Shown: in pieces, positions 1 to 64,000 of the stretch
Position numbering within the stretch: position 1 is the first letter of the stretch
Layout: the number at the start of each line of letters is the position of its first letter
Notes under the pieces: generated by a model
What the model saw: only the letters and a program-made list of their open reading frames with translations
The model's database searches: none
What the model was told of the DNA's origin: nothing
Made by a program: the position numbers and the translations under genes
Source of the DNA: Thuidium tamariscinum
Lineage: Eukaryota; Streptophyta; Bryopsida; Hypnales; Thuidiaceae
Assembly (NCBI GenBank): GCA_947034885.2
Contig: OX344750.2
Location: 558,001 to 622,000 of the forward strand
Length of the DNA stretch: 64,000 nt
Direction of reading: 5' to 3'

Positions 1-397
1 TGGCACCCTTGAATGAAAACCTTCATGGTTTATGGAGTCCAAAATGGATGCCAATCGATGTTCATTTACCAAGACGATGAGTAAACCCTATGATTGTCCA
101 TGACAGGTCTTTGAATTATTGTTTGAAGTTTGTGTCTGTTGCATGAAAACCTCTAGGAATTCCCTTGACATCTATGTCCATAGCTATTGCTATTTTAATA
201 GTACTGGAGATTTTGAATCTGCATTTAGGTGCCAATTGTCCAATTGCACTATTTAGCTTTAGTTTCAAAATCAGGTTATCCGCTTGAATTAACTATGCAA
301 AGGGAAATAAGAGGTTTGCATCCACAGTCAAGTCATTTACCCGTGGAATTTTGTAATATTGCAGTCATTCATTGGTGGCTTCACTCATTGGTGGCTT

Positions 398-575
398 CAG
401 TCATTTTCTAGTGGACTGAGAGTAGTGCAAGACATTTATCAGTTAGTTCCCAGTGGACTGAGAGTAGCTCAAGACATGAATAAGTCATTTTCTAGTGGAC
501 TGAGAGTACCGCAAGACATTTATCAGTCATTTCCCATTGGATTGAGAGTAGCTGAAGACATTTATCAGTCATTTG
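398..575 (+). repeat. 42-bp tandem repeat, four full units plus a partial
   Basis: Units start at 398, 440, 482 and 524, with a partial one from 566. The shared core is GTGGACTGAGAGTA followed by AAGACAT. The array lies directly upstream of the CACTA I transposase and is best read as a subterminal repeat block of that element. Positions 1-397 hold no feature I can recognise. Confidence 0.8.
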
Positions 576-680
576 ATGTACTGAAGGTCTTTCCTGGACG
601 CAAGAGCCTTGTTTTCAGGACCCTAAGCTCTAGAAGGTAGCGTAATACAAGAATAGATTTATTTTCTTATCTCCAACGAG

Positions 681-2441
681 ATGATACCCGCCAGACTCCC
701 ACTTACTGATGGTCATAGGCAACGGCTAAGAGATGATCGCCTGTGGACGAGAGAGTTGCAGAGGGCCACGGAGTTCAATGTAAGAAAATTACATTGCCTA
801 TGCACCAACTGTCGAGGGAGGAAGAAGTTGTTGATACGTAACATGCGTGAGCACCTAATCCAGAATGGGAGGCATCCAGATTGTAGGATGTGGAGGGGCT
901 CGGGTGTAAGAGACTCATCGGATGAGGAGTGGGAGCAATAGTTTTGGGGACCGGGAGAACAGGAACCACTTGATTTTGACGCCACAGCTGATACTCGTGG
1001 GATGGTCGACCAAGCTCTACGACCCAATGCAGATCCTATATTTGCAGCGGAGCGAGTTTAAGAAGAAGTCTCCGCCGCTTTTGCTACAGCGGATTCTATC
1101 CATGAAGAGTTCCAAGATGGGGATAGTGGCGACGCTGCAGAGGAGGTTGAATGTCGGGATGAGCAACCTCATGACGTGGACAGAGACGGTGGTCACGGTG
1201 ACCCCAATTTCGACGCTAGGATGCTGGAAGACTCTTTGGAATCCTTGTACGATGGTGCTCGCAGTAGCAAGCTTGCAACAACAGTATTACTGATGAACTT
1301 GTGCACAGTGCATGGCGTTAGCAACCAGTGTGCCAATGAACTTTTTAGCATCTTGCATTCTCATGTCCTACCATTGAACAACACGTTGCCTGGAACCCAC
1401 CATACAGCTAAGTCCCTTACAGGGAAGTTGGGTTTGACATACAATACAATCCATGCTTGTGAGCGCGGGTGTGTCCTTTTCCGTGGACCCCATGAGAATG
1501 CGCTACGTTGCCCTAAGTGTGGTGGTCGTAGATACAGAGATGAGGATCGTCATTGTTTCCCACTGAAGGTGCTCCGTCACTTTCCGATCATTCCACGACT
1601 GCAAAGAATCTTCATGAGTCCCAAGATATCGAAATTGATGGTGTGGCATGCAGAAAACAGAAGCAACCGAGAGGGAGGGGATGGCCTAGTCAGACACCCT
1701 TGTGACTCTAAAGCGTGGCACCACTTTGAGGAGAACGTGGATCCATCTTTTGCAACTGATGCCCGCAATGTTCACTTTGCCTTGGCTGCTGATGGAATCA
1801 ATCCTTACAAGCAAAACCAGTCTTCATGGTCGACGTGGCCCATAGTCTTATTGAATTACAACTTACTTCCATGGTTGAGTACAAAGAAGTTTTTTATTAT
1901 GTTGGCTCTCTTGATTCCAGGGAGGGAATCCGTTACCGCTGAGTTGTTTGACGTGTACTTAGAGCCTCTTGTAGAGGAATTGCTGGAGTTATGGGCTGGG
2001 ATCCCAACACACGATGTTTCAAAAAATGTAGGGTCAAGGGATTTCCAATTGCGCGCCATGTTGCTATGGACTATCCATGACTTCCCTGGTTACGGCACCG
2101 TAGGAGGTTTCGCCCATCAAGGCTATGCAGTATGCCCATGGTGTGGCGAGGATTTAGGCGCTGAGCATTCTACAGAGTTGGGTAAGCAAACCTATGGCGG
2201 TACTCGGCATTGGCTCCCCTTTGATCATCCCTACAGGTCACAAGAGATGAAGGACCATTTCAACGGGAAAATGGAAAACCGCCCTAAACCACGCACAGTC
2301 ACAGTGGAGGAGCAAATACGGCATGCATTAGAGTGTGAGGCGTGGAAAGCAACTGGAAACAGGGACGGAGCCCCAGGGGACCCATCCAAAATTTATGGCC
2401 TTAAACGATTGAGCATTCTATTTCGCTTGCCGTATTGGAAG
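681..2441 (+). pseudogene. CACTA I transposase exon 1 (TNP2 domain)
   Basis: The frame from the ATG at 681 carries an N-terminal basic, cysteine-containing segment (CLCTNCRGRKK), an acidic linker, and then the TNP2 transposase core from about 1260 to 2440. Core signatures include CPKCGGRRY, FPIIPRLQR, DGINPYKQ, WSTWPIVLLNYNLLPW, and DFPGYG followed by CPWCGED. The same frame continues through an in-frame TAG (939-941) and TAA (1059-1061), so this copy is a pseudogene; the longest uninterrupted stretch is 1176-2543. A clear splice donor follows TATTGGAAG at 2441/2442 (GTAAGT), matching the family's usual exon end after PYWK. The TNP2 protein catalyses cut-and-paste transposition in the nucleus. 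A paralogous but well diverged gene is in CACTA II at 35464-40124. Confidence 0.88.
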
Positions 2442-2647
2442 GTAAGTGTCAATGTTGAGTCACACAGTAATGAAAAAGAACTTGTATGCGACTTGAAGGT
2501 AACTTCTGAGCCAACGTCTAGAAACCCTGAAGTCATTTCGTAGTAAGAGTTATTTTTAAGTCTTACTCTATGACTTTTCTGTGAGTACTATATGACTCCG
2601 AAGCCCGAATTGATGTACTGATCCCGTATGTCGTGTGTTGTTTGCAG

Positions 2648-3987
2648 GCCCTTCTTATCCGGTACACCCTGGATCTCATGCACTATGAGATGAACCTATC
2701 CAAGAACTTCCTTAAAACCATAACAGGGAAGAAAGACACTGTAAAGGTTAGAAGAGATTTGCAGAGGCGGAATGTGAGGCCACACTTGTGGCTGACGCCG
2801 CATCCACGAAGAGCAGGCAAGATGGTCAAGCCTCGTGCATCGTATGTGTTGACAGATGATGAGTGGGTGCAAGCACTCTAATAGGAGCCACATGTAGACG
2901 TTACCAAGGTGCTTATGGAGGTCCTTATTAGAATATTCCATTCACAAATTGTTGCTTATTCATCTAAAATAGTTTTTAAATCATTCATAGTGGATTTATA
3001 TTGGAATACACTACCAAACATTGTTACTAATTCATCCAAAATAGTCTTTAAATCATCTATGATGGGTTGCTTATTCATCCTATTAAGTAGTGGTGATGAC
3101 TACAATAGAGTCCTTTTAACACTTAGAAATTTAAAATAACTATTTTTTATTTGTATCATATCAACTAGATATAACTTAAGAACAATTCACTACTATTTTT
3201 TTTAATATTTCAAGTCACATTCAAGAATTATGATAAAGATTCTCCAAAAATAGGAGTGGTGACGGCCAAGTTGGCTCCTATTAGGATGCTTCTACCCGAG
3301 TTTGAGAAGTTTGCCAAGTGTATTGAGTCATTAAAAACTCCCAGTGGATATTCATCTGACCTCGGCAAGTGCATTCGTAAGAAGAACTTCGGAGGGTTGA
3401 AGTCCCATGATTATCATGTGCTAATGCAACAAGTGATGCCGCTAGCCCTCCGTGGGCTCATGCAACGTGGACCTCGCATGGCTATAATGAGGATGTGCAA
3501 GGTCTTCCGTCGATTGTACACAAAGGTTTATAACCCCGTAGATTTTCCCTCGCTTAAGGCTAACGTGGCTGAAAGCATGGCGTTGTTGGAGATTGAATTC
3601 CCACCATCCTTTTTTGATATCATGACGCATCTTCCCTATCATCTTGCAAAAGAGCTTGATTTGTGTGGACTAGTTAATGCAAGGTGGATGTATCCAGTAG
3701 AGCGGTACATGAAAGTTTTGAAGAACCATGTCCGTAACATGGCACGACTTGAGGCATGTATGGCAGAGGGCTGTCTGAAAGACGAGTGCATTGGATTCAT
3801 CACGGAGTACTTGCAAAGATTTGAGGGCACTTCTCGACGTGTATGGGACGAAGACGAAGAATATGGTGATGCTGAGGAGGTCCTCCAAGGGGCAGGGAAG
3901 CCATATGTGATGACTCCCGAACTTCGGGACATAGCCCACCAGTATGTGCTCTCCAATGCGTCTACAATGGAGGATTTGGTAGCGTAA
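2648..3987 (+). pseudogene. CACTA I transposase, middle exons (DUF4218)
   Basis: A splice acceptor (TTTGCAG at 2641-2647) opens an exon reading LLIRYTLDLMHYEMNLSKN, the block that follows TNP2 in plant CACTA transposases. The frame stops near 2881, and about 360 bp of AT-rich DNA intervene before coding resumes near 3256. That second part is DUF4218: HDYHVLMQQVMPLALRG, then IEFPPSFFDIMTHLPYHLAKEL, then WMYPVERYMKVLKNHVRN, ending with a possible donor or stop near 3987. It lines up with 37736-38972 in CACTA II. DUF4218 is a conserved C-terminal part of these transposases with no assigned catalytic role. Confidence 0.82.
2895..3250. other. AT-rich segment interrupting the CACTA I coding region
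   Basis: About 350 bp of AT-rich DNA separate WVQAL (2881) from the DUF4218 block. It contains an imperfect internal repeat of about 70 bp: TTATTCATCTAAAATAG near 2957 and TAATTCATCCAAAATAG near 3029. In CACTA II the two protein parts are continuous, so this is either a gained intron or an inserted small element. I see no clean terminal repeats. Confidence 0.5.
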
Positions 3988-4317
3988 GTTCGTTCGTAAC
4001 CCCTCAATGTATCATGAGTTTACACTTGACAAAGTAGTTCACAACTGAGAATACTATAGTATTCATGGATTCGTAGCTTGTAGTCACTTTTCAGTAGTGT
4101 AGAAGATGCCATTAAGTCATGAGCGAGTTGTATCCCGAATGAGTAACTACAGAATGACTTACTCATTACTAAGCAAAGAAAAGTACGAGTTGCAGTAGTG
4201 TATTCAGTGTCCTTTGTCACTTAGGTACAAAGAGAAGGACATATCTTTCCTTTTCAAAATGATATTCATCAACAATGACGCATGTTTATCATAATTTTGT
4301 GGTGCATGCGCTTGCAG

Positions 4318-5035
4318 GAAGTGGACAATAGAATTAGAGGCGAATCCAAGTACTCCCGCATTGGTGGAATGGATCCAACGGACAGTGCAAGATTCGGAGA
4401 TGGATCTGGGTAACCCAGAGTCAATGAACATGTTTCTTTTGAGCAAGAAGCCAACTCAAAGAGCCACTCGCTATGCACGCATGATTGCTTTTGGGAACCA
4501 CTTCCGAGTGGAAGACGATAGTACCATGCACTTGGTGACCTACAACAATGGCGTGGCTTCCGTTTTTTGGCAGCCCTCAGGAGTACCTGAGGAATCAAAT
4601 ATAAACTACGTAGGAGTCTTGAAGGATATACTTGAGTTGGACTATGGTGCACTGACAACAAAGATCATTTTATTGCAATGCGAGTGGCTGAAAACACAAG
4701 ATACTCGGGGTAATCAAACATACACTAGAGACGAATCGGGCTTCCTTGTGGTGAACTTTCGTCACACGCTGCCTCGCATGGCTAAGCCATTCATTTTCCC
4801 AAGCCAGGCCACCCAAGTATTCTTCTCTGATGTCACAGGTAGACCTGGTTGGAAAGTCGTGTTGCATAAAGAAGCTAGGGCAAGATGAGAAGTTGCAGAG
4901 ACAGTAGACGCATTCATCAGCACAATTGTGGAGAGCAGCGGATTGCAAGCTCCTTTGAGGATGCCAAATCCTCCCACTATAGCAAATTTAGTAGGAGCCA
5001 TAGAGCTTTCAGAGCAAGAAAACTTATTAGCTTAG
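4318..5035 (+). pseudogene. CACTA I transposase, last exon (DUF4216)
   Basis: After the acceptor GCTTGCAG (4311-4318), the frame reads KWTIELEANPSTPALVEW and then the DUF4216 block: NYVGVLKDILELDY, IILLQCEWL and FIFPSQATQVFFSDV, followed by GWKVV. DUF4216 is the usual C-terminal block of plant CACTA transposases. An in-frame TGA at 4886-4888 replaces an expected sense codon; the frame then runs on through EVAETVDAFI to a TAG at 5033-5035. The equivalent in CACTA II is 39639-40124. Confidence 0.82.
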
Positions 5036-5957
5036 GAAGGCTACTAATGAACCCCCTCTTCCATTTTTACAATCATTGTTCAGTTTTGTTGAAGTCGTTA
5101 AATAGTCGCGACAGAGTTTCTTGCAGTCATGCTTCAGTGGGAATGTAGTTGTGACGTAGTCGCAATCTGTAAACAGTAGCCACCTCTGAAGTAGTGATTT
5201 GAACGCACTGAAGAAGTACAAGCGTGAGCCCAAAAAAATTGGCTACTAAGGTTCTATCGGGTTGCATTACTCTACAACTGTAAGGTCCAAGAAAGCCACG
5301 TCAAAGCCATACTATCTACAAAGCGATGTTCAATTTTTTTTTGGACCATGGATGCCAAGAAGCCCACCCTTTTCATTTCAGAAAAAACTTATGCAATGAA
5401 TCCCCAGGGGCAGCGCTACCAAACACTGTGCAAGTGAGCCAATTGTGCATCCTCAGTCGCTAACCGGTGAACCCTTAACACGGGTCCCTTTCTTGCAATG
5501 CTACTAGGTGAGTCACTCACCTAGTGCTGGAGACCGCAGTCACATCTGAGTAGCGCCGGAGTGACTGTTTTCTACGTCCACGCGCTGCCCTGCCCGTTCA
5601 CTGCTCGCAAAATGCGGACCCACCTTCAAATTTGCGTAAAGTCATTTATAAGTCACTATGTAGTACATCTGAGTCGTATTTAATAACTGACAACTACTCC
5701 AGAATGACTCAGTGATCCACGTCAGATGTGCTCTTGTCCCTGCGCTCCTCAGAACGACAGTTTGGACAGAAAAACGTCAACTAAAATGTGCGTCCGTCAT
5801 GCCTTCATCCGGAAGTCGCAATAACGACTTAGAAATGACTGGGACCTTTCAAATCCCCTTGGTGTGGTGCAATTACAGAGGCTGTAGTCACGCTACAGTC
5901 AAACTGGACATTGAGTGATTCTTCTACAGTCATTTATACCCCTCTTTTTTTGTAGTG
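5036..5957. other. CACTA I 3' subterminal region and right terminus
   Basis: This stretch has no gene. It is dense in words such as AGTCATTT, GTCACT and TGACT in both orientations and ends in the CACTACAAA terminus at 5957. In this family, such regions are where the element-encoded proteins bind. Confidence 0.65.
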
Positions 5958-5977
5958 TACGTAGGTTAAACTGAAAC

Positions 5978-6290
5978 CAAGACAAATACGTAGAGTAGAA
6001 TAAAGCAAAGACAAATACGTAGAGTAGGCCAAATACCAAAACGTAGAAGAATACAAATACGTTGAGATGGGGTAGAAAATGCCATGCATAGGGTAGAGTC
6101 AACTAAAGGCAACACATGGGGGTAAAATAGGAGGAATAGCCCCCTAGATTGGGTAGAAGGAAGCAAGTAGAAGTAGGACAAGAGAACGAAACGCATAAAG
6201 TAAAGAAGTAATTAGAAGTAGGACAAGAGAACGAAACACATAAAGCAAGGGAGTAATTAGAGGTAGGGCAAGAGAACGAAACAAGTATAC
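5978..6290 (+). repeat. Short tandem repeats (ATACGTAGAGTAG words, then 45-bp units)
   Basis: GACAAATACGTAGAGTAG occurs near 5980 and 6011, with a diverged copy near 6053. A 45-bp unit containing TAGAAGTAGGACAAGAGAAC begins at 6168, 6213 and 6258. The block starts 20 bp outside the CACTA I terminus. It could be a subterminal repeat of yet another element or a local satellite. The rest of 6291-6541 shows nothing I recognise. Confidence 0.75.
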
Positions 6291-6541
6291 ACCTAGGATA
6301 GTTAGGAATAACCAACTCATGCGTTAGGATAATTAGAATAGCAAAAGATCCATTGCTTGGAAGGCACAGTGGGTTTGACGCTTAGACATCCGTAGGAGTA
6401 GTTTTGTAAACAAGAGCCTGGTTGTGATCGCTTAATTCCAAGGGTGGGAATGAAGTGCCCAGATGATGGTGCGTCTGCCGGGAGTGGCACTTAGTATGGG
6501 CCATTCTTAGATAAACTGTATTTACATATAACAAGAATTAA

Positions 6542-7525
6542 TTGAAGGGAGAGGAGAACCGCTTATGTTTGGAGGCTTTCCAACTTGACTTCCTGGATCT
6601 GCCCTGGGAGCCGCCAAGGAAGCCATCCGTCAGTTCGTGGGTCGACCCCTTTAGTTGCAAGGTGTTATCGATCACCGACTTGCTGCGAGGGCCAGTAGAG
6701 TTGGGAGTATCCTTCGAGTATTGGAACGGGCTAGCACAACAATATTTGATCTCTCCAAATCGGCACACCCCTTCCATTGCACATTCCATTCAAGGAGGGG
6801 GGTTTGGAGTAGACATCACTGAGATCGCTAGGTGCTTAGCCTCTTACTGGGAGGTAGCAGTCGCCACGTGGCACTTCGAAAGCGCATACACGAAGGCGTG
6901 TTTCGAGGCGGGGTACCCATCCTTCGAGACCTTCGAGCCCCTGCTAGAGTTGCCCTTCATAGGCATTCGATACGAGGCCCTGATGCCTCTTAGTGACGAT
7001 TCAAGCACCCAATACCGATTTGGTGACCCTTCCTTAGACCTCGACCGGTTCGTCGAGAATCCATACTTACAACCGGATGATTTTCGGTGTGGGCACCTCA
7101 GCACTGGGCCATTGATGTTGGACGGCTGCCACGGGATATCATTGCGACTGGTCCCGGCTACGTTGAGCACGGCCCACCAAATCCAGTACATCACGGAGTA
7201 CGCCGCTGCATGCGAAGGTTGTCAAGACGCGGACGACTATCGTGCCTTGAATTACTACCTGCCCGGAGACGGCCAAGTACATCAGCCCCGCTACCATCCT
7301 TTGCATCACGAGTATCCTAGTCGGGGAAGGAGGAGCCGACCTAATCGACTCAAGGACGCTATGTTCTTCACCAACGTAGAGACTTGGCCTCAGTACGCAA
7401 AGGCTATCTCCACCATCGAGCTGGTACAGGCCTCCTACTTCTACGAAGTGCGCCCTACTACAGCGGAGATTGTGACTACTTTGATCTGCACCGTCCACGT
7501 GATAGCGCCATTAGAGGGCCAGTAG
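6542..7525 (+). CDS. Hypothetical protein, 327 codons, unknown function
   Basis: An open frame of 327 codons begins directly after a TAA (6539-6541), so its true start is either an internal ATG or an upstream exon joined by splicing; the first in-frame codon is TTG. The composition looks coding: balanced, with many aromatic residues (SFEYWNGLAQQYL, FHPLHHEYPSRGRR-like tail), and it ends at a TAG after VIAPLEGQ. I recognise no domain, catalytic motif, signal peptide or membrane segment. It lies between the CACTA I terminus and an ACCGGA element fragment, so it may be a host exon or part of an unrecognised element. A possible further exon follows an AG at about 7620 (MPPKVFETLQLQ). Confidence 0.45.
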   Translation: MKGEENRLCLEAFQLDFLDLPWEPPRKPSVSSWVDPFSCKVLSITDLLRGPVELGVSFEYWNGLAQQYLISPNRHTPSIAHSIQGGGFGVDITEIARCLASYWEVAVATWHFESAYTKACFEAGYPSFETFEPLLELPFIGIRYEALMPLSDDSSTQYRFGDPSLDLDRFVENPYLQPDDFRCGHLSTGPLMLDGCHGISLRLVPATLSTAHQIQYITEYAAACEGCQDADDYRALNYYLPGDGQVHQPRYHPLHHEYPSRGRRSRPNRLKDAMFFTNVETWPQYAKAISTIELVQASYFYEVRPTTAEIVTTLICTVHVIAPLEGQ

Positions 7526-7927
7526 CTAGTTTTACTAGTCTAGTTGACTCTTGTGTTCATTTTTTCTATACCTATATTGCACACTTCTTTTATTGGCCTA
7601 TATAGTGGCATACCAAGAACAGATGCCACCTAAAGTCTTTGAGACACTCCAACTCCAGTAGGGTGTTGCGGCCCGAAGGGGATAGGGGGGAGTTCCTCCC
7701 GCCTTGCTCCGCCAAGTTCACCTACGTCATCAACATACGAAGAAGTCGGTTCCCCTTGTTCCTTTGAAGGAGTTAGCTCGCCAGAGTCTTCGGAGCACAT
7801 CAGCTCCCCAGAGGCGACTTGTCGGTCTTGTGTGGCGATGGGACTGCTACGGGACTTCCGTTGGGTTTCTACACTATAGGCCTGTTTCGACGAATGGCTG
7901 GAGGACGACGAGATTGACGTCCTACTT
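7526..7927 (+). other. Possible 3' exon or flank of the unknown gene
   Basis: In one plus frame from about 7670 to 7876 the sequence gives a Ser/Pro/Glu-rich peptide (STYEEVGSPCSFEGVSSPES). The minus strand also has an open frame of similar composition (7947-7630). Neither matches a family I know. The segment ends where homology to the ACCGGA element starts (TGTGGCAACC at 7928). Confidence 0.3.
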
Positions 7928-8484
7928 TGTGGCAACCTAGAATTCACCCGGGTAGGTTCTTAAACAAAATATGGGAAAAAGGGATCCATTCAATCCCCAA
8001 TTTTTTTGTTGTTTTCTTAGTTTGACACACAATTAGGACCAAGACCGGAAACCGGAAAACTGCAGACCGGAAACAAAAAACTACGTTAAGGGACAGAGTA
8101 AGGAAACCCGGATCCAGCCCACCTAGCGACCGAGACCGGATAGGCAATGAGTGGCTACCGAGCCTAGGGATCGTCGAGAACTCTTCCACGTGACCAGACT
8201 AGTTTAAACCTAACGGTCAGTAATTAATGCTGGGGGAAAAGTATAAGACCAGGAGGGCAGGGCCAGGTCTTGCCACTTTCTTGCACACAAATCGAGAAAG
8301 GGTTTGACTTCCGGCAAGAGAGAAAGCGTATTCGGTCTACAGAGAGAAAAAAGGGATAGGAGGTCTGTCAATCCGGTCTGGCGCAGACTTGAGTGAGTAA
8401 CACGGTACCTGCTGAGAGATTCTTGAATGCGGAGGGTTCAGTCAAGTTGGACTGCACCTAGTTAGTGCAAGCGAAGAGCGAGCG

Positions 8485-8922
8485 ATGGCAAGTGAGGTAC
8501 ATGAAGGGCTGATTCTAGCCTTCTGGAATGTCAATCCGGTCGTGCCTACGGATGCACAAGATAAGCTGGAGTTGGAGGAAGACCTCAGGCAGATGGACTG
8601 CGAGGGGTTTATAGCTCGTCCATGGAATCTGAAGGACGAGGAGATGGTGGAAGAGTTGCTGAGCGGCCAGACCAACAAATGGAAGGGGATGGTCCAGGCG
8701 CTGCCAAGGGAGTGGAACGCGGCGATGTGGCGCAAGGTGTATGCGTTTGAACAAGGCGGAGATGCGACGGCCACCCAGACGGACAAGTTCCACCAGGGTA
8801 AGTTCCGGAGACCCACCAACTCCAAGGATGGATTCACGGTGGCGGAATGCACTTCGGAGAGACACAGGAGGTTACTTCAGTTCATGATGGCGATCCTGAA
8901 CCCGGATAGGCCAAGTAGGATT
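8485..8922 (+). pseudogene. N-terminal part of the ACCGGA-element protein
   Basis: The predicted peptide begins MASEVHEGLILAFWNVNPVV and is closely similar over about 145 residues to the start of the 698-residue protein at 48235-46139. The reading frame is cut by the insertion of a 99-bp MITE at 8923; related coding sequence continues on the far side to about 9149. No function can be assigned beyond membership of that element family. It is a relic of the intact copy. Confidence 0.7.
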
Positions 8923-9021
8923 TACTAGAAGAAAAGCCTAAAATTTTGTGTTTGTTTCAACACAACGCATCAAGTGAGTTGTGTTGAAACAAACACAAAA
9001 TTTCAGGCTTTTCTTCTAGTG
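8923..9021. mobile_element. CACTA-type MITE, 99 bp, with 3-bp target duplication
   Basis: This is a near-perfect hairpin. Arms of about 43 bp (outer part ACTAGAAGAAAAGCCT) differ at a single position and flank an 11-bp loop. The right terminus reads CACTAGAAG on the minus strand; the left has a T in place of the first C. The 3-bp sequence ATT occurs at 8920-8922 and 9022-9024. The uninterrupted relative at about 47795-47805 has a single copy of this site, which confirms insertion. The 3-bp duplication and CACTA terminus place it in the CACTA superfamily. Confidence 0.9.
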
Positions 9022-9151
9022 ATTACGGTCACCATAGCCAACACCATTTTTGGTGCGCTATCGGGTGACCGGAAGATAGATTGGGGATTAGTAATGCGGG
9101 ATTAGATGATCCGAATGGTGAATGGGATTGCCAGGAAGTCAAAACCCTCAA

Positions 9152-9508
9152 CACTATATTCATTAAAATGAGAGTATTCCATTGAAATGAAAGGTCTTGA
9201 ATACACTTTCCATCACCAGATAGACCCTGACAATTTGGTAGTTGAGTTGAACTCCAATCATCAATGTAGCCTATTCACGAGGATTATAGAGTGCACAAAG
9301 TCATTACCATTAACAAAAACTCTTGTATTTATAGTGAGCTGAGTAATTTCTATTTTTTTTCACATGACAATCTAATTTCGAGAAATTGCCGTGAAATGTA
9401 TATGTTTTTGTAATGAGTGTGATTCACTCACGTAATGTATACTATATGACGCCTAAATAATGCGATAATATGTTTCACTATTATTCAGCTTTACAATATA
9501 GACAGATA
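9152..9508. other. Non-coding end of the ParB/FCP1 unit
   Basis: About 350 bp of AT-rich DNA lie between the CACTATATT start and the last exon of the minus-strand gene. It includes the partly symmetric segment ATTCATTAAAATGAGAG near its start. No gene or known site is evident. Confidence 0.4.
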
Positions 9509-10144
9509 CTACATGTCCGATTGGTTCTTGATTGTCGCCACGGCCTTTAGAATCTCTGGCCCACGACTATAACCATTACGCAGTTTCTTATATTGTCGAA
9601 GCTCTTGTAGCTTTTGCAACTGTATGAACTTCCGATCCCATTCATCTTGCATTAGATGAATGTCTCGGCTTCGGGGATCCTCATTGTGTGACTTCGTCCT
9701 CCTTACACCCAGGACCCCTGGCCGAATATTTGGATGTAAGCTACTATGAGAACGCATAGAAATCTTCTTCTCCCTTGATTTCGTAGGTAGCGGACAATTT
9801 TGTTTCACCGTAGGTTCTTGGAGCTGGAATTGCTCATACAGCTTCCTCTGCGTTAGTTTCTCGGAACCGGAAGGTGACATCCGCGACGTAAAAGGATCCC
9901 TGGACCGAAGAGGAGAAGGAGAGCAGGACTTCAATAACAAAGCCGTCCGACTTGGCGGACTATCCACTACTCCATCGTCCACGGGCTTCACCGAAAAATC
10001 CATTGTGGAGTTGGCCGTGGCTGCGGAGCAAAGGAAGTTCCTAGTACTCAAGATTGCATTCTACCCGTATTCAAGAAAGGAGTCGATCGAAGCTGAGCAC
10101 GGAAGAGTGACTTCTTGGACCGCATGAACATTCGAAGGAACGGT
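9509..10144 (-). CDS. C-terminal exon following the FCP1-like domain
   Basis: A splice acceptor (TTTTCAG, minus strand, at 10145) opens a frame reading TVPSNVHAVQEVTLPCSAS. It continues in the same phase past a TAG at 10061-10063 into RTALLLKSCSPSPLRSRDPF and then a basic, glutamine-rich helical tail (WDRKFIQLQKLQELRQYKKL), ending in TAG at 9509. It looks like a disordered, basic C-terminal region with a short coiled segment, possibly nucleic-acid or protein binding. No known domain is visible. The in-frame TAG suggests the gene is decayed, or that this exon is used differently. Confidence 0.5.
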
Positions 10145-10371
10145 CTGAAAACAAAAAGATTACAAATAAAGCATCAAGGTTGATATACTGTTGGATGAAT
10201 GTACTACCTAAGAAAGAAACATAGATAAACAGTATAGACAGAAAAAAACAAAGAAAGGTCGAGCCGAGCTAAAGAGGAGTAAAACATATTGAAGCGAAAA
10301 CATATCACAATTTTATTTCGAAATAAGTCCGTACATATTGAGCCAAGGCAAATCCAAAATAATGTATACTA

Positions 10372-10393
10372 TTTAGGTCGGCTCGAGCTGAAA
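10372..10393. repeat. Palindromic motif in intron (diverged copy)
   Basis: TTTAGGTCGGCTCGAGCTGAAA is a diverged member of the palindrome family of TTTAGGTCGA plus its reverse complement. It lies in the intron between the phosphatase-like exon and the last exon. A weaker copy is near 10256-10275 (AAGGTCGAGCCGAGCTAAAG). Confidence 0.6.
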
Positions 10394-10444
10394 TGACCAC
10401 ATGACTCTAAGATTACTAGCGAAGATCCTATAAGTCCGTAGACC

Positions 10445-11242
10445 CTATCTCAAGCTATTCGAATGCCTCACGACATCCATAAGCTTATTGAATTCCTTCC
10501 GATTCCTCTCATCGCACAACATTTTGCGCCCCATTTTCCCGGAACTATTATCCCTAAAGGACTTTAAGCCATCGTCTCGAGCGAAATGGAGCCGCTGGAA
10601 CCAAGGCAAAAGGTTGTCTACGAGAAATGTGTCCTTTGGACCGTTGCCCTTGTTGGTCCACGTGTCCGGGAGAACAACATTCTCTGGCTTGTTGAGAATG
10701 TGTTTGACCGGACTATCGTCGACCATGATCGTATTAGTGGGCTTGAACTTCCCTCGGTTATTAGTAAAAAGATGACTGAGGTCTTTCAAGAACAGCTCCT
10801 TGTTTGTGCCTGGCTCCTTGAATACCGTGACGTACCCCGAACTTTCCCGGCACTTAAGTGTGGTGCAGGAGTTTTGCCCGAATACAAAATCAGGGGACTT
10901 TAGCCCGTTGAAGAGGAAAATGCAAATTTCTTCAGCAGTGGGCTTTTTCATTGAGCTCCACACTGAGACGTACGCAAAGAGTGATAATTGCCGCAAGAAC
11001 TCCGCGCAGTGTGGACGGATATAAACTAATTTCGGACCCACAAGCGCGGGTATGGTTGCTGAATGTGGCTGCCTAGAGTCACGAAGAGACTTCGAAAAAC
11101 CCTTGGACTTTGCATCCTCGGTGACACAGAGAATCCCATTCAGGTCCAGGACGACGTGAAGCCACCTATCCGCCAACTTGGAACTCAATGGGACCGGAAC
11201 ACCCTCCGACGATTCCCCACGAGAACATGCAGGATCCGATCC
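10445..11242 (-). CDS. FCP1/NLI-interacting-factor-like phosphatase domain
   Basis: The exon opens after a TAG acceptor at about 11243 (GSDPACSRGESSEGV) and runs to a TAG at 10445. It encodes the FCP1-homology (HAD-type) fold: WLHVVLDLNGILCVT at the start, YIRPHCAEFLRQLSLFAYVSVWSS in the middle, and TIMVDDSPVKHILNKPENVVLP near the end. Known members dephosphorylate Ser/Thr residues (the RNA polymerase II CTD or other targets) using the motif DxDxT/V. Here that motif reads DLNGI, so the second aspartate (general acid) is Asn, and catalysis is likely reduced or lost. Many plant paralogues of this family are divergent in the same way. The exon follows a short acidic exon at 11659-11407. Confidence 0.75.
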   Translation of the reverse strand, partial: GSDPACSRGESSEGVPVPLSSKLADRWLHVVLDLNGILCVTEDAKSKGFSKSLRDSRQPHSATIPALVGPKLVYIRPHCAEFLRQLSLFAYVSVWSSMKKPTAEEICIFLFNGLKSPDFVFGQNSCTTLKCRESSGYVTVFKEPGTNKELFLKDLSHLFTNNRGKFKPTNTIMVDDSPVKHILNKPENVVLPDTWTNKGNGPKDTFLVDNLLPWFQRLHFARDDGLKSFRDNSSGKMGRKMLCDERNRKEFNKLMDVVRHSNSLR

Positions 11243-11406
11243 CTACTATCAAAACGAAGAGAGAGAATGCTAGTCACTAAACCAGCACCCTTGAATGACT
11301 TCTCTACTTAAAACCCCGTCAAACCTAGAAATCATCAAAATAAATGTCAAAAGACCATAGAAGCCATTTGCAAAGTAAAATACAAATCATGCATTCACAT
11401 CACTAA

Positions 11407-11659
11407 CCTCAACAGGAGGATCCGTTATGATATTCCCATCTTCCAAGACAACAGGGTTTAGAATCTCCAATTCCATTGTTGTGGCCTTAGGAAGTTCAAC
11501 GCCAGTACGATCAATCTCATCGGGAAGATGCAGATTATCTTCATTCGCGGATGGCTCGGAGTCCATTGTAATAGGCGCTATGACATTTGCAGTGATGCCC
11601 TTTGGAATTTCAGAATCAATGCTACATGGGACACTCACGACATTCATAGTGCTTGCCAT
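11407..11659 (-). CDS. Acidic exon upstream of the FCP1-like domain
   Basis: The frame from ATG at 11659 encodes about 84 residues rich in Glu, Asp, Pro and Val (SEPSANEDNLHLPDEIDR), ending at a likely donor (GAG/GTTAGT) at 11407/11406. It may be the first exon of a separate FCP1-like gene or an internal exon of the gene that starts near 49987. CACTA II inserted 192 bp upstream, so the original connection to 41833 is masked. No domain is recognisable. Confidence 0.5.
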
Positions 11660-11847
11660 GAAAAGGTGGTCAAAATTGAACGTGAGAATGCCGTATGAGA
11701 CTTTTACATAAAATGAGTGATATAATACAGAAGTTGATTATCAAAAATCAAAATGAAGATCCCGATGGTTTTTTCCACATTGGAGATCTGTATAACCAAA
11801 AAAGTCCGATTCCTATATTCCTACGTGACTACGTGAAAGCTATGATA

Positions 11848-11850
11848 CAC
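11848..11850. repeat. Target-site duplication CAC, left of CACTA II
   Basis: CAC precedes the CACTATAAG terminus at 11851 and recurs right after the opposite terminus at 41786-41788. A 3-bp duplication is the hallmark of CACTA insertion. Confidence 0.85.
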
Positions 11851-12157
11851 CACTATAAGAAACAGGTGTTTTTGGGAACGTTATAAAAAACAAGGAAATA
11901 CGTCACTATTGACAAGATTTCGATCAACGTTGATGTCCCCTAAAATCCGTTATAAAAAACAAGCAAAAAACGTGCCAAAATTTTTTTGGACGCGTGAAAA
12001 TGTGGCTTGTTTTTTTTTGACGTCACAGTGAGCATGGTCTTCAGAACTTTGTAGAGGGCTCCATGTGGAGGGGTTTAGCCGTCCACATAAGCTCTTTTTG
12101 TGGCGGGCAGTGCCACGTTGTAACTTTTTTCATCCAAGCCCTTGCAGACCAGGGCAA

Positions 12158-12282
12158 TGACGTGGACTTCTTGAAAATTTGAGGTGGAATCTTAAAAAAG
12201 CTGACGTGGACTTCTTGTAAAATCTGAGGTGGATTCTTAAAAATGATGACGTGGACTTCTTGAAAATCTGACGTGGACGAGC
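12158..12282 (+). repeat. 44-bp subterminal tandem repeat of CACTA II
   Basis: TGACGTGGACTTCTTG begins at 12158, 12202 and 12247, giving a 44-45 bp period; each unit continues into a TCTGAGGTGGA-like segment. It lies near the left terminus and is a good candidate for a protein-binding block. The rest of 11851-13138 has scattered GACGTC-like words and no gene. Confidence 0.75.
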
Positions 12283-13138
12283 CACGTCAGCTTTTCCTTC
12301 AGTGTTGTATGCCTGTTGGTATAGCTATGTCTTGTTTTTCTTGACATTTTTAATGACGCGTTTGTGTTTTACTTGATGTCATTTGTGACAGATGCTTGTT
12401 CACAAGAACGACAACCGAAACTCAGAATGATGTACAAGTGATTTTGCTGTGCACTATAATGCGTCGACGAGAATGTCACAATTGACATCCAACAAAGCAA
12501 TGTCAATTATCTGAAGCCATAGAGCGTGTTCCTGTGAACATTCTAGAAAACATGAAGTACAAGCATTTGTCCTCAGCGACGTCTTGACAATGGTATACAA
12601 TAGAGAAGCTTTGTTTGTGAAGACGTCTTAAAGCGTTACCACCAATGTTTCAAGTTAACAGGGTATGTCAACACTTTCCTTCCTCTCTCATGTGCCTACT
12701 CATCATTTGAGAAATCATACAACATTGATGAATCTAAAGAAATTAGTCCAAGTATAGCTCCTGCACATGAAGGGATAAAGCTCTGCAATTGCTCATGCAC
12801 GCAATAGAAGACCCTCACAATGCAATTTTGACCATGGCGTTTTGCAAGAGAAATGGAAAGCAAAGGATATGTAATTGCCAAGTACAAGGTCTTCTCCTAT
12901 ACAATATGTTCCAATGGAAGTACTAAGTTTTTTGGTAGACCTGCTCAGTCTCCCTTTAGGTAGGCCACTTGCTGCATGAACAGTAGCATGCAGAACTTCC
13001 TCATATTTGACTACTGAGAAAGAGTTCCACTTGTGTTTCGTGTGAATGAAGCCCATACAGTACTCGTCTCAGTAAACATCAAACAAAACTCATATGCCTG
13101 ACTCCCTTGACATCCAAGTGGACATGGTGGACACCGTA

Positions 13139-14473
13139 TCACTTCTTCCGACTAGCGTCGTTTTTCTTTGAGCTTCCGCCCTGTAGATTCTGTAGACAAG
13201 CACTGAACATTAGCCTTTGAATAAGGTAAACCATTCGAACTCTCTTTGCATGCATAAGAGTGACATGAGAATTTTAAGCTACAATGACGTTGAAATTTCA
13301 TGGCAATGACAGTAAAATGAACATTAGGAAGAAGGAAGTCACCTTTGATGCAGCTCCTGCTAGTTTTGGGAGACCAGCTGGCCTTGCCTTCGGTGCAGAC
13401 TTTGCTACCTTCACCGCCTGTAGTGCCTTGCCGGCACGTCGAGGCCTTCCGGAGGACTCACTGGTTGCGTCTACCTCTTCCTGTACAAAATGAGAAAAAC
13501 AAAGGAACACAATTCATTGTCACATATACTAGCATGAACAATATGGAATTGGACTTCAATTCTATAGTAGAAAAAGGATAGCATGCATTTATAGAGAAAG
13601 AAGGGTTCAAATCCCTTCGACACTGAAGACATTATTAGAAGAAATTAGTTATATGACAAACACCGAACTCAGAGCATGTTTTCTCTAATGCATCCACCTG
13701 TCCCTGAAGACGTCCATGAGGACGTTCTTCTTGACAGGGTACAACGTCCTCTACAACGAGTTCCATTGACATTGTACACCTTCCTTTCTCTTTTAGGTAG
13801 ACTCAGAGCATTCGCGCAATGTGAGGTCAAGAAATCTTGGACATACCTCGGCTTCTTGTACCTGCACTACTGTAGGCAAGCTACCCTGTTCTTCGTCAAC
13901 ATTACCTTCATGCACAGCTACGACGCCCTCGCTGCTTTGTTTCCCTCCGTCATTTGCTCCAATGGAGTTAGCATCCCCGCCTTCGTCATCTCCCTCATTC
14001 CCTGCAGCATTGGTTAACGCCTCTCCTGATTTTGTGACTCCCGCTTCAATACCGGTTGTCTTGTCCTCCGTGACATCACCGTGCACGTGTTGTGCGTCCT
14101 CTTCGACATCAAGATGAACAGGTTCCACGTTCATAGGAGCGGCATTAATGGGAGGCTGAACCGGAGTTGGCTCTGGCACCACTTCCTGGACTGCCGCTGC
14201 CGCTGTGGTGTCTTTCTTGGAGTTTCCGTGCTTCCCACCTCGACTCTCAAGAATTTGGTGCATCATCTCTTCCAGCCGCTTCTGGGACAACGTGACATTC
14301 TCCCCGAGAATTGTGACGCTCTTCTCCAACTCCGACACACGTGCCCGCACTTCGTCCATGTCTTTCTTGTGATCAGGTCGGGACTTCTTCTTCTCTTCCT
14401 GCCTCCGCTTGAACTCCTTCTGGACTTCATCATCCACCTCAGCATCAAAGGGTGCACGGCCCTTCAACATAGT
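13139..14473 (-). CDS. TNPA-like gene of CACTA II, 3' exons
   Basis: Three spliced exons can be read on the minus strand. 14473-13848 gives LKGRAPFDAEVDDEVQKEF, a strongly charged coiled coil (KKDMDEVRARVSELEKSV) and a long acidic tail, ending at GAG/GTATGT. 13480-13343 gives EEVDATSESSGRPRRAGKAL, a lysine/proline-rich, AT-hook-like stretch (GRPRR), ending at AAG/GTGACT. 13189-13139 gives NLQGGSSKKNDASRKK and a TGA. The acceptors are clear for all three. In En/Spm elements the second gene makes a DNA-binding accessory protein. The 5' exons lie beyond the nested hAT at 31587-34476. All exon phases are open here. Confidence 0.6.
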
Positions 14474-14626
14474 CTACATCACCCACCATGCATTGCAAAG
14501 AAAGAATGAAGTGAGTATCATCTTCTCGACCGCATGAAGAGGAATCGAGCGACTTCCTATCCTTCGCCGCATGAGGAAGTACAAGTCTTACACGTTCATT
14601 TTGACGTCATAGAAGACAAAGACTGT

Positions 14627-14634
14627 CTTTTTTG
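14627..14634. repeat. 8-bp target duplication CTTTTTTG, left of hAT copy 1
   Basis: CTTTTTTG at 14627-14634 is repeated exactly at 31511-31518, on the other side of the element. An 8-bp duplication is diagnostic of hAT insertion. Confidence 0.95.
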
Positions 14635-14639
14635 CAGGG

Positions 14640-15130
14640 TTGCTTCCGTCGCATCACGTCCGTCCGTCAGGATGTCCGTCCGCTGACGTGACGGGGAGCC
14701 GAGCGTCCGTCAGGATGAAATTCACGACAGAATCCGCGACAGAGGATGAAAAATCGTGACAGCGGTCGTGGACGCCCTCACGGACGACCTCCGTGGACGG
14801 CCTGGAAGGACGTGCTCGGTGGACAGTTCCGATGGACGGTCCTGGCTGACTGGACGGCTTGGATGGACACTCTGGGTTCTGCGGACGGTCCGGATCCGGT
14901 GGACGGTTTTAGGGGACGGCCCCGCTCGCGGGGTATGGACGGCCCCGATGGACAGGACGTCCAATGGACGGCCTGGACAGACGCCTCCAAATCGACGGTC
15001 TGGGTACGGTCTACGCTTGGGAAGGACGGCTTGGATTGAGAGGAAGGTTGGACGGCCTGGGTTCGATGGACGGCCTGGCCGTGCCGTCGACGGTCAGGAT
15101 GGACGGCCTGGGCTCCGTGGACTGGAACTC
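14640..15130 (+). repeat. GACGG-rich array, left subterminal
   Basis: This GC-rich block of about 490 bp is built from degenerate GGACGGCCTGG, GTCGACGG and GTCCGTCC words immediately inside the left terminus. Open frames through it are artefacts of the repeat. Unlike the three other such arrays in the element, no gene or TATA box follows it directly. Confidence 0.85.
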
Positions 15131-15277
15131 TTTATTTGTAAGACTTAAAAGTCTGAGTTCATATTCGCAATCAAAATTTTCTCATTAGTCTATGAGGTTT
15201 AACCATCTCTCAAAAAATAATTTCCCATGGTTTTGTATTTTAGGCCTTCCATAGTCTAAATATAATATATATTCTGT

Positions 15278-16530
15278 ATTTAAAAAAAAGGTTTTGGTGG
15301 TTTGAATCAAAAAAAAGGAAATGGTTTGAATGAAAATAACGTTAATGGTTTGGAATTGTGAATAAAAAAAAATGTAAAACTGGTTTTGAAAAAAAATGTG
15401 TTAATTGTTCGAATAAAAAAATTATGGAAATGGTTTGAATTAAAAAAATGTTAATGGTTTGAAATGTTGAATGAAAAAAAAATATAGAAAGGGTTTGGAA
15501 AAAAATGTGTTAATGGCTCGACCAAAAAAATTTGGAAATGGATTGGGAAAAAAATGTGATTAGGGTTTGACTAAAAGAAATATGGAAATGGGTTGAAATG
15601 TTGGAAAAACAAATTTAGAAATGGTTTGGAGAAAAAATGTGTTAATTGTTTGACTAGAATAAATATGGAAATGGTTTAGGGTAAAAAAATGGCCAAGTTT
15701 TGAGTAAAGAAAAACGGTAATGGTATAGGGTGTTAGAAAGAAAAATATAGAAATGGTTTGGAAAAAAGATGGGTTAATGGTTCGACTAAAAAAAATATGG
15801 AAATGGTTTGAATCAAAGAAAAAGAAAAAGGAAATGCTTTGAATTAAAAAAAAGTTAATAATTTGAAATGTTGAATACAAAAAAATATAGAAATGGTTTG
15901 GAAAAAAAATGTGTTCATGTTTCGACTAAAAAATATATGAAAATGCTTCGAATAAAAAAAAATATGGAAATGGGTTGAATAAAAAAAAAGGCAATGGTTT
16001 GAAAGGTTGGAAAAAAACTTATAGAAAGGGTCGTGAAAAAAAATGTCTTAATGGTTTGACTAAAAAAAATATGGAAATAAGTTGGAAAGAAAATGTGTTT
16101 AGGGTTTGATTAAAAATAATATGGAAATGGTTTGAAAAAAAAACTTTCATGGTTTGAAATGTTGAATAAAAAACATTTAGAAATGGTTTGGAAAAAAAAT
16201 GTTAATGCCTTAATGGTTAAGGCTCAAATTGGAAATAGTTTGAATCAATAAAATGGGAATGCTTTGAATAAAAAAGAACGTTGATGGTTTGAAATGTGGA
16301 CGACAAAAAAATATAGAAATGGTTTAAAAAAATGTGTTCATGGTTCGACTAATAAAAATATGGAAATGGGTTCAATCTAAAATATGGAAAGGGTTTGAAT
16401 CTAACAAATGGAAATGGGTTAGGGTAAAAAAATGGTTATGGTTTGACATGTGGAAAAAAAAATGTGGAAAAATGCGGTGGGAAAAACTTGGGTTAATGGT
16501 TTGATTAAAAAAATTCGAAATGGTGGGAAT
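15278..16530 (+). repeat. AT-rich degenerate array (GGAAATGGTTTGAA units)
   Basis: Over 1.2 kb, short units such as ATATGGAAATGGTTTGAA and ATGTGTTAATGGTTCGAC alternate with A runs, without a fixed period. A shorter block of the same words in the opposite orientation lies at 21913-22340. Together they make long, imperfect inverted repeats either side of the RING gene. Confidence 0.85.
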
Positions 16531-16896
16531 CAAAAACAAAAGCATATATACTTGTGGCATATGTAAAAAATAGAATTTTGGCAATTTTTAAAAGTGAACT
16601 TACAAAATCTACTTTAAGTGAAAGTATGGCATTGGATTTAAATGAACTTGTTGCACATACATTTCAAGCAAACGTATTGAGTATTCTTTTCATTTGTTCA
16701 TGGTTAAGTTTTCAGTTTAAGTGTTTAACAAACAATACAGTTGTACGAGAAAAATGAAAATGCTTCATTGCCCAAAAAATGTACTTTTGCAACATGAGCA
16801 ACAAACGCTCGTAAATGGTCGTCATAGCCAAATACTATTTACAATACTAATATACTATACATCCGTCTAATGGCCTAACTCATCACCAGAAGGTAT

Positions 16897-19281
16897 TCAA
16901 CCTTGTTCTGGTTCTACAATGCCTCTGCCTATACTATTTCTCAAAAAATCTTGCAATCCTTCTCTAGATTGCAAACTGTTCAACGTAGCCACTACGGTCC
17001 GATCATATCGATCGTGCAAGTAGGAAGAAATGGTTGACAACATTTACACCTCATTGAACGTAGTGTCTTCGATGAACCTCATTTGTGCCTCATGATCCAT
17101 GTCTTGGAGTATTCCGATAGGATTTCCACTAGAGTCAAAAACCACATTCTCTGGATGTGGTCAGCGCACGAACTCCTGTCGGTCCAAGTCCCAATGGCCA
17201 CCAGCAAGTTGGCCAAAAAATACTCGCCGCCCTGGATCGCCCGCACTAATCAGCTTCTTGCACACCTCCGTAATCTTCGCATCATCGTTCCACGGAATGT
17301 CTTGCACGCTGCGCACGGCGAGGTGTCTACTGTCATGGCCCCACTTCCACATCCATATCATGTCATTACCCCAACTCCCTCTATTCTCATCGCCAGGCAA
17401 GTTCTCTTCGTTCAACTCGAAGTGTGGGGGCATGTAATCCTCCAACCCAAATTGGATGTACAACCGCCGGTGCAAAGGAGCCTTGCATTGTGCGCACCGC
17501 TTTCTTGTGACCATGTGCGGAATGAGACATCCGGGGTGGTACATATGTCCACACGTTCCAAGGCAAAATCCACCCTCGGGTCCAAACGGTTCCATGCAAA
17601 TCGTGCACGTCGTTCCATCCTTCACAAACTCGGGAACTATGGGCCACAGTAAGGGGGCATTGCCTTCTCTATCCACGGGCCCGTATCGATATCTCGCGGT
17701 GTTGAATTGGAAGTCTAGATGCGGATGCCCGTCCCAATCAATGCTTCCATTATCTCGATTTTGGGGCAATGTAACTGGAAACATATCCTCCAGTCGGGCC
17801 CACGATGTCAAGCCAAAATAACGTTGGCTACCATCTCTAAATTCTGCAGCTATTCTCCTGACTTCACGCTGCAGTTGTGCGACCTCGTTCATAGCCAAAG
17901 TGCATGCCAATCTCATGTTGCTCATGGCAAGCAACTTTTGCTCCCTCGTAGTTGACGTTTGTTGCAACAATCTATCCTTCATGGCATTTACAAATGCCAA
18001 CTCGTCCTGTAGTCCCTCCAAAGCCGCTGATACAGTCTCCATGTTGGCCTTGGCCTCATTGCACTCGCCCTCTGCACGCTCCGCTCGTGCCACAAGGGCA
18101 TCGTATGCCACGCGCTCAACGCTTATGAACTCTTGGCCCAATGCATCTGTTGATTGGGTTGCCGCATTTGAACTCTCACCACGAAAATGTGGTGTTGGGA
18201 ATATACCATGAGGCCGCACCCGGCGCACCGTCAATGGGTCAGCTGGCTCAATTAGACCATATGTGGCCCGCTCCACGACCTCATCCAATGGTGGAGTGCC
18301 ATCCGTGCTTTGGCGACGTTCACGTTCAAGCAAGTCAATGTTACTTGCTAGTAACTTAGCATTCGTTTCCTCCAAAGCCTTCACTCGTGCGTTGTGGGCT
18401 TGTACCTCCATCTCGTGCCTTCGCTCAGCTTCTGCACCATCCTCACGCAGCTTAATCACCAATGCACGTAATGCCTCTAATTCCCCATTTGCTCCAAATA
18501 CTTCATTAATTGTCATGGACGAGGGAATTGGGTGAATGGCGAGTGGCATGGGCTCGCTTGGACCCGCAATGGGCGCCTCCAATTCGGGAGCCACCGGATT
18601 TTGTTCGTTGGCGCCTTGAGGTGCATTGTCGACCTCCATGGGGTCCGCGGCCGCCGCTTCGTCCCCTTGTGCCCCAGCCACTCCTTCGCCTTCCAATTGC
18701 ACTTCAGGATTTGGTGGAATTCTACGGCTTTTAGTAGGGAAACGGCCGCCCCGTTGTTTAGCCGGATACGTGTTCCAATCCACGTCCTTGCCCAAAAAAA
18801 CCTCCGCATACGCCATTTGACACAATGCGAGGGTCCCATCCTTCTTCGAGAGGGTCCCCCAAAGTGCCAATGCCACCTCGGTCAACCGCTTCTTGAACGT
18901 TGGGTGTACGCAATACTTGATCAATGCAACGCCAGATCGCACTTGCGTCTCATTTCTCTCCCGTGGAAAATGGCGGTTGATGTGGGCCCAGTCCACGTAT
19001 CTCTGACATGTGGTGCGGGTCCATGGCTCAAGCGCCTGTTCCCACCCGTGCCCGACCAAAACTTCTCCAGTGTTGAAAGTCGCCCAGTCTACAGTGCTCC
19101 TGTTCCCACGACGCCTCCTATGTGGAGGTTCACCTTCATGGGTTACCATCTCCTGGTTTTCTACCACTGGGGGGTGATTTCCAGGAACTACCACCTCCTG
19201 GTTCTCTGCCATGGGGGGGTTCTCCACATGTATTACCATCTCTAGTGGGTTTAAGGCCATAGTACCTGCACACAATGCCAC
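16897..19281 (-). pseudogene. RING-H2 coiled-coil protein carried by hAT (copy 1)
   Basis: The frame from ATG at 19281 encodes 706 residues to a TGA at 17161-17163. In the second copy this codon is CAA and the frame continues another 88 residues to SIGRGIVEPEQG, giving a 794-residue full form. The N-terminal third (STVDWATFNTGEV to about residue 170) is unfamiliar. Residues about 265-320 and 400-480 are predicted coiled coil. The RING-H2 finger is C559, C562, C577, H579, H582, C585, C596 and C599, in the context CTICMEPF to RCAQCKAP. RING-H2 proteins are usually ubiquitin E3 ligases, so an E3-like role is inferred. A TATA box (19462-19468) and a GACGG array lie upstream. The truncation leaves the RING intact. 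Confidence 0.85.
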
Positions 19282-19461
19282 AACACGGTATGTATGTACA
19301 GATGACTATGCTCTGCCTCCTGTTGCGTGAGGGCAACTGGAATGTGGCAAAGCAATAGCCAAATGCTTGACTTCCTCCCGAATTGCAATGCAAAGCTTTT
19401 TTCAAGCTAGGACAGAGCAACTCAAGAGAGAAAGCAAGGTTAATTGTGGCTGAATTTGGGA

Positions 19462-19468
19462 TTTATAC
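19462..19468 (-). promoter_or_regulatory. TATA box of the RING gene
   Basis: The minus strand reads GAGTATAAATCCC here, about 180 bp before the ATG at 19281 and just downstream of the GACGG array. It is conserved in copy 2 at 57736-57742. Confidence 0.6.
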
Positions 19469-19534
19469 TCCCCATTACCAAGCCTCGTTAGGAGTGTTAA
19501 TTTGTGTCTAATCACATCGCCATGCACCACTTGG

Positions 19535-20315
19535 AGCCGTTGATGCGGACGGCCATCGACGGCTGGGGCGTCCAGGGAGCGTCGACGGAGGTTCGGGAGG
19601 CCGTCGACAGCTTCGGGATGACGTCACAGAGGCCGTCCACAGGTCCGGCGCCGTCAACGAGTTCGAAAACACTCATGAGTTCGAAAATCCATAATTACTC
19701 CGCCGAATTGCAAATTCGATGGCCAAAAATGGCTCTTCGTGACGGCCTGCCCGTGGTCTTGGACGGCCACTGTTCCGCTGTGGACAACCTGCCCGGACAG
19801 GTCAACGCTCCGGCCCGCAGCCAAATTCGTTGCGGACGGCCTGCCCAGGTCTTGGACGGGCCTGTGTTGCTGGATGGTTTTCTGGACGCCCTCCGTCCCC
19901 GTGACGGCCTGCTCAGGGCCTCGACGGCCAGGGAGGACTGACCCCTCTATTGCCCCTCCGGAGGGTAAATGTAAAAAATTCCCCCCTAATTTGTGCCGAT
20001 TAAATTTTAGATTTCAACACGTCCCCTAGCTAAATCGAGGTCTCTGATTCCAAATAAGAATTCAGAATTTGCAAAAAAGAATTTGTGTGAAAAATAAAAG
20101 AAATTCCAGGGTTTTCTGCAAGGGTAAAAAAGGGGCAATAGAGGGGTTAGTCCTCCCTGGCCGTCCTGGACAGGCCCGTCTTCCTGGACGGTTTTAGGGA
20201 CGCCCTCCGTTCCTGTGACGGCCTGCCCAGGTCCTGGACGGGCCCGTCTTCCTGGACGGTTTTCTGGACGCTCTCCGTCCCCGTGACGGCCTGCCCAGGT
20301 CCTGGACGGGCCCAA
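19535..20315. repeat. GACGG-rich arrays upstream of the RING gene
   Basis: Two blocks, 19535-19935 and about 20155-20315, are built of GACGGCCTGCCC, GTCGACGG and GTCCTGGACGG words and separated by about 200 bp of AT-rich DNA. They flank the point where the RING promoter would begin. The two blocks face each other as partial inverted repeats: AGGGAGGACTGACCCC near 19930 and GGGGTTAGTCCTCCCT near 20140. Confidence 0.8.
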
Positions 20316-21912
20316 TAGGTGGGCCCAATATATACTGAATTTCAATTAGGCAGGTGGAATCCAATTAGACAGCCAAGATCCAATTACGCAATTGGTATTC
20401 ATTTAGGCAGTTGAGATGCAATAAGCTGTAAGACAGCAGAATTTTAATGTGGGTGAACTGGTGAAGATTGCCAATGCAGTACCTGTATACTGTAATTTTT
20501 ATTGGAGCTCAGTGAGTTAACATTCACAGCTTGCATTTCTTTTTAAAAAAATTTGGGATTCATTCATGGTTGTGACAAGTGTGTGACTCATTCAGATCTT
20601 GTATTTCTTTTTAAATTTTTTTGGGATTCATGATTGTGACAAGTGTGTTAGCCATGTATGCATGGTAGGAAGCAAAGATTGCACTTATTTAAATTAAGAG
20701 TTGATTTGCCTTTTTCGTGTATGTCTTTAGATGAAAATATTTTTAGTTTATTTTTCAGTCAAGGAGAAATAGATGAGGAATCTAATACAAGTTGTTTCAT
20801 ATTTTTTGGAAGAAAAATTGAATTAATTATTAATTTTCAAACACAATTTGTCATAGGACCCTATTTGTGATCAGTAAGCCTTGAAAATCTATACATGCAC
20901 AGTTTCTAAAAGAATCTGGTTTGGTGAATAAACTAGTAATGCAACATGTAAAAAATGGTTTGAAATGGTTTCTAAATGTGTCCCTTTCAAAATCTGAAAT
21001 GAATTCTTCAATTAATCATTATTTCAAAACAATTTCACATTTGAAAGAAGGTAGTTTAACAACCATTTTTTATTTTGAATAAAATTAGTAGACACCTATA
21101 AGTACACTTAGTTACGATTGAATCCATTGTAACTCTAAAACCATCCATTCATATAGTAAAAATCAAATCTTAGCATGCTTCAATATAATCCACAATTAGT
21201 TTCCTCACAATGAGCTTTCCAATTCAGATTTCAGACCCTCCTATAGTCCTATTAAGCAGATAAAAAAGCCTGCATAGTTTATTAACCTCCGTGTGAGCTT
21301 CCTACCATAATAGTTGATTTGAGAGCAAGAGGTCCTTGAACTTCTTCATTTTAAATGTTAGAATGGATTTGCAGACTTACTGATACTTGTGTTTTTAAAC
21401 ACAATCGGCTTATTAAATTCCCTAAGTTTTCCTTATTATATAAATGAATGTGAATATGCTCTTGTGCCTTTAAATTGGTTTTAAATATTGCATTAATTAG
21501 GATTGTATACTATAGTTTAATTTCTCTATTGTGTGCTTTGTTTTCTTATAAATGGTGAAATATAAATAGTTGTAGCTTTGATTTTTGATTTTCAAACTCT
21601 TTAGTGGCATATAGATAGCATATGCTGTGCGTTTCACCATGTTCTTAGTTCATCAAAATCCTTGAAGCTCACATGTTTCCTTGTATACAATGTTTTTGAT
21701 CTTCTCAATATTTTGTAATTATGAAATGTAGAAAAAAAATAGGGTGTTCAAAAATAGTCCTTCAAAGAATTTACAAAAGAAAATAGGGTACTCTAAAATA
21801 CACTCCGGTAGCTTTATTCTACTAATAGGGAGGGAAAAAAACATGAGAAGGACATAAATACCCCCCCATTAAATACCCCATTATCGCACGTGGTTACCAA
21901 AAGATAAAGGGG
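20316..21912. other. AT-rich spacer inside hAT copy 1
   Basis: About 1.6 kb of AT-rich DNA with only short chance frames. It is conserved nearly base for base in the second copy (58591-60186). I see no gene or RNA structure in it. Confidence 0.6.
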
Positions 21913-22340
21913 GTGAACCCCCAAGTCTATTATTCAAACCATTCCCATTTTTTTTATTCAAACCTTTCCCATTTTTTTTATTCAAACCATTCCCATTTTT
22001 TTTATTCAAACCATTTCCACATTTTTTTCCAAACCAAATCATTTCCATATTTTTTTAGTCGATCCATTAACCCATTTTTTGGTCCAAATCCCTTCTATAT
22101 ATTTTTGCCCAACACCCGAAACCATTAACGTTTTGCTTTATTCACACCACTTCCATTTTGGGGATTCAAACCTTTTCCCTATTTTTTTTAATTGAACCAT
22201 TAACACATTTTTTTCCAACCCATTTCCACATTTTTTTTATTCGAACAGGGCTCGACAATTTCTTTCCAAACCCTTTCTATATTTTTTTGGGGTAACTTTT
22301 TTAACCCTTTGACGTGTATTTTTGGTTCAAACCATTAACA
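21913..22340 (-). repeat. Inverted counterpart of the AT-rich array
   Basis: Units such as TTATTCAAACCATTCCC and TTTTTCCAAACC are the reverse complement of the units at 15278-16530. About 80 bp of this block are missing from the second copy together with the following DNA. Confidence 0.8.
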
Positions 22341-23790
22341 CACTTGCGGAATTCTAACTCTTTCTTCTAGGGTTTATCATACACTTCGGCAAAGAGAGGA
22401 TTAGAGCGGTTTAGGGTTCCGCAGAAGAGTCTGAATTCTGAAAATTGGTTGGTGCCCACTAACGGAGTCTTGCTTGCCAGTGCCCCCGTCCTAAACTCCT
22501 AATTAGTGCTCGCCATTCACTTATACTTTCATAACTCATAGTTTCATAACTCATAAGTAGAGTACATGACTACATGACCAGAATATTATGCAATATAGTA
22601 ATATACTAATATGTACATGTAGTACTAATCTAATTTCCTAAAAAATACATGCCTAGTCGGATGGCTCCCGAATTTAAAATTGAGAAGTTTAAATCCCTAC
22701 ATATCCGTAGGGCAACTTCTAAAATTTAGGGTCCATCACTTCAGCCATTCTCGATATGAGATGAAGCACTGGAAGGCAATGTAAAATTTTAGCCATGTAC
22801 ATTACACACTACCCACCAACAAGTTTAGGATCATCCAATTCTGCCATTGAAACAAATTTTGCATAATATAATCAAGCATACCAAATGTGGATTTCACATA
22901 AGTCAAATTCAGTATTTGGTGAATTGTTTCATTCAAAACTCATGGTTTAGCATGATAATTGATTATAAAACATTGGTGATGAATTAGCATTAATTTGCAA
23001 AGAGGAGATATGTAGGAAACATCCATATGCACATCTTTCATACCAAAAAACATCCTAGATTCCTAGTAAGTTACAACAATATAATTGGGTTGAAGAATTC
23101 AATTAGGCATTTTATGTGACCCCATTTTGTAAAATAGATGTATGTACGCTTGAATTAGATTTAGGCAAAGTCATTGTACGGAAATGATTTAAGTTCCTCA
23201 AGGAGTTATAGTGTGACCATCAAATAGCAAATGCTAATTAAGCCGGATTAAATTATTAAAATTAGCTCCTATTTCCTAAATTTACGGGGGAGAATGAAAT
23301 TAGATGGAAAGGGAGGAAGTAGAGCTTTTTGACGACACAACTGAGAACGGATACGCATCAACCGAAGAGGTATGTGTTTAGACTAGAACCAATAAGTTTA
23401 ATCATTTCATGTTATTTCTTTTAATTACTTCAAAATTTGCAAAATTAGATTGACGCTAGGAAAAGAAAGATCAATTACCGAATACAAATTATAATGCACT
23501 TCTTAAGTTATTAAATTACTAAACTAGACATTTTACCCTCATTTACGCAAAAGTAAAAAGGAACTTAAACCCTAAACCCTAAATCCTAAAACCTTCGGTT
23601 GGGCAAGGGCTTTAGGCTGGGTTTTTGACCTTCTCAAAATTCAGTGTCAGCCCTTAGATGGGCGGTTTCTGGCCTGTTACCTTATTACCTTGTAGAGGAA
23701 TTTCAGTTGCACGAGGCTTGCCATTAAGTCTTCGCTGGCATCTTCACCGCCCTGTGCTTCCCCGACGATCCCCTTAATGGTTCAGAATTC
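22341..23790. other. Spacer of hAT copy 1; 22260-23193 is absent from copy 2
   Basis: This AT-rich spacer has no recognisable gene. Comparison with copy 2 shows that about 930 bp (22260-23193) are absent there: copy 2 passes directly from GGGCTCGACAATT to CCTCAAGGAGTTATAG at about 60537. Because the missing part includes array units, a deletion in copy 2 is the likelier direction. Confidence 0.7.
23572..23592. repeat. Interstitial plant telomere-type repeat
   Basis: Two AAACCCT units followed by AAATCCT lie about 230 bp before the GACGG array of the kinase gene. Copy 2 has about four units at 60906-60940. AAACCCTAA (telo-box) words are known promoter elements in plants. Confidence 0.7.
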
Positions 23791-23794
23791 CCGG

Positions 23795-24215
23795 GACGCC
23801 CTGTGGGGTCGCGTGGACGGCCTCGTTCCACGACGGACCCCCGAATTCCCAGGACAGCTTGTGCGTCCTGTCGACGGTCTCGCAGTTCCTCGACGGTTTC
23901 CTGGACGGCTTCGAAATTCCCGGGACGGATGGGTGCGTCCCGTCGACGGCCTCATCGTCCTCGACATTCCCCTCGACGGCTTCCCAATTCGGAGGACGGC
24001 GAGCGCGTCCCCTCGACGGTCTCGCAATTCCTCGACGGTCCCCACGACGGCTTCGAAATTCCCGGGACGGATGGGTGCGTCCCGTCGACGGCCTCATCGT
24101 CCTCGACATTCCCCTCGACGGCTTCAGCGCGTCCCCTCGACGGTCTCGGAGTTCCCGACACCCCTCGACGGCTTTCGAGTTCCTTGGACGGATCGGCCGT
24201 CCATGCGACGGCTCG
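23795..24215 (+). repeat. GACGG-rich array upstream of the kinase gene
   Basis: CTCGACGG, GGACGGCTTC and GACGGATGGGTGCGTC words repeat over about 420 bp, including a duplicated segment (GGGACGGATGGGTGCGTCCC near 23931 and 24063). Six-frame open frames through this block, on both strands, are repeat artefacts. Confidence 0.85.
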
Positions 24216-24223
24216 CCAACGAC

Positions 24224-24230
24224 TATATAA
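24224..24230 (+). promoter_or_regulatory. TATA box of the kinase-like gene
   Basis: CGACTATATAAGGTGGG lies right after the GACGG array and about 200 bp before the ATG at 24426. It is conserved in copy 2 at 61577-61583. A leader intron probably runs from GTGAGT at 24373 to TTTTTCAG at 24424. Confidence 0.65.
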
Positions 24231-24425
24231 GGTGGGCCAGGTCCCCCACTCTGCACGAGTCTCTCCTGCTCTGACGGTGCTCTCTTGCCCTGGATTGGTT
24301 GCAGTCCTTGCTTGGGAGCGCGGGTGCTTGCGAGGAGGCTCGGCTGAGGAAGGGGGGATAGTTTTCACATTTGTGAGTACTGAACCCTAATTCCTTGGTT
24401 TTACCATCGCATATTTTTTTTCAGA

Positions 24426-26087
24426 ATGGACGGGCGAGGTGCGTCGAAGCGCAAGGTTGATGAGTGGTTTTCAGGCATCGGAGATCCTGTTGGTGAGCAG
24501 TCTCCAGAATCCATTGACTGCGTATCAGAGGCAGTATTGGCCGGAGAAGGGGTCGGTGGTGCGGCTGGAGGAGAATCTTCGGGGGCCAAGAAAAAAAAGA
24601 GCAGGCGGAGGCACAAGGCTACGAATACAGACGACTGGCCAAGGAAGGCTGCGACCAGGAAAGTGCAGGAAGTGGCATTGGATTTTTTGGAGCAATATAC
24701 GATTGCTCAATTGAATACGACCTACGTCTCGCGTGGATTGCAAGGGGTGGAGACAATTAAAAAAAAATTCACCCACATGTTTTGGACAACAATGGGCGAG
24801 GATGAGTGGCTTGAAGATCGCACAAAGGAACACTTCCGTCGTTGGCTTGACGAACAAGTGCAAACTTGTGTTTTCAACATCGCCCAAGTCGCCGCATCGA
24901 TAAAGGGCTTCAAACGAGATGTAGCGCCGAAGCAACAAGCATTGCATTTGTTGCACAAAAAGGTGTATTGGTGGCATGACGCAATGCGAGCGTTGTCTTC
25001 CAACAATATCCGCTCTGCCCCATGGTTTCAGCAGAGCCAAAGCTTGTCCCTAGGCCAAGCAGGTGCGGGAGGAGTGGTATTTCTTGAACGAGGAGTGGTG
25101 GTGGTTCCATTGTCAGGCCACAACAAACAAGGGGGGCACGGGAGGGTGCGTAAAGTGAGCCTCCAAAATTCAAGGCACATTCCCCCCATGATGGAATTGG
25201 CGGGCAAGACAGCCCTATATGTGGATCAATTGAAGAAGTCGTGGGAGAAGTTGTCCATCGAGGCTTTGGTTTGTCCATGTAATCATCTAGGGGTCATAAA
25301 TTTTTTTGCTATAAATGACATGACCATGGAGTGTTATTCTCAATGGTGGAATGGAGGAACATTGGGAGCCATGTTCGCATTGGACCAGAAAAACCGAGAT
25401 TATGCTGAGATCGGGGAGCTTGCCTACCATGCAACTCCACAGACGATGCAAGAAGCCAAAAGACTCTTGGCTTATCGTAGAAACCGCACCGAGCTTGCAT
25501 GGGCGTTAATTTGCATCGTGGATGCGGTGCAACAATCTTCGGTGCTCCACAACGACATCACGCCAGAAAACATCATGTTGCATTTTCCGAATGATGATGG
25601 GCGAACAGTGTGGATTGGGCTATGTGATTGGGGAATGGCTAGTCGTATCAATGAAGAAACCCATTCTTTGTACCAGTTTCAATGTGCAAGCCAAATGCGG
25701 GCTACACGTCAGAAACGTTGGTGGGTGGCCCCTGAATTGATGTATGTTCCTGGAGAGGCGGGCACTTCGGTATCCCCCACTCGTGCAGATGGGGCACCGT
25801 GTGTTAGTATACATACAGACGGATATGCTGTTGGGAAGCTTGCGGAGAAGATATGGAAGAAAGACCGCGAAAATACGGAAATGCTTCCCGACCATACAGC
25901 GTTTGGTACATTTCAAGCCACATTGGGCGAATTGTGCAAAGAGGACCCACTACAACGACGCACGGTTACGTACGCCGTGGGACGAATTAGTGGCGCCCCC
26001 TTATTTTGGACTCCACCCGTTGATTGCTACCGCGAGGCCCGCAAGGAGCAAGCACTTCTACAAGAACAAGCAAGGAATGAAGATTAG
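24426..26087 (+). CDS. Protein-kinase-like protein carried by hAT (copy 1)
   Basis: An intact 553-residue frame. Residues 1-65 are acidic, then basic (KKKKSRRRH), and may hold a nuclear signal. Residues 70-200 form a helical region of unknown type (FLEQYTIAQLNTTYVSRGLQ). The C-terminal half has kinase marks in order: a glycine loop GGHGRVRKV near 236-244; SVLHNDITPENIMLHF with H375, D377 and N382 (HRD replaced by HND); CDWGMAS with D401-W402-G403 in place of DFG; APE at 435-437; and TDGYAVG with D465 after it. The key Asp and Asn residues are kept, so activity is possible, but I cannot place the VAIK lysine. The ATG follows one base after a TTTTTTTTCAG acceptor. I cannot match it to a named plant kinase family. 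Confidence 0.8.
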   Translation: MDGRGASKRKVDEWFSGIGDPVGEQSPESIDCVSEAVLAGEGVGGAAGGESSGAKKKKSRRRHKATNTDDWPRKAATRKVQEVALDFLEQYTIAQLNTTYVSRGLQGVETIKKKFTHMFWTTMGEDEWLEDRTKEHFRRWLDEQVQTCVFNIAQVAASIKGFKRDVAPKQQALHLLHKKVYWWHDAMRALSSNNIRSAPWFQQSQSLSLGQAGAGGVVFLERGVVVVPLSGHNKQGGHGRVRKVSLQNSRHIPPMMELAGKTALYVDQLKKSWEKLSIEALVCPCNHLGVINFFAINDMTMECYSQWWNGGTLGAMFALDQKNRDYAEIGELAYHATPQTMQEAKRLLAYRRNRTELAWALICIVDAVQQSSVLHNDITPENIMLHFPNDDGRTVWIGLCDWGMASRINEETHSLYQFQCASQMRATRQKRWWVAPELMYVPGEAGTSVSPTRADGAPCVSIHTDGYAVGKLAEKIWKKDRENTEMLPDHTAFGTFQATLGELCKEDPLQRRTVTYAVGRISGAPLFWTPPVDCYREARKEQALLQEQARNED

Positions 26088-27598
26088 AGAATAGTATTTT
26101 AGTGGCAATGTAATCGTAGACGTACCTTAGTACTTGCTTTTACCACAGTATAGTCCACGAACTTTGCGTCACTGAATTTTGTACTAACTCCTTTTTGAAA
26201 TAAATATATGTAAATCTTTTTGTTCCATTCGAGTATGATTCTGGTGAGTGGATTTGTGAGTAGTTCTGTCCCTTCGTAAATTTTGGACTGAATGCCATGT
26301 TAACCCCTAAAGGACCACGGCCGTTTTTCAACCCAAAACCACTCAAAACTGCCATTTTTGTTCCATTCATCCATGAAAAACAAAAAAACTAAATTTTTAG
26401 AATCTAACCATAGGATCTTGAACTTTACTTAACTAAGATGATGTGGTGAAAATTTCATGAAGTTTGACCGTATAGATAGGAAGATATGAGCATTCAAAGT
26501 TGGAAAACAAAGTTTTCTTAAACACTAGTTTGCAACTTCAAATGACTTTGTCCTCCATTTATGTAATCTTTTTGCACTACAGACCTTGAATTAAAATTTT
26601 TTTATTGAGAAATTGAGCTAAGAGCTTAGGAAAAAAAATTCACAAAATAAAGACTTTTTGTCATTCTTTAAAAAATTGTCAAGTAGATGTAGGTCCAAGA
26701 TTGAAAGAAAAACTAAATTGCAAATATTTCATAGATGGAATTGAAACACAATAATCCCAATGGTGAGATTGTTCTAGAAAACAAAATCAACCTTGTCCAA
26801 CAATTTTTTTTTTTAAATTGTGGAAATTGCATTCACAAATGAATCCTAGAAGTTATTTTTTCAAGAAGATGCTTAGATTGCCCAAAAAACAAGATTGTTC
26901 ATAACTTTCACATTACTAATCCAAATGGAATGAATCAAAGCTTTACTTGTAGACAAAAATATAATCTATAAGAAAAAAAATTATTTTTAAAATTTTGAAG
27001 TTTCTGTAGATTTTTTTTCTGCCCGGCAACATAAAAATAATGTTTATGATGGCATAACTTTTGCTCCCGGTCACCAATTGAAAAAAATTGAATATTTCCA
27101 CGGAGCTAATCAGTTTTTTTATCTTATGTGAAAATTTCAATAAAATTCATTAAAAATTGAAGTCACAAGTACTTGCCCTAATTCTTCAAGTTCCCCGAGG
27201 GGACTTTTAGGGGTTAATTCAGTACTTTCAATCATTTTCTCCATATTCCAGATTACATTTGTTTTCTTGTACATGGCAAAATTCATAATGATCTCAAAAT
27301 ATCCAAGCATGTAGGTAACCAACTTCGAAGAATGAATCCAAATTTAAGAGTATAGAACACATGGCAAACGACAAAGCAAATATTTCCATTTCTTGGGACA
27401 AATATGCATAAATGGATCCGTTGTTGCGTTGTAGAATTTGTGACATGTGAAGATAAAAAATTTCTACCCATGCGCCCTACATGAGCACAGGAAGCATATG
27501 TAGTATTTATAATTAATGTCGAATTTCACATGCAAGGTATTCAGCCTTACACAATATTACATAAGATGACATGGAGACATTTTTTTCCCTAGATGCTC
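26088..27598. other. AT-rich spacer between the kinase and transposase genes
   Basis: The two genes converge here (plus gene ends at 26087, minus gene ends at 27599). The 1.5 kb between is AT-rich with no supported gene and must contain both 3' ends; AATAAA-like words occur, for example AAATAAATATATG near 26199. Confidence 0.5.
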
Positions 27599-30500
27599 TC
27601 AACGTCTTGCACGTGTACGATTAGGAGCCATGCTCCTTGCAGCAGCCTCTCGCGTGGTTGCTTGATTGTCTTGAGGTGCAGGTGGAGGACCTCTACGAGT
27701 CCCTCTATAATCACTATCTCCCGGAACTTCACCATCTTCACCTATACTAGGACCCATGGATTCATCATCATGATTGGACGTTGCCCTACCGACTTCGCTT
27801 GGTGAGTTGTCAGGGCTGTCTGAGCCTTCACCTACTATAGAAGCCAATCTGCGGATTGTTCGCCCTCCTACTCCATCTCCAGCGGTATCCACACTGGGCC
27901 CCGTTGGTCCAGGGAGAAGACCTTCGCGGAGAAATGGTATACTCGCCGCTTCTTCCCTTCTTAGCCTTCTACGTGTTCTTCTACTCACTCGTTCATTGGT
28001 AGGGCTTTCTTCACGTGGCCGCGGGCGTCGATTAGTAGTGCGTGTAGGCGGTGCAACGGGTTGTTCTGAGGATGGAGGTGCATTCCTTCGCTCGGTCATA
28101 TTTAGAGTTGGGAAGAGACCGGCCAATCGTGTACCGACTGATGGAGTTTCTTGGTTGGGGCGGACTCTAGAAGATGAAGGCCGTGCTGAAATTTGGACGG
28201 GTGGATCATCCAAGCTAGGCGCTTGTGGTCGCACGCCGATCGTGTCTCGAAGCAATGTGCGAAAGTCTATCTCGACACCAATGGGGGATCTGTGGCTACG
28301 AGTGTTCCGCGCCACTCGGGGATCTGTGGCAACGACCTCATCTTCGCCTTGTCTTTCTACCACAACGACATGTTCGTGTCTCCGGGTACGCATTTCTTCT
28401 TCAATCGGCCCTATAACCGGCGAAGGTGGGGCTTCAACCCCTTCGTTTTGATTTCCACCACTTGACCCCGCAATCGATGTACGTGGCATCCATGACGGAC
28501 TGCCATCATTTCCCCCGTTGTCATTTCCATCCTCATCTCCCCCGTGGTCATTTCCATCATTATCCGCGCCATCAAAGTCAAATACGGACTCGTCAATTAG
28601 GGGACCCCTTTCTTGCCTTTCACCCAAAGGCCGAAATGGTGGATCATCATCGCCACTGGAACTGTCGTCTGAGTCATCGTTGTTAGCGTCTGACATAACT
28701 GAACCACGATCCAAGCCATCTGATTCGGTTGTCATGGAATCTTCGGACAACATGTTCTCAGTGTACCATCGTGCTGCATCCGCCACACCCCTTTCCCTGA
28801 GAGTCCTGGAATTGGTATAAATGTAAACCAATTCCTCCGCGCGCTCAGATGTCAATCTGTTGCGAGACTTGCTGTGGACAAATGAATACATGCTCCAATT
28901 GCGTTCGCATGATGATGCGGAACATACTTGTGCGAGGATCCTTCTTGCAATAGGTGCAAGCGTATGAGCACCGGCTCCGAGAAGATCCCACCATTCATGC
29001 GGCTCCAAATTCAAAGTATTCACATCGGGAAGTCCAGCGAACATGCCTCGGCGGTCTCGAAAGGATTGGTACTCAAACAAAGCGGCTGCATATCCCAACC
29101 CTCCAACTGCCAATTTGCGTAGTACTCTAAGAATGGCCTCCTTTGCCTCGTTATCGTCTATTAGTATAATTTCATCAAGGAGGAATGGATTGAGCAGGGC
29201 AGCTGCGTAGTGCAAATCCGTCTTCATCAAATCCCATCGTTCGTAAAACGCGTATTCAGCACGGTCCGCATAATTTGCCTCCAATGAAAATGGTCAATTC
29301 CTCAAAGCCAAAACATACTTTTCTAGCTTCTTCATCACGATCCATGCTTTGCCCATGACCGGATGTTTTCCATCAAACTCTCGAAGAGCCACCAACACAG
29401 GCTCTACCATATGCACAAAGTTGAGACACCTCCTCCAGAACTCGTCCTTTCGAACCCTACGTCGAACCTTTTCTGGCTTATTGTGTATTGCAGCGTTCGA
29501 GGACCTCACATATTCGTTCCACTGCGGATCATGGACTGTAGATTCCACGGCTTCCTTGACCTCGGCCAAACGCTCGATCATGAGGAACATGGTCGCAAAA
29601 CGTGTCTCAATGGGATTCTTCAACATGAGGTTAGGAGAATGTCGTCGGAAAATGGCAAGTGGCATGTGATGCGTGCGAATGAATTTCACGATTGATTTTG
29701 CTTTCTTCACCATTTTGACCACCCAAAGTTGCTTGCCCCAATCTTCAAGTAGAAGGTCAAGTGCATGCGCGGAACAACCTTGGAAATATAGGTGAGGGAA
29801 TTCGCGAGTAATTTGAGTACCAGCCAAACGCATGTTTGGCGCATTGTCCGTACAAACTTGCACCACATTCTGTCCCCCCACCGCGTCAATGTAATCGATC
29901 ATGCGATTAGCCACATAAACAGCGTCTTTGCTTTCGCCTGTAGTGTCCACCGATCCCAAAAATACTTCTCCACTCGTGCACGACAACATTACATTGATCA
30001 ATGGCCGATGGCTGACATTGTCCCATCCGTCAGAACATATAGTGACACCGTACTTGTGGATAGGCCCCCTTGTCTTCTCCGCTACCAATGCAGCCACTTC
30101 CTCCTTTGTTGATGTCATGAGCTTCGTACGTATGGCATTGTAAGGTGGAGGTTTGTAAAGAACTCTGGACTCGGAGGTTGATTTCACGGCATCCACAAAA
30201 GCGAGGTGTCTCACCACATTGAATGGGATATTTGCTTCATAGAAAAACTTCGCCCACTTCTTGTCTAGTACTTGCTTTTTGGATGTGTCCATCCCTTCTT
30301 GTACGGATAATTGCCTCAGCGGTTGACTATGGGTCGAAGAAGGGACAGGCGCCTCTGATGATCGAACTTGAGAATTTTGGCCCAAAGTATTTCCTCCCCC
30401 TCCACTAATTGAGATTGAAGCATTGGGTAGTTCTTGATCACGTACCACCCTCGTTGGATTCGATGACGGTGATGTCACTTCCACATCATATTCCTCTTTG

Positions 30501-30742
30501 TCTTCGGAGACCGTAGGAACATTCCCCCCACAATTGAAAAACATAGCCTTCACTGCTGCACTGGCCTTGTTGCACATTCTCACTCCGGGGAGGGTGTCAT
30601 TTCGTCTATAACCCAAGTGGAAAAGCAAGCGATCCTTGCGGTAACTAATCTTCGTTTTGCAGAACTTGCATTCCACTTTCCCATCCTCTTGTAGCCTGTA
30701 CCAAGATTCCCATTGTGTCCTCCCCCCTCCCATTGCTCCCAC
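27599..30742 (-). pseudogene. hAT transposase
   Basis: One frame of about 1,048 codons runs from ATG at 30742 to TGA at 27599, with a single in-frame TGA at 29294-29296 (ALRN*PFSLEANYADRAEY). Residues 20-57 form a BED zinc finger (C25, C28, H42, C57). The RNase-H-like core has D238 (TICSDGWDN), D299 (VVQVCTDNAPN) and a glutamate near residue 613 (CSASSCERNWS), followed by the hAT dimerisation block (RNRLTSERAEELVYIY). Beyond it is a low-complexity tail of about 390 residues, acidic and then Arg/Pro-rich, unusually long for the family. The protein excises and inserts the element with 8-bp duplications. Except for the one nonsense codon it looks complete. Its counterpart in copy 2 lies outside the window. 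Confidence 0.9.
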
Positions 30743-30947
30743 TGGTTCTTCACTTGAAACTGCACAAACAAAACAGGTTAGTATTCAGTTTGGATGTGAT
30801 GTGGAAATAACACTTACTGCTTTCACAGCAAGTGTTCCTCCCACACACTCTTCTTGGACTTCACTCTAGTGCAATGGCTGTGTGCCAACTAGGTCATAAG
30901 AGTAGAGATCAGCAAGGAAAAGTGACCTTCAAATACACGGCTTGTGC

Positions 30948-30954
30948 TATATAC
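30948..30954 (-). promoter_or_regulatory. TATA box of the hAT transposase gene
   Basis: The minus strand reads CAGTATATAGCAC about 205 bp before the ATG, just downstream of the right-hand GACGG array. A likely acceptor (TTTGTGCAG, minus strand, near 30765) suggests a leader intron, as in the kinase gene. Confidence 0.5.
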
Positions 30955-30964
30955 TGTGAAGGCC

Positions 30965-31440
30965 TGGCAGCAGTCATCCAGTCGACGGCCTGTCCGTTGG
31001 CGCACTGTGGACAGCCGCGGACGGGACGTCGTGGCCGTCCCCGCAGACGCTCTGGCCGTCCAACGGACGTCCCGCTGTCCAGACAACGGCCTGGCCGTCC
31101 CCGCAGCGTGGACGGACTCTGGACGCCGTGACCGTCCGCTGAACGGAAAACTGTCGAGGCGACGGCTTGGCCGTTCCGTCGAAGTGCACAAGCCGCGGAC
31201 GCTCTGGCCGTCCCCGCTGCGTGGACGGACTCTGGACGCCGTGACCGTCCGCTGAACAGAAAACTGTCGAGGCGACAGCCTGGCCGTCGCGCCTAAATCC
31301 TAAAGCCGCGGACGCTCTGTCCGTCCACGCGACGGCCAGTCGTCGAGACGGCCGACAAGCCGTCTGCGCACTGTCGACGGACTTCATCCGCGCTGTCGAC
31401 GACGCCGTCAGCATTCGGGACGGCCTCTGACGCGTCCTGC
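30965..31440 (-). repeat. GACGG-rich array, right subterminal and transposase upstream
   Basis: GACGG and CCGTCC words (for example GGCCGTCCCCGC and TGACCGTCCGCTGAACG, each repeated) fill about 475 bp between the transposase TATA box and the right terminus. The block includes a repeat of about 100 bp starting near 31095 and 31217. Confidence 0.85.
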
Positions 31441-31510
31441 CGCGTCACGACTGCCGCGTCATGACATCCCGACGGGAAAAGCCCACGTCACGTCAGGATA
31501 GACAACCCTG

Positions 31511-31518
31511 CTTTTTTG
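31511..31518. repeat. 8-bp target duplication CTTTTTTG, right of hAT copy 1
   Basis: This is an exact match to 14627-14634, directly after the CAACCCTG terminus. Confidence 0.95.
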
Positions 31519-31586
31519 ATGTCAGAGAAGACACATGACGTCCTCTTAGACGTGCTGTATAACAAGAAAGGTGACATGTTCAAAGC

Positions 31587-32560
31587 CTATGCACACTTTA
31601 CATTCCAAAAGAGATTTAGGGCGCTTACCAAGCGTGACACAACCTCCCTCTCAATGGCCTTCATTTGTGCTGTTGTTGACCCCTTACCCTTTGAAATTGA
31701 ACGCATTTGTGTTGATTTCTCTTGAGCTGCTTCAGTGGCCCGTATGGCTTGAAGTTCCTTCCAATGTGTAGGGCTCACATCTTCCGGTCTAGGTGAGTTC
31801 GATTCTATTAGACTATTGATTTTGTAACGCAGCACAATCAGTGACTTTGTTATAATTGGCCCCAGGTAACTTTGACTCACTCGGTTGGAAGCCCCGCACA
31901 TCTGCCAATCTGGAAGCCATGACACTACATTCAGTACGAAACACAACTAAGAAGCAGCCTTGCTTCTCCGTAACAAGGTTATATTTTTGGGAGACTGAAT
32001 GATGGAAGTGACAATACATCATAGATTGATGGAAGGGGCAAGATGTAATGAAAGCAGCTACGGTACCGTTTCCCAACAGTCCTCTAGTATCACCTGTATT
32101 GAATGTAGACTGCCTAAGAGGACATCACACTAAACATGGCCTCGTCAATAGTGTTGTTCTCAACGACGTCAAAGATGACAGGAGGAGTGGTAAGGAAGTG
32201 TGAAGACCGACAACACAAATGCTCTGGAAACCAGACAGCACGAATTCAGCACAGACCTGTGTAAATTCTCTCGAATAGACGCCATCTTTCAGAGCGTGGC
32301 TGTCCTTCCCAACCCACAGTGGGATCAAGATCTTTGGCATATTTCTTGACATCGCTCCTGAAGGCATCCTTCATGGACCCAAACGGCCACCCGTGGATGT
32401 CCAATTCGATGGGTTTCCTCATGAAACAGCTCGACGATGGTTTGTCATCTTTTTGCACCTGCAAGGCTTCGATAGCGTCATCAGTATCGCAATCAGACTC
32501 CTGATTCTCGTCATTGTCGTCTCCAGAGTGTGTGTCGTATCCCCGGCTGCAGAACAGCAT
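31587..32560 (-). CDS. TNPA-like gene of CACTA II, central exons
   Basis: The exon at 32560 to about 32265 has an acidic start (DDNDENQESDCDTDD) and a globular end (WPFGSMKDAFRSDVKKYAKD, then RSERWRLFERIYTG) at a likely GT donor. A second exon region (about 32078-31587) reads MASRLADVRGFQPSESKLPG and, after a change of frame or a short intron, PTHWKELQAIRATEAAQEKS, then QMRSISKGKGSTTAQMKAIE. This last part resembles the conserved block of plant Transposase_24 / TNPA-type proteins, with its cluster of basic residues. In those elements it is a DNA-binding accessory protein. The hAT insertion at 14635-31510 falls in the intron that follows. Confidence 0.5.
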
Positions 32561-32899
32561 TCACATTTCACGTGTTAGTACAGTCAATGCAATGTGGCAT
32601 GTCCCCACCAACATTCATACACAAGAACTCCCACCCCGACCACAGCCCTTCTCTTTGCGGTGTTTCAGAAGCTGATTCCTAAATAATGGAACCCTATGCC
32701 GCATTCCGCCAAAGACTGCGTCTTCTGGGACATCAGCTTTGACGCGTCCCATGTTTTTCTGTACATCTGTATAGACCACCATAAGCCCTGAAGGGAATCA
32801 AATCGCCTAGAACGCACGGTACAAGCTCGGATGTACGTGCACATGGCACATGGAACTCATGAGATACCGCCAATGACGGAGAAAGATGTTTCGAGCTTC

Positions 32900-33065
32900 C
32901 ATACAATCCCCCACCTCATGTCAACGTAGACGTCAACATTGATGCATACTAATTACAGGTGACATCAACCTGGACGTGAGATTCTAGCCTACGTCAATTT
33001 GGACGTCAAACCAGACGGAGCACTGTTTACTCAAACGTCAACGCTAACAACCTGTCTTCGCCAAT
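32900..33065. repeat. Dense GACGTC-type words in CACTA II
   Basis: GTCAACGTAGACGTCAACATTG, GGACGTGAG, TTGGACGTCAAACC and CAAACGTCAACG occur within 165 bp. The same words recur at 34655-34680, 35020-35065, 37375-37405, 39130-39245, 40205-40290 and 41725, in introns and spacers of the element but not in its neighbours. They look like element-specific binding sites. Confidence 0.6.
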
Positions 33066-33105
33066 GAAACATGTAGCACTCATTGAGAGAAGAGTGGACC
33101 ACAAT

Positions 33106-34476
33106 TCACCTCCAAGACTGCTCCTTCAATCCACCGCTCTCCTCACCTTCCTCCATTGCTGTGTCTTCGTCTTCAACGTCATCTGAAACATCCACCACTG
33201 CATTCTTCTTCCTGGGGGGGGCGACCTCATGCGCAGGGGACTTCCGCTTCGGTTGTTTGGAGAAGTTTGGGTCCTCTCTGGCTTTAGACCTCCGCTCTCT
33301 AGCTGCGCGCATGTGCCTTCCTGGGGGGATGGCTTGTTTTTCCGCCGGGACATTGTCGCGACTCGGCAACTACTTCCGCTTTGTTGGCTTTTCACGTGGA
33401 ACCTCGCCGCGGGCCATGCCTGCCTCTCCGCTTCTCCAGTGCACAAAGAACTCTCCCTGTTGCTGCATCACAAGGCACACGGACGCACACGGACGTTACA
33501 GAAATTTGGATGGTCCCAGGTTTAGGCCTTCAACACCGGCTAAGAGGTGCACAACAATGTTCATGCTGGCAACGACGGAGACAAGCGTGGCATGCAATGG
33601 ATGTTAAGCCTGCGCCGCTGTCCCCATGAGAACTACCAATTCTCGAACAACCCAGCATGCATCCCCAAACGCATGCCAATTATGATGTCCTTGACGTCCT
33701 CTCGAAACCCTGGAGAGCTCCCCGTCCTCCACTGTCCTCGGGATATGCTTTGAAATGCCCAATTGACCACAACGCGGAGGTCCCCGATTTGGAAAAGCAG
33801 ATTACGGGAGAGGAACTTACGGGACGACGGCGAATTCCTCAAGCGATTCCGCCCCGACGTTGCGCATCGAATTCAAAATAGTCAGCGTTGCAATGCTTGG
33901 TGAGGGAGACAAAATGGGAACACCCACAATACGTCCACCGTGACACAGAATGGGAGAAGAGGCCCCCTCATTGAAGACGACCGGAGTGGCCAATACCCGG
34001 CTGCCCCTTTACAGATTTATACCCGCGCATGACCCTAATACCGCGGTGTGCAGCGAGGGACACGTAGGGCTTTTCGGCGGTGGCATTTCAAAATGCGAAC
34101 ACTATGCTCTTGCAATGGCATTAACCACCTCGATTACAAGTGCAATTAATAAAAATACCAACCACAACGAGAAATTAAGTTCCAATTTCACCTGCTGGGG
34201 AGGTGGGTTCGGACCAGCTCCGTCAAATTCAGTAGCCGTGGACGCACTGGGCACAGCTGCTTGGTCCACCAATCTTGAAGTCCTCGGAGCATTTCCCTCA
34301 CGCATTGTGTTAGACGAAGGCTTCATCGCGCTCTTCATCGGGGAACGTTGCGAGACAAGATCCGTGAGAGCCAACGCCGCCTCCGAGTCCTCCACGTTCG
34401 TCACAGGTGCCTCTTCCAAGTTCTCTGCAAAACGGACAATCCGCCAACGCTTCGGGACACCAGAGAGGATTGCCAT
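33106..34476 (-). CDS. TNPA-like gene of CACTA II, 5' exons
   Basis: The first exon, from ATG at 34476, encodes MAILSGVPKRWRIVRFAENL followed by a Ser/Pro/Asn-rich region and ends at CAGCAG/GTGAAA (34193). A tiny exon reading RNVGAESLEEFAVV is at about 33842-33826 before a GTAAGT. A further exon (about 33415-33106) gives MARGEVPREKPTKRK, an in-frame TAG, then a basic stretch (KQPKRKSPAHEVAPPRKK) and an acidic stretch. The layout (basic and acidic, low complexity) suits a nuclear DNA-binding accessory protein. A telo-box-like CCCTAAACCCTAA lies just upstream at 34533. Exon joins are inferred. Confidence 0.45.
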
Positions 34477-34559
34477 ATCGGTAAGCTCTCGGCCGCAAAT
34501 GAGTACTATGCTTCTGCCTCACAAAGAATGATTACCCTAAACCCTAATCTGCCATAGAA

Positions 34560-35463
34560 GTCTTCTTCAAAAATGATGTGACTTCCTGTATAAGCGTGCA
34601 ACACGTCGGATCTCTTTTTCAGCAGCATGTCTCAAAACAGATCTGTGTTCTTCTTGACGTCAAACATGACGTCTAGAAAAACATGAGGTCGTCTTCATTC
34701 CTATGTACAAGCCACATGCCCTGCCTATGTCAGCGTCAATTACACAGATCCGTAGTGATTGTCGGAAAATAAGTGGCGACAAGGACAACATGGGTGGCCA
34801 TTTTTCAAAGGCTAACGGCATTGTATCCCCTTCTCAACTTAGTCATAGACATTGTTCAGGCCATTAATTACAATACTGTATTGGTCATAGGAAATCTTTT
34901 CGTCCACTTCAGAGAAGACACTTCAGTGTACAAAGAAATTTAACAAGGATTTGCTGTGAGTCTATGACTTGCCCGGTCCTTCTCTTCTTTGTGATGCTCA
35001 TCTTGACATCTTACTGGACGTCATGCGTTGACGACAACATTTTTGTGTACGTCAATTTCGATGTCACATGTGATAAGACCATGTTCCTCTACACATCTGT
35101 GGCAAGGTGCACAGTAGAACTGAATGGCACTTTTGGCATCTTCAAGAATTGCTATGATATGATTTTTCTCATGATCTTCTTAGTCCGACACCCCAATCAT
35201 ATCATTCTCTTTTAGGCATTAATTTTTTTTTAAAACCTCTTCATATAGGGAAGTGATGGTACGACACTAAAGTGTTCTCTGCTTCGGCTAGTGCTTCTTT
35301 GCCACATGCTTTGTCACCAATGTCCACTTTCTAAATTATGAAATCTCTCTTCAGATTTATCATGAACATGATGGGCTTCTTCTTCAGTCATCATACAGTA
35401 CTTTTCTCCGGTTAATGAAGACCTTTTAGCGGATGGCATGCTACTTGCACATGCAAGAGAAGG
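34560..35463. other. Divergent promoter region of CACTA II
   Basis: About 900 bp separate the start of the minus-strand TNPA-like gene from the start of the plus-strand transposase. It contains GACGTC and TTGACGTCA words and a TTTTCTTTTTAAAAC-type AT stretch, but no clear TATA box. Short frames here are not supported as genes. Confidence 0.5.
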
Positions 35464-37263
35464 ATGGCAACGCAATCGGATCCAAACTTACAACGACGTC
35501 GCAGTACAATCCGCATTACTGAAGATGGTCGTACGCTTCGCCACATTCCTGTAGGTGACTTGATATTGCATACAGAGCTGCGAGTGGCAACCGAAAAGAA
35601 TGTTCAGTCTTTCCGATGTCCATGCCGAGATTGCAAAGGTGGACGTCGGAAATCCATCCAAGTCATACGGCAACACCATGCGGCAGTGGGTAGGGACCCA
35701 TTTCTCAAAAAATCGCTCATTGGCGGGGACCCCATTGAGGGGTACCCTGCAGGTGGAATCTGGATTGAAGATGTTACATTTGACGACGACAACGTTGTCA
35801 CAGACGTCCACGAAGACATCAGATCCAACAACGCAGACAATGCTGGAGTAGAGGATTTCAACATGGAAGACCCTCAACACAACGGCCCTGCACTAGATGA
35901 GTTCCATGAAGTTCAACGTCAAGTTATGGAGGCTCTAGATCGAGGGGACGCTTTGCATGAAGAGGCAGAGGCTGCAAGGGAGGCAGTTGACCAAGATGAT
36001 GGGGCCACTGATACCTTAGAGGATTTGGATGATTTATACACCCAAGCAACCACCCCCGTATATGCAGGATCATCTACAAGCATTGTATCAGCAACAATCA
36101 TAATCATGAATATGTGCACAGTGTTCCATGTGAGCAACAAATTCAGCGATGAATTATTCCGATTCTTATCCACCGATTTACTACCGCAAGGCAATAAATT
36201 GCCACATACCCATTACGAGGCACGGAAGAGCATAAGACAATTGGGCTTGCATTATAACAATGTGCATGCATGCCCAAATGGTTGTGTTCTTTTTGAAGAT
36301 GATTATGGAGGGTGTGATACTTGCCCTAAGTGTAACACCTCTCGATGGTTGGACGGGAGCAACCGTATTCCTTCGAAGGTCATTCATCACTTTCCCCTCA
36401 TTCCCAGGTTGAAACGAATGTGGAGGTCGACGGAGATCGCACGCATGCTCACAGGGTACACTAAGCACGTCAGCTCAGACGGCGTGATGCGCTCAGTGGT
36501 GGACAGCCCAGCATGAAAGCACATTGACATTGATGTCGCGTTTGACAACTTCGGAGCTGAACCTCGTAACATGCGGCTTGCATTAGCTTTAGATGGTGTC
36601 AACCCATTCAAGCTGAACAACACGAATTGGTCAACTTGGCCCGTGCTGATCTTAATATACAATTTGGAGCCATGGTTTGTGATGAAGAAATTTTTCATTT
36701 CATTGTGCATCTTGATTTCCGGGAAGCACTCCCCTACCTCTAGTGGTCTTGATGTCTTCATTCGCCCTCTTTTGAAGGAGTTGCAGGAACTATGGCATGG
36801 AGTTCCGGCACTTGATTTTTCACGACCAGAAGGGAGTCGTACATTCACACTACATGCCATTCTCATGTGGACCATCTCAGATTTTCCAGCTTATGGACTC
36901 ATCTCCGGACTTTGCACCAAGGGCTATAAAGGCTGCCCTCCCTGTGGACCTGACACTGATGCAAGAATGGCAAAGACGGGTGATGTTCTTCCAAATAGAA
37001 GAACAAAGGGATCCAAGATTGTATATGGTGGCATTCGTCAGTACTTGCCTAGGCACCACCCGTACCGTAGGAACTTGAGATTCAATGGTAAAGTAGAGCA
37101 CCGTTCGAAGCCCAGAATAATGACAGGTCAAGATGTTATCCGCTACGCAGCTTGGCGGCAATCATACTTGGATCTAGGAGGGAGGGAAAATGGACCAGAC
37201 GACCCTGTGCACTTCACGGGAGTGAAAAGACGATGTGCTTTGTATGATCTGTCGTACTGGGAG
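35464..37263 (+). pseudogene. CACTA II transposase exon 1 (TNP2 domain)
   Basis: The ATG at 35464 opens the frame MATQSDPNLQRRRSTIRITE, with a Cys-rich N-terminus (FRCPCRDCKGGRRKS), an acidic linker and the TNP2 core: CPKCNTSRWLDG, FPLIPRLKRMW, DGVNPFKLNNTNWSTWPVL, WTISDFPAYG and CPPCGPDT. One in-frame TGA at 36514-36516 sits where relatives have Trp (DSPA*KHID). The exon ends at TACTGGGAG/GTGAGG (37263/37264). It encodes the cut-and-paste transposase of CACTA II and is clearly diverged from the CACTA I copy, so the two are separate subfamilies. Confidence 0.88.
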
Positions 37264-37735
37264 GTGAGGACTCCACAATACTACACCAGAAAGATCGCTG
37301 TCTCGTTCTTTTGTTCTTATTGACATGCTGTGGGACAAGTGGAGAAACTGTCAATGTTCAAGGTGTCAAGTCAGACGTCCTCTTCAACGTCATAGTGAAC
37401 GTCATTGAAAACAATGTGTGTCATTTTTGACATACGTAGGTACAGTACAGAACATGGTACTGTAATGTCGGTGTAGTCAGACTTGGTCCTACATGTTACA
37501 AACGGCCTTTTTAGGCAAGTCTGCAGACGTGCACAGTAGGCGTATATTGGGAACCTGAAGAAATACACACTCAAACCGTAAAACAAGTACAGTCCATCGT
37601 TGAAGTTCAATCTCCAGAAGTCTTGCTAGTACAAGTCATACCTTGCATGTAGGAATAAGTGCCATGACAAGAAGTGCATTTTTTCATTTGAAGTCTAAAT
37701 TCTCCCCTATTTCTATTTCTTATTTTTGCTTGCAG

Positions 37736-38972
37736 CACTTGCTAGAGCGACATGTCTTGGATGCCATGCACTGCGAGAAGAACTTCTGCGAAAATATAGT
37801 GAAGACTTTGATGGGAATGAAAGACAGTGCGGGCAGTCGACTTGACGCTGAAGATTTGGGCATTCGTGCGGAGATTTGGCTGCAGCCTCCACGACGTCGT
37901 CAAGACTCCTACTACATGCCGCATGCACCCTTCTTATTCAAGCCTGAGGAGCGTACCGAGTTTGTCGGAATTGTTTCGAATATTCGAACACCTTCAAACT
38001 ATGTTGGTAGCATTCATAAGCGTTTAGAAGATGGGAAGCTACATTACATGAAAACACATGATTACCATGTCCTCATGCAGCAGGTGAGATTTCAATTGAA
38101 CCTGTAGACGTTGTTTATATTCTTCTAAAAATAGGAACGGGATTCAATAATTGTAGGTCACGTTTCCCATGACATACAGTGAGACGCTTTATGGACATCG
38201 TTGTTGCTAAGCTGTTGTCTGTAAGGACTAGAGACATCAGAATTAATGTCTATATGGACGTCAGTAAAAACATATTCATCGAGTATGTCAATGTGCAGAG
38301 CTATGTTAGCAGTCTACAAAGAGCTCAGTAGGCAAGTACATGAGTACATGAAATATGGAATTGTATCAGAGGTTGCTGTAGCTATGAATGTTGCCCTCAT
38401 AGTGGGTCGTGCTGTGCAGATCCTCCCAGTGGCAGTTCGGAATATTCTAGATGAGAACGTCCGCTTGGCAATCATCAAATGAGCCGAGTATTCCAAAGAC
38501 TTTGTGCAAAGGAAGTGCGATTAGCAGAGGAGGATGCCATGATGAACAATGTCATCATGGCCACTTGTGTGTTAGAGAAGGAATTCCCACCTACCTTTCT
38601 GGACATCATAACCCATTTGCCAGTGCATTTAGTGGAGCAATTGTTTAAATGTGGTCCTGTGCATTGCCGATGGATGTATCCAATAGAGCGATACATGAAG
38701 ACATTGAAGGATTATGTGCGGACTTTTGCACACCCGGAAGGTAGCATAGCTGAGGGGTATACCATGGATGACACACTTGGATTTTGTACTGAGTACATGC
38801 GTCAATACAGAGGGACATTGCATCGTGTGTGGGATCCTGAAGAAGAACCAAGCATGAATGATGAGATTCTTCGTTCCAACTATCAACGAAAGCGTAAAAT
38901 GTCAGATGAGTTCTGGAACTATGCCCATGCTTTTGTCCTCGACAATGCAGCGTGCTTGGAGCAATGGCGGCA
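37736..38972 (+). pseudogene. CACTA II transposase, middle exons (DUF4218)
   Basis: Exon 37736-38083 (acceptor GCTTGCAG; LLERHVLDAMHCEKNFCENI to HDYHVLMQQ, donor GTGAGA) is joined to 38420-38972 (acceptor GTGCAG; ILPVAVRNILDENVRLAIIK). At 38479-38482 the frame shifts by one base, and the DUF4218 block continues as VLEKEFPPTFLDIITHLPVH, then WMYPIERYMKTLKDYVR, and WNYAHAFVLDNAACLEQWR at the GTAAGT donor. The order matches CACTA I exactly. Confidence 0.85.
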
Positions 38973-39300
38973 GTAAGTGCCCCTGCCCATTATGTTCCCA
39001 TTAATCTTCATCACGGAAGAGGCAGGCTAGTGTGTTGTTCTTAGGATATGTCCACAATATCGTTTCTAGGGGATTTATAGAGCACCAGCAACAGTTGATG
39101 GATTCTGTGACTACTGTGACCTGTGAAAGTTAGAAGACGTTCATGAAGCGTTCGTTTCAATGTTCACTTTGACATTTCACAAGACGGCACTTTGTACAAG
39201 TGAACGTCAAAGTGGACGTCAAAGTCAACGTCTCTGTCGATGTTAAAGTCAGTGTATAGCCGGTTCGCTCTGACAACCCTTTATGTAATCTTCTGTGCAG

Positions 39301-40124
39301 GGAATACTCCACTCTCAAAGGGCAACGGTGGGAAGAGAGGGAGGCCTTCCGGAGACGATTTCGACGTCGACATCCAACAGTAGCACCGCGTTATCCAACG
39401 GAGCTCAATGATTTGCCTCCTTTTGCATCATGGGTGGCTGACCGTGTGCGAACTCTCCAAGATGCAGGTGAACATGTCCATGAAGATGTCATACAGTACG
39501 CACAGCCTCCACAGCGCTATGCTATATCACATCGACAAATGCATGCATTTGTGTGTTCGTAGTACTGAAAGAAGCTTGGTCACACGGGACTCTTGTGTTG
39601 TAGCCTCATTCACTCGACAAGTACGGTGGGGTTTATAGAACGGGCAACCTATAGAGAGAACTGATGACTACGTCGGGTACATTGAAGAGATTCTTGAGTT
39701 GGACTACCGGAATCATTGCACCACTATACTTGTTTGTGACTGGGTTCGAGGGACACAAGATGCTCGCTTTCCAAATGTGCAGAGGGATCGATATGGGTTT
39801 GCTGTGGCAAACTTCAACCACATTGATGGAAGGATTCATGCTGAATCCTTTGCTTTTCCAATGCATTGCCAGCAAGTGTTCTTTTCTGATGATCCACATA
39901 GGCGTGGTTGGAAGATTGTATGCCGGACGGATGTGAGAGGAAGACGCGGTCATCCAGAAATGAATCAAAGCATCCATTCTATGATAGATGTGGGTAATGA
40001 TGAAGACTTTCAAGGCTTGCAGCCTGAAATGTTAGACATAGAGCCTCCAAGAGAAGTGGCGACTGAGGGTGGTATATACATACCAGCATCAGCTAGAAGT
40101 CCACGTCGCGAAGAAGAAGGATAA
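39301..40124 (+). pseudogene. CACTA II transposase, last exons (DUF4216)
   Basis: A short exon (39301-39467; EYSTLKGQRWEEREAFRRRF, ending GCAG/GTGAAC) is followed by the DUF4216 exon, open from about 39639 to the TAA at 40122-40124. Signatures are DDYVGYIEEILELDY, LVCDWVRGTQDARF, FAFPMHCQQVFFSDD and RRGWKIV. The tail is acidic and then basic (SARSPRREEEG). The frame is intact within this exon, and the normal stop is the end of the transposase. Confidence 0.82.
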
Positions 40125-40940
40125 GGTCATTAGGATACAGGAAGCCGCTTCTGAATACTGCAGTTGCAGTGTAGGATGCAAAGTGTAGACTGTACCGATG
40201 TCTCAGAAGACGTCATTTTCAACGCAGTATATGTGTGTAGGTGGACGTCTTCTTGGATGTTCTCCATGACGTCTTCATGGACAGGAGTCGTTCACCATGC
40301 CATTTGTCATTCGGCACTATATGGGTACATTTTTCATAAGTACAGGTGGAACACTTTGAGATGAAAATAGTCCTTAGTACTGCTATGAATTGACCATCAT
40401 TTTTGAACATGTGTAATTGAAGTTACCATAGAAGGATGAGGACAACCATTGAGGGGGATCATTAGAACTTGCACTTTAGGGAATCGGTCCCAAGAATAAG
40501 CTCATTTTGGAATTCAGTGAGCGTGAGGACCTTCAATGCACATTTACAATTCTCTAAGAAGAAAGACTTTGAACGTCTTACTTCTTCGTAAAAGGAAAAA
40601 GAGAAGAACCAAAGAGACCCGGGAAAAAACATTGGGAATAAATTGACAGGCCAAAAAAAAGAAAAGGAAAAAAAAAAGATGTATACTAAAAAGGCAATTG
40701 GGAATCAATGTGTAGTGGAGAAAAATAGCAAGTCTCAAGAAATTCTAAGTGCACATTCATAAATGGGGAGGGAAAGATAAAGGAAGAAGGAAAAAAAAAA
40801 GGAAGTGAAGAAAAATGGGAAGTGGACAGAGTTCTAGAGCCCAAAAAAGTGGGAAAACTAGAAAAATAAAAAATAAAAACAGAAGAGAAATGGGGAGGGG
40901 AAAACAATGGGAAGAGAAAAAACTGGGAAGTTGTAAAAAA
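40125..40940. other. CACTA II 3' non-coding region
   Basis: This holds GACGTC words (40205-40290) and then purine-rich, A-rich DNA from about 40550. No gene is seen. Confidence 0.5.
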
Positions 40941-41285
40941 TTGAGAACCCCAAGAAGTGGCCAATTTTTTTAAAATTGAAAAATAGGAAGTTAAAAAAAA
41001 TGGGAAGTTTTAAACAATTGAGAACCCCAAGAAGTGGCCAAGTGGAAAACATTTAAAATGGTAATTTCAAAAAAACGGCAAGTTGTAAGAGATTGAAAAC
41101 CCCAAGAAGTGGCCAAGTGAAAAGAAGTTTTAAAAATAGAAAGTTCAAAACATTGGGAAGTTGTAAGAAATGGAGAACCCCAAGAAGTGGCCAAGTGAAA
41201 AACACTTTAAATGTTAAGTTAAAATAAATGGTAAGTTGTAAAAAATTGAGAACCCCAAGAAGTGGCCAAGTGAAAAAATTGGAAG
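40941..41285 (+). repeat. Tandem repeat of about 75 bp, five units
   Basis: The core GAGAACCCCAAGAAGTGGCC occurs near 40943, 41021, 41094, 41173 and 41249, each followed by an A-rich spacer containing GGTAAGTT or GGGAAGTT. It lies about 500 bp inside the right terminus of CACTA II and is not repeated elsewhere in the window. Confidence 0.85.
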
Positions 41286-41788
41286 AATGGTAAGTCTAAA
41301 AACAAAACAATTATTGACAATTACATTTACATTATGTACTTCTCATATGTAACGTTTCAAAAATTTCTATGACATCAATAATACACTTCATACAATGCAA
41401 CAAAATCCACCCCAACATTTTCTTTTCTTGTCATGTAGTCCACTTGCCCATTCCCCCAGTTTTTTACTGTCGGGTAGCAATGTGGGTGCAGCCCTTGTCA
41501 TTCCTCTTCTCTGCCCGCAGTGAAAAAGAACCCCCCTGCTGACGAGGCATTTTCACGTTCTCTTTGACATCTGAATTTGACATGTACATGTTTTTCTGGA
41601 CATCATCGTGAACGAAAACGTTCAGTTCAACATCCTCATGTTCCGCTATAAACACAAACACGTTACAGATGATGTCACAGGAAAATTAAACGACTGCGGC
41701 TGCTTAATGGAAAACGTGTGGACGTCCCAAAAAACACGACGTGTTTTTCTACGAACATGACCAAAAACGCAGTTTTCTTATAGTGCAC
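41286..41788. other. CACTA II right terminus and target duplication
   Basis: The terminal 500 bp contain CGTTCTCTTTGACATC, GAACGTT and GTGGACGTCCC words and end in TTTTCTTATAGTG at 41785. CAC at 41786-41788 matches the left flank. Confidence 0.8.
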
Positions 41789-41789
41789 A

Positions 41790-41809
41790 TTAGGTCGAGC
41801 CGACCTAAA
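41790..41809. repeat. Palindromic motif next to the CACTA II insertion
   Basis: TTAGGTCGAGCCGACCTAAA belongs to the palindrome family found in the introns of the ParB/FCP1 gene. It starts 4 bp outside CACTA II, so CACTA II landed beside such a site. Confidence 0.75.
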
Positions 41810-41832
41810 ATGCCATGCAGAACATCAGAAGT

Positions 41833-42945
41833 TCAACTGGAGGCACCTGCACTTGCAGCGGAGTTATCCGGCACTGTGGACGCGTCGTCAATCTCAGTAG
41901 GGACTACGCTCTCCATGATGTATTCCGCCGGAGTTGCAACCACCACGTCCTCGTCAACGTCCATTTGAACGACGTTCACTTCAACGATGTCAACGTTCAT
42001 GACTGGCTGCGGAACTGCCACCTCAGGATGTTCAAGAGGAAGGGGAGACTGCTCGCACTGTCCTGACACAGTTTCACTTCCAATGCATGCCTCAGCGGCC
42101 GAGGGCAGTACGGATGCTTCGACGGGAGCAGAAACTGATGCCGTTGGTACAAGTGGCGCTAAATCGGCAGGTGTTGGCATCAGAACTTGGGGAGCCGCCG
42201 ACGAGGATCCTGGTCGAGGGAGTCCTGATCCCTAATTACTGAACGAACCGAATGACCCGAAACCAGAACCCTGGATCATCAAGGGTGATGCACCCTGCAC
42301 TGGAAGAACGGAGCTGATTGGAGTGACGCCTTGCAAGTGGTTGACGATGGCCGCCAACGTCGCTTGAGTGTCTGCATTCTGCGCAAACAACAAACTCTTG
42401 ATTTCATCAAGCCGCTCACCATGCTCGGCATGGAGAGCAAGATTTTGAGCGCGCTCTTTCTTCCGCGACTCCCTGATCTTTTCCAATTGCACTCGCATAT
42501 CTTCTTCTTCGTCGTCATCGTCATCCCTTCTTCTTTTCTTCTGTACCCTCGCGTCGACGGGAGTGCTTACTGGTTGCACATCAAGGGGCTATCCAGATGA
42601 CGCGGATGATCCGCGAACACTCTGAGAAAGATGCACAGGTGTGCAATGCTCCTCATTCAGGGGAAGAGGGTCCATGACATCCATCTCCTCCTCGGAGTTG
42701 CCTCCATCATCCGACAATTCTTCCACCTCGACTTCAGCTTTCTTCCCCCTTGACGACGATGCCCGATGTTGGGATGAGGAGGGTGTCGAAGAGAATGGTG
42801 GCTTCCGTGGATGAAGCTCCTCATCCACAAAATAACCCTTCGGAAGAAAGTCGTCTTTGTCAAGCGATTTGTCCACCTCAACGATTTCAGTCCAGTGTTC
42901 AGACTCATCGGATGTCCCAACAACAAAGACTCTTTTGCCCAGCAT
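41833..42945 (-). CDS. Acidic/coiled C-terminal exon of the ParB-like gene
   Basis: After the acceptor TCTGCAG (42946), the frame begins MLGKRVFVVGTSDESEHWTE and runs to a TGA at 41833, passing TAG codons at 42589-42591 and 42232-42234 without changing frame. It contains an acidic segment (EVEELSDDGGNSEEEMD), a basic and acidic helix (KKRRRDDDDDEEEDMRVQLE), a coiled stretch (HAEHGERLDEIKSLL), and a Pro/Val-rich tail. No catalytic domain is visible. It resembles the coiled, acidic C-terminus of the CACTA II TNPA-like protein in layout only. Confidence 0.55.
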
Positions 42946-43010
42946 CTGCAGATTGGAAATAATGTTCAAAAAAGAAAATTAGTTCACCAAGGGTTGGAAT
43001 CGTTATCTAC

Positions 43011-43120
43011 TTAGGCTGAGTCGACCTAAAACAAAACTCATCAAAATGAATTCAGACAAATCATTAAACGAGTACCGAAGCAGGGAAATTTCAAGGACAT
43101 TTAGGTCGGGTCGACCTAAA
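43011..43120. repeat. Two palindromic motifs in one intron
   Basis: TTAGGCTGAGTCGACCTAAA (43011-43030) and TTTAGGTCGGG followed by TCGACCTAAA (43100-43120) lie in the intron between the exons at 44482-43130 and 42945-41833. Confidence 0.75.
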
Positions 43121-43129
43121 ACAACATAC

Positions 43130-44482
43130 CATGGCAGCACAAGTTAATTTTGCTCCCCTGAACACGGACAGAACATTCAGTGATCCGAGTGCAAATCGAC
43201 GAAGGATATTCACATAGAACTCCATGCGGAGTTCTGTATTGTGAATCCTGAACGCAATCTCGTTGTACATCCAGGGCTTGTTGAAGACGTCTATTTCAGG
43301 TGCCCGGTATATCTTGTTTGGCAATTGCCAGTCCACTCTGGACTTGTCCTGAAGAAAAATGAGGTAAATGTTCTCTACTGCCTTGCTATTATTCGAGGAG
43401 TAGTCTCCCATTCTCTCATTCTTCGCTGGCCAGTACTCAGCGCTGTCCATCCTGTACTCTTTCAAGCTAGGATTCTGATGAATGAAGGTCAGAACTTGGG
43501 TCTGCTCAACAAAATCCGCGCAGATGAAGAGCCAGCTCGGGATTTCCTCAAGTGAAGGCTTCTTCATCTTCTGGAAAGAGGCCATCACTGCGGCAAAATA
43601 AGGCTGAAGCGGTGTGCACTTTCCTTTATTCAGGACCACTAGAGTATAGCGGAAGTCTATCACTCCAAAATCCATGCCTTTCACTGTCTCCGGCCGCCAA
43701 GCACCAGTAGGCCATTCGTGGTGCTTCTCCGTCTCGATCTCATAGGTTCTGTAATGCACCACAGTTTGTAGCTTCACGAAATTGTTGCGACGCTCAAGGA
43801 AGGTCTTGAAAAACTGAGCGGCGTATGGAGACAACTCCTCTGCTGTCTTATTCTTGGATCGGGTCTACTTGGCATCCTTCCAATAATCTTCACCCGGTTT
43901 CTCCAGAAGTACATTCATCGTGGCGCTGGTTATGGAGCGACTAGTCTTGAACTCCCTCCATTTCTCCACGTTCAAATTATTGAACGCATTAAGCAATCCC
44001 AAGGATGGATCTATGAGGTGGAGCTCCCTTTTAACCAAGTACTTCCTCTTGCGCCGCTCAACCCAGTCCTTCGCCGTGTAGCAGCTTTCAAGCACTGAAG
44101 TTATCATCTTCACAGTTACCTTCGGGTACTGCAGGTTCATCCTCTTCGGATTTATGTGAAGAATATGCTGCGCAAGCTTCTTCAAGTCCTTGAATGAAAG
44201 ATTACCCAACCACTTGAAGAACTCGTGTGTCAGGTTCCCATTCTCAGACTTCCACCCTGGCTTGACCTTGAATTTTAGTAGAGTGTCTAGGTCAATCAGT
44301 TCCCCATGCGCAGCACTAGAAATTACCTTGCTCCAGAGGTCATAGACATCCTCCGGTGCCGTAATGATCTTCAACTCGTTCGTTATTTTGAGTTTTTCAT
44401 TTCCATCTTTCCCCCTTGATGTCTTCTGGGATTTTACGACGTCCAACATCGCGAAGCGGACGTTCATTGCTTTCACGAATTC
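43130..44482 (-). CDS. Helical exon of the ParB-like gene
   Basis: The exon opens after AAACAG (44483) with EFVKAMNVRFAMLDVVKSQK and closes at GCCATG/GTATGT (43130/43129). It stays in one frame for 450 codons, except for a TAG at 43865-43867 (DYWKDAK*TRSKNKTAEEL). The sequence looks globular and mainly helical (LSFKDLKKLAQHILHINP; YWPAKNERMGDYSSNNSKAV) and unlike any transposase I know. Its place directly after the ParB-like exon suggests one long multidomain protein. Confidence 0.6.
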
Positions 44483-44522
44483 CTGTTTGAAGAAAAAGAT
44501 TGATTATTAGTTTGATATACAA

Positions 44523-44543
44523 TTTAGGTCGAATCGACCTAAA
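44523..44543. repeat. Palindromic motif in intron
   Basis: TTTAGGTCGA, one A, then TCGACCTAAA: both 10-base arms perfect. It lies in the intron between the exons ending at 44630 and starting at 44482. A weaker copy (TCAAGTCGAGTCGACCTAAT) is at 44601-44620. Confidence 0.85.
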
Positions 44544-44629
44544 TAACTATGATGTTATTGAATATGTTCACAATTTGTTGATGAAATAAAAATAAAGTAT
44601 TCAAGTCGAGTCGACCTAATTGAACGTAC

Positions 44630-44925
44630 CTTAAACTTCACGGCATTTTTCTTCGCGTCAACATTTTGACGAGCAATTGAAGCAGTGCCGACCGGTGCAG
44701 CATCCTTTGGATTTCGTGGGCTCCCCATGTTAATCCAGCAGGTTCTTGCACCAAGAATGTTCGTAGACCAGGAGGGCTTTAGAGCTACAAAGTGATTGAC
44801 ACGGTTGTAGTAAGCCGAGATGGTCCTCAGGACTTCATTGCTGTTAGACCAAACAATGTAGCAGTCCCATTGTCGTAGCACAGGAAAGCACAATTCCTTC
44901 TCTAAGGCTTTAGAATGCACTAAAT
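44630..44925 (-). CDS. ParB-like gene, exon after the ACCGGA insertion
   Basis: It reads WDCYIVWSNSNEVLRTISAY, then YNRVNHFVALKPSWSTNILG, and ends at TTTAAG/GTACGT (44630/44629). The exon at 49987-48788 ends in ILKHFREW at the other edge of the ACCGGA element, so the two most likely formed one continuous exon before the insertion. The segment looks like the helical domain that follows a ParB-type N-terminal domain. Confidence 0.6.
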
Positions 44926-44929
44926 TAGC

Positions 44930-47900
44930 CTTAAAGTGACTCGTGTATCGTTCCCAAGAGATTTGGTCGAAAGTTGACGAAAGACCGGAATACGTTAGTG
45001 GTTATCACAACAAAAACCCAAGCAAAAGACTGGTCCGGTCTGGGTCTCCAACGTTCCTAAGATTTCCTTGGACCTGATTACCAGATCAATCCTTTATCCT
45101 TCCAAACTAAGTCTATCTATCTATACCTGTATGTTCACCACCTTGATGCTTACGCTCACTAGATATGGGACTAAAGACCGGATACTAGTAGCTGGTCCAA
45201 TCCCTAGTATAGTAACCAAGTGTAAGTTTAACCTCGATAACAAGAGGGATCTGCTTGTTTGGGCGTTTAGGAAGGAAGCTTACTCCTACCCTTCAAGTTT
45301 TAAAGTGTCAGAAGTTCCACTTATGAGTAAAAAGAAACTACTACTACAAACAGACCGGAATACCTCACAACTGGACCGGGACTAATCCGACCCAGCAGGT
45401 CACGCAAGCACTCCTGCCTAATCCTAACAAAGACTACAACGACGAAAGAACCAGTTAGTCTAATCCCTGGTAGAATAAGGGCGGTAGCTTATGCAAGAGA
45501 GCTGAATTTCCTCACTTAGTCCTTCTTTCTTCTACAGAGACCGGATCACCATTCAGTTGGCATTTGGCCGGACGCTCCCGATCTCAAACCCAGACTCTAC
45601 AAGTGTCTATCTCTATCAAATACTCCCTAGACCTGTTTCAGAAAGCACTGTGGGATCCTGCACAAATTCCCTATCAAAACCGAATTCACTTTAAGTCCAG
45701 AGACCGGATAAACTGACCATCCGGGCACACACTTATCCACACAAGGTTGCAATCCTAACCATCACCATAAGACTTTGACAAGGTCCCATGCACACAGTCC
45801 ACTTCAGAGTGAATCAGAAAGGTTCTGACTTGTATTTGCAACACAAAAACTTGTGAAAGTAAGATAACATAATGCGCGCCCGGATTCAATTACGAACCGG
45901 GTTTAAATACTAAACTGCAAGAAAACCTAAAAGTGCAAATGGAATCAACACCAGCCGCCAAGAATGCCACCTCACATTCCTCTACAACTTGGGTAGGTTG
46001 ACTTCCACAAAACTACAAAAATACCAACAAAATAGGATCACAGATCCTACATATCTGGATCCGGTCTAAGTTCAAAAGTTCCTAACCTAAATATAACTTG
46101 GTTTAGCCGCCTTCCTATCTACCTGTAATTAATGCCCCCTATTTCCTCGCCTTCTTGAGAGGCGACGCACCTTTCCGGGTTGGCTGCTTCTTCGGAGACC
46201 GGTACATCTTGATGGGCTTGGGTTTTGGTTTGGTCTTACCCCGCGCCCTGGCCCTGGTCTTCGTGGTCTCTGCCAATGCCTGGTCCGCATCTGAGTACTG
46301 TTCCGACTCATCACCAGAGTCGGTCTCTTCCTCCGAGTCCTCATCTTCCTCATCTGACTCCTCTTCCTCTTCATCCCGGGCCTTCCGCTTCACCTTGGAT
46401 GTCTCCGCGGTCTTCTTCTTGAATCCGGTGATGGGCGGGTGGTGCACTATCTTGCTTTGCGGGGTCTGCTCCCCCACTCTCTCGGCAGTCCGGGCTGGTC
46501 CCTGGCTTGGTGACCCGGATCCAGATCCGGTCTTCAGTATAGAGCGGACCTGCACCGTTGCCTTCGCTTCCCCTCCGGTCTTTGGTTGTGTGATGACCGT
46601 GGGTGATGACTTGCTTGGAGAATCATCCAACAAGGTGATGAACTTGGTCTTCTCCCTTGGTGGTGTAGTTCCCCGGATTATCTCCCTCAACACAATCGGC
46701 TCAGGTTCCGGCTCCTTCGTCTTCTCGGGTTGAGAAACCCTGGGCTCTTCAATCCGGGCCGGTGGGACAAATTCCTCCTCCACTGCGTCGGTCCTGGTTC
46801 CCTCTTCCTTCGCCGGTTCAGATATGCCGGCTTCTACCTCGACAGCTGCTAGTGGTGGCTGATCCTTCGGTTGCTCCTTCTCCATCTTTGTCTCTTCCGG
46901 TCCTGAGACCGGAGCAGAACTAGCTTGGACCTCCGTGACTACTGACCGCCACTTCTCCAGCGCTGCCTCCATTTTCTTGTTGTAGGCCACCAGAGCTGTA
47001 AGCATCTGAGGACCCACCATCTTGCCTGCTTCCAAGACCTTCCTGTCGAAAAGCATGGCTTTGTTGACGACTTCACCCGGATGCGTGATGAACTCTCGGA
47101 TTTCTCCGAGTGTGTTCCGGGCCTGCGTGGTGAGTCGTCTCTCTTCATCCAGCTCCTCCTGAGTGTGATGGAGCTCCCTCCTCAAGGCTGAGACCTGATT
47201 TGTTAGCCGGAGTACCTCCTCTCTGTCCCGACTATCATGAGCCTCCTGAATCAATTCTCCCAACACCTCCATGATCTTGGAAGGGGGAATAGAGCCTAAG
47301 GCTTGGCTTATGGCCCGCAATAACCCTCTCTCCTCTAGGTGGTGCTTTCTGAAATCTTCCAGGTCTCGCAGGATCCTTAGCAAGGGCTCCTGTTCCCAGA
47401 CCGGATCTAACCTCTGGGCTTCCCCGGCTACTACAGGGGTTTCTAGAGGTGGATCCTCTCTTCCTACCTCTGGAACCTCCTCTACTTCTTGTGTGCCTCC
47501 TTGATGCCCCTCCTGACTCTCATCCTCGGAGTCCTCCTCATCCTGGTCATTTTCCGCTTCCGGGTCTGCAATCTCATACTTTATCAATGCAGCCCCTACC
47601 TCGTAAGCTTCCATCTCCTTCTCTCTCAAGAGGTCTAACGAATGATACAGATGAAACAGGAATGGTGAAATGGGAGAGGGTTTAGATTTCCCAATTCCTT
47701 TCACCATTCGGTCCATCCGGTCCCTCATAACTAACCCCCAATCTATCTTCCTGTCTCCCGACAGTGCACCAAAGACAGTGTTGGCCACGGTGACCGTAAT
47801 CCTACTAGGTCTATCCGGGTTCAAGATCGCCATCATGAACCGCAGTAGCCTCTTGTGTCTAGCAGACACACACTTTGCTACTGTAAAGCCGTCCTTCGGG

Positions 47901-48787
47901 TTGGTGGGCCTGCGGAACTTCCCTTGGTGGAATTTGTCCGTCCGGGTGCCTGTCGCATCTCCTCCTTGCTCGAAGGCGTACACCTTGCGCCACATCGCCG
48001 CACTCCACTCCTTTGGCAGCGCCCGGACCGTCCCTTTCCACTCGTTGGTCTGGCCGGCCAGTAGCTCCTCCACCATCGCCTCATCCTTCAGGTTCCAGGG
48101 GTGAGCCATGAACCCCTCGCAGCCCATCTGCCTGAGGTCTTCCTCCAGCTCCCTCTTGTCTTGTGCGTCAGTTGGCACGACCGGATTCACATTCCGGAAG
48201 GCTAGAATCCTTCCTTCCTGCACCTCTTCTGCCATCTCTCACTTGACGCCTACACAATCTAGGCGCGGTCCAACTTAACTAAACCTCCCGCGTTCAAGAA
48301 CTTGTCAGCTAGCGTAGTGCTATTCGCTCAACTATGTACCAGACCGGATTGACAATTTATCTATCCCTTCTCTCTGTCTGTAGACCGAATACTCTATCTC
48401 TGGCCGGAAACCCTTTCTCGAACTACGTGCAAGAAAGTGGCAGGACCTGGCCCTGCTTCCCTGGTCTTATACTTTTTCCCCCGGCATTAATTACTGACCG
48501 TTAGGTTTAAACCAGTCTGGTCACGTGGGAGAGATCCCGACGATCTCTAGACTCGGTAGCCACTCATTACCTATCCGGTCTCGGTCGCTAGGTGGGCGGA
48601 ATCCGGGATTTCATACGCTGTCCCTTAACGTAGTTTCTGGTTTACGGTCTAGGGTTTTCCGGTTTCCGGTCTTGGTCCCAATTATGTGTAGAAACTAAGA
48701 AAACAACAAAAAAAATGGAGATTGAATAGACCCCTCTTCCCGTATTTCGCTTAAGAACCTGCTTAGGTGAATTCTAGGTTGCCACAC
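44930..48787 (-). mobile_element. ACCGGA-motif element, long copy, in the ParB-like gene
   Basis: The 5' edge (TGTGGCAACCTAG, minus strand at about 48787) is fixed by the match to 7928 and by the break in the ParB-like exon. The 3' edge is approximate. The unit has a leader of about 550 bp, one 698-codon frame (48235-46139), and about 1.2 kb of non-coding tail. AGACCGGA or its complement occurs more than a dozen times in leader and tail. There is no pair of long terminal repeats, no reverse transcriptase and no evident terminal inverted repeat, so the class is open. It may depend on proteins encoded elsewhere. Confidence 0.65.
46139..48235 (-). CDS. ACCGGA-element protein, 698 residues
   Basis: An open frame of 698 codons. 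Residues 1-230 are compact (NVNPVVPTDAQDKRELEEDL; FMMAILNPDRPSRITVTVAN; LSGDRKIDWGLVMRDRMDRM) and recall the putative plant transposon protein domain seen in accessory frames of plant elements. Next come an acidic stretch, a long coiled coil (about residues 275-440; VLRLTNQVSALRRELHHTQE), and a Pro/Glu/Lys-rich basic tail (GKTKPKPKPIKMYRSPKKQP). No enzyme motif is visible. A structural or DNA-binding role is inferred. The start is supported by the conserved leader in the truncated copy at 8485. Confidence 0.7.
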   Translation of the reverse strand: MAEEVQEGRILAFRNVNPVVPTDAQDKRELEEDLRQMGCEGFMAHPWNLKDEAMVEELLAGQTNEWKGTVRALPKEWSAAMWRKVYAFEQGGDATGTRTDKFHQGKFRRPTNPKDGFTVAKCVSARHKRLLRFMMAILNPDRPSRITVTVANTVFGALSGDRKIDWGLVMRDRMDRMVKGIGKSKPSPISPFLFHLYHSLDLLREKEMEAYEVGAALIKYEIADPEAENDQDEEDSEDESQEGHQGGTQEVEEVPEVGREDPPLETPVVAGEAQRLDPVWEQEPLLRILRDLEDFRKHHLEERGLLRAISQALGSIPPSKIMEVLGELIQEAHDSRDREEVLRLTNQVSALRRELHHTQEELDEERRLTTQARNTLGEIREFITHPGEVVNKAMLFDRKVLEAGKMVGPQMLTALVAYNKKMEAALEKWRSVVTEVQASSAPVSGPEETKMEKEQPKDQPPLAAVEVEAGISEPAKEEGTRTDAVEEEFVPPARIEEPRVSQPEKTKEPEPEPIVLREIIRGTTPPREKTKFITLLDDSPSKSSPTVITQPKTGGEAKATVQVRSILKTGSGSGSPSQGPARTAERVGEQTPQSKIVHHPPITGFKKKTAETSKVKRKARDEEEEESDEEDEDSEEETDSGDESEQYSDADQALAETTKTRARARGKTKPKPKPIKMYRSPKKQPTRKGASPLKKARK

Positions 48788-49987
48788 CCATTCACGAAAA
48801 TGCTTCAGGATGGCCTCATCCACATTTCTCTCGACCATCAATTTACTTGCCGACACACTGTGTTGCCCGTTCACAATGTAGAACTTTCCCTGCCTTAGTG
48901 TTTCCCAATCCTCCTTCTTCGGCTTCTCCGAATGGTCCTTTGGCATGACACACAGAGTCTGTTTGCCAGTCTTATCTGGCATGTGCATCAAAAAGTGAAA
49001 CATATCCTCGATAAGCCGCTGCTCGTGGCTTCGGATATTCATGTCAGCTGGCGCAGCAAGAAGGTTCTCGATCGGCAACTTCTTCTTCTGGTCAATTTCG
49101 AAAATATATACATCACTGCAACAGGCCCAATAGTTTTTATATGCCTCTGTGGACTCCTTGTAGTCGATCTTGCGCTTAGGGTCATGTGCAGATGGCACAT
49201 TAGTCACAGCAGACGCGAAGCTCATGTCAATAGCCTGGGGATCGCTTTCTTCATTCTCGGGGGCCTTCTGAGCAGAGGTTGAAGCGAGATTACTCTTTCT
49301 CGCTCTTGTCGGAGGTGTTCCAGTTTGAACACTTCGTCGGGTGCCACGACTTTGTTGGGTGCCTGGTGTTCCCTGGGAGCTCTGACCCTCAATAAAACTT
49401 GGCGGGTCGTGGGAGACAGATCGTGCTGCTGTCTGGCTCTTCTTCAGGTCGATCTTCCCCTTCAAGACGGCGAAATCAATAAAGAGCTGCCTTAGTCGGT
49501 CGCAAAGATTTTTGCCGCTGACTTGAGCTCCTTTCTTGGTCTTCCAATACCCAGCATCCACCTTCTTCTCTAATTCTGCAATTTCACCACTGTAAGGTGA
49601 GTTGTCAAGACTGTGGAGGAAGTTGCTAATGTAAAACGGAATCTTCAGGGAGTCAATCACCAACGTGAAATGATATTGCTCTTCGTCTTTTTTCCCAATC
49701 TGCGCGGTAACGCAATGGATCTTTATCATTGTTCCATGATCGGGGGAAACCTCCTTTATTTTTTCTTCGTATGAGATTGGGTAGAATGGTAGCTGATCTT
49801 TGTATTTTCGACAGAAGCAATATTTGTGTGTCATGGGGATCAGCATGAGTGACCAGGATTCAACGACTTCGGGATCCTTCAGTTCCTAGAACTCTCCTTC
49901 GTTGCTAAAGTCATCCCCGGCGGCGGCGGCAGCTGCAATGTCCAGCCGCTTAAAAAATTGTTCGAGCTTCGGAACTTGCTCTTCCAT
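48788..49987 (-). CDS. ParB/sulfiredoxin-like domain exon
   Basis: From ATG at 49987 (after acceptor TTAACAG) the frame reads MEEQVPKLEQFFKRLDIAAA, passes a TAG at 49886-49888, and continues through MTHKYCFCRKYKDQLPFYPI. A linker with Ser, Thr and Arg (GTRRSVQTGTPPTRARKSNL) leads to the C-terminal part: IENLLAAPADMNIRSHEQRL, then KFYIVNGQHSVSASKLMVER. The GQHSV motif after a hydrophobic strand matches the ParB/Srx fold (G-x-H/R-R-x-x-A), found in ParB DNA-binding proteins and in sulfiredoxin. The exact role is unknown. The exon is cut at FREW (48788) by the ACCGGA element. Confidence 0.6.
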
Positions 49988-50021
49988 CCTGTTAACAAAT
50001 TCACCATTTTCAATTAGTCCA

Positions 50022-50042
50022 TTTAGGTCGAGTCGATCTAAA
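50022..50042. repeat. Palindromic motif in intron
   Basis: TTTAGGTCGA, one G, then TCGATCTAAA, with one mismatch between the arms. It lies 35 bp upstream of the ParB-like exon, in the intron. Confidence 0.8.
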
Positions 50043-50178
50043 ACAGCACAGACGTTCTTCTCATTAGCAGAGTTTTTCTGTTTTTCTGTTTTCTTCTAGT
50101 GATCATATAGGATTTAGTTTATTTCGTTTGATCCTTTCAGTCTGCTTGTATGCATAGAAATGATCCTTGATTGAACAC

Positions 50179-50200
50179 TTTAGGTCGACTCGACCTGAAA
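50179..50200. repeat. Palindromic motif
   Basis: TTTAGGTCGA, one C, then TCGACCTGAAA, with a one-base difference in the right arm. It lies upstream of the ParB-like exon. Confidence 0.8.
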
Positions 50201-50377
50201 TGTCGATTCTGTGATGTTGCAATTCATTGGTCCTTCTGAATCGACGTTCAGTTTGTAGGAGAACAGTTATAGTTTGTTCATTTTATTGTGTTTATCCTGC
50301 GCGTGGATCTTGCTTATTCGTCTTCTAATGAAAGGAATTACCACTGTCATCCAAATACATATATGGATAGATAACCG

Positions 50378-50406
50378 TCACTTTAGGTCGACTCGACCTA
50401 AAGTGA
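50378..50406. repeat. Perfect 29-bp palindrome
   Basis: The arm TCACTTTAGGTCGA and its exact reverse complement flank a central C. This is the best copy of the family. Half sites (ATCGACCTAATCTGAC, twice) follow at about 50474-50506. Confidence 0.9.
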
Positions 50407-52857
50407 TGTGCTGGTGTATTTGGCTATGCCATTTTGGAGACTTCGAACACGTGCCACAGTCGATCTCAACTGGGATCGACCTAATCTGACATCGACCTAA
50501 TCTGACTGTCACTGCAAGGAAGAATTGTGCTTGGTTTTTTTCTGGGAACTGCGAATGTTGCTTACTTGGTGAATGTGTGTACTTCATGGCCTCCACAATA
50601 CTACGAATTGCAATGTCAATCCTTCTGCTTCCTACACCTGCGCCAGACGATGTGTTTCGTGTTCATTAGACATTGCCAAGTGCACAAATATAAAAGATAC
50701 AAAGTCAGAAACGAACAATTTCACGAAACAAAAAATTCACCTCACACTTCTGAGAAGTTTAAGACACTCTCACATTGAAAGTCTCAATGTACAACAGAAA
50801 CTTTCCTCCCACAATCCCTGAGCCACTTCAAGCGCATCTGATTCACATTCAACTCTGACTCACTACAACAGTGAATTGCAAACACATCACTCATGACTCA
50901 CAAACGAATACCAAATTAAAAGCATCAAACTGTAAACTCAGACCTTCAACACTATGCAACACACATCAATCTCTCCTCCAATATGCTGTACACACAGAAC
51001 TAACCTCAAACACAATAACCTGTTATGCACAAAGTGAACCCCAATTACAACTCTATATAGCAAGATCGGACACCCTGAGACGTGGCTTGGAAGGAGACTG
51101 CTACCGAGAACGTGTTGAAGGCCAATCTGCCAAGGCTGGAGGAGGAGAAAATGCACATGCAAGTGCAGGACGGGAGGACGCTATGCATCAGGTGGAAGAA
51201 CCCTAAACCACTAACACACAAAACATTCCCCCACTGCGCATCAACCTGAAACCCAAGAATGAAGAAATACTAACCTCGACTACAGATCGGTGCCAGCTTC
51301 CACCAAACGCAAATGCTTCAATCGGTACCCCTCCTGTTGGAATGTTGTCGAACGCGCACGGCTTCTGACTAACACAACGACAGATGCGAGCCAAATTGAG
51401 CTCAAAACGCACAGAAACCCTCCGTCTGAAAAAACGCAAATTCGAATCACACTTTCAAAAGCTAAGAAACAAAAAGCACTCTTAGAGCTCACATTTGCCT
51501 TCCAATCATCCATTCAACAGCTCAAGCATTGTTGAAGCTCAAATTTCAACCCTAAACCCTAAAAGCAAAGGTGTACTGCGTAGCGATGGAAAGAAACAAT
51601 GGGAATGCAAGCAATAACAAAAATAGAAACTCACCACTTGACTACGAAATCCGCTTCCACCGCACGCCACGCACAGCACGCCACGCATCGCAAGCCATGA
51701 ACAACATAGGAATCACCACGAGATCAGTCTCCCCGCTCCAAGAATCCAACAGGAAGGAGCGCGCAGGCACGGCGTCAAAACTATAACTTCCAAACCTCAG
51801 AAAGCGCAAGAAACCCAGGGAAACAGGCAAGCGCACGAAGTTCACGGGGAGCGTGACAACAACGGAAAAAACAAAACCCTAGAATGCGGGAAAGCGGTCA
51901 GGTTGGCTTTCCGCATTCACGGAATTAAGCTCCCTTTTTTCGCGCGAATCACCTGTACCCGTGCCCGTGGACCTAAAGCCGCAGATTGAGTTGGAATTAT
52001 TTTGGTTTCTTCACTCACTATAATTTTTCCCACAACATTCGACTTCCTTAAATTACTTCAAACACACTATCTAGAAACCAATTGGCGACAAAACATTTTC
52101 TTCCTGGAAGTCTTCGAACCCTCGTATCAAAGTAATCTACTTTCAAAATCATAAGAAATGCATTGAGAGCAATGACATTCGAAAACCACTATAACATACC
52201 TTGTGAACTAAACAAATGTTTTTGACAAATTACATGTTTCATTTGTTTGTATTTCCAAAAATTCTATGAGGCCACTTCAAAAAGTATGTAAACAATAACC
52301 ATAAATCATTAAAAATGTATCTTCCGCACGAATTGTTTTCTAAAAAGTTGTAGTCTTCAAAAGCCAAATCAAATATCAAGCAAATTCTATGATCCTCTTC
52401 ATGCATTACTTCAAGATAAGATTTCAAGTATAAATTACATCTCTACTTTTTCTAGTATAAAATACCTTCTCTCAAAGTAGATATATATTAAGTTATGTAA
52501 AAAATACTAAATCATCATCTACTAAGTTTTATTATTGCTTTAGTTTTCAATAGTGTAACAGAATTAGTTCCACCAATTACAATGTGTTCTATGTTATAAT
52601 AAATTTCAGGCTTTCAATGTTGAAGTCATTGCCTAGGAATCATTGAATTCATATAAAATTATTAGTCCTACAAAAAAATTTCAAATGTACTTTAATAGCA
52701 AATGAGGTACATGATAAAACAATGATAATTTCTTCAATGAACAATAGGAATCATCATATAAATAATTCAATTACGTACCTACTTAAATCATATATATATT
52801 TGAATTGAAATTGTATTAAAAACCCTTTCTAATATTTTAAACAACCATCGTACTACT
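50407..52857. other. Upstream region of the ParB-like gene, no firm gene
   Basis: The first part (to about 51900) may hold 5' exons or leader on the minus strand (an open frame at 51439-51203 and CCCTAAACCCTAA at 51549), but I cannot fix them. From about 52000 the sequence is AT-rich without features. It ends at the second hAT copy; GTACTACT (52850-52857) is the candidate left copy of that element's 8-bp duplication. Confidence 0.4.
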
Positions 52858-52862
52858 CAGGG

Positions 52863-53400
52863 TTGCTTCCGTCGCGTCACGTCCGTCCGTCAGGATGTCC
52901 GTCCGCTGACGTGACGGGGAGCCGAGCGTCCGTCAGGATGAAATTCACGACAGAATCCGCGACAGAGGATGAAAAATCGTGACAGCGGTCGTGGACGCCC
53001 TCACGGACGACCTCCGTGGACGGCCTGGAAGGACGTGCTCGGTGGAGAGTTCCGATGGACGGTCGTGGCTGACTAGACGGCTTGGATGGACACTCTGGGT
53101 TCTGCGGACGATCCGGATCCGGTGGACGGTTTTAGGGGACGGCCCCGCTCGCGGGGTATGGACGGCCCCGATGGACAGGACGTCCAATGGACGGCCTGGA
53201 CGGACGCCTCCAGATCGACGGTCTGGGTACGGTCTACGCTTGGGAAGGACGGCTTGGATTGAGAGGAAGGTTGGACGGCCTGGGTTCGATGGACGGCCTG
53301 GCCGTGCCGTCGACGGTCAGGATGGACGGCCTAGGTTCGATGGACGGCCTGGCCGTGCCGTCGACGGTCAGGATAGACGGCCTAGGCTCCGTGGACTGGA
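52863..53400 (+). repeat. GACGG-rich array, left subterminal, copy 2
   Basis: This corresponds to 14640-15130 with one extra 51-bp unit (second unit starting at about 53322, GGATGGACGGCCTAGGTTCG). Confidence 0.85.
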
Positions 53401-53554
53401 ACTCTTTATTTGTAAGACTTAAAAGTCTGAGTTCATATTCGCAATCAAAATTTTCTCATTAGTCTATGAGGTTTAACCATCTCTCAAAAAATAATTTCCC
53501 ATGGTTTTGTATTTTAGGCCTTCCATAGTCTAAATATAATATATATTCTGTATT

Positions 53555-54805
53555 TAAAAAAAAGGTTTTGGTGGTTTGAATCAAAAAAAAGGAAATGGTT
53601 TGAATGAAAATAACGTTAATGGTTTGGAATTGTGAATAAAAAAAAATGTAAAACTGGTTTTGAAAAAAAATGTGTTAATTGTTCGAATAAAAAAATTATG
53701 GAAATGGTTTGAATTAAAAAAATGTTAATGGTTTGAAATGTTGAATGAAAAAAAAATATAGAAAGGGTTTGGAAAAAAATGTGTTAATGGCTCGACCAAA
53801 AAAATTTGGAAATGGATTGGGAAAAAAATGTGATTAGGGTTTGACTAAAAGAAATATGGAAATGGGTTGAAATGTTGGAAAAACAAATTTAGAAATGGTT
53901 TGGAGAAAAAATGTGTTAATTGTTTGACTAGAATAAATATGGAAATGGTTTAGGGTAAAAAAATGGCCAAGTTTTGAGTAAAGAAAAACGGTAATGGTAT
54001 AGGGTGTTAGAAAGAAAAATATAGAAATGGTTTGGAAAAAAGATGGGTTAATGGTTCGACTAAAAAAAATATGGAAATGGTTTGAATCAAAGAAAAAGAA
54101 AAAGGAAATGCTTTGAATTAAAAAAAAGTTAATAATTTGAAATGTTGAATACAAAAAAATATAGAAATGGTTTGGAAAAAAAATGTGTTCATGTTTCGAC
54201 TAAAAAATATATGAAAATGCTTCGAATAAAAAAAAATATGGAAATGGGTTGAATAAAAAAAAAGGCAATGGTTTGAAAGGTTGGAAAAAAACTTATAGAA
54301 AGGGTCGTGAAAAAAAATGTCTTAATGGTTTGACTAAAAAAAATATGGAAATAAGTTGGAAAGAAAATGTGTTTAGGGTTTGATTAAAAATAATATGGAA
54401 ATGGTTTGAAAAAAAAACTTTCATGGTTTGAAATGTTGAATAAAAAACATTTAGAAATGGTTTGGAAAAAAAATGTTAATGCCTTAATGGTTAAGGCTCA
54501 AATTGGAAATAGTTTGAATCAATAAAATGGGAATGCTTTGAATAAAAAAGAACGTTGATGGTTTGAAATGTGGACGACAAAAAAATATAGAAATGGTTTA
54601 AAAAAATGTGTTCATGGTTCGACTAATAAAAATATGGAAATGGGTTCAATCTAAAATATGGAAAGGGTTTGAATCTAACAAATGGAAATGGGTTAGGGTA
54701 AAAAAATGGTTATGGTTTGACATGTGGAAAAAAAAAATGTGGAAAAATGCGGTGGGAAAAACTTGGGTTAATGGTTTGATTAAAAAAATTCGAAATGGTG
54801 GGAAT
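53555..54805 (+). repeat. AT-rich degenerate array, copy 2
   Basis: This is almost identical to 15278-16530, including unit order, apart from a few single-base differences in A runs. Confidence 0.85.
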
Positions 54806-55171
54806 CAAAAACAAAAGCATATATACTTGTGGCATATGTAAAAAATAGAATTTTGGCAATTTTTAAAAGTGAACTTACAAAATCTACTTTAAGTGAAAGT
54901 ATGGCATTGGATTTAAATGAACTTGTTGCACATACATTTCAAGCAAACGTATTGAGTATTCTTTTCATTTGTTCATGGTTAAGTTTTCAGTTTAAGTGTT
55001 TAACAAACAATACAGTTGTACGAGAAAAATGAAAATGCTTCATTGCCCAAAAAATGTACTTTTGCAACATGAGCAACAAACGCTCGTAAATGGTCGTCAT
55101 AGCCAAATACTATTTACAATACTAATATACTATACATCCGTCTAATGGCCTAACTCATCACCAGAAGGTAT

Positions 55172-57556
55172 TCAACCTTGTTCTGGTTCTACAATGCCTC
55201 TGCCTATACTATTTCTCAAAAAATCTTGCAATCCTTCTCTAGATTGCAAACTGTTCAACGTAGCCACTACGGTCCGATCATATCGATCGTGCAAGTAGGA
55301 AGAAATGGTTGACAACATTTGCACCTCATTGAACGTAGTGTCTTCGATGAACCTCATTTGTGCCTCATGATCCATGTCTTGGAGTATTCCGATAGGATTT
55401 CCACTAGAGTCAAAAACCACATTCTCTGGATGTGGTTGGCGCACGAACTCCTGTCGGTCCAAGTCCCAATGGCCACCAGCAAGTTGGCCAAAAAATACTC
55501 GCCGCCCTGGATCGCCCGCACTAATCAGCTTCTTGCACACCTCCGTAATCTCCGCATCATCGTTCCACGGAATGTCTTGCACGCTGCGCACGGCGAGGTG
55601 TCTACTGTCATGGCCCCACTTCCACATCCATATCATGTCATTACCCCAACTCCCTCTATTCTCATCGCCAGGCAAGTTCTCTTCGTTCAACTCGAAGTGT
55701 GGGGGCATGTAATCCTCCAACCCAAATTGGACGTACAACCGCCGGTGCAAAGGAGCCTTGCATTGTGCGCACCGCTTTCTTGTGACCATGTGCGGAATGA
55801 GACATCCGGGGTGGTACATATGTCCACACGTTCCAAGGCAAAATCCACCCTCGGGTCCAAACGGTTCCATGCAAATCGTGCACGTCGTTCCATCCTTCAC
55901 AAACTCGGGAACTATGGGCCACAGTAAGGGGGCATTGCCTTCTCTATCCACGGGCCCGTATCGATATCTCGCGGTGTTGAATTGGAAGTCTAGATGCGGA
56001 TGCCCGTCCCAATCAATGCTTCCATTATCTCGATTTTGGGGCAATGTAACTGGAAACATATCCTCCAGTCGGGCCCACGATGTCAAGCCAAAATAACGTT
56101 GGCTACCATCTCTAAATTCTGCAGCTATTCTCCTGACTTCACGCTGCAGTTGTGCGACCTCGTTCATAGCCAAAGTGCATGCCAATCTCATGTTGCTCAT
56201 GGCAAGCAACTTTTGCTCCCTCGTAGTTGACGTTTGTTGCAACAATCTATCCTTCATGGCATTTACAAATGCCAACTCGTCCTGTAGTCCCTCCAAAGCC
56301 GCTGATACAGTCTCCATGTTGGCCTTGGCCTCATTGCACTCGCCCTCTGCACGCTCCGCTCGTGCCACAAGGGCATCGTATGCCACGCGCTCAACGCTTA
56401 TGAACTCTTGGCCCAATGCATCTGTTGATTGGGTTGCCGCATTTGAACTCTCACCACGAAAATGTGGTGTTGGGAATATACCATGAGGCCGCACCCGGCG
56501 CACCGTCAATGGGTCAGCTGGCTCAATTAGACCATATGTGGCCCGCTCCACGACCTCATCCAATGGTGGAGTGCCATCCGTGCTTTGGCGACGTTCACGT
56601 TCAAGCAAGTCAATGTTACTTGCTAGTAACTTAGCATTCGTTTCCTCCAAAGCCTTCACTCGTGCGTTGTGGGCTTGTACCTCCATCTCGTGCCTTCGCT
56701 CAGCTTCTGCACCATCCTCACGCAGCTTAATCACCAATGCACGTAATGCCTCTAATTCCCCATTTGCTCCAAATACTTCATTAATTGTCATGGACGAGGG
56801 AATTCGGTGAATGGCGAGTGGCATGGGCTTGCTTGGACCCGCAATGGGCGCCTCCAATTCGGAAGCCACCGGATTTTGTTCGTTGACACCTTGAGGTGCA
56901 TTGTCGACCTCCATGGGGTCCGCGGCCGCCGCTTCGTCCCCTTGTGCCCCAGCCACTCCTTCGCCCTCCAATTGCACTTCAGGATTTGGTGGAATTCTAC
57001 GGCTTTTAGTAGGGAAACGGCCGCCCCGTTGTTTTGCCGGATACGTGTTCCAATCCACGTCCTTGCCCAAAAAAACCTCCGCATACACCATTTGACACAA
57101 TGCGAGGGTCCCATCCTTCTTCGAGAGGGTCCCCCAAAGTGCCAATGCCACCTCGGTCAACCGCTTCTTGAACGTTGGGTGTACGCAATACTTGATCAAT
57201 GCAACGCCAGATCGCACTTGCGTCTCATTTCTCTCCCATGGAAAATGGCGGTTGATGTGGGCCTAGTCCACGTATCTCTGACATGTGGTGCGGGTCCATG
57301 GCTCAAGCGCCTGTTCCCACCCGTGCCCGACCAAAACTTCTCCAGTATTGAAAGTCGCCCAGTCTACAGTGCTCCTGTTTCCACGACGCCTCCTGTGTGG
57401 GGGTTCACCTTCATGGGTTACCATCTCTTGGTTTTCTACCACTGGGGGGTGATTTCCAGGAATTACCACCTCCTGGTTCTCTGCCATGGGGGGGTTCTCT
57501 ACATGTAGTACCATCTCTCCAGGGTTTAAGGCCATAGTACCTGCACACAATGCCAC
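55172..57556 (-). pseudogene. RING-H2 coiled-coil protein (copy 2)
   Basis: The same 794-residue frame as 16897-19281. Here the C-terminus is intact (QPHPENVVFDSSGNPIGILQ to EPEQG, TGA at 55172), but a TAG at 57263-57265 replaces the TGG (Trp98) of copy 1 (TCQRYVD*AHINRHF). The open part from 57217 still covers coiled coil and RING finger. Scattered amino-acid differences from copy 1 are few (for example MVYAEV for MAYAEV). A TATA box at 57736-57742 and the GACGG arrays at 57810-58590 are conserved. Each copy of the gene thus has its own single nonsense change. Confidence 0.88.
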
Positions 57557-57735
57557 AACACGGTATGTATGTACAGATGACTATGCTCTGCCTCCTGTTG
57601 CGTGAGGGCAACTGGAATGTGGCAAAGCAATAACCAAATGCTTGACTTCCTCCCGAATTGCAATGCAAAGCTTTTTTCAAGCTAGGACAGAGCAACTCAA
57701 GAGAGAAAGCAAGGTTAATTGTGGCTGAATTTGGG

Positions 57736-57742
57736 ATTTATA
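57736..57742 (-). promoter_or_regulatory. TATA box of the RING gene, copy 2
   Basis: TATAAAT on the minus strand, the same context and spacing as at 19462-19468. Confidence 0.6.
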
Positions 57743-57809
57743 CTCCCCATTACCAAGCCTCGTTAGGAGTGTTAATTTGTGTCTAATCACATCGCCATGC
57801 ACCACTTGG

Positions 57810-58590
57810 AGCCGTTGATGCGGACGGCCATCGACGGCTGGGGCGTCCAGGGAGCGTCGACGGAGGTTCGGGAGGCCGTCGACAGCTTCGGGATGACGTC
57901 ACAGAGGCCGTCCACAGGTCCGGCGCCGTCAACGAGTTCGAAAACACTCATGAGTTCGAAAATCCATAATTACTCCGCCGAATTGCAAATTCGATGGCCA
58001 AAAATGGCTCTTCGTGACGGCCTGCCCGTGGTCTTGGACGGCCACTGTTCTGCTGTGGACAACCTGCCCGGACAGGTCGACGCTCCGGCCCGCAGCCAAA
58101 TTCGTTGCGGACGGCCTGCCCAGGTACTGGACGGGCCCGTGTTGCTGGACGATTTTCTGGACGCCCTCCGTCCCCGTGACGGCCTGCCCAGGGCCTCGAC
58201 GGCCAGGGAGGACTGACCCCTCTATTGCCCCTCCGGAGGGTAAATGTAAAAAATTCCCCCCTAATTTGTGCCGATTAAATTTTAGATTTCAACACGTCCC
58301 CTAGCTAAATCGAGGTCTCTGATTCCAAATAAGAATTCAGAATTTGCAAAAAAGAATTTGTGTGAAAAATAAAAGAAATTCCAGGGTTTTCTGCAAGGGT
58401 AAAAAAGGGGCAATAGAGGGGTCAGTCCTCCCTGGCCGTCCTCGACAAGCCCGTCTTCCTGGACGGTTTTAGGGACGCCCTCCGTCCCCGTGACGGCCTG
58501 CCCAGGTCCTGGACGGGCCCGTCTTCCTGGACGGTTTTCTGGACGCTCTCCGTCCCCGTGACGGCCTGCCCAGGTCCTGGACGGGCCCAA
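57810..58590. repeat. GACGG-rich arrays upstream of RING, copy 2
   Basis: Counterpart of 19535-20315 with a handful of substitutions. The spacer to 60186 is AT-rich and without a gene, as in copy 1. Confidence 0.8.
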
Positions 58591-60186
58591 TAGGTGGGCC
58601 CAATATATACTGAATTTCAATTAGGCAGGTGGAATCCAATTAGACAGCCAGGATCCAATTACGCAATTGGTATTCATTTAGGCAGTTGAGATGCAATAAG
58701 CTGTAAGACAGCAGAATTTTAATGTGGGTGAACTGGTGAAGATTGCCAATACAGTACCTGTATACTGTAATTTTTATTGGAACTCAGTGAGTTAACATTC
58801 ATAGCTTGCATTTCTTTTTAAAAAAATTTGGGATTCATTCATGGTTGTGACAAGTGTGTGACTCATTCAGATCTTGTATTTCTTTTTAAATTTTTTTGGG
58901 ATTCATGATTGTGACAAGTGTGTTAGCCATGTATGCATGGTAGGAGGCAAAGATTGCACTTATTTAAATTAAGAGTTGATTTGCCTTTTTCGTGTATGTC
59001 TTTAGATGAAAATATTTTTAGTTTATTTTTCAGTCAAGGAGAAATAGATGAGGAATCTAATACAAGTTGTTTCATATTTTTTGGAAGAAAAATTGAATTA
59101 ATTATTAATTTTCAAACACAATTTGTCATAGGACCCTATTTGTGATCAGTAAGCCTTGAAAATCTATACATGCACAGTTTCTAAAAGAATCTGGTTTGGT
59201 GAATAAACTAGTAATGCAACATGTAAAAAATGGTTTGAAATGGTTTCTAAATGTGTCCCTTTCAAAATCTGAAATGAATTCTTCAATTAATCATTATTTC
59301 AAAACAATTTCACATTTGAAAGAAGGTAGTTTAACAACCATTTTTTATTTTGAATAAAATTAGTAGACACCTATAAGTACACTTAGTTACGATTGAATCC
59401 ATTGTAACTCTAAAACCATCCATTCATATAGTAAAAATCAAATCTTAGCATGCTTCAATATAATCCACAATTAGTTTCCTCACAATGAGCTTTCCAATTC
59501 AGATTTCAGACCCTCCTATAGTCCTATTAGGCAGATAAAAAAGCCTGCATAGTTTATGAACCTCCGTGTGAGCTTCCTACCATAATAGTTGATTTGAGAG
59601 CAAGAGGTCCTTGAACTTCTTCATTTTAGATGTTAGAATGGATTTGCAGACTTACTGATACTTGTGTTTTTAAACACAATCGGCTTATTAAATTCCCTAA
59701 GTTTTCTTATTATATAAATGAATGTGAATATGCTCTTGTGCCTTTAAATTGGTTTTAAATATTGCATTAATTAGGATTGTATACTATAGTTTAATTTCTC
59801 TATTGTGTGCTTTGTTTTCTTATAAATGGTGAAATATAAATAGTTGTAGCTTTGATTTTTGATTTTCAAACTCTTTAGTGGCATATAGATAGCATATGCT
59901 GTGCGTTTCACCATGTTCTTAGTTCATCAAAATCCTTGAAGCTCACATGTTTCCTTGTATACAATGTTTTTGATCTTCTCAATATTTTGTAATTATGAAA
60001 TGTAGAAAAAAATAGGGTGTTCAAAAATAGTCCTTCAAAGAATTTACAAAAGAAAATAGGGTACTCTAAAATACACTCCGGTAGCTTTATTTCTACTAAT
60101 AGGGAGGGAAAAAAACATGAGAAGGACATAAATACCCCCCCATTAAATACCCCATTATCGCACGTGGTTACCAAAAGATAAAGGGG

Positions 60187-60530
60187 GTGAACCCCCGAGT
60201 CTATTATTCAAACCATTCCCATTTTTTTAATTCAAACCTTTCCCATTTTTTTTATTCAAACCATTCCCATTTTTTTTATTCAAACCATTTCCACATTTTT
60301 TTCCAAACCGAATCATTTCCATATTTTTTTAGTCGATCCATTAACCCATTTTTTGGTCCAAATCCCTTCTATATATTTTTGCCCAACACCCGAAACCATT
60401 AACGTTTTGCTTTATTCACACCACTTCCATTTTGGGGATTCAAACCTTTTCCCTATTTTTTTTAATTGAACCATTAACACATTTTTTTCCAACCCATTTC
60501 CACATTTTTTTTATTCGAACAGGGCTCGAC
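60187..60530 (-). repeat. Inverted AT-rich array, copy 2
   Basis: Counterpart of 21913-22340, cut short at about 60535 by the 930-bp difference. Confidence 0.8.
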
Positions 60531-60905
60531 AATTCCTCAAGGAGTTATAGTGTGACCATCAAATAGCAAATGCTAATTAAGCCGGATTAAATTATTAAAA
60601 TTAGCTCCTATTTCCTAAATTTACGGGGGAGAATGAAATTAGATGGAAAGGGAGGAAGTAGAGCTTTTTGACGACACAACTGAGAACGGATACGCATCAA
60701 CCGAAGAGGTATGTGTTTAGACTAGAACCAATAAGTTTAATCATTTCATGTTATTTCTTTTAATTACTTCAAAATTTGCAAAATTAGATTGACGCTAGGA
60801 AAAGAAAGATCAATTACCGAATACAAATTATAATGCACTTCTTAAGTTATTAAATTACTAAACTAGACATTTTACCCTCATTTACGCAAAAGTAAAAAGG
60901 AACTT

Positions 60906-60940
60906 AAACCCTAAACCCTAAACCCTAAACCCTAAATCCT
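60906..60940. repeat. Interstitial telomere-type repeat, copy 2
   Basis: About four AAACCCT units followed by AAATCCT, against two in copy 1. The change by whole 7-bp units suggests slippage. Confidence 0.75.
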
Positions 60941-61147
60941 AAAACCTTCGGTTGGGCAAGGGCTTTAGGCTGGGTTTTTGACCTTCTCAAAATTCAGTGT
61001 CAGCCCTTAGATGGGCGGTTTCTGGCCTGTTACCTTATTACCTTGTAGAGGAATTTCAGTTGCACGAGGCTTGCCATTAAGTCTTCGCTGGCATCTTCAC
61101 CGCCCTGTGCTTCCCCGACGATCCCCTTAATGGTTCAGAATTCCCGG

Positions 61148-61568
61148 GACGCCCTGTGGGGTCGCGTGGACGGCCTCGTTCCACGATGGACCCCCGAATT
61201 CCCAGGACAGCTTGTGCGTCCTGTCGACGGTCTCGCAGTTCCTCGACGGTTTCCTGGACGGCTTCGAAATTCCCGGGACGGATGGGTGCGTCCCGTCGAC
61301 GGCCTCATCGTCCTCGACATTCCCCTCGACGGCTTCCCAATTCGGAGGACGGCGAGCGCGTCCCCTCGACGGTCTCGCAATTCCTCGACGGTCCCCACGA
61401 CGGCTTCGAAATTCCCGGGACGGATGGGTGCGTCCCGTCGACGGCCTCATCGTCCTCGACATTCCCCTCGACGGCTTCAGCGCGTCCCCTCGACGGTCTC
61501 GGAGTTCCCGACACCCCTCGACGGCTTTCGAGTTCCTTGGACGGATCGGCCGTCCATGCGACGGCTCG
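61148..61568 (+). repeat. GACGG-rich array upstream of kinase, copy 2
   Basis: Counterpart of 23795-24215, essentially unchanged. The TATA box follows at 61577-61583. Confidence 0.85.
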
Positions 61569-61576
61569 CCAACGAC

Positions 61577-61583
61577 TATATAA
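61577..61583 (+). promoter_or_regulatory. TATA box of the kinase-like gene, copy 2
   Basis: TATATAA in the same context and spacing as in copy 1. Confidence 0.65.
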
Positions 61584-61778
61584 GGTGGGCCAGGTCCCCC
61601 ACTCTGCACGAGTCTCTCCTGCTCTGACGGTGCTCTCTTGCCCTGGATTGGTTGCAGTCCTTGCTTGGGAGCGCGGGTGCTTGCGAGGAGGCTCGGCTGA
61701 GGAAGGGGGGATAGTTTTCACATTTGTGAGTACTGAACCCTAATTCCTTGGTTTTACCATCGCATATTTTTTTTCAGA

Positions 61779-63440
61779 ATGGACAGGCGAGGTGTGTCGA
61801 AGCGCAAGGTTGATGAGTGGTTTTCAGGCATCGGAGATCCTGTTGGTGAGCAGTCTCCAGAATCCATTGACTGCGTATCAGAGGCAGTATTGGCCGGAGA
61901 AGGGGTCGGTGGTGCGGCTGGAGGAGAATCTTCGGGGGCCAAGAAAAAAAAGAGCAGGCGGAGGCACAAGGCTACGAATACAGACGACTAGCCAAGGAAG
62001 GCTGCGACCAGGAAAGTGCAGGAAGTGGCATTGGATTTTTTGGAGCAATATACGATTGCTCAATTGAATACGACCTACGTCTCGCGTGGATTGCAAGGGG
62101 TGGAGACAATTAAAAAAAAATTCACCCACATGTTTTGGACAACAATGGGCGAGGATGAGTGGCTTGAAGATCGCACAAAGGAGCACTTCCGTCGTTGGCT
62201 TGACGAACAAGTGCAAACTTGTGTTTTCAACATCGCCCAAGTCGCCGCATCGGTAAAGGGCTTCAAACGAGATGTAGCGCCGAAGCAACAAGCATTGCAT
62301 TTGTTGCACAAAAAGGTGTATTGGTGGCATGACGCAATGCGAGCGTTGTCTTCCAACAATATCCGCTCTGCCCCATGGTTTCAGCAGAGCCAAAGCTTGT
62401 CCCTAGGCCAAGCAGGTGCGAGAGGAGTGGTATTTCTTGAACGAGGAGTGGTGGTGGTTCCATTGTCAGGCCACAACAAACAAGGGGGGCACGGGAGGGT
62501 GCGTAAAGTGAGCCTCCAAAATTCAAGGCACATTCCCCCCATGATGGAATTGGCGGGCAAGACAGCCCTATATGTGGATCAATTGAAGAAGTCGCGGGAG
62601 AAGTTGTCCATCGAGGCTTTGGTTTGTCCATGTAATCATCTAGGGGTCATAAATTTTTTTGCTATAAATGACATGACCATGGAGTGTTATTCTCAATGGT
62701 GGAATGGAGGAACATTGGGAGCCATGTTCGCATTGGACCAGAAAAACCGAGATTATGCTGAGATCGGGGAGCTTGCCTACCATGCAACTCCACAGACGAT
62801 GCAAGAAGCCAAAAGACTCTTGGCTTATCGTAGAAACCGCACCGAGCTTGCATGGGCGTTAATTTGCATCGTGGATGCGGTGCAACAATCTTCGGTGCTC
62901 CACAACGACATCACGCCAGAAAACATCATGTTGCATTTTCCGAATGATGATGGGCGAACAGTGTGGATTGGGCTATGTGATTGGGGAATGGCTAGTCGTA
63001 TCAATGAAGAAACCCATTCTTTGTACCAGTTTCAATGTGCAAGCCAAATGCGGGCTACACGTCAGAAACGTTGGTGGGTGGCCCCTGAATTGATGTATGT
63101 TCCTGGAGAGGCGGGCACTTCGGTATCCCCCACTCGTGCAGATGGGGCACCGTGTGTTAGTATACATACAGACGGATATGCTGTTGGGAAGCTTGCGGAG
63201 AAGATATGGAAGAAAGACCGCGAAAATACGGAAATGCTTCCCGACCATACAACGTTTGGTACATTTCAAGCCACATTGGGCGAATTGTGCAAAGAGGACC
63301 CACTACAACGACGCACGATTACGTACGCCGTGGGACGAATTAGTGGCGCCCCCTTATTTTGGACTCCACCCGTTGATTGCTACCGCGAGGCCCGCAAGGA
63401 GCAAGCACTTCTACAAGAACAAGCAAGGAATGAAGATTAG
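61779..63440 (+). pseudogene. Protein-kinase-like protein (copy 2)
   Basis: This frame matches 24426-26087 but carries a TAG at 61989-61991 in place of TGG (Trp71, DDWPRK in copy 1). The remaining frame from 62016 is open to the end and keeps the whole kinase-like half: HNDITPEN, CDWGMAS, APE. Substitutions relative to copy 1 are few and mostly single transitions (for example W to R in KKSREKLS, A to T in DHTTFG). Neighbours and promoter are as in copy 1. Confidence 0.85.
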
Positions 63441-64000
63441 AGAATAGTATTTTAGTGGCAATGTAATCGTAGACGTACCTTAGTGCTTGCTTTTACCACA
63501 GTATAGTCCACGAACTTTGCGTCACTGAATTTTGTACTAACTCCTTTTTGAAATAAATATATGTAAATCTTTTTGTTCCATTCGAGTATGATTCTGGTGA
63601 GTGGATTTGTGAGTAGTTCTGTCCCTTCGTAAATTTTGGACTGAATGCCATGTTAACCCCTAAAGGACCACGGCCGTTTTTCAACCCAAAACCACTCAAA
63701 ACTGCCATTTTTGTTCCATTCATCCATGAAAAACAAAAAAACTAAATTTTTAGAATCTAACCATAGGATCTTGAACTTTACTTAACTAAGATGATGTGGT
63801 GAAAATTTCATGAAGTTTGACCGTATAGATAGGAAGATATGAGCATTCAAAGTTGGAAAACAAAGTTTTCTTAAACACTAGTTTGCAACTTCAAATGACT
63901 TTGTCCTCCATTTATGTAATCTTTTTGCACTACAGACCTTGAATTAAAATTTTTTTATTGAGAAATTGAGCTAAGAGCTTAGGAAAAAAAATTCACAAAA
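63441..64000. other. Spacer after kinase, copy 2
   Basis: Counterpart of 26088-26647; AT-rich, no gene. The window ends inside the element. Confidence 0.6.

Follow-up and report, generated by a model that had tools for sequence, protein, structure and literature searches.

The window, a 64-kb stretch of DNA, contains a giant hAT transposon of 16,876 bp that encodes a RING-H2 protein and a protein-kinase-like protein in addition to its transposase, together with the left part of a second copy. With slightly better than even confidence, we read the two extra genes as resident accessory genes, whose predicted promoters would contain repeats also present at the element's ends and presumed to be bound by its transposase. 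The longest hAT in a published plant survey (PMC6027215, excerpt) has less than half the length of this element.

Boundaries and gene content

Copy 1 begins with CAGGGTTG at 14635 and ends with CAACCCTG at 31503–31510; these form a terminal inverted repeat (TIR) that is perfect over 8 bp and no longer. The element and its principal features are as follows:

14627–14634, plus strand: left target-site duplication CTTTTTTG
14635–31510, no strand assigned: hAT transposon copy 1 (16,876 bp; 8-bp TIR and perfect 8-bp target duplication)
17161–19260, minus strand: gene for a RING-H2 coiled-coil protein (699 aa, counted from the first ATG)
19930–20158: nested 229-bp inverted-repeat element, within GACGG block 2
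24426–26087, plus strand: protein-kinase-like gene (553 aa, open)
26304–27213, no strand assigned: nested inverted-repeat element with TTAA flanks, resembling piggyBac in form (putative classification from the sequence)
27599–30733, minus strand: gene for the hAT transposase (1044 codons, with a TGA in frame)
31511–31518, plus strand: right target-site duplication CTTTTTTG

The terminal 8-mer has three exact matches on either strand of the whole window, corresponding to the two ends of copy 1 and the left end of copy 2. The duplicated word CTTTTTTG is not a rare one, occurring eight times on both strands of the window including the two duplications; what is rare is to have it positioned exactly at the two ends of copy 1. 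The hAT superfamily is defined by target-site duplications of 4–8 bp and TIRs of at least 8 bp (PMC6027215, excerpt); the 8-bp TIR CAGGGTTG just reaches that minimum and the 8-bp duplication lies within the range. The segment at 14635–31510 is confirmed as a real giant hAT transposon, and the ends and perfect duplication described in an earlier sequence-only reading are borne out on both sides, as are the three genes it placed inside, all present by Pfam (transposase and RING genes on the minus strand, kinase-like gene on the plus strand). Most known DNA transposons carry little cargo beyond the transposase.

The 18-base left end has an exact match in two viral contigs. Neither contig matches the window at the nucleotide level (E 1e-3) or the four protein pieces (E 0.01), and the surrounding bases look unrelated, which points to coincidence rather than kinship.

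Transposase gene

The transposase contains DUF659 (E 1.4e-36) and Dimer_Tnp_hAT (E 9.9e-10) domains by Pfam and has a long low-complexity tail at its C-terminus. The in-frame TGA in copy 1 is at 29294–29296 (codon 480 of 1044). Readings by eye that place it inside a GT..AG intron either break the frame or cut hAT-like sequence, which we take to resemble that of ordinary plant hAT transposases; a stop mutation is preferred because it is simpler. A TATA-like box, also read by eye, lies on the gene side of block 4, and there is probably an intron in the 5′ UTR. The N-terminal region contains a putative BED-like zinc finger, recognised by eye and not matched by Pfam. The N-terminal piece has no match among solved structures at E 1, and the C-terminal piece has no relative among the viral and prokaryotic contigs searched. 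The visible copies are probably decaying, and an intact transposase made elsewhere probably moves, or once moved, them.

RING-H2 gene

Four RING Pfam models match the RING protein, all below their curated cut-offs, the best being zf-RING_2 (E 5e-6; 27.1 bits against a cut-off of 27.3). All eight zinc ligands are present by eye in C3H2C3 order, and solved RING-H2 domains align with the protein (best, RING finger protein 24, E 1.4e-5). The frame ends 88 codons earlier in copy 1 than in copy 2, such that the copy 1 protein may be shortened at its C-terminus. The predicted promoter element is a sequence match, one of 15 TATA-like matches in the whole element:

19461–19467, minus strand: TATA-like box upstream of the RING gene

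The RING gene was also considered as a nested transposon between inverted A-rich arrays, for which no convincing inverted ends are present; inverted ends with matching duplications of at least 4 bp around the RING span are confined to matches inside the arrays or weak ones.

Kinase-like gene

The Pfam Pkinase match (E 1.6e-8; 34.8 bits against a cut-off of 31.7) covers 72 of 263 profile positions, and five NCBIfam kinase-type models match at E 0.0007–0.03, all far below cut-off. Solved kinases align weakly over the catalytic loop, DxG and APE (best E 0.017), with aligned motifs HND..N, DWG and APE; the glycine loop (236), an AxK-like motif (257), the F-helix D and the final R are placed by eye only. 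The whole protein has no match to solved structures at E 0.01, and AlphaFold models built without relatives are too poor, with mean pLDDT of 36.6 (kinase) and 43.2. Two features upstream of the gene are predicted from the sequence:

24224–24230, plus strand: TATA-like box (in CTATATAAGG)
24373–24424, plus strand: probable 5′ UTR intron (GTGAGT...TTTTTTTTCAG)

The kinase, RING and N-terminal transposase proteins have no relatives in viral contigs, and neither accessory protein has a homologue in viral contigs or solved structures, collections without plant genomes; the contig collections are viral and prokaryotic, and absence there says little. Narrow searches of the open-licence PMC literature for hATs that encode a kinase, a RING protein or other additional genes returned only one paper on Starships, and within the excerpt of its main text a Giant Transposons review (PMC6431247) contains no word beginning 'hat' or 'kinase'.

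A second copy

The second copy is 99.37% identical to the first across 11,076 aligned columns, which include 70 mismatches and 7 gaps. Its features, and the segment that it lacks, are:

22259–23193: 935 bp present in copy 1 and missing from copy 2 (ends ±2 bp with a shared TT, judged by eye)
52858–64000, no strand assigned: left portion of hAT transposon copy 2, cut off by the end of the window
55172–57535, minus strand: copy 2 RING gene (a single TAG in frame, at codon 106)
61779–63440, plus strand: copy 2 kinase gene (a single TAG in frame, at codon 71)

Copy 2 begins at exactly the same terminal base as copy 1, and comparison of the two left flanks gives no match; one left end in two different left flanks suggests past movement of the element. 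Copy 2 leaves the window at 64000, equivalent to copy 1 position 26647, and its visible part stops before the transposase, the right end and the target duplication there. The 935-bp difference is probably a deletion in copy 2, the presumed cause, and block 1 of copy 2 contains a 51-bp extra unit bearing the GACGG word. The near-identical copy reported at 52858 stands as to its start, its identity (99.4%) and its different left flank, its right side lying beyond the window. Likewise, the RING and kinase genes are inside the boundaries in both copies, but this cannot be extended to all three genes, the copy 2 transposase being beyond the window. That the two extra genes moved with the element agrees with their presence in two copies that share a left end.

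Both visible copies have broken genes, and the copy 1 kinase is the only visible gene free of a stop, either in its own frame or relative to the other copy. The kinase genes differ by one synonymous and eight nonsynonymous changes, one of the latter being the stop in copy 2, and a test for constraint gives P(≤observed) of 0.89–0.96; between the copies the kinase shows no constraint. The RING genes differ by 10 synonymous and 13 nonsynonymous changes (13 of 23, omitting the terminal stop codon), with P of 0.019 without and 0.133 with transition bias. Such signal as there is lies in codons 20–78, where 4 of 11 changes are nonsynonymous; in the rest of the gene 9 of 12 are (P 0.76), suggesting little or no constraint on RING between the copies.

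GACGGCC arrays

All 31 GACGGCC sites of copy 1 fall within four blocks, and the 35,981 bp outside both copies contain three more. One block occupies the left end, and each of the three genes has a block upstream of it. Their limits were set after the motif density was known, and they contain tandem duplications, the GACGG sites counted here not being independent:

14635–15130: block 1, in the left subterminal region (21 GACGG sites, against a mean of 4.9 in shuffles)
19540–20315: block 2, in the RING gene's upstream region (23 sites; shuffle mean 2.6)
23760–24215: block 3, in the kinase gene's upstream region (22 sites; shuffle mean 5.0)
30960–31510: GACGG block 4, right subterminal and upstream of the transposase (21 sites; shuffle mean 4.2)

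The best 25 cross-block matches listed span only 11–22 bp, and because these are so short the blocks look assembled from a small word and not duplicated as units. GACGG orientations (plus/minus) are 15/5, 15/8, 19/3 and 10/11 in blocks 1–4, and CpG observed/expected ratios are 1.13, 0.94, 1.39 and 1.31, against 0.74–0.75 outside. TATA-like boxes adjoin blocks 2 and 3 on the gene side. No gene lies behind the left-end block, block 1.

The Ac transposase binds AAACGG repeats that are needed for transposition (PMC3260210, excerpt), and by analogy the GACGGCC repeats are candidate binding sites of the element's own transposase. An array common to the ends and to the upstream regions of all three genes ties the extra genes to the element.

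Origin and role of the accessory genes

In the reading that we favour, the element, a hAT of a plant-type genome, would move as a single 16.9-kb unit to which the RING-H2 coiled-coil and kinase-like genes belong, rather than being recent scraps of host genes. The same transposase would pair the ends and also sit on, and regulate, all three promoters, and the visible copies would be decaying members of the element. The likeliest use of the RING and kinase proteins, a putative one, would be to help the element through ubiquitination and phosphorylation of host or transposase proteins; anti-silencing cargo is a possible, putative form of this. The earlier proposal that the genes are functional cargo is not supported for the present, given the stops in the copy 2 RING and kinase genes and the kinase substitutions, nor does comparison of the copies recover the constraint proposed as a check on both genes. 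Because the kinase is without constraint between the copies, this counts in part against that proposal for the recent past. The description of each extra gene as near full length with its own promoter is borne out in that a TATA-like box lies upstream, and has to be qualified in that the copy 2 frames contain stops and the copy 1 RING frame ends early. All of these comparisons involve two copies within the 64-kb window, one of them incomplete.

It is possible, though on balance doubtful, that RING and kinase are instead host genes captured by chance, carried passively, amplified with the element and now decaying. In maize, Ds elements contain pieces of captured genes (PMC3260210, excerpt), and the 1:8 ratio of synonymous to nonsynonymous kinase changes, the stops in both copy 2 genes, the earlier RING end in copy 1 and the RING signal, limited to codons 20–78 and dependent on transition bias, all fit such decay. 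Chance capture sits less well with long frames (553 and 699 aa in copy 1) that retain catalytic-loop motifs and all RING zinc ligands, and the element's own repeat word upstream of both genes is unexpected for scraps. A more elaborate form of resident cargo seems unlikely: a multi-gene selfish hAT with its own regulon, in which one element-encoded DNA-binding protein would read GACGGCC at the ends, where it serves movement, as well as at three promoters, where it serves expression. RING and kinase would then act on host silencing or on the transposase, and the whole would be an independently evolved hAT counterpart of the VANDAL anti-silencing system.

Also unlikely is anti-silencing of the VANDAL/VANC kind, with an element protein reading the arrays and lifting silencing from the non-coding regions, aided by ubiquitination or phosphorylation of host silencing factors. 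VANC targets are dense, short, non-coding motifs, often in tandem and gained or lost between copies (PMC5735166, excerpt); the arrays here are also non-coding and upstream of genes, the 51-bp unit of copy 2 contains the word, and CpG is raised in the blocks (0.94–1.39 against 0.74–0.75), although the word itself also predicts high CpG. VANC sites moreover are in one orientation whereas GACGG is mixed, and neither accessory protein matches a known DNA-binding domain at E 0.1. The four blocks could alternatively be two pairs of subterminal regions, with a RING hAT (~14.6–20.4 kb) and a kinase/transposase hAT (~23.5–31.5 kb) fused into a composite macrotransposon with mobile outer ends. This is improbable, since blocks 2 and 3 are directly upstream of gene starts and no internal CAGGGTTG end is present in the right orientation beside either, even with one mismatch. 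Segmental duplication or an assembly artefact in place of transposition accords with there being only two copies in the window, in the same orientation and 38 kb apart, but is extremely improbable: homology begins exactly at the terminal CAGGGTTG, the left flanks are unrelated, and a perfect 8-bp duplication brackets copy 1. A contig assembled twice is also hard to square with the 70 mismatches and 7 gaps.

If the favoured reading holds, hATs would join the superfamilies that can give rise to self-regulating elements with several genes, and this one would be a testable, putative case of a transposon meddling with host ubiquitination and phosphorylation.

Comparison with known elements

Like the present element, the maize hAT system Ac/Ds has short TIRs, a hAT superfamily transposase and an 8-bp target duplication; Ac contains the transposase gene only. 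Both have subterminal repeats ending in ACGG, Ac's AAACGG being bound by its transposase, but Ac is 4.6 kb (PMC3260210, excerpt) compared with 16.9 kb and two more genes here. Unlike in Ac/Ds, the repeat word here is also upstream of internal genes.

The VANDAL elements of Arabidopsis belong to a superfamily other than hAT. They too are multi-gene DNA transposons with dense short non-coding motifs (PMC5735166, excerpt); the present element differs in its mixed motif orientation and in having no VANC domain, DUF1985 and DUF287 being absent (Pfam, E 0.1) from the RING, kinase and two transposase pieces.

The fungal ToxhAT (14 kb) is likewise large, named for a hAT-like transposase and equipped with several other genes, but it consists of two or more transposons combined, has 74-bp TIRs and lacks an identifiable target duplication (PMC6737239, excerpt), whereas the element described here has 8-bp TIRs, a perfect 8-bp duplication and different genes. 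The giant Gypsy-like Burro elements of planarians also carry extra ubiquitination-linked domains, one of them RING-type, that are proposed to meddle with host systems; they are retrotransposons, and the excerpt of PMC6431247 does not mention a kinase in them. Gulliver of Chlamydomonas is, like the present element, a green-lineage hAT, and at 7,144 bp it is the longest consensus in a survey of 276 plant hAT sequences (PMC6027215, excerpt); the present element is 2.4 times longer.

Structure of the element and its second copy

Copy 1 of the giant hAT transposon (14635–31510) begins with CAGGGTTG and finishes with CAACCCTG, its terminal inverted repeat being perfect for 8 bp only, and the 8-mer CTTTTTTG lies directly outside either end. 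The 8-bp terminal word occurs exactly three times in the window (either strand), at both ends of copy 1 and at the left end of copy 2 (52858); CTTTTTTG occurs eight times on both strands, including the two flanking copy 1. Together with the hAT domains of the transposase, these ends and duplications bear out the sequence-only reading of a giant hAT element.

Features of copy 1. GACGG counts are set against means of dinucleotide shuffles (300 per block; highest shuffled count 12), for block limits set after the density was seen and sites that, with tandem duplications in the blocks, are not independent.
14635–15130: block 1, left end; G+C-rich, 7 GACGGCC, 21 GACGG (shuffle mean 4.9)
17161–19260, minus: RING gene; frame open for 699 aa from the first ATG
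19540–20315: block 2, directly upstream of the RING gene; G+C-rich, 11 GACGGCC, 23 GACGG (shuffle mean 2.6)
23760–24215: block 3, directly upstream of the kinase gene; G+C-rich, 4 GACGGCC, 22 GACGG (shuffle mean 5.0)
24426–26087, plus: kinase-like gene; frame open for 553 aa
27599–30733, minus: transposase gene; DUF659 (E 1.4e-36) and hAT dimerisation domain (E 9.9e-10)
30960–31510: block 4, directly upstream of the transposase gene and at the right end; G+C-rich, 9 GACGGCC, 21 GACGG (shuffle mean 4.2)

Homology with copy 2 starts exactly at the terminal base and the left flanks are unrelated, which points to transposition rather than duplication. The claim of a second copy with different flanks holds for the left flank. 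An alignment of the two copies spans 11,076 columns at 99.37% identity; it has 7 gaps and 70 mismatches, of which 58 are transitions. Copy 2 stops at the window end (64000, copy 1 position 26647), with its right end, target duplication and transposase lying beyond; of the genes said to be inside both copies, the RING and kinase frames are present in each and the transposase is visible in copy 1 only.

A TTAA-flanked inverted-repeat insert of 910 bp (26304–27213, ends CCCCTAAAGG and CTTTTAGGGG), piggyBac-like in form, lies between the kinase and transposase genes, and its left portion is present in copy 2 as well. Inverted A-rich tandem arrays with a unit of ~24 bp (15276–16540 and 21930–22340) flank the RING gene region. 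A short TAAACCC array, which we take to resemble plant telomere repeats, is found at 23566–23579 and, 14 bp longer, in copy 2 (60905–60947). Outside the element are an NLI-interacting-factor-like phosphatase frame (10445–11188; NIF, E 3.8e-17), pieces of CACTA-type transposase, presumably of plant lineage (1176–4888 and 35464–38976; Transposase_21 and DUF4218 in both, DUF4216 in the first), and an inverted repeat pair (7928–9149 and 47676–48786, 81–83% identity); a 698-aa frame partly overlapping this pair (46139–48235) has no Pfam match. With the CACTA-type pieces nearby and the TAAACCC array within the element, the host genome appears to belong to the plant lineage.

Coding content

The transposase gene forms a single 1044-codon frame, interrupted by a TGA at codon 480 and ending in a long low-complexity tail. 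The RING protein has a RING-H2 finger complete in its ligands, preceded by long helices in a predicted structure (a low-confidence model). None of the four Pfam RING models reaches its cut-off (the best misses it by 0.2 bits); solved RING-H2 domains match, with a best E of 1.4e-5. The copy 1 protein may itself be shortened, because the copy 2 frame continues 88 codons past its end and a second stop follows 38 codons beyond that end in copy 1.

Pkinase gives the kinase-like protein 34.8 bits, clearing its cut-off of 31.7, but the alignment is limited to 72 of the 263 profile positions; the scores of NCBIfam kinase-type models lie far under cut-off. The catalytic loop (HND..N), DWG and APE align weakly with solved kinases (best E 0.017), the whole protein has no match among solved structures at E 0.01, and the glycine loop, lysine and C-lobe residues were assigned by eye. 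Kinase-like is therefore the right label, with kinase activity putative.

Divergence between the copies

Constraint, which the sequence-only reading had proposed to check, was compared between the two copies against a neutral nonsynonymous share of 69–78%, in tests that are weak with so few changes and cover only the time since the copies parted. The kinase frame has one synonymous and eight nonsynonymous changes, one of the latter a stop in copy 2, and is without constraint between the copies (P(≤obs) 0.89–0.96). Across 715 codons counted for the RING frame (19305–17161), 11 changes are synonymous and 14 nonsynonymous. The first 15 codons, ahead of the initial ATG, are unchanged, and the stop codon at the end contributes one synonymous and one nonsynonymous change; leaving it out gives 10 and 13, the latter including a stop in copy 2 (P 0.019 without transition bias, 0.133 with it). 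This signal is confined to codons 20–78, where 4 of the 11 changes are nonsynonymous (P 0.024 with transition bias); elsewhere the share is 9 of 12 (P 0.76). The frames are long in copy 1 (699 and 553 aa), and the claim that the accessory genes are near full length is qualified by the stops in both copy 2 frames and the possible shortening of the copy 1 RING protein.

Mismatches are uneven, with 39 of the 70 within 18500–20600 (permutation maximum 29, n=1000, for a width picked after viewing the data), and this clustering suggests that a more diverged third copy took part in exchange or gene conversion here.

GACGGCC blocks and putative promoters

GACGGCC, whose blocks were absent from the sequence-only reading, occurs 31 times in the four blocks and nowhere else in copy 1; there are three sites in the 35,981 bp outside both copies, and at that flank density 0.19 would be expected where the blocks have 31. 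The best 25 between-block matches are 11–22 bp long. Block 2 contains a 229-bp inverted-repeat element (19930–20158; 19 of 20 terminal bases match). TATA-like boxes, two among 15 such matches in the whole element, lie on the gene side of block 2 (19461, minus) and block 3 (24224, plus); that of block 4 (~30950, minus) was read by eye, and 5′UTR introns probably precede the kinase ATG (24373–24424) and the transposase ATG, both kinds of assignment being made from sequence.

Comparison with known systems

AAACGG repeats near the ends of maize Ac bind transposase and are required for movement (PMC3260210), an analogy that makes transposase binding the most likely role of the GACGGCC arrays. Such arrays also lie 5′ of the RING and kinase genes, which ties both to the element and suggests that they are regulated jointly with it. 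Both visible copies are broken, and any function of the accessory genes is putative. The element has a striking anatomy, and the repeat word shared among its parts opens it to testing.

The longest consensus among 276 plant hAT sequences is 7,144 bp in a published survey (PMC6027215). Large hAT-like elements with passengers are already known: fungal ToxhAT (14 kb) carries passenger genes and has no identifiable target duplication (PMC6737239), in contrast to the 8-bp duplication of copy 1. Kinase and RING cargo in a hAT element had no match in narrow searches of open-licence literature, which is weak evidence of absence. Burro elements are giant retrotransposons bearing ubiquitination-linked domains (PMC6431247). 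Short motif arrays in non-coding parts of VANDAL elements can serve anti-silencing by VANC proteins, and units are gained and lost from copy to copy (PMC5735166). Unit number likewise differs here, block 1 of copy 2 having one additional 51-bp unit; VANC sites share one orientation, whereas GACGG is in mixed orientation in the blocks. The anti-silencing parallel with VANDAL and VANC is one of analogy.
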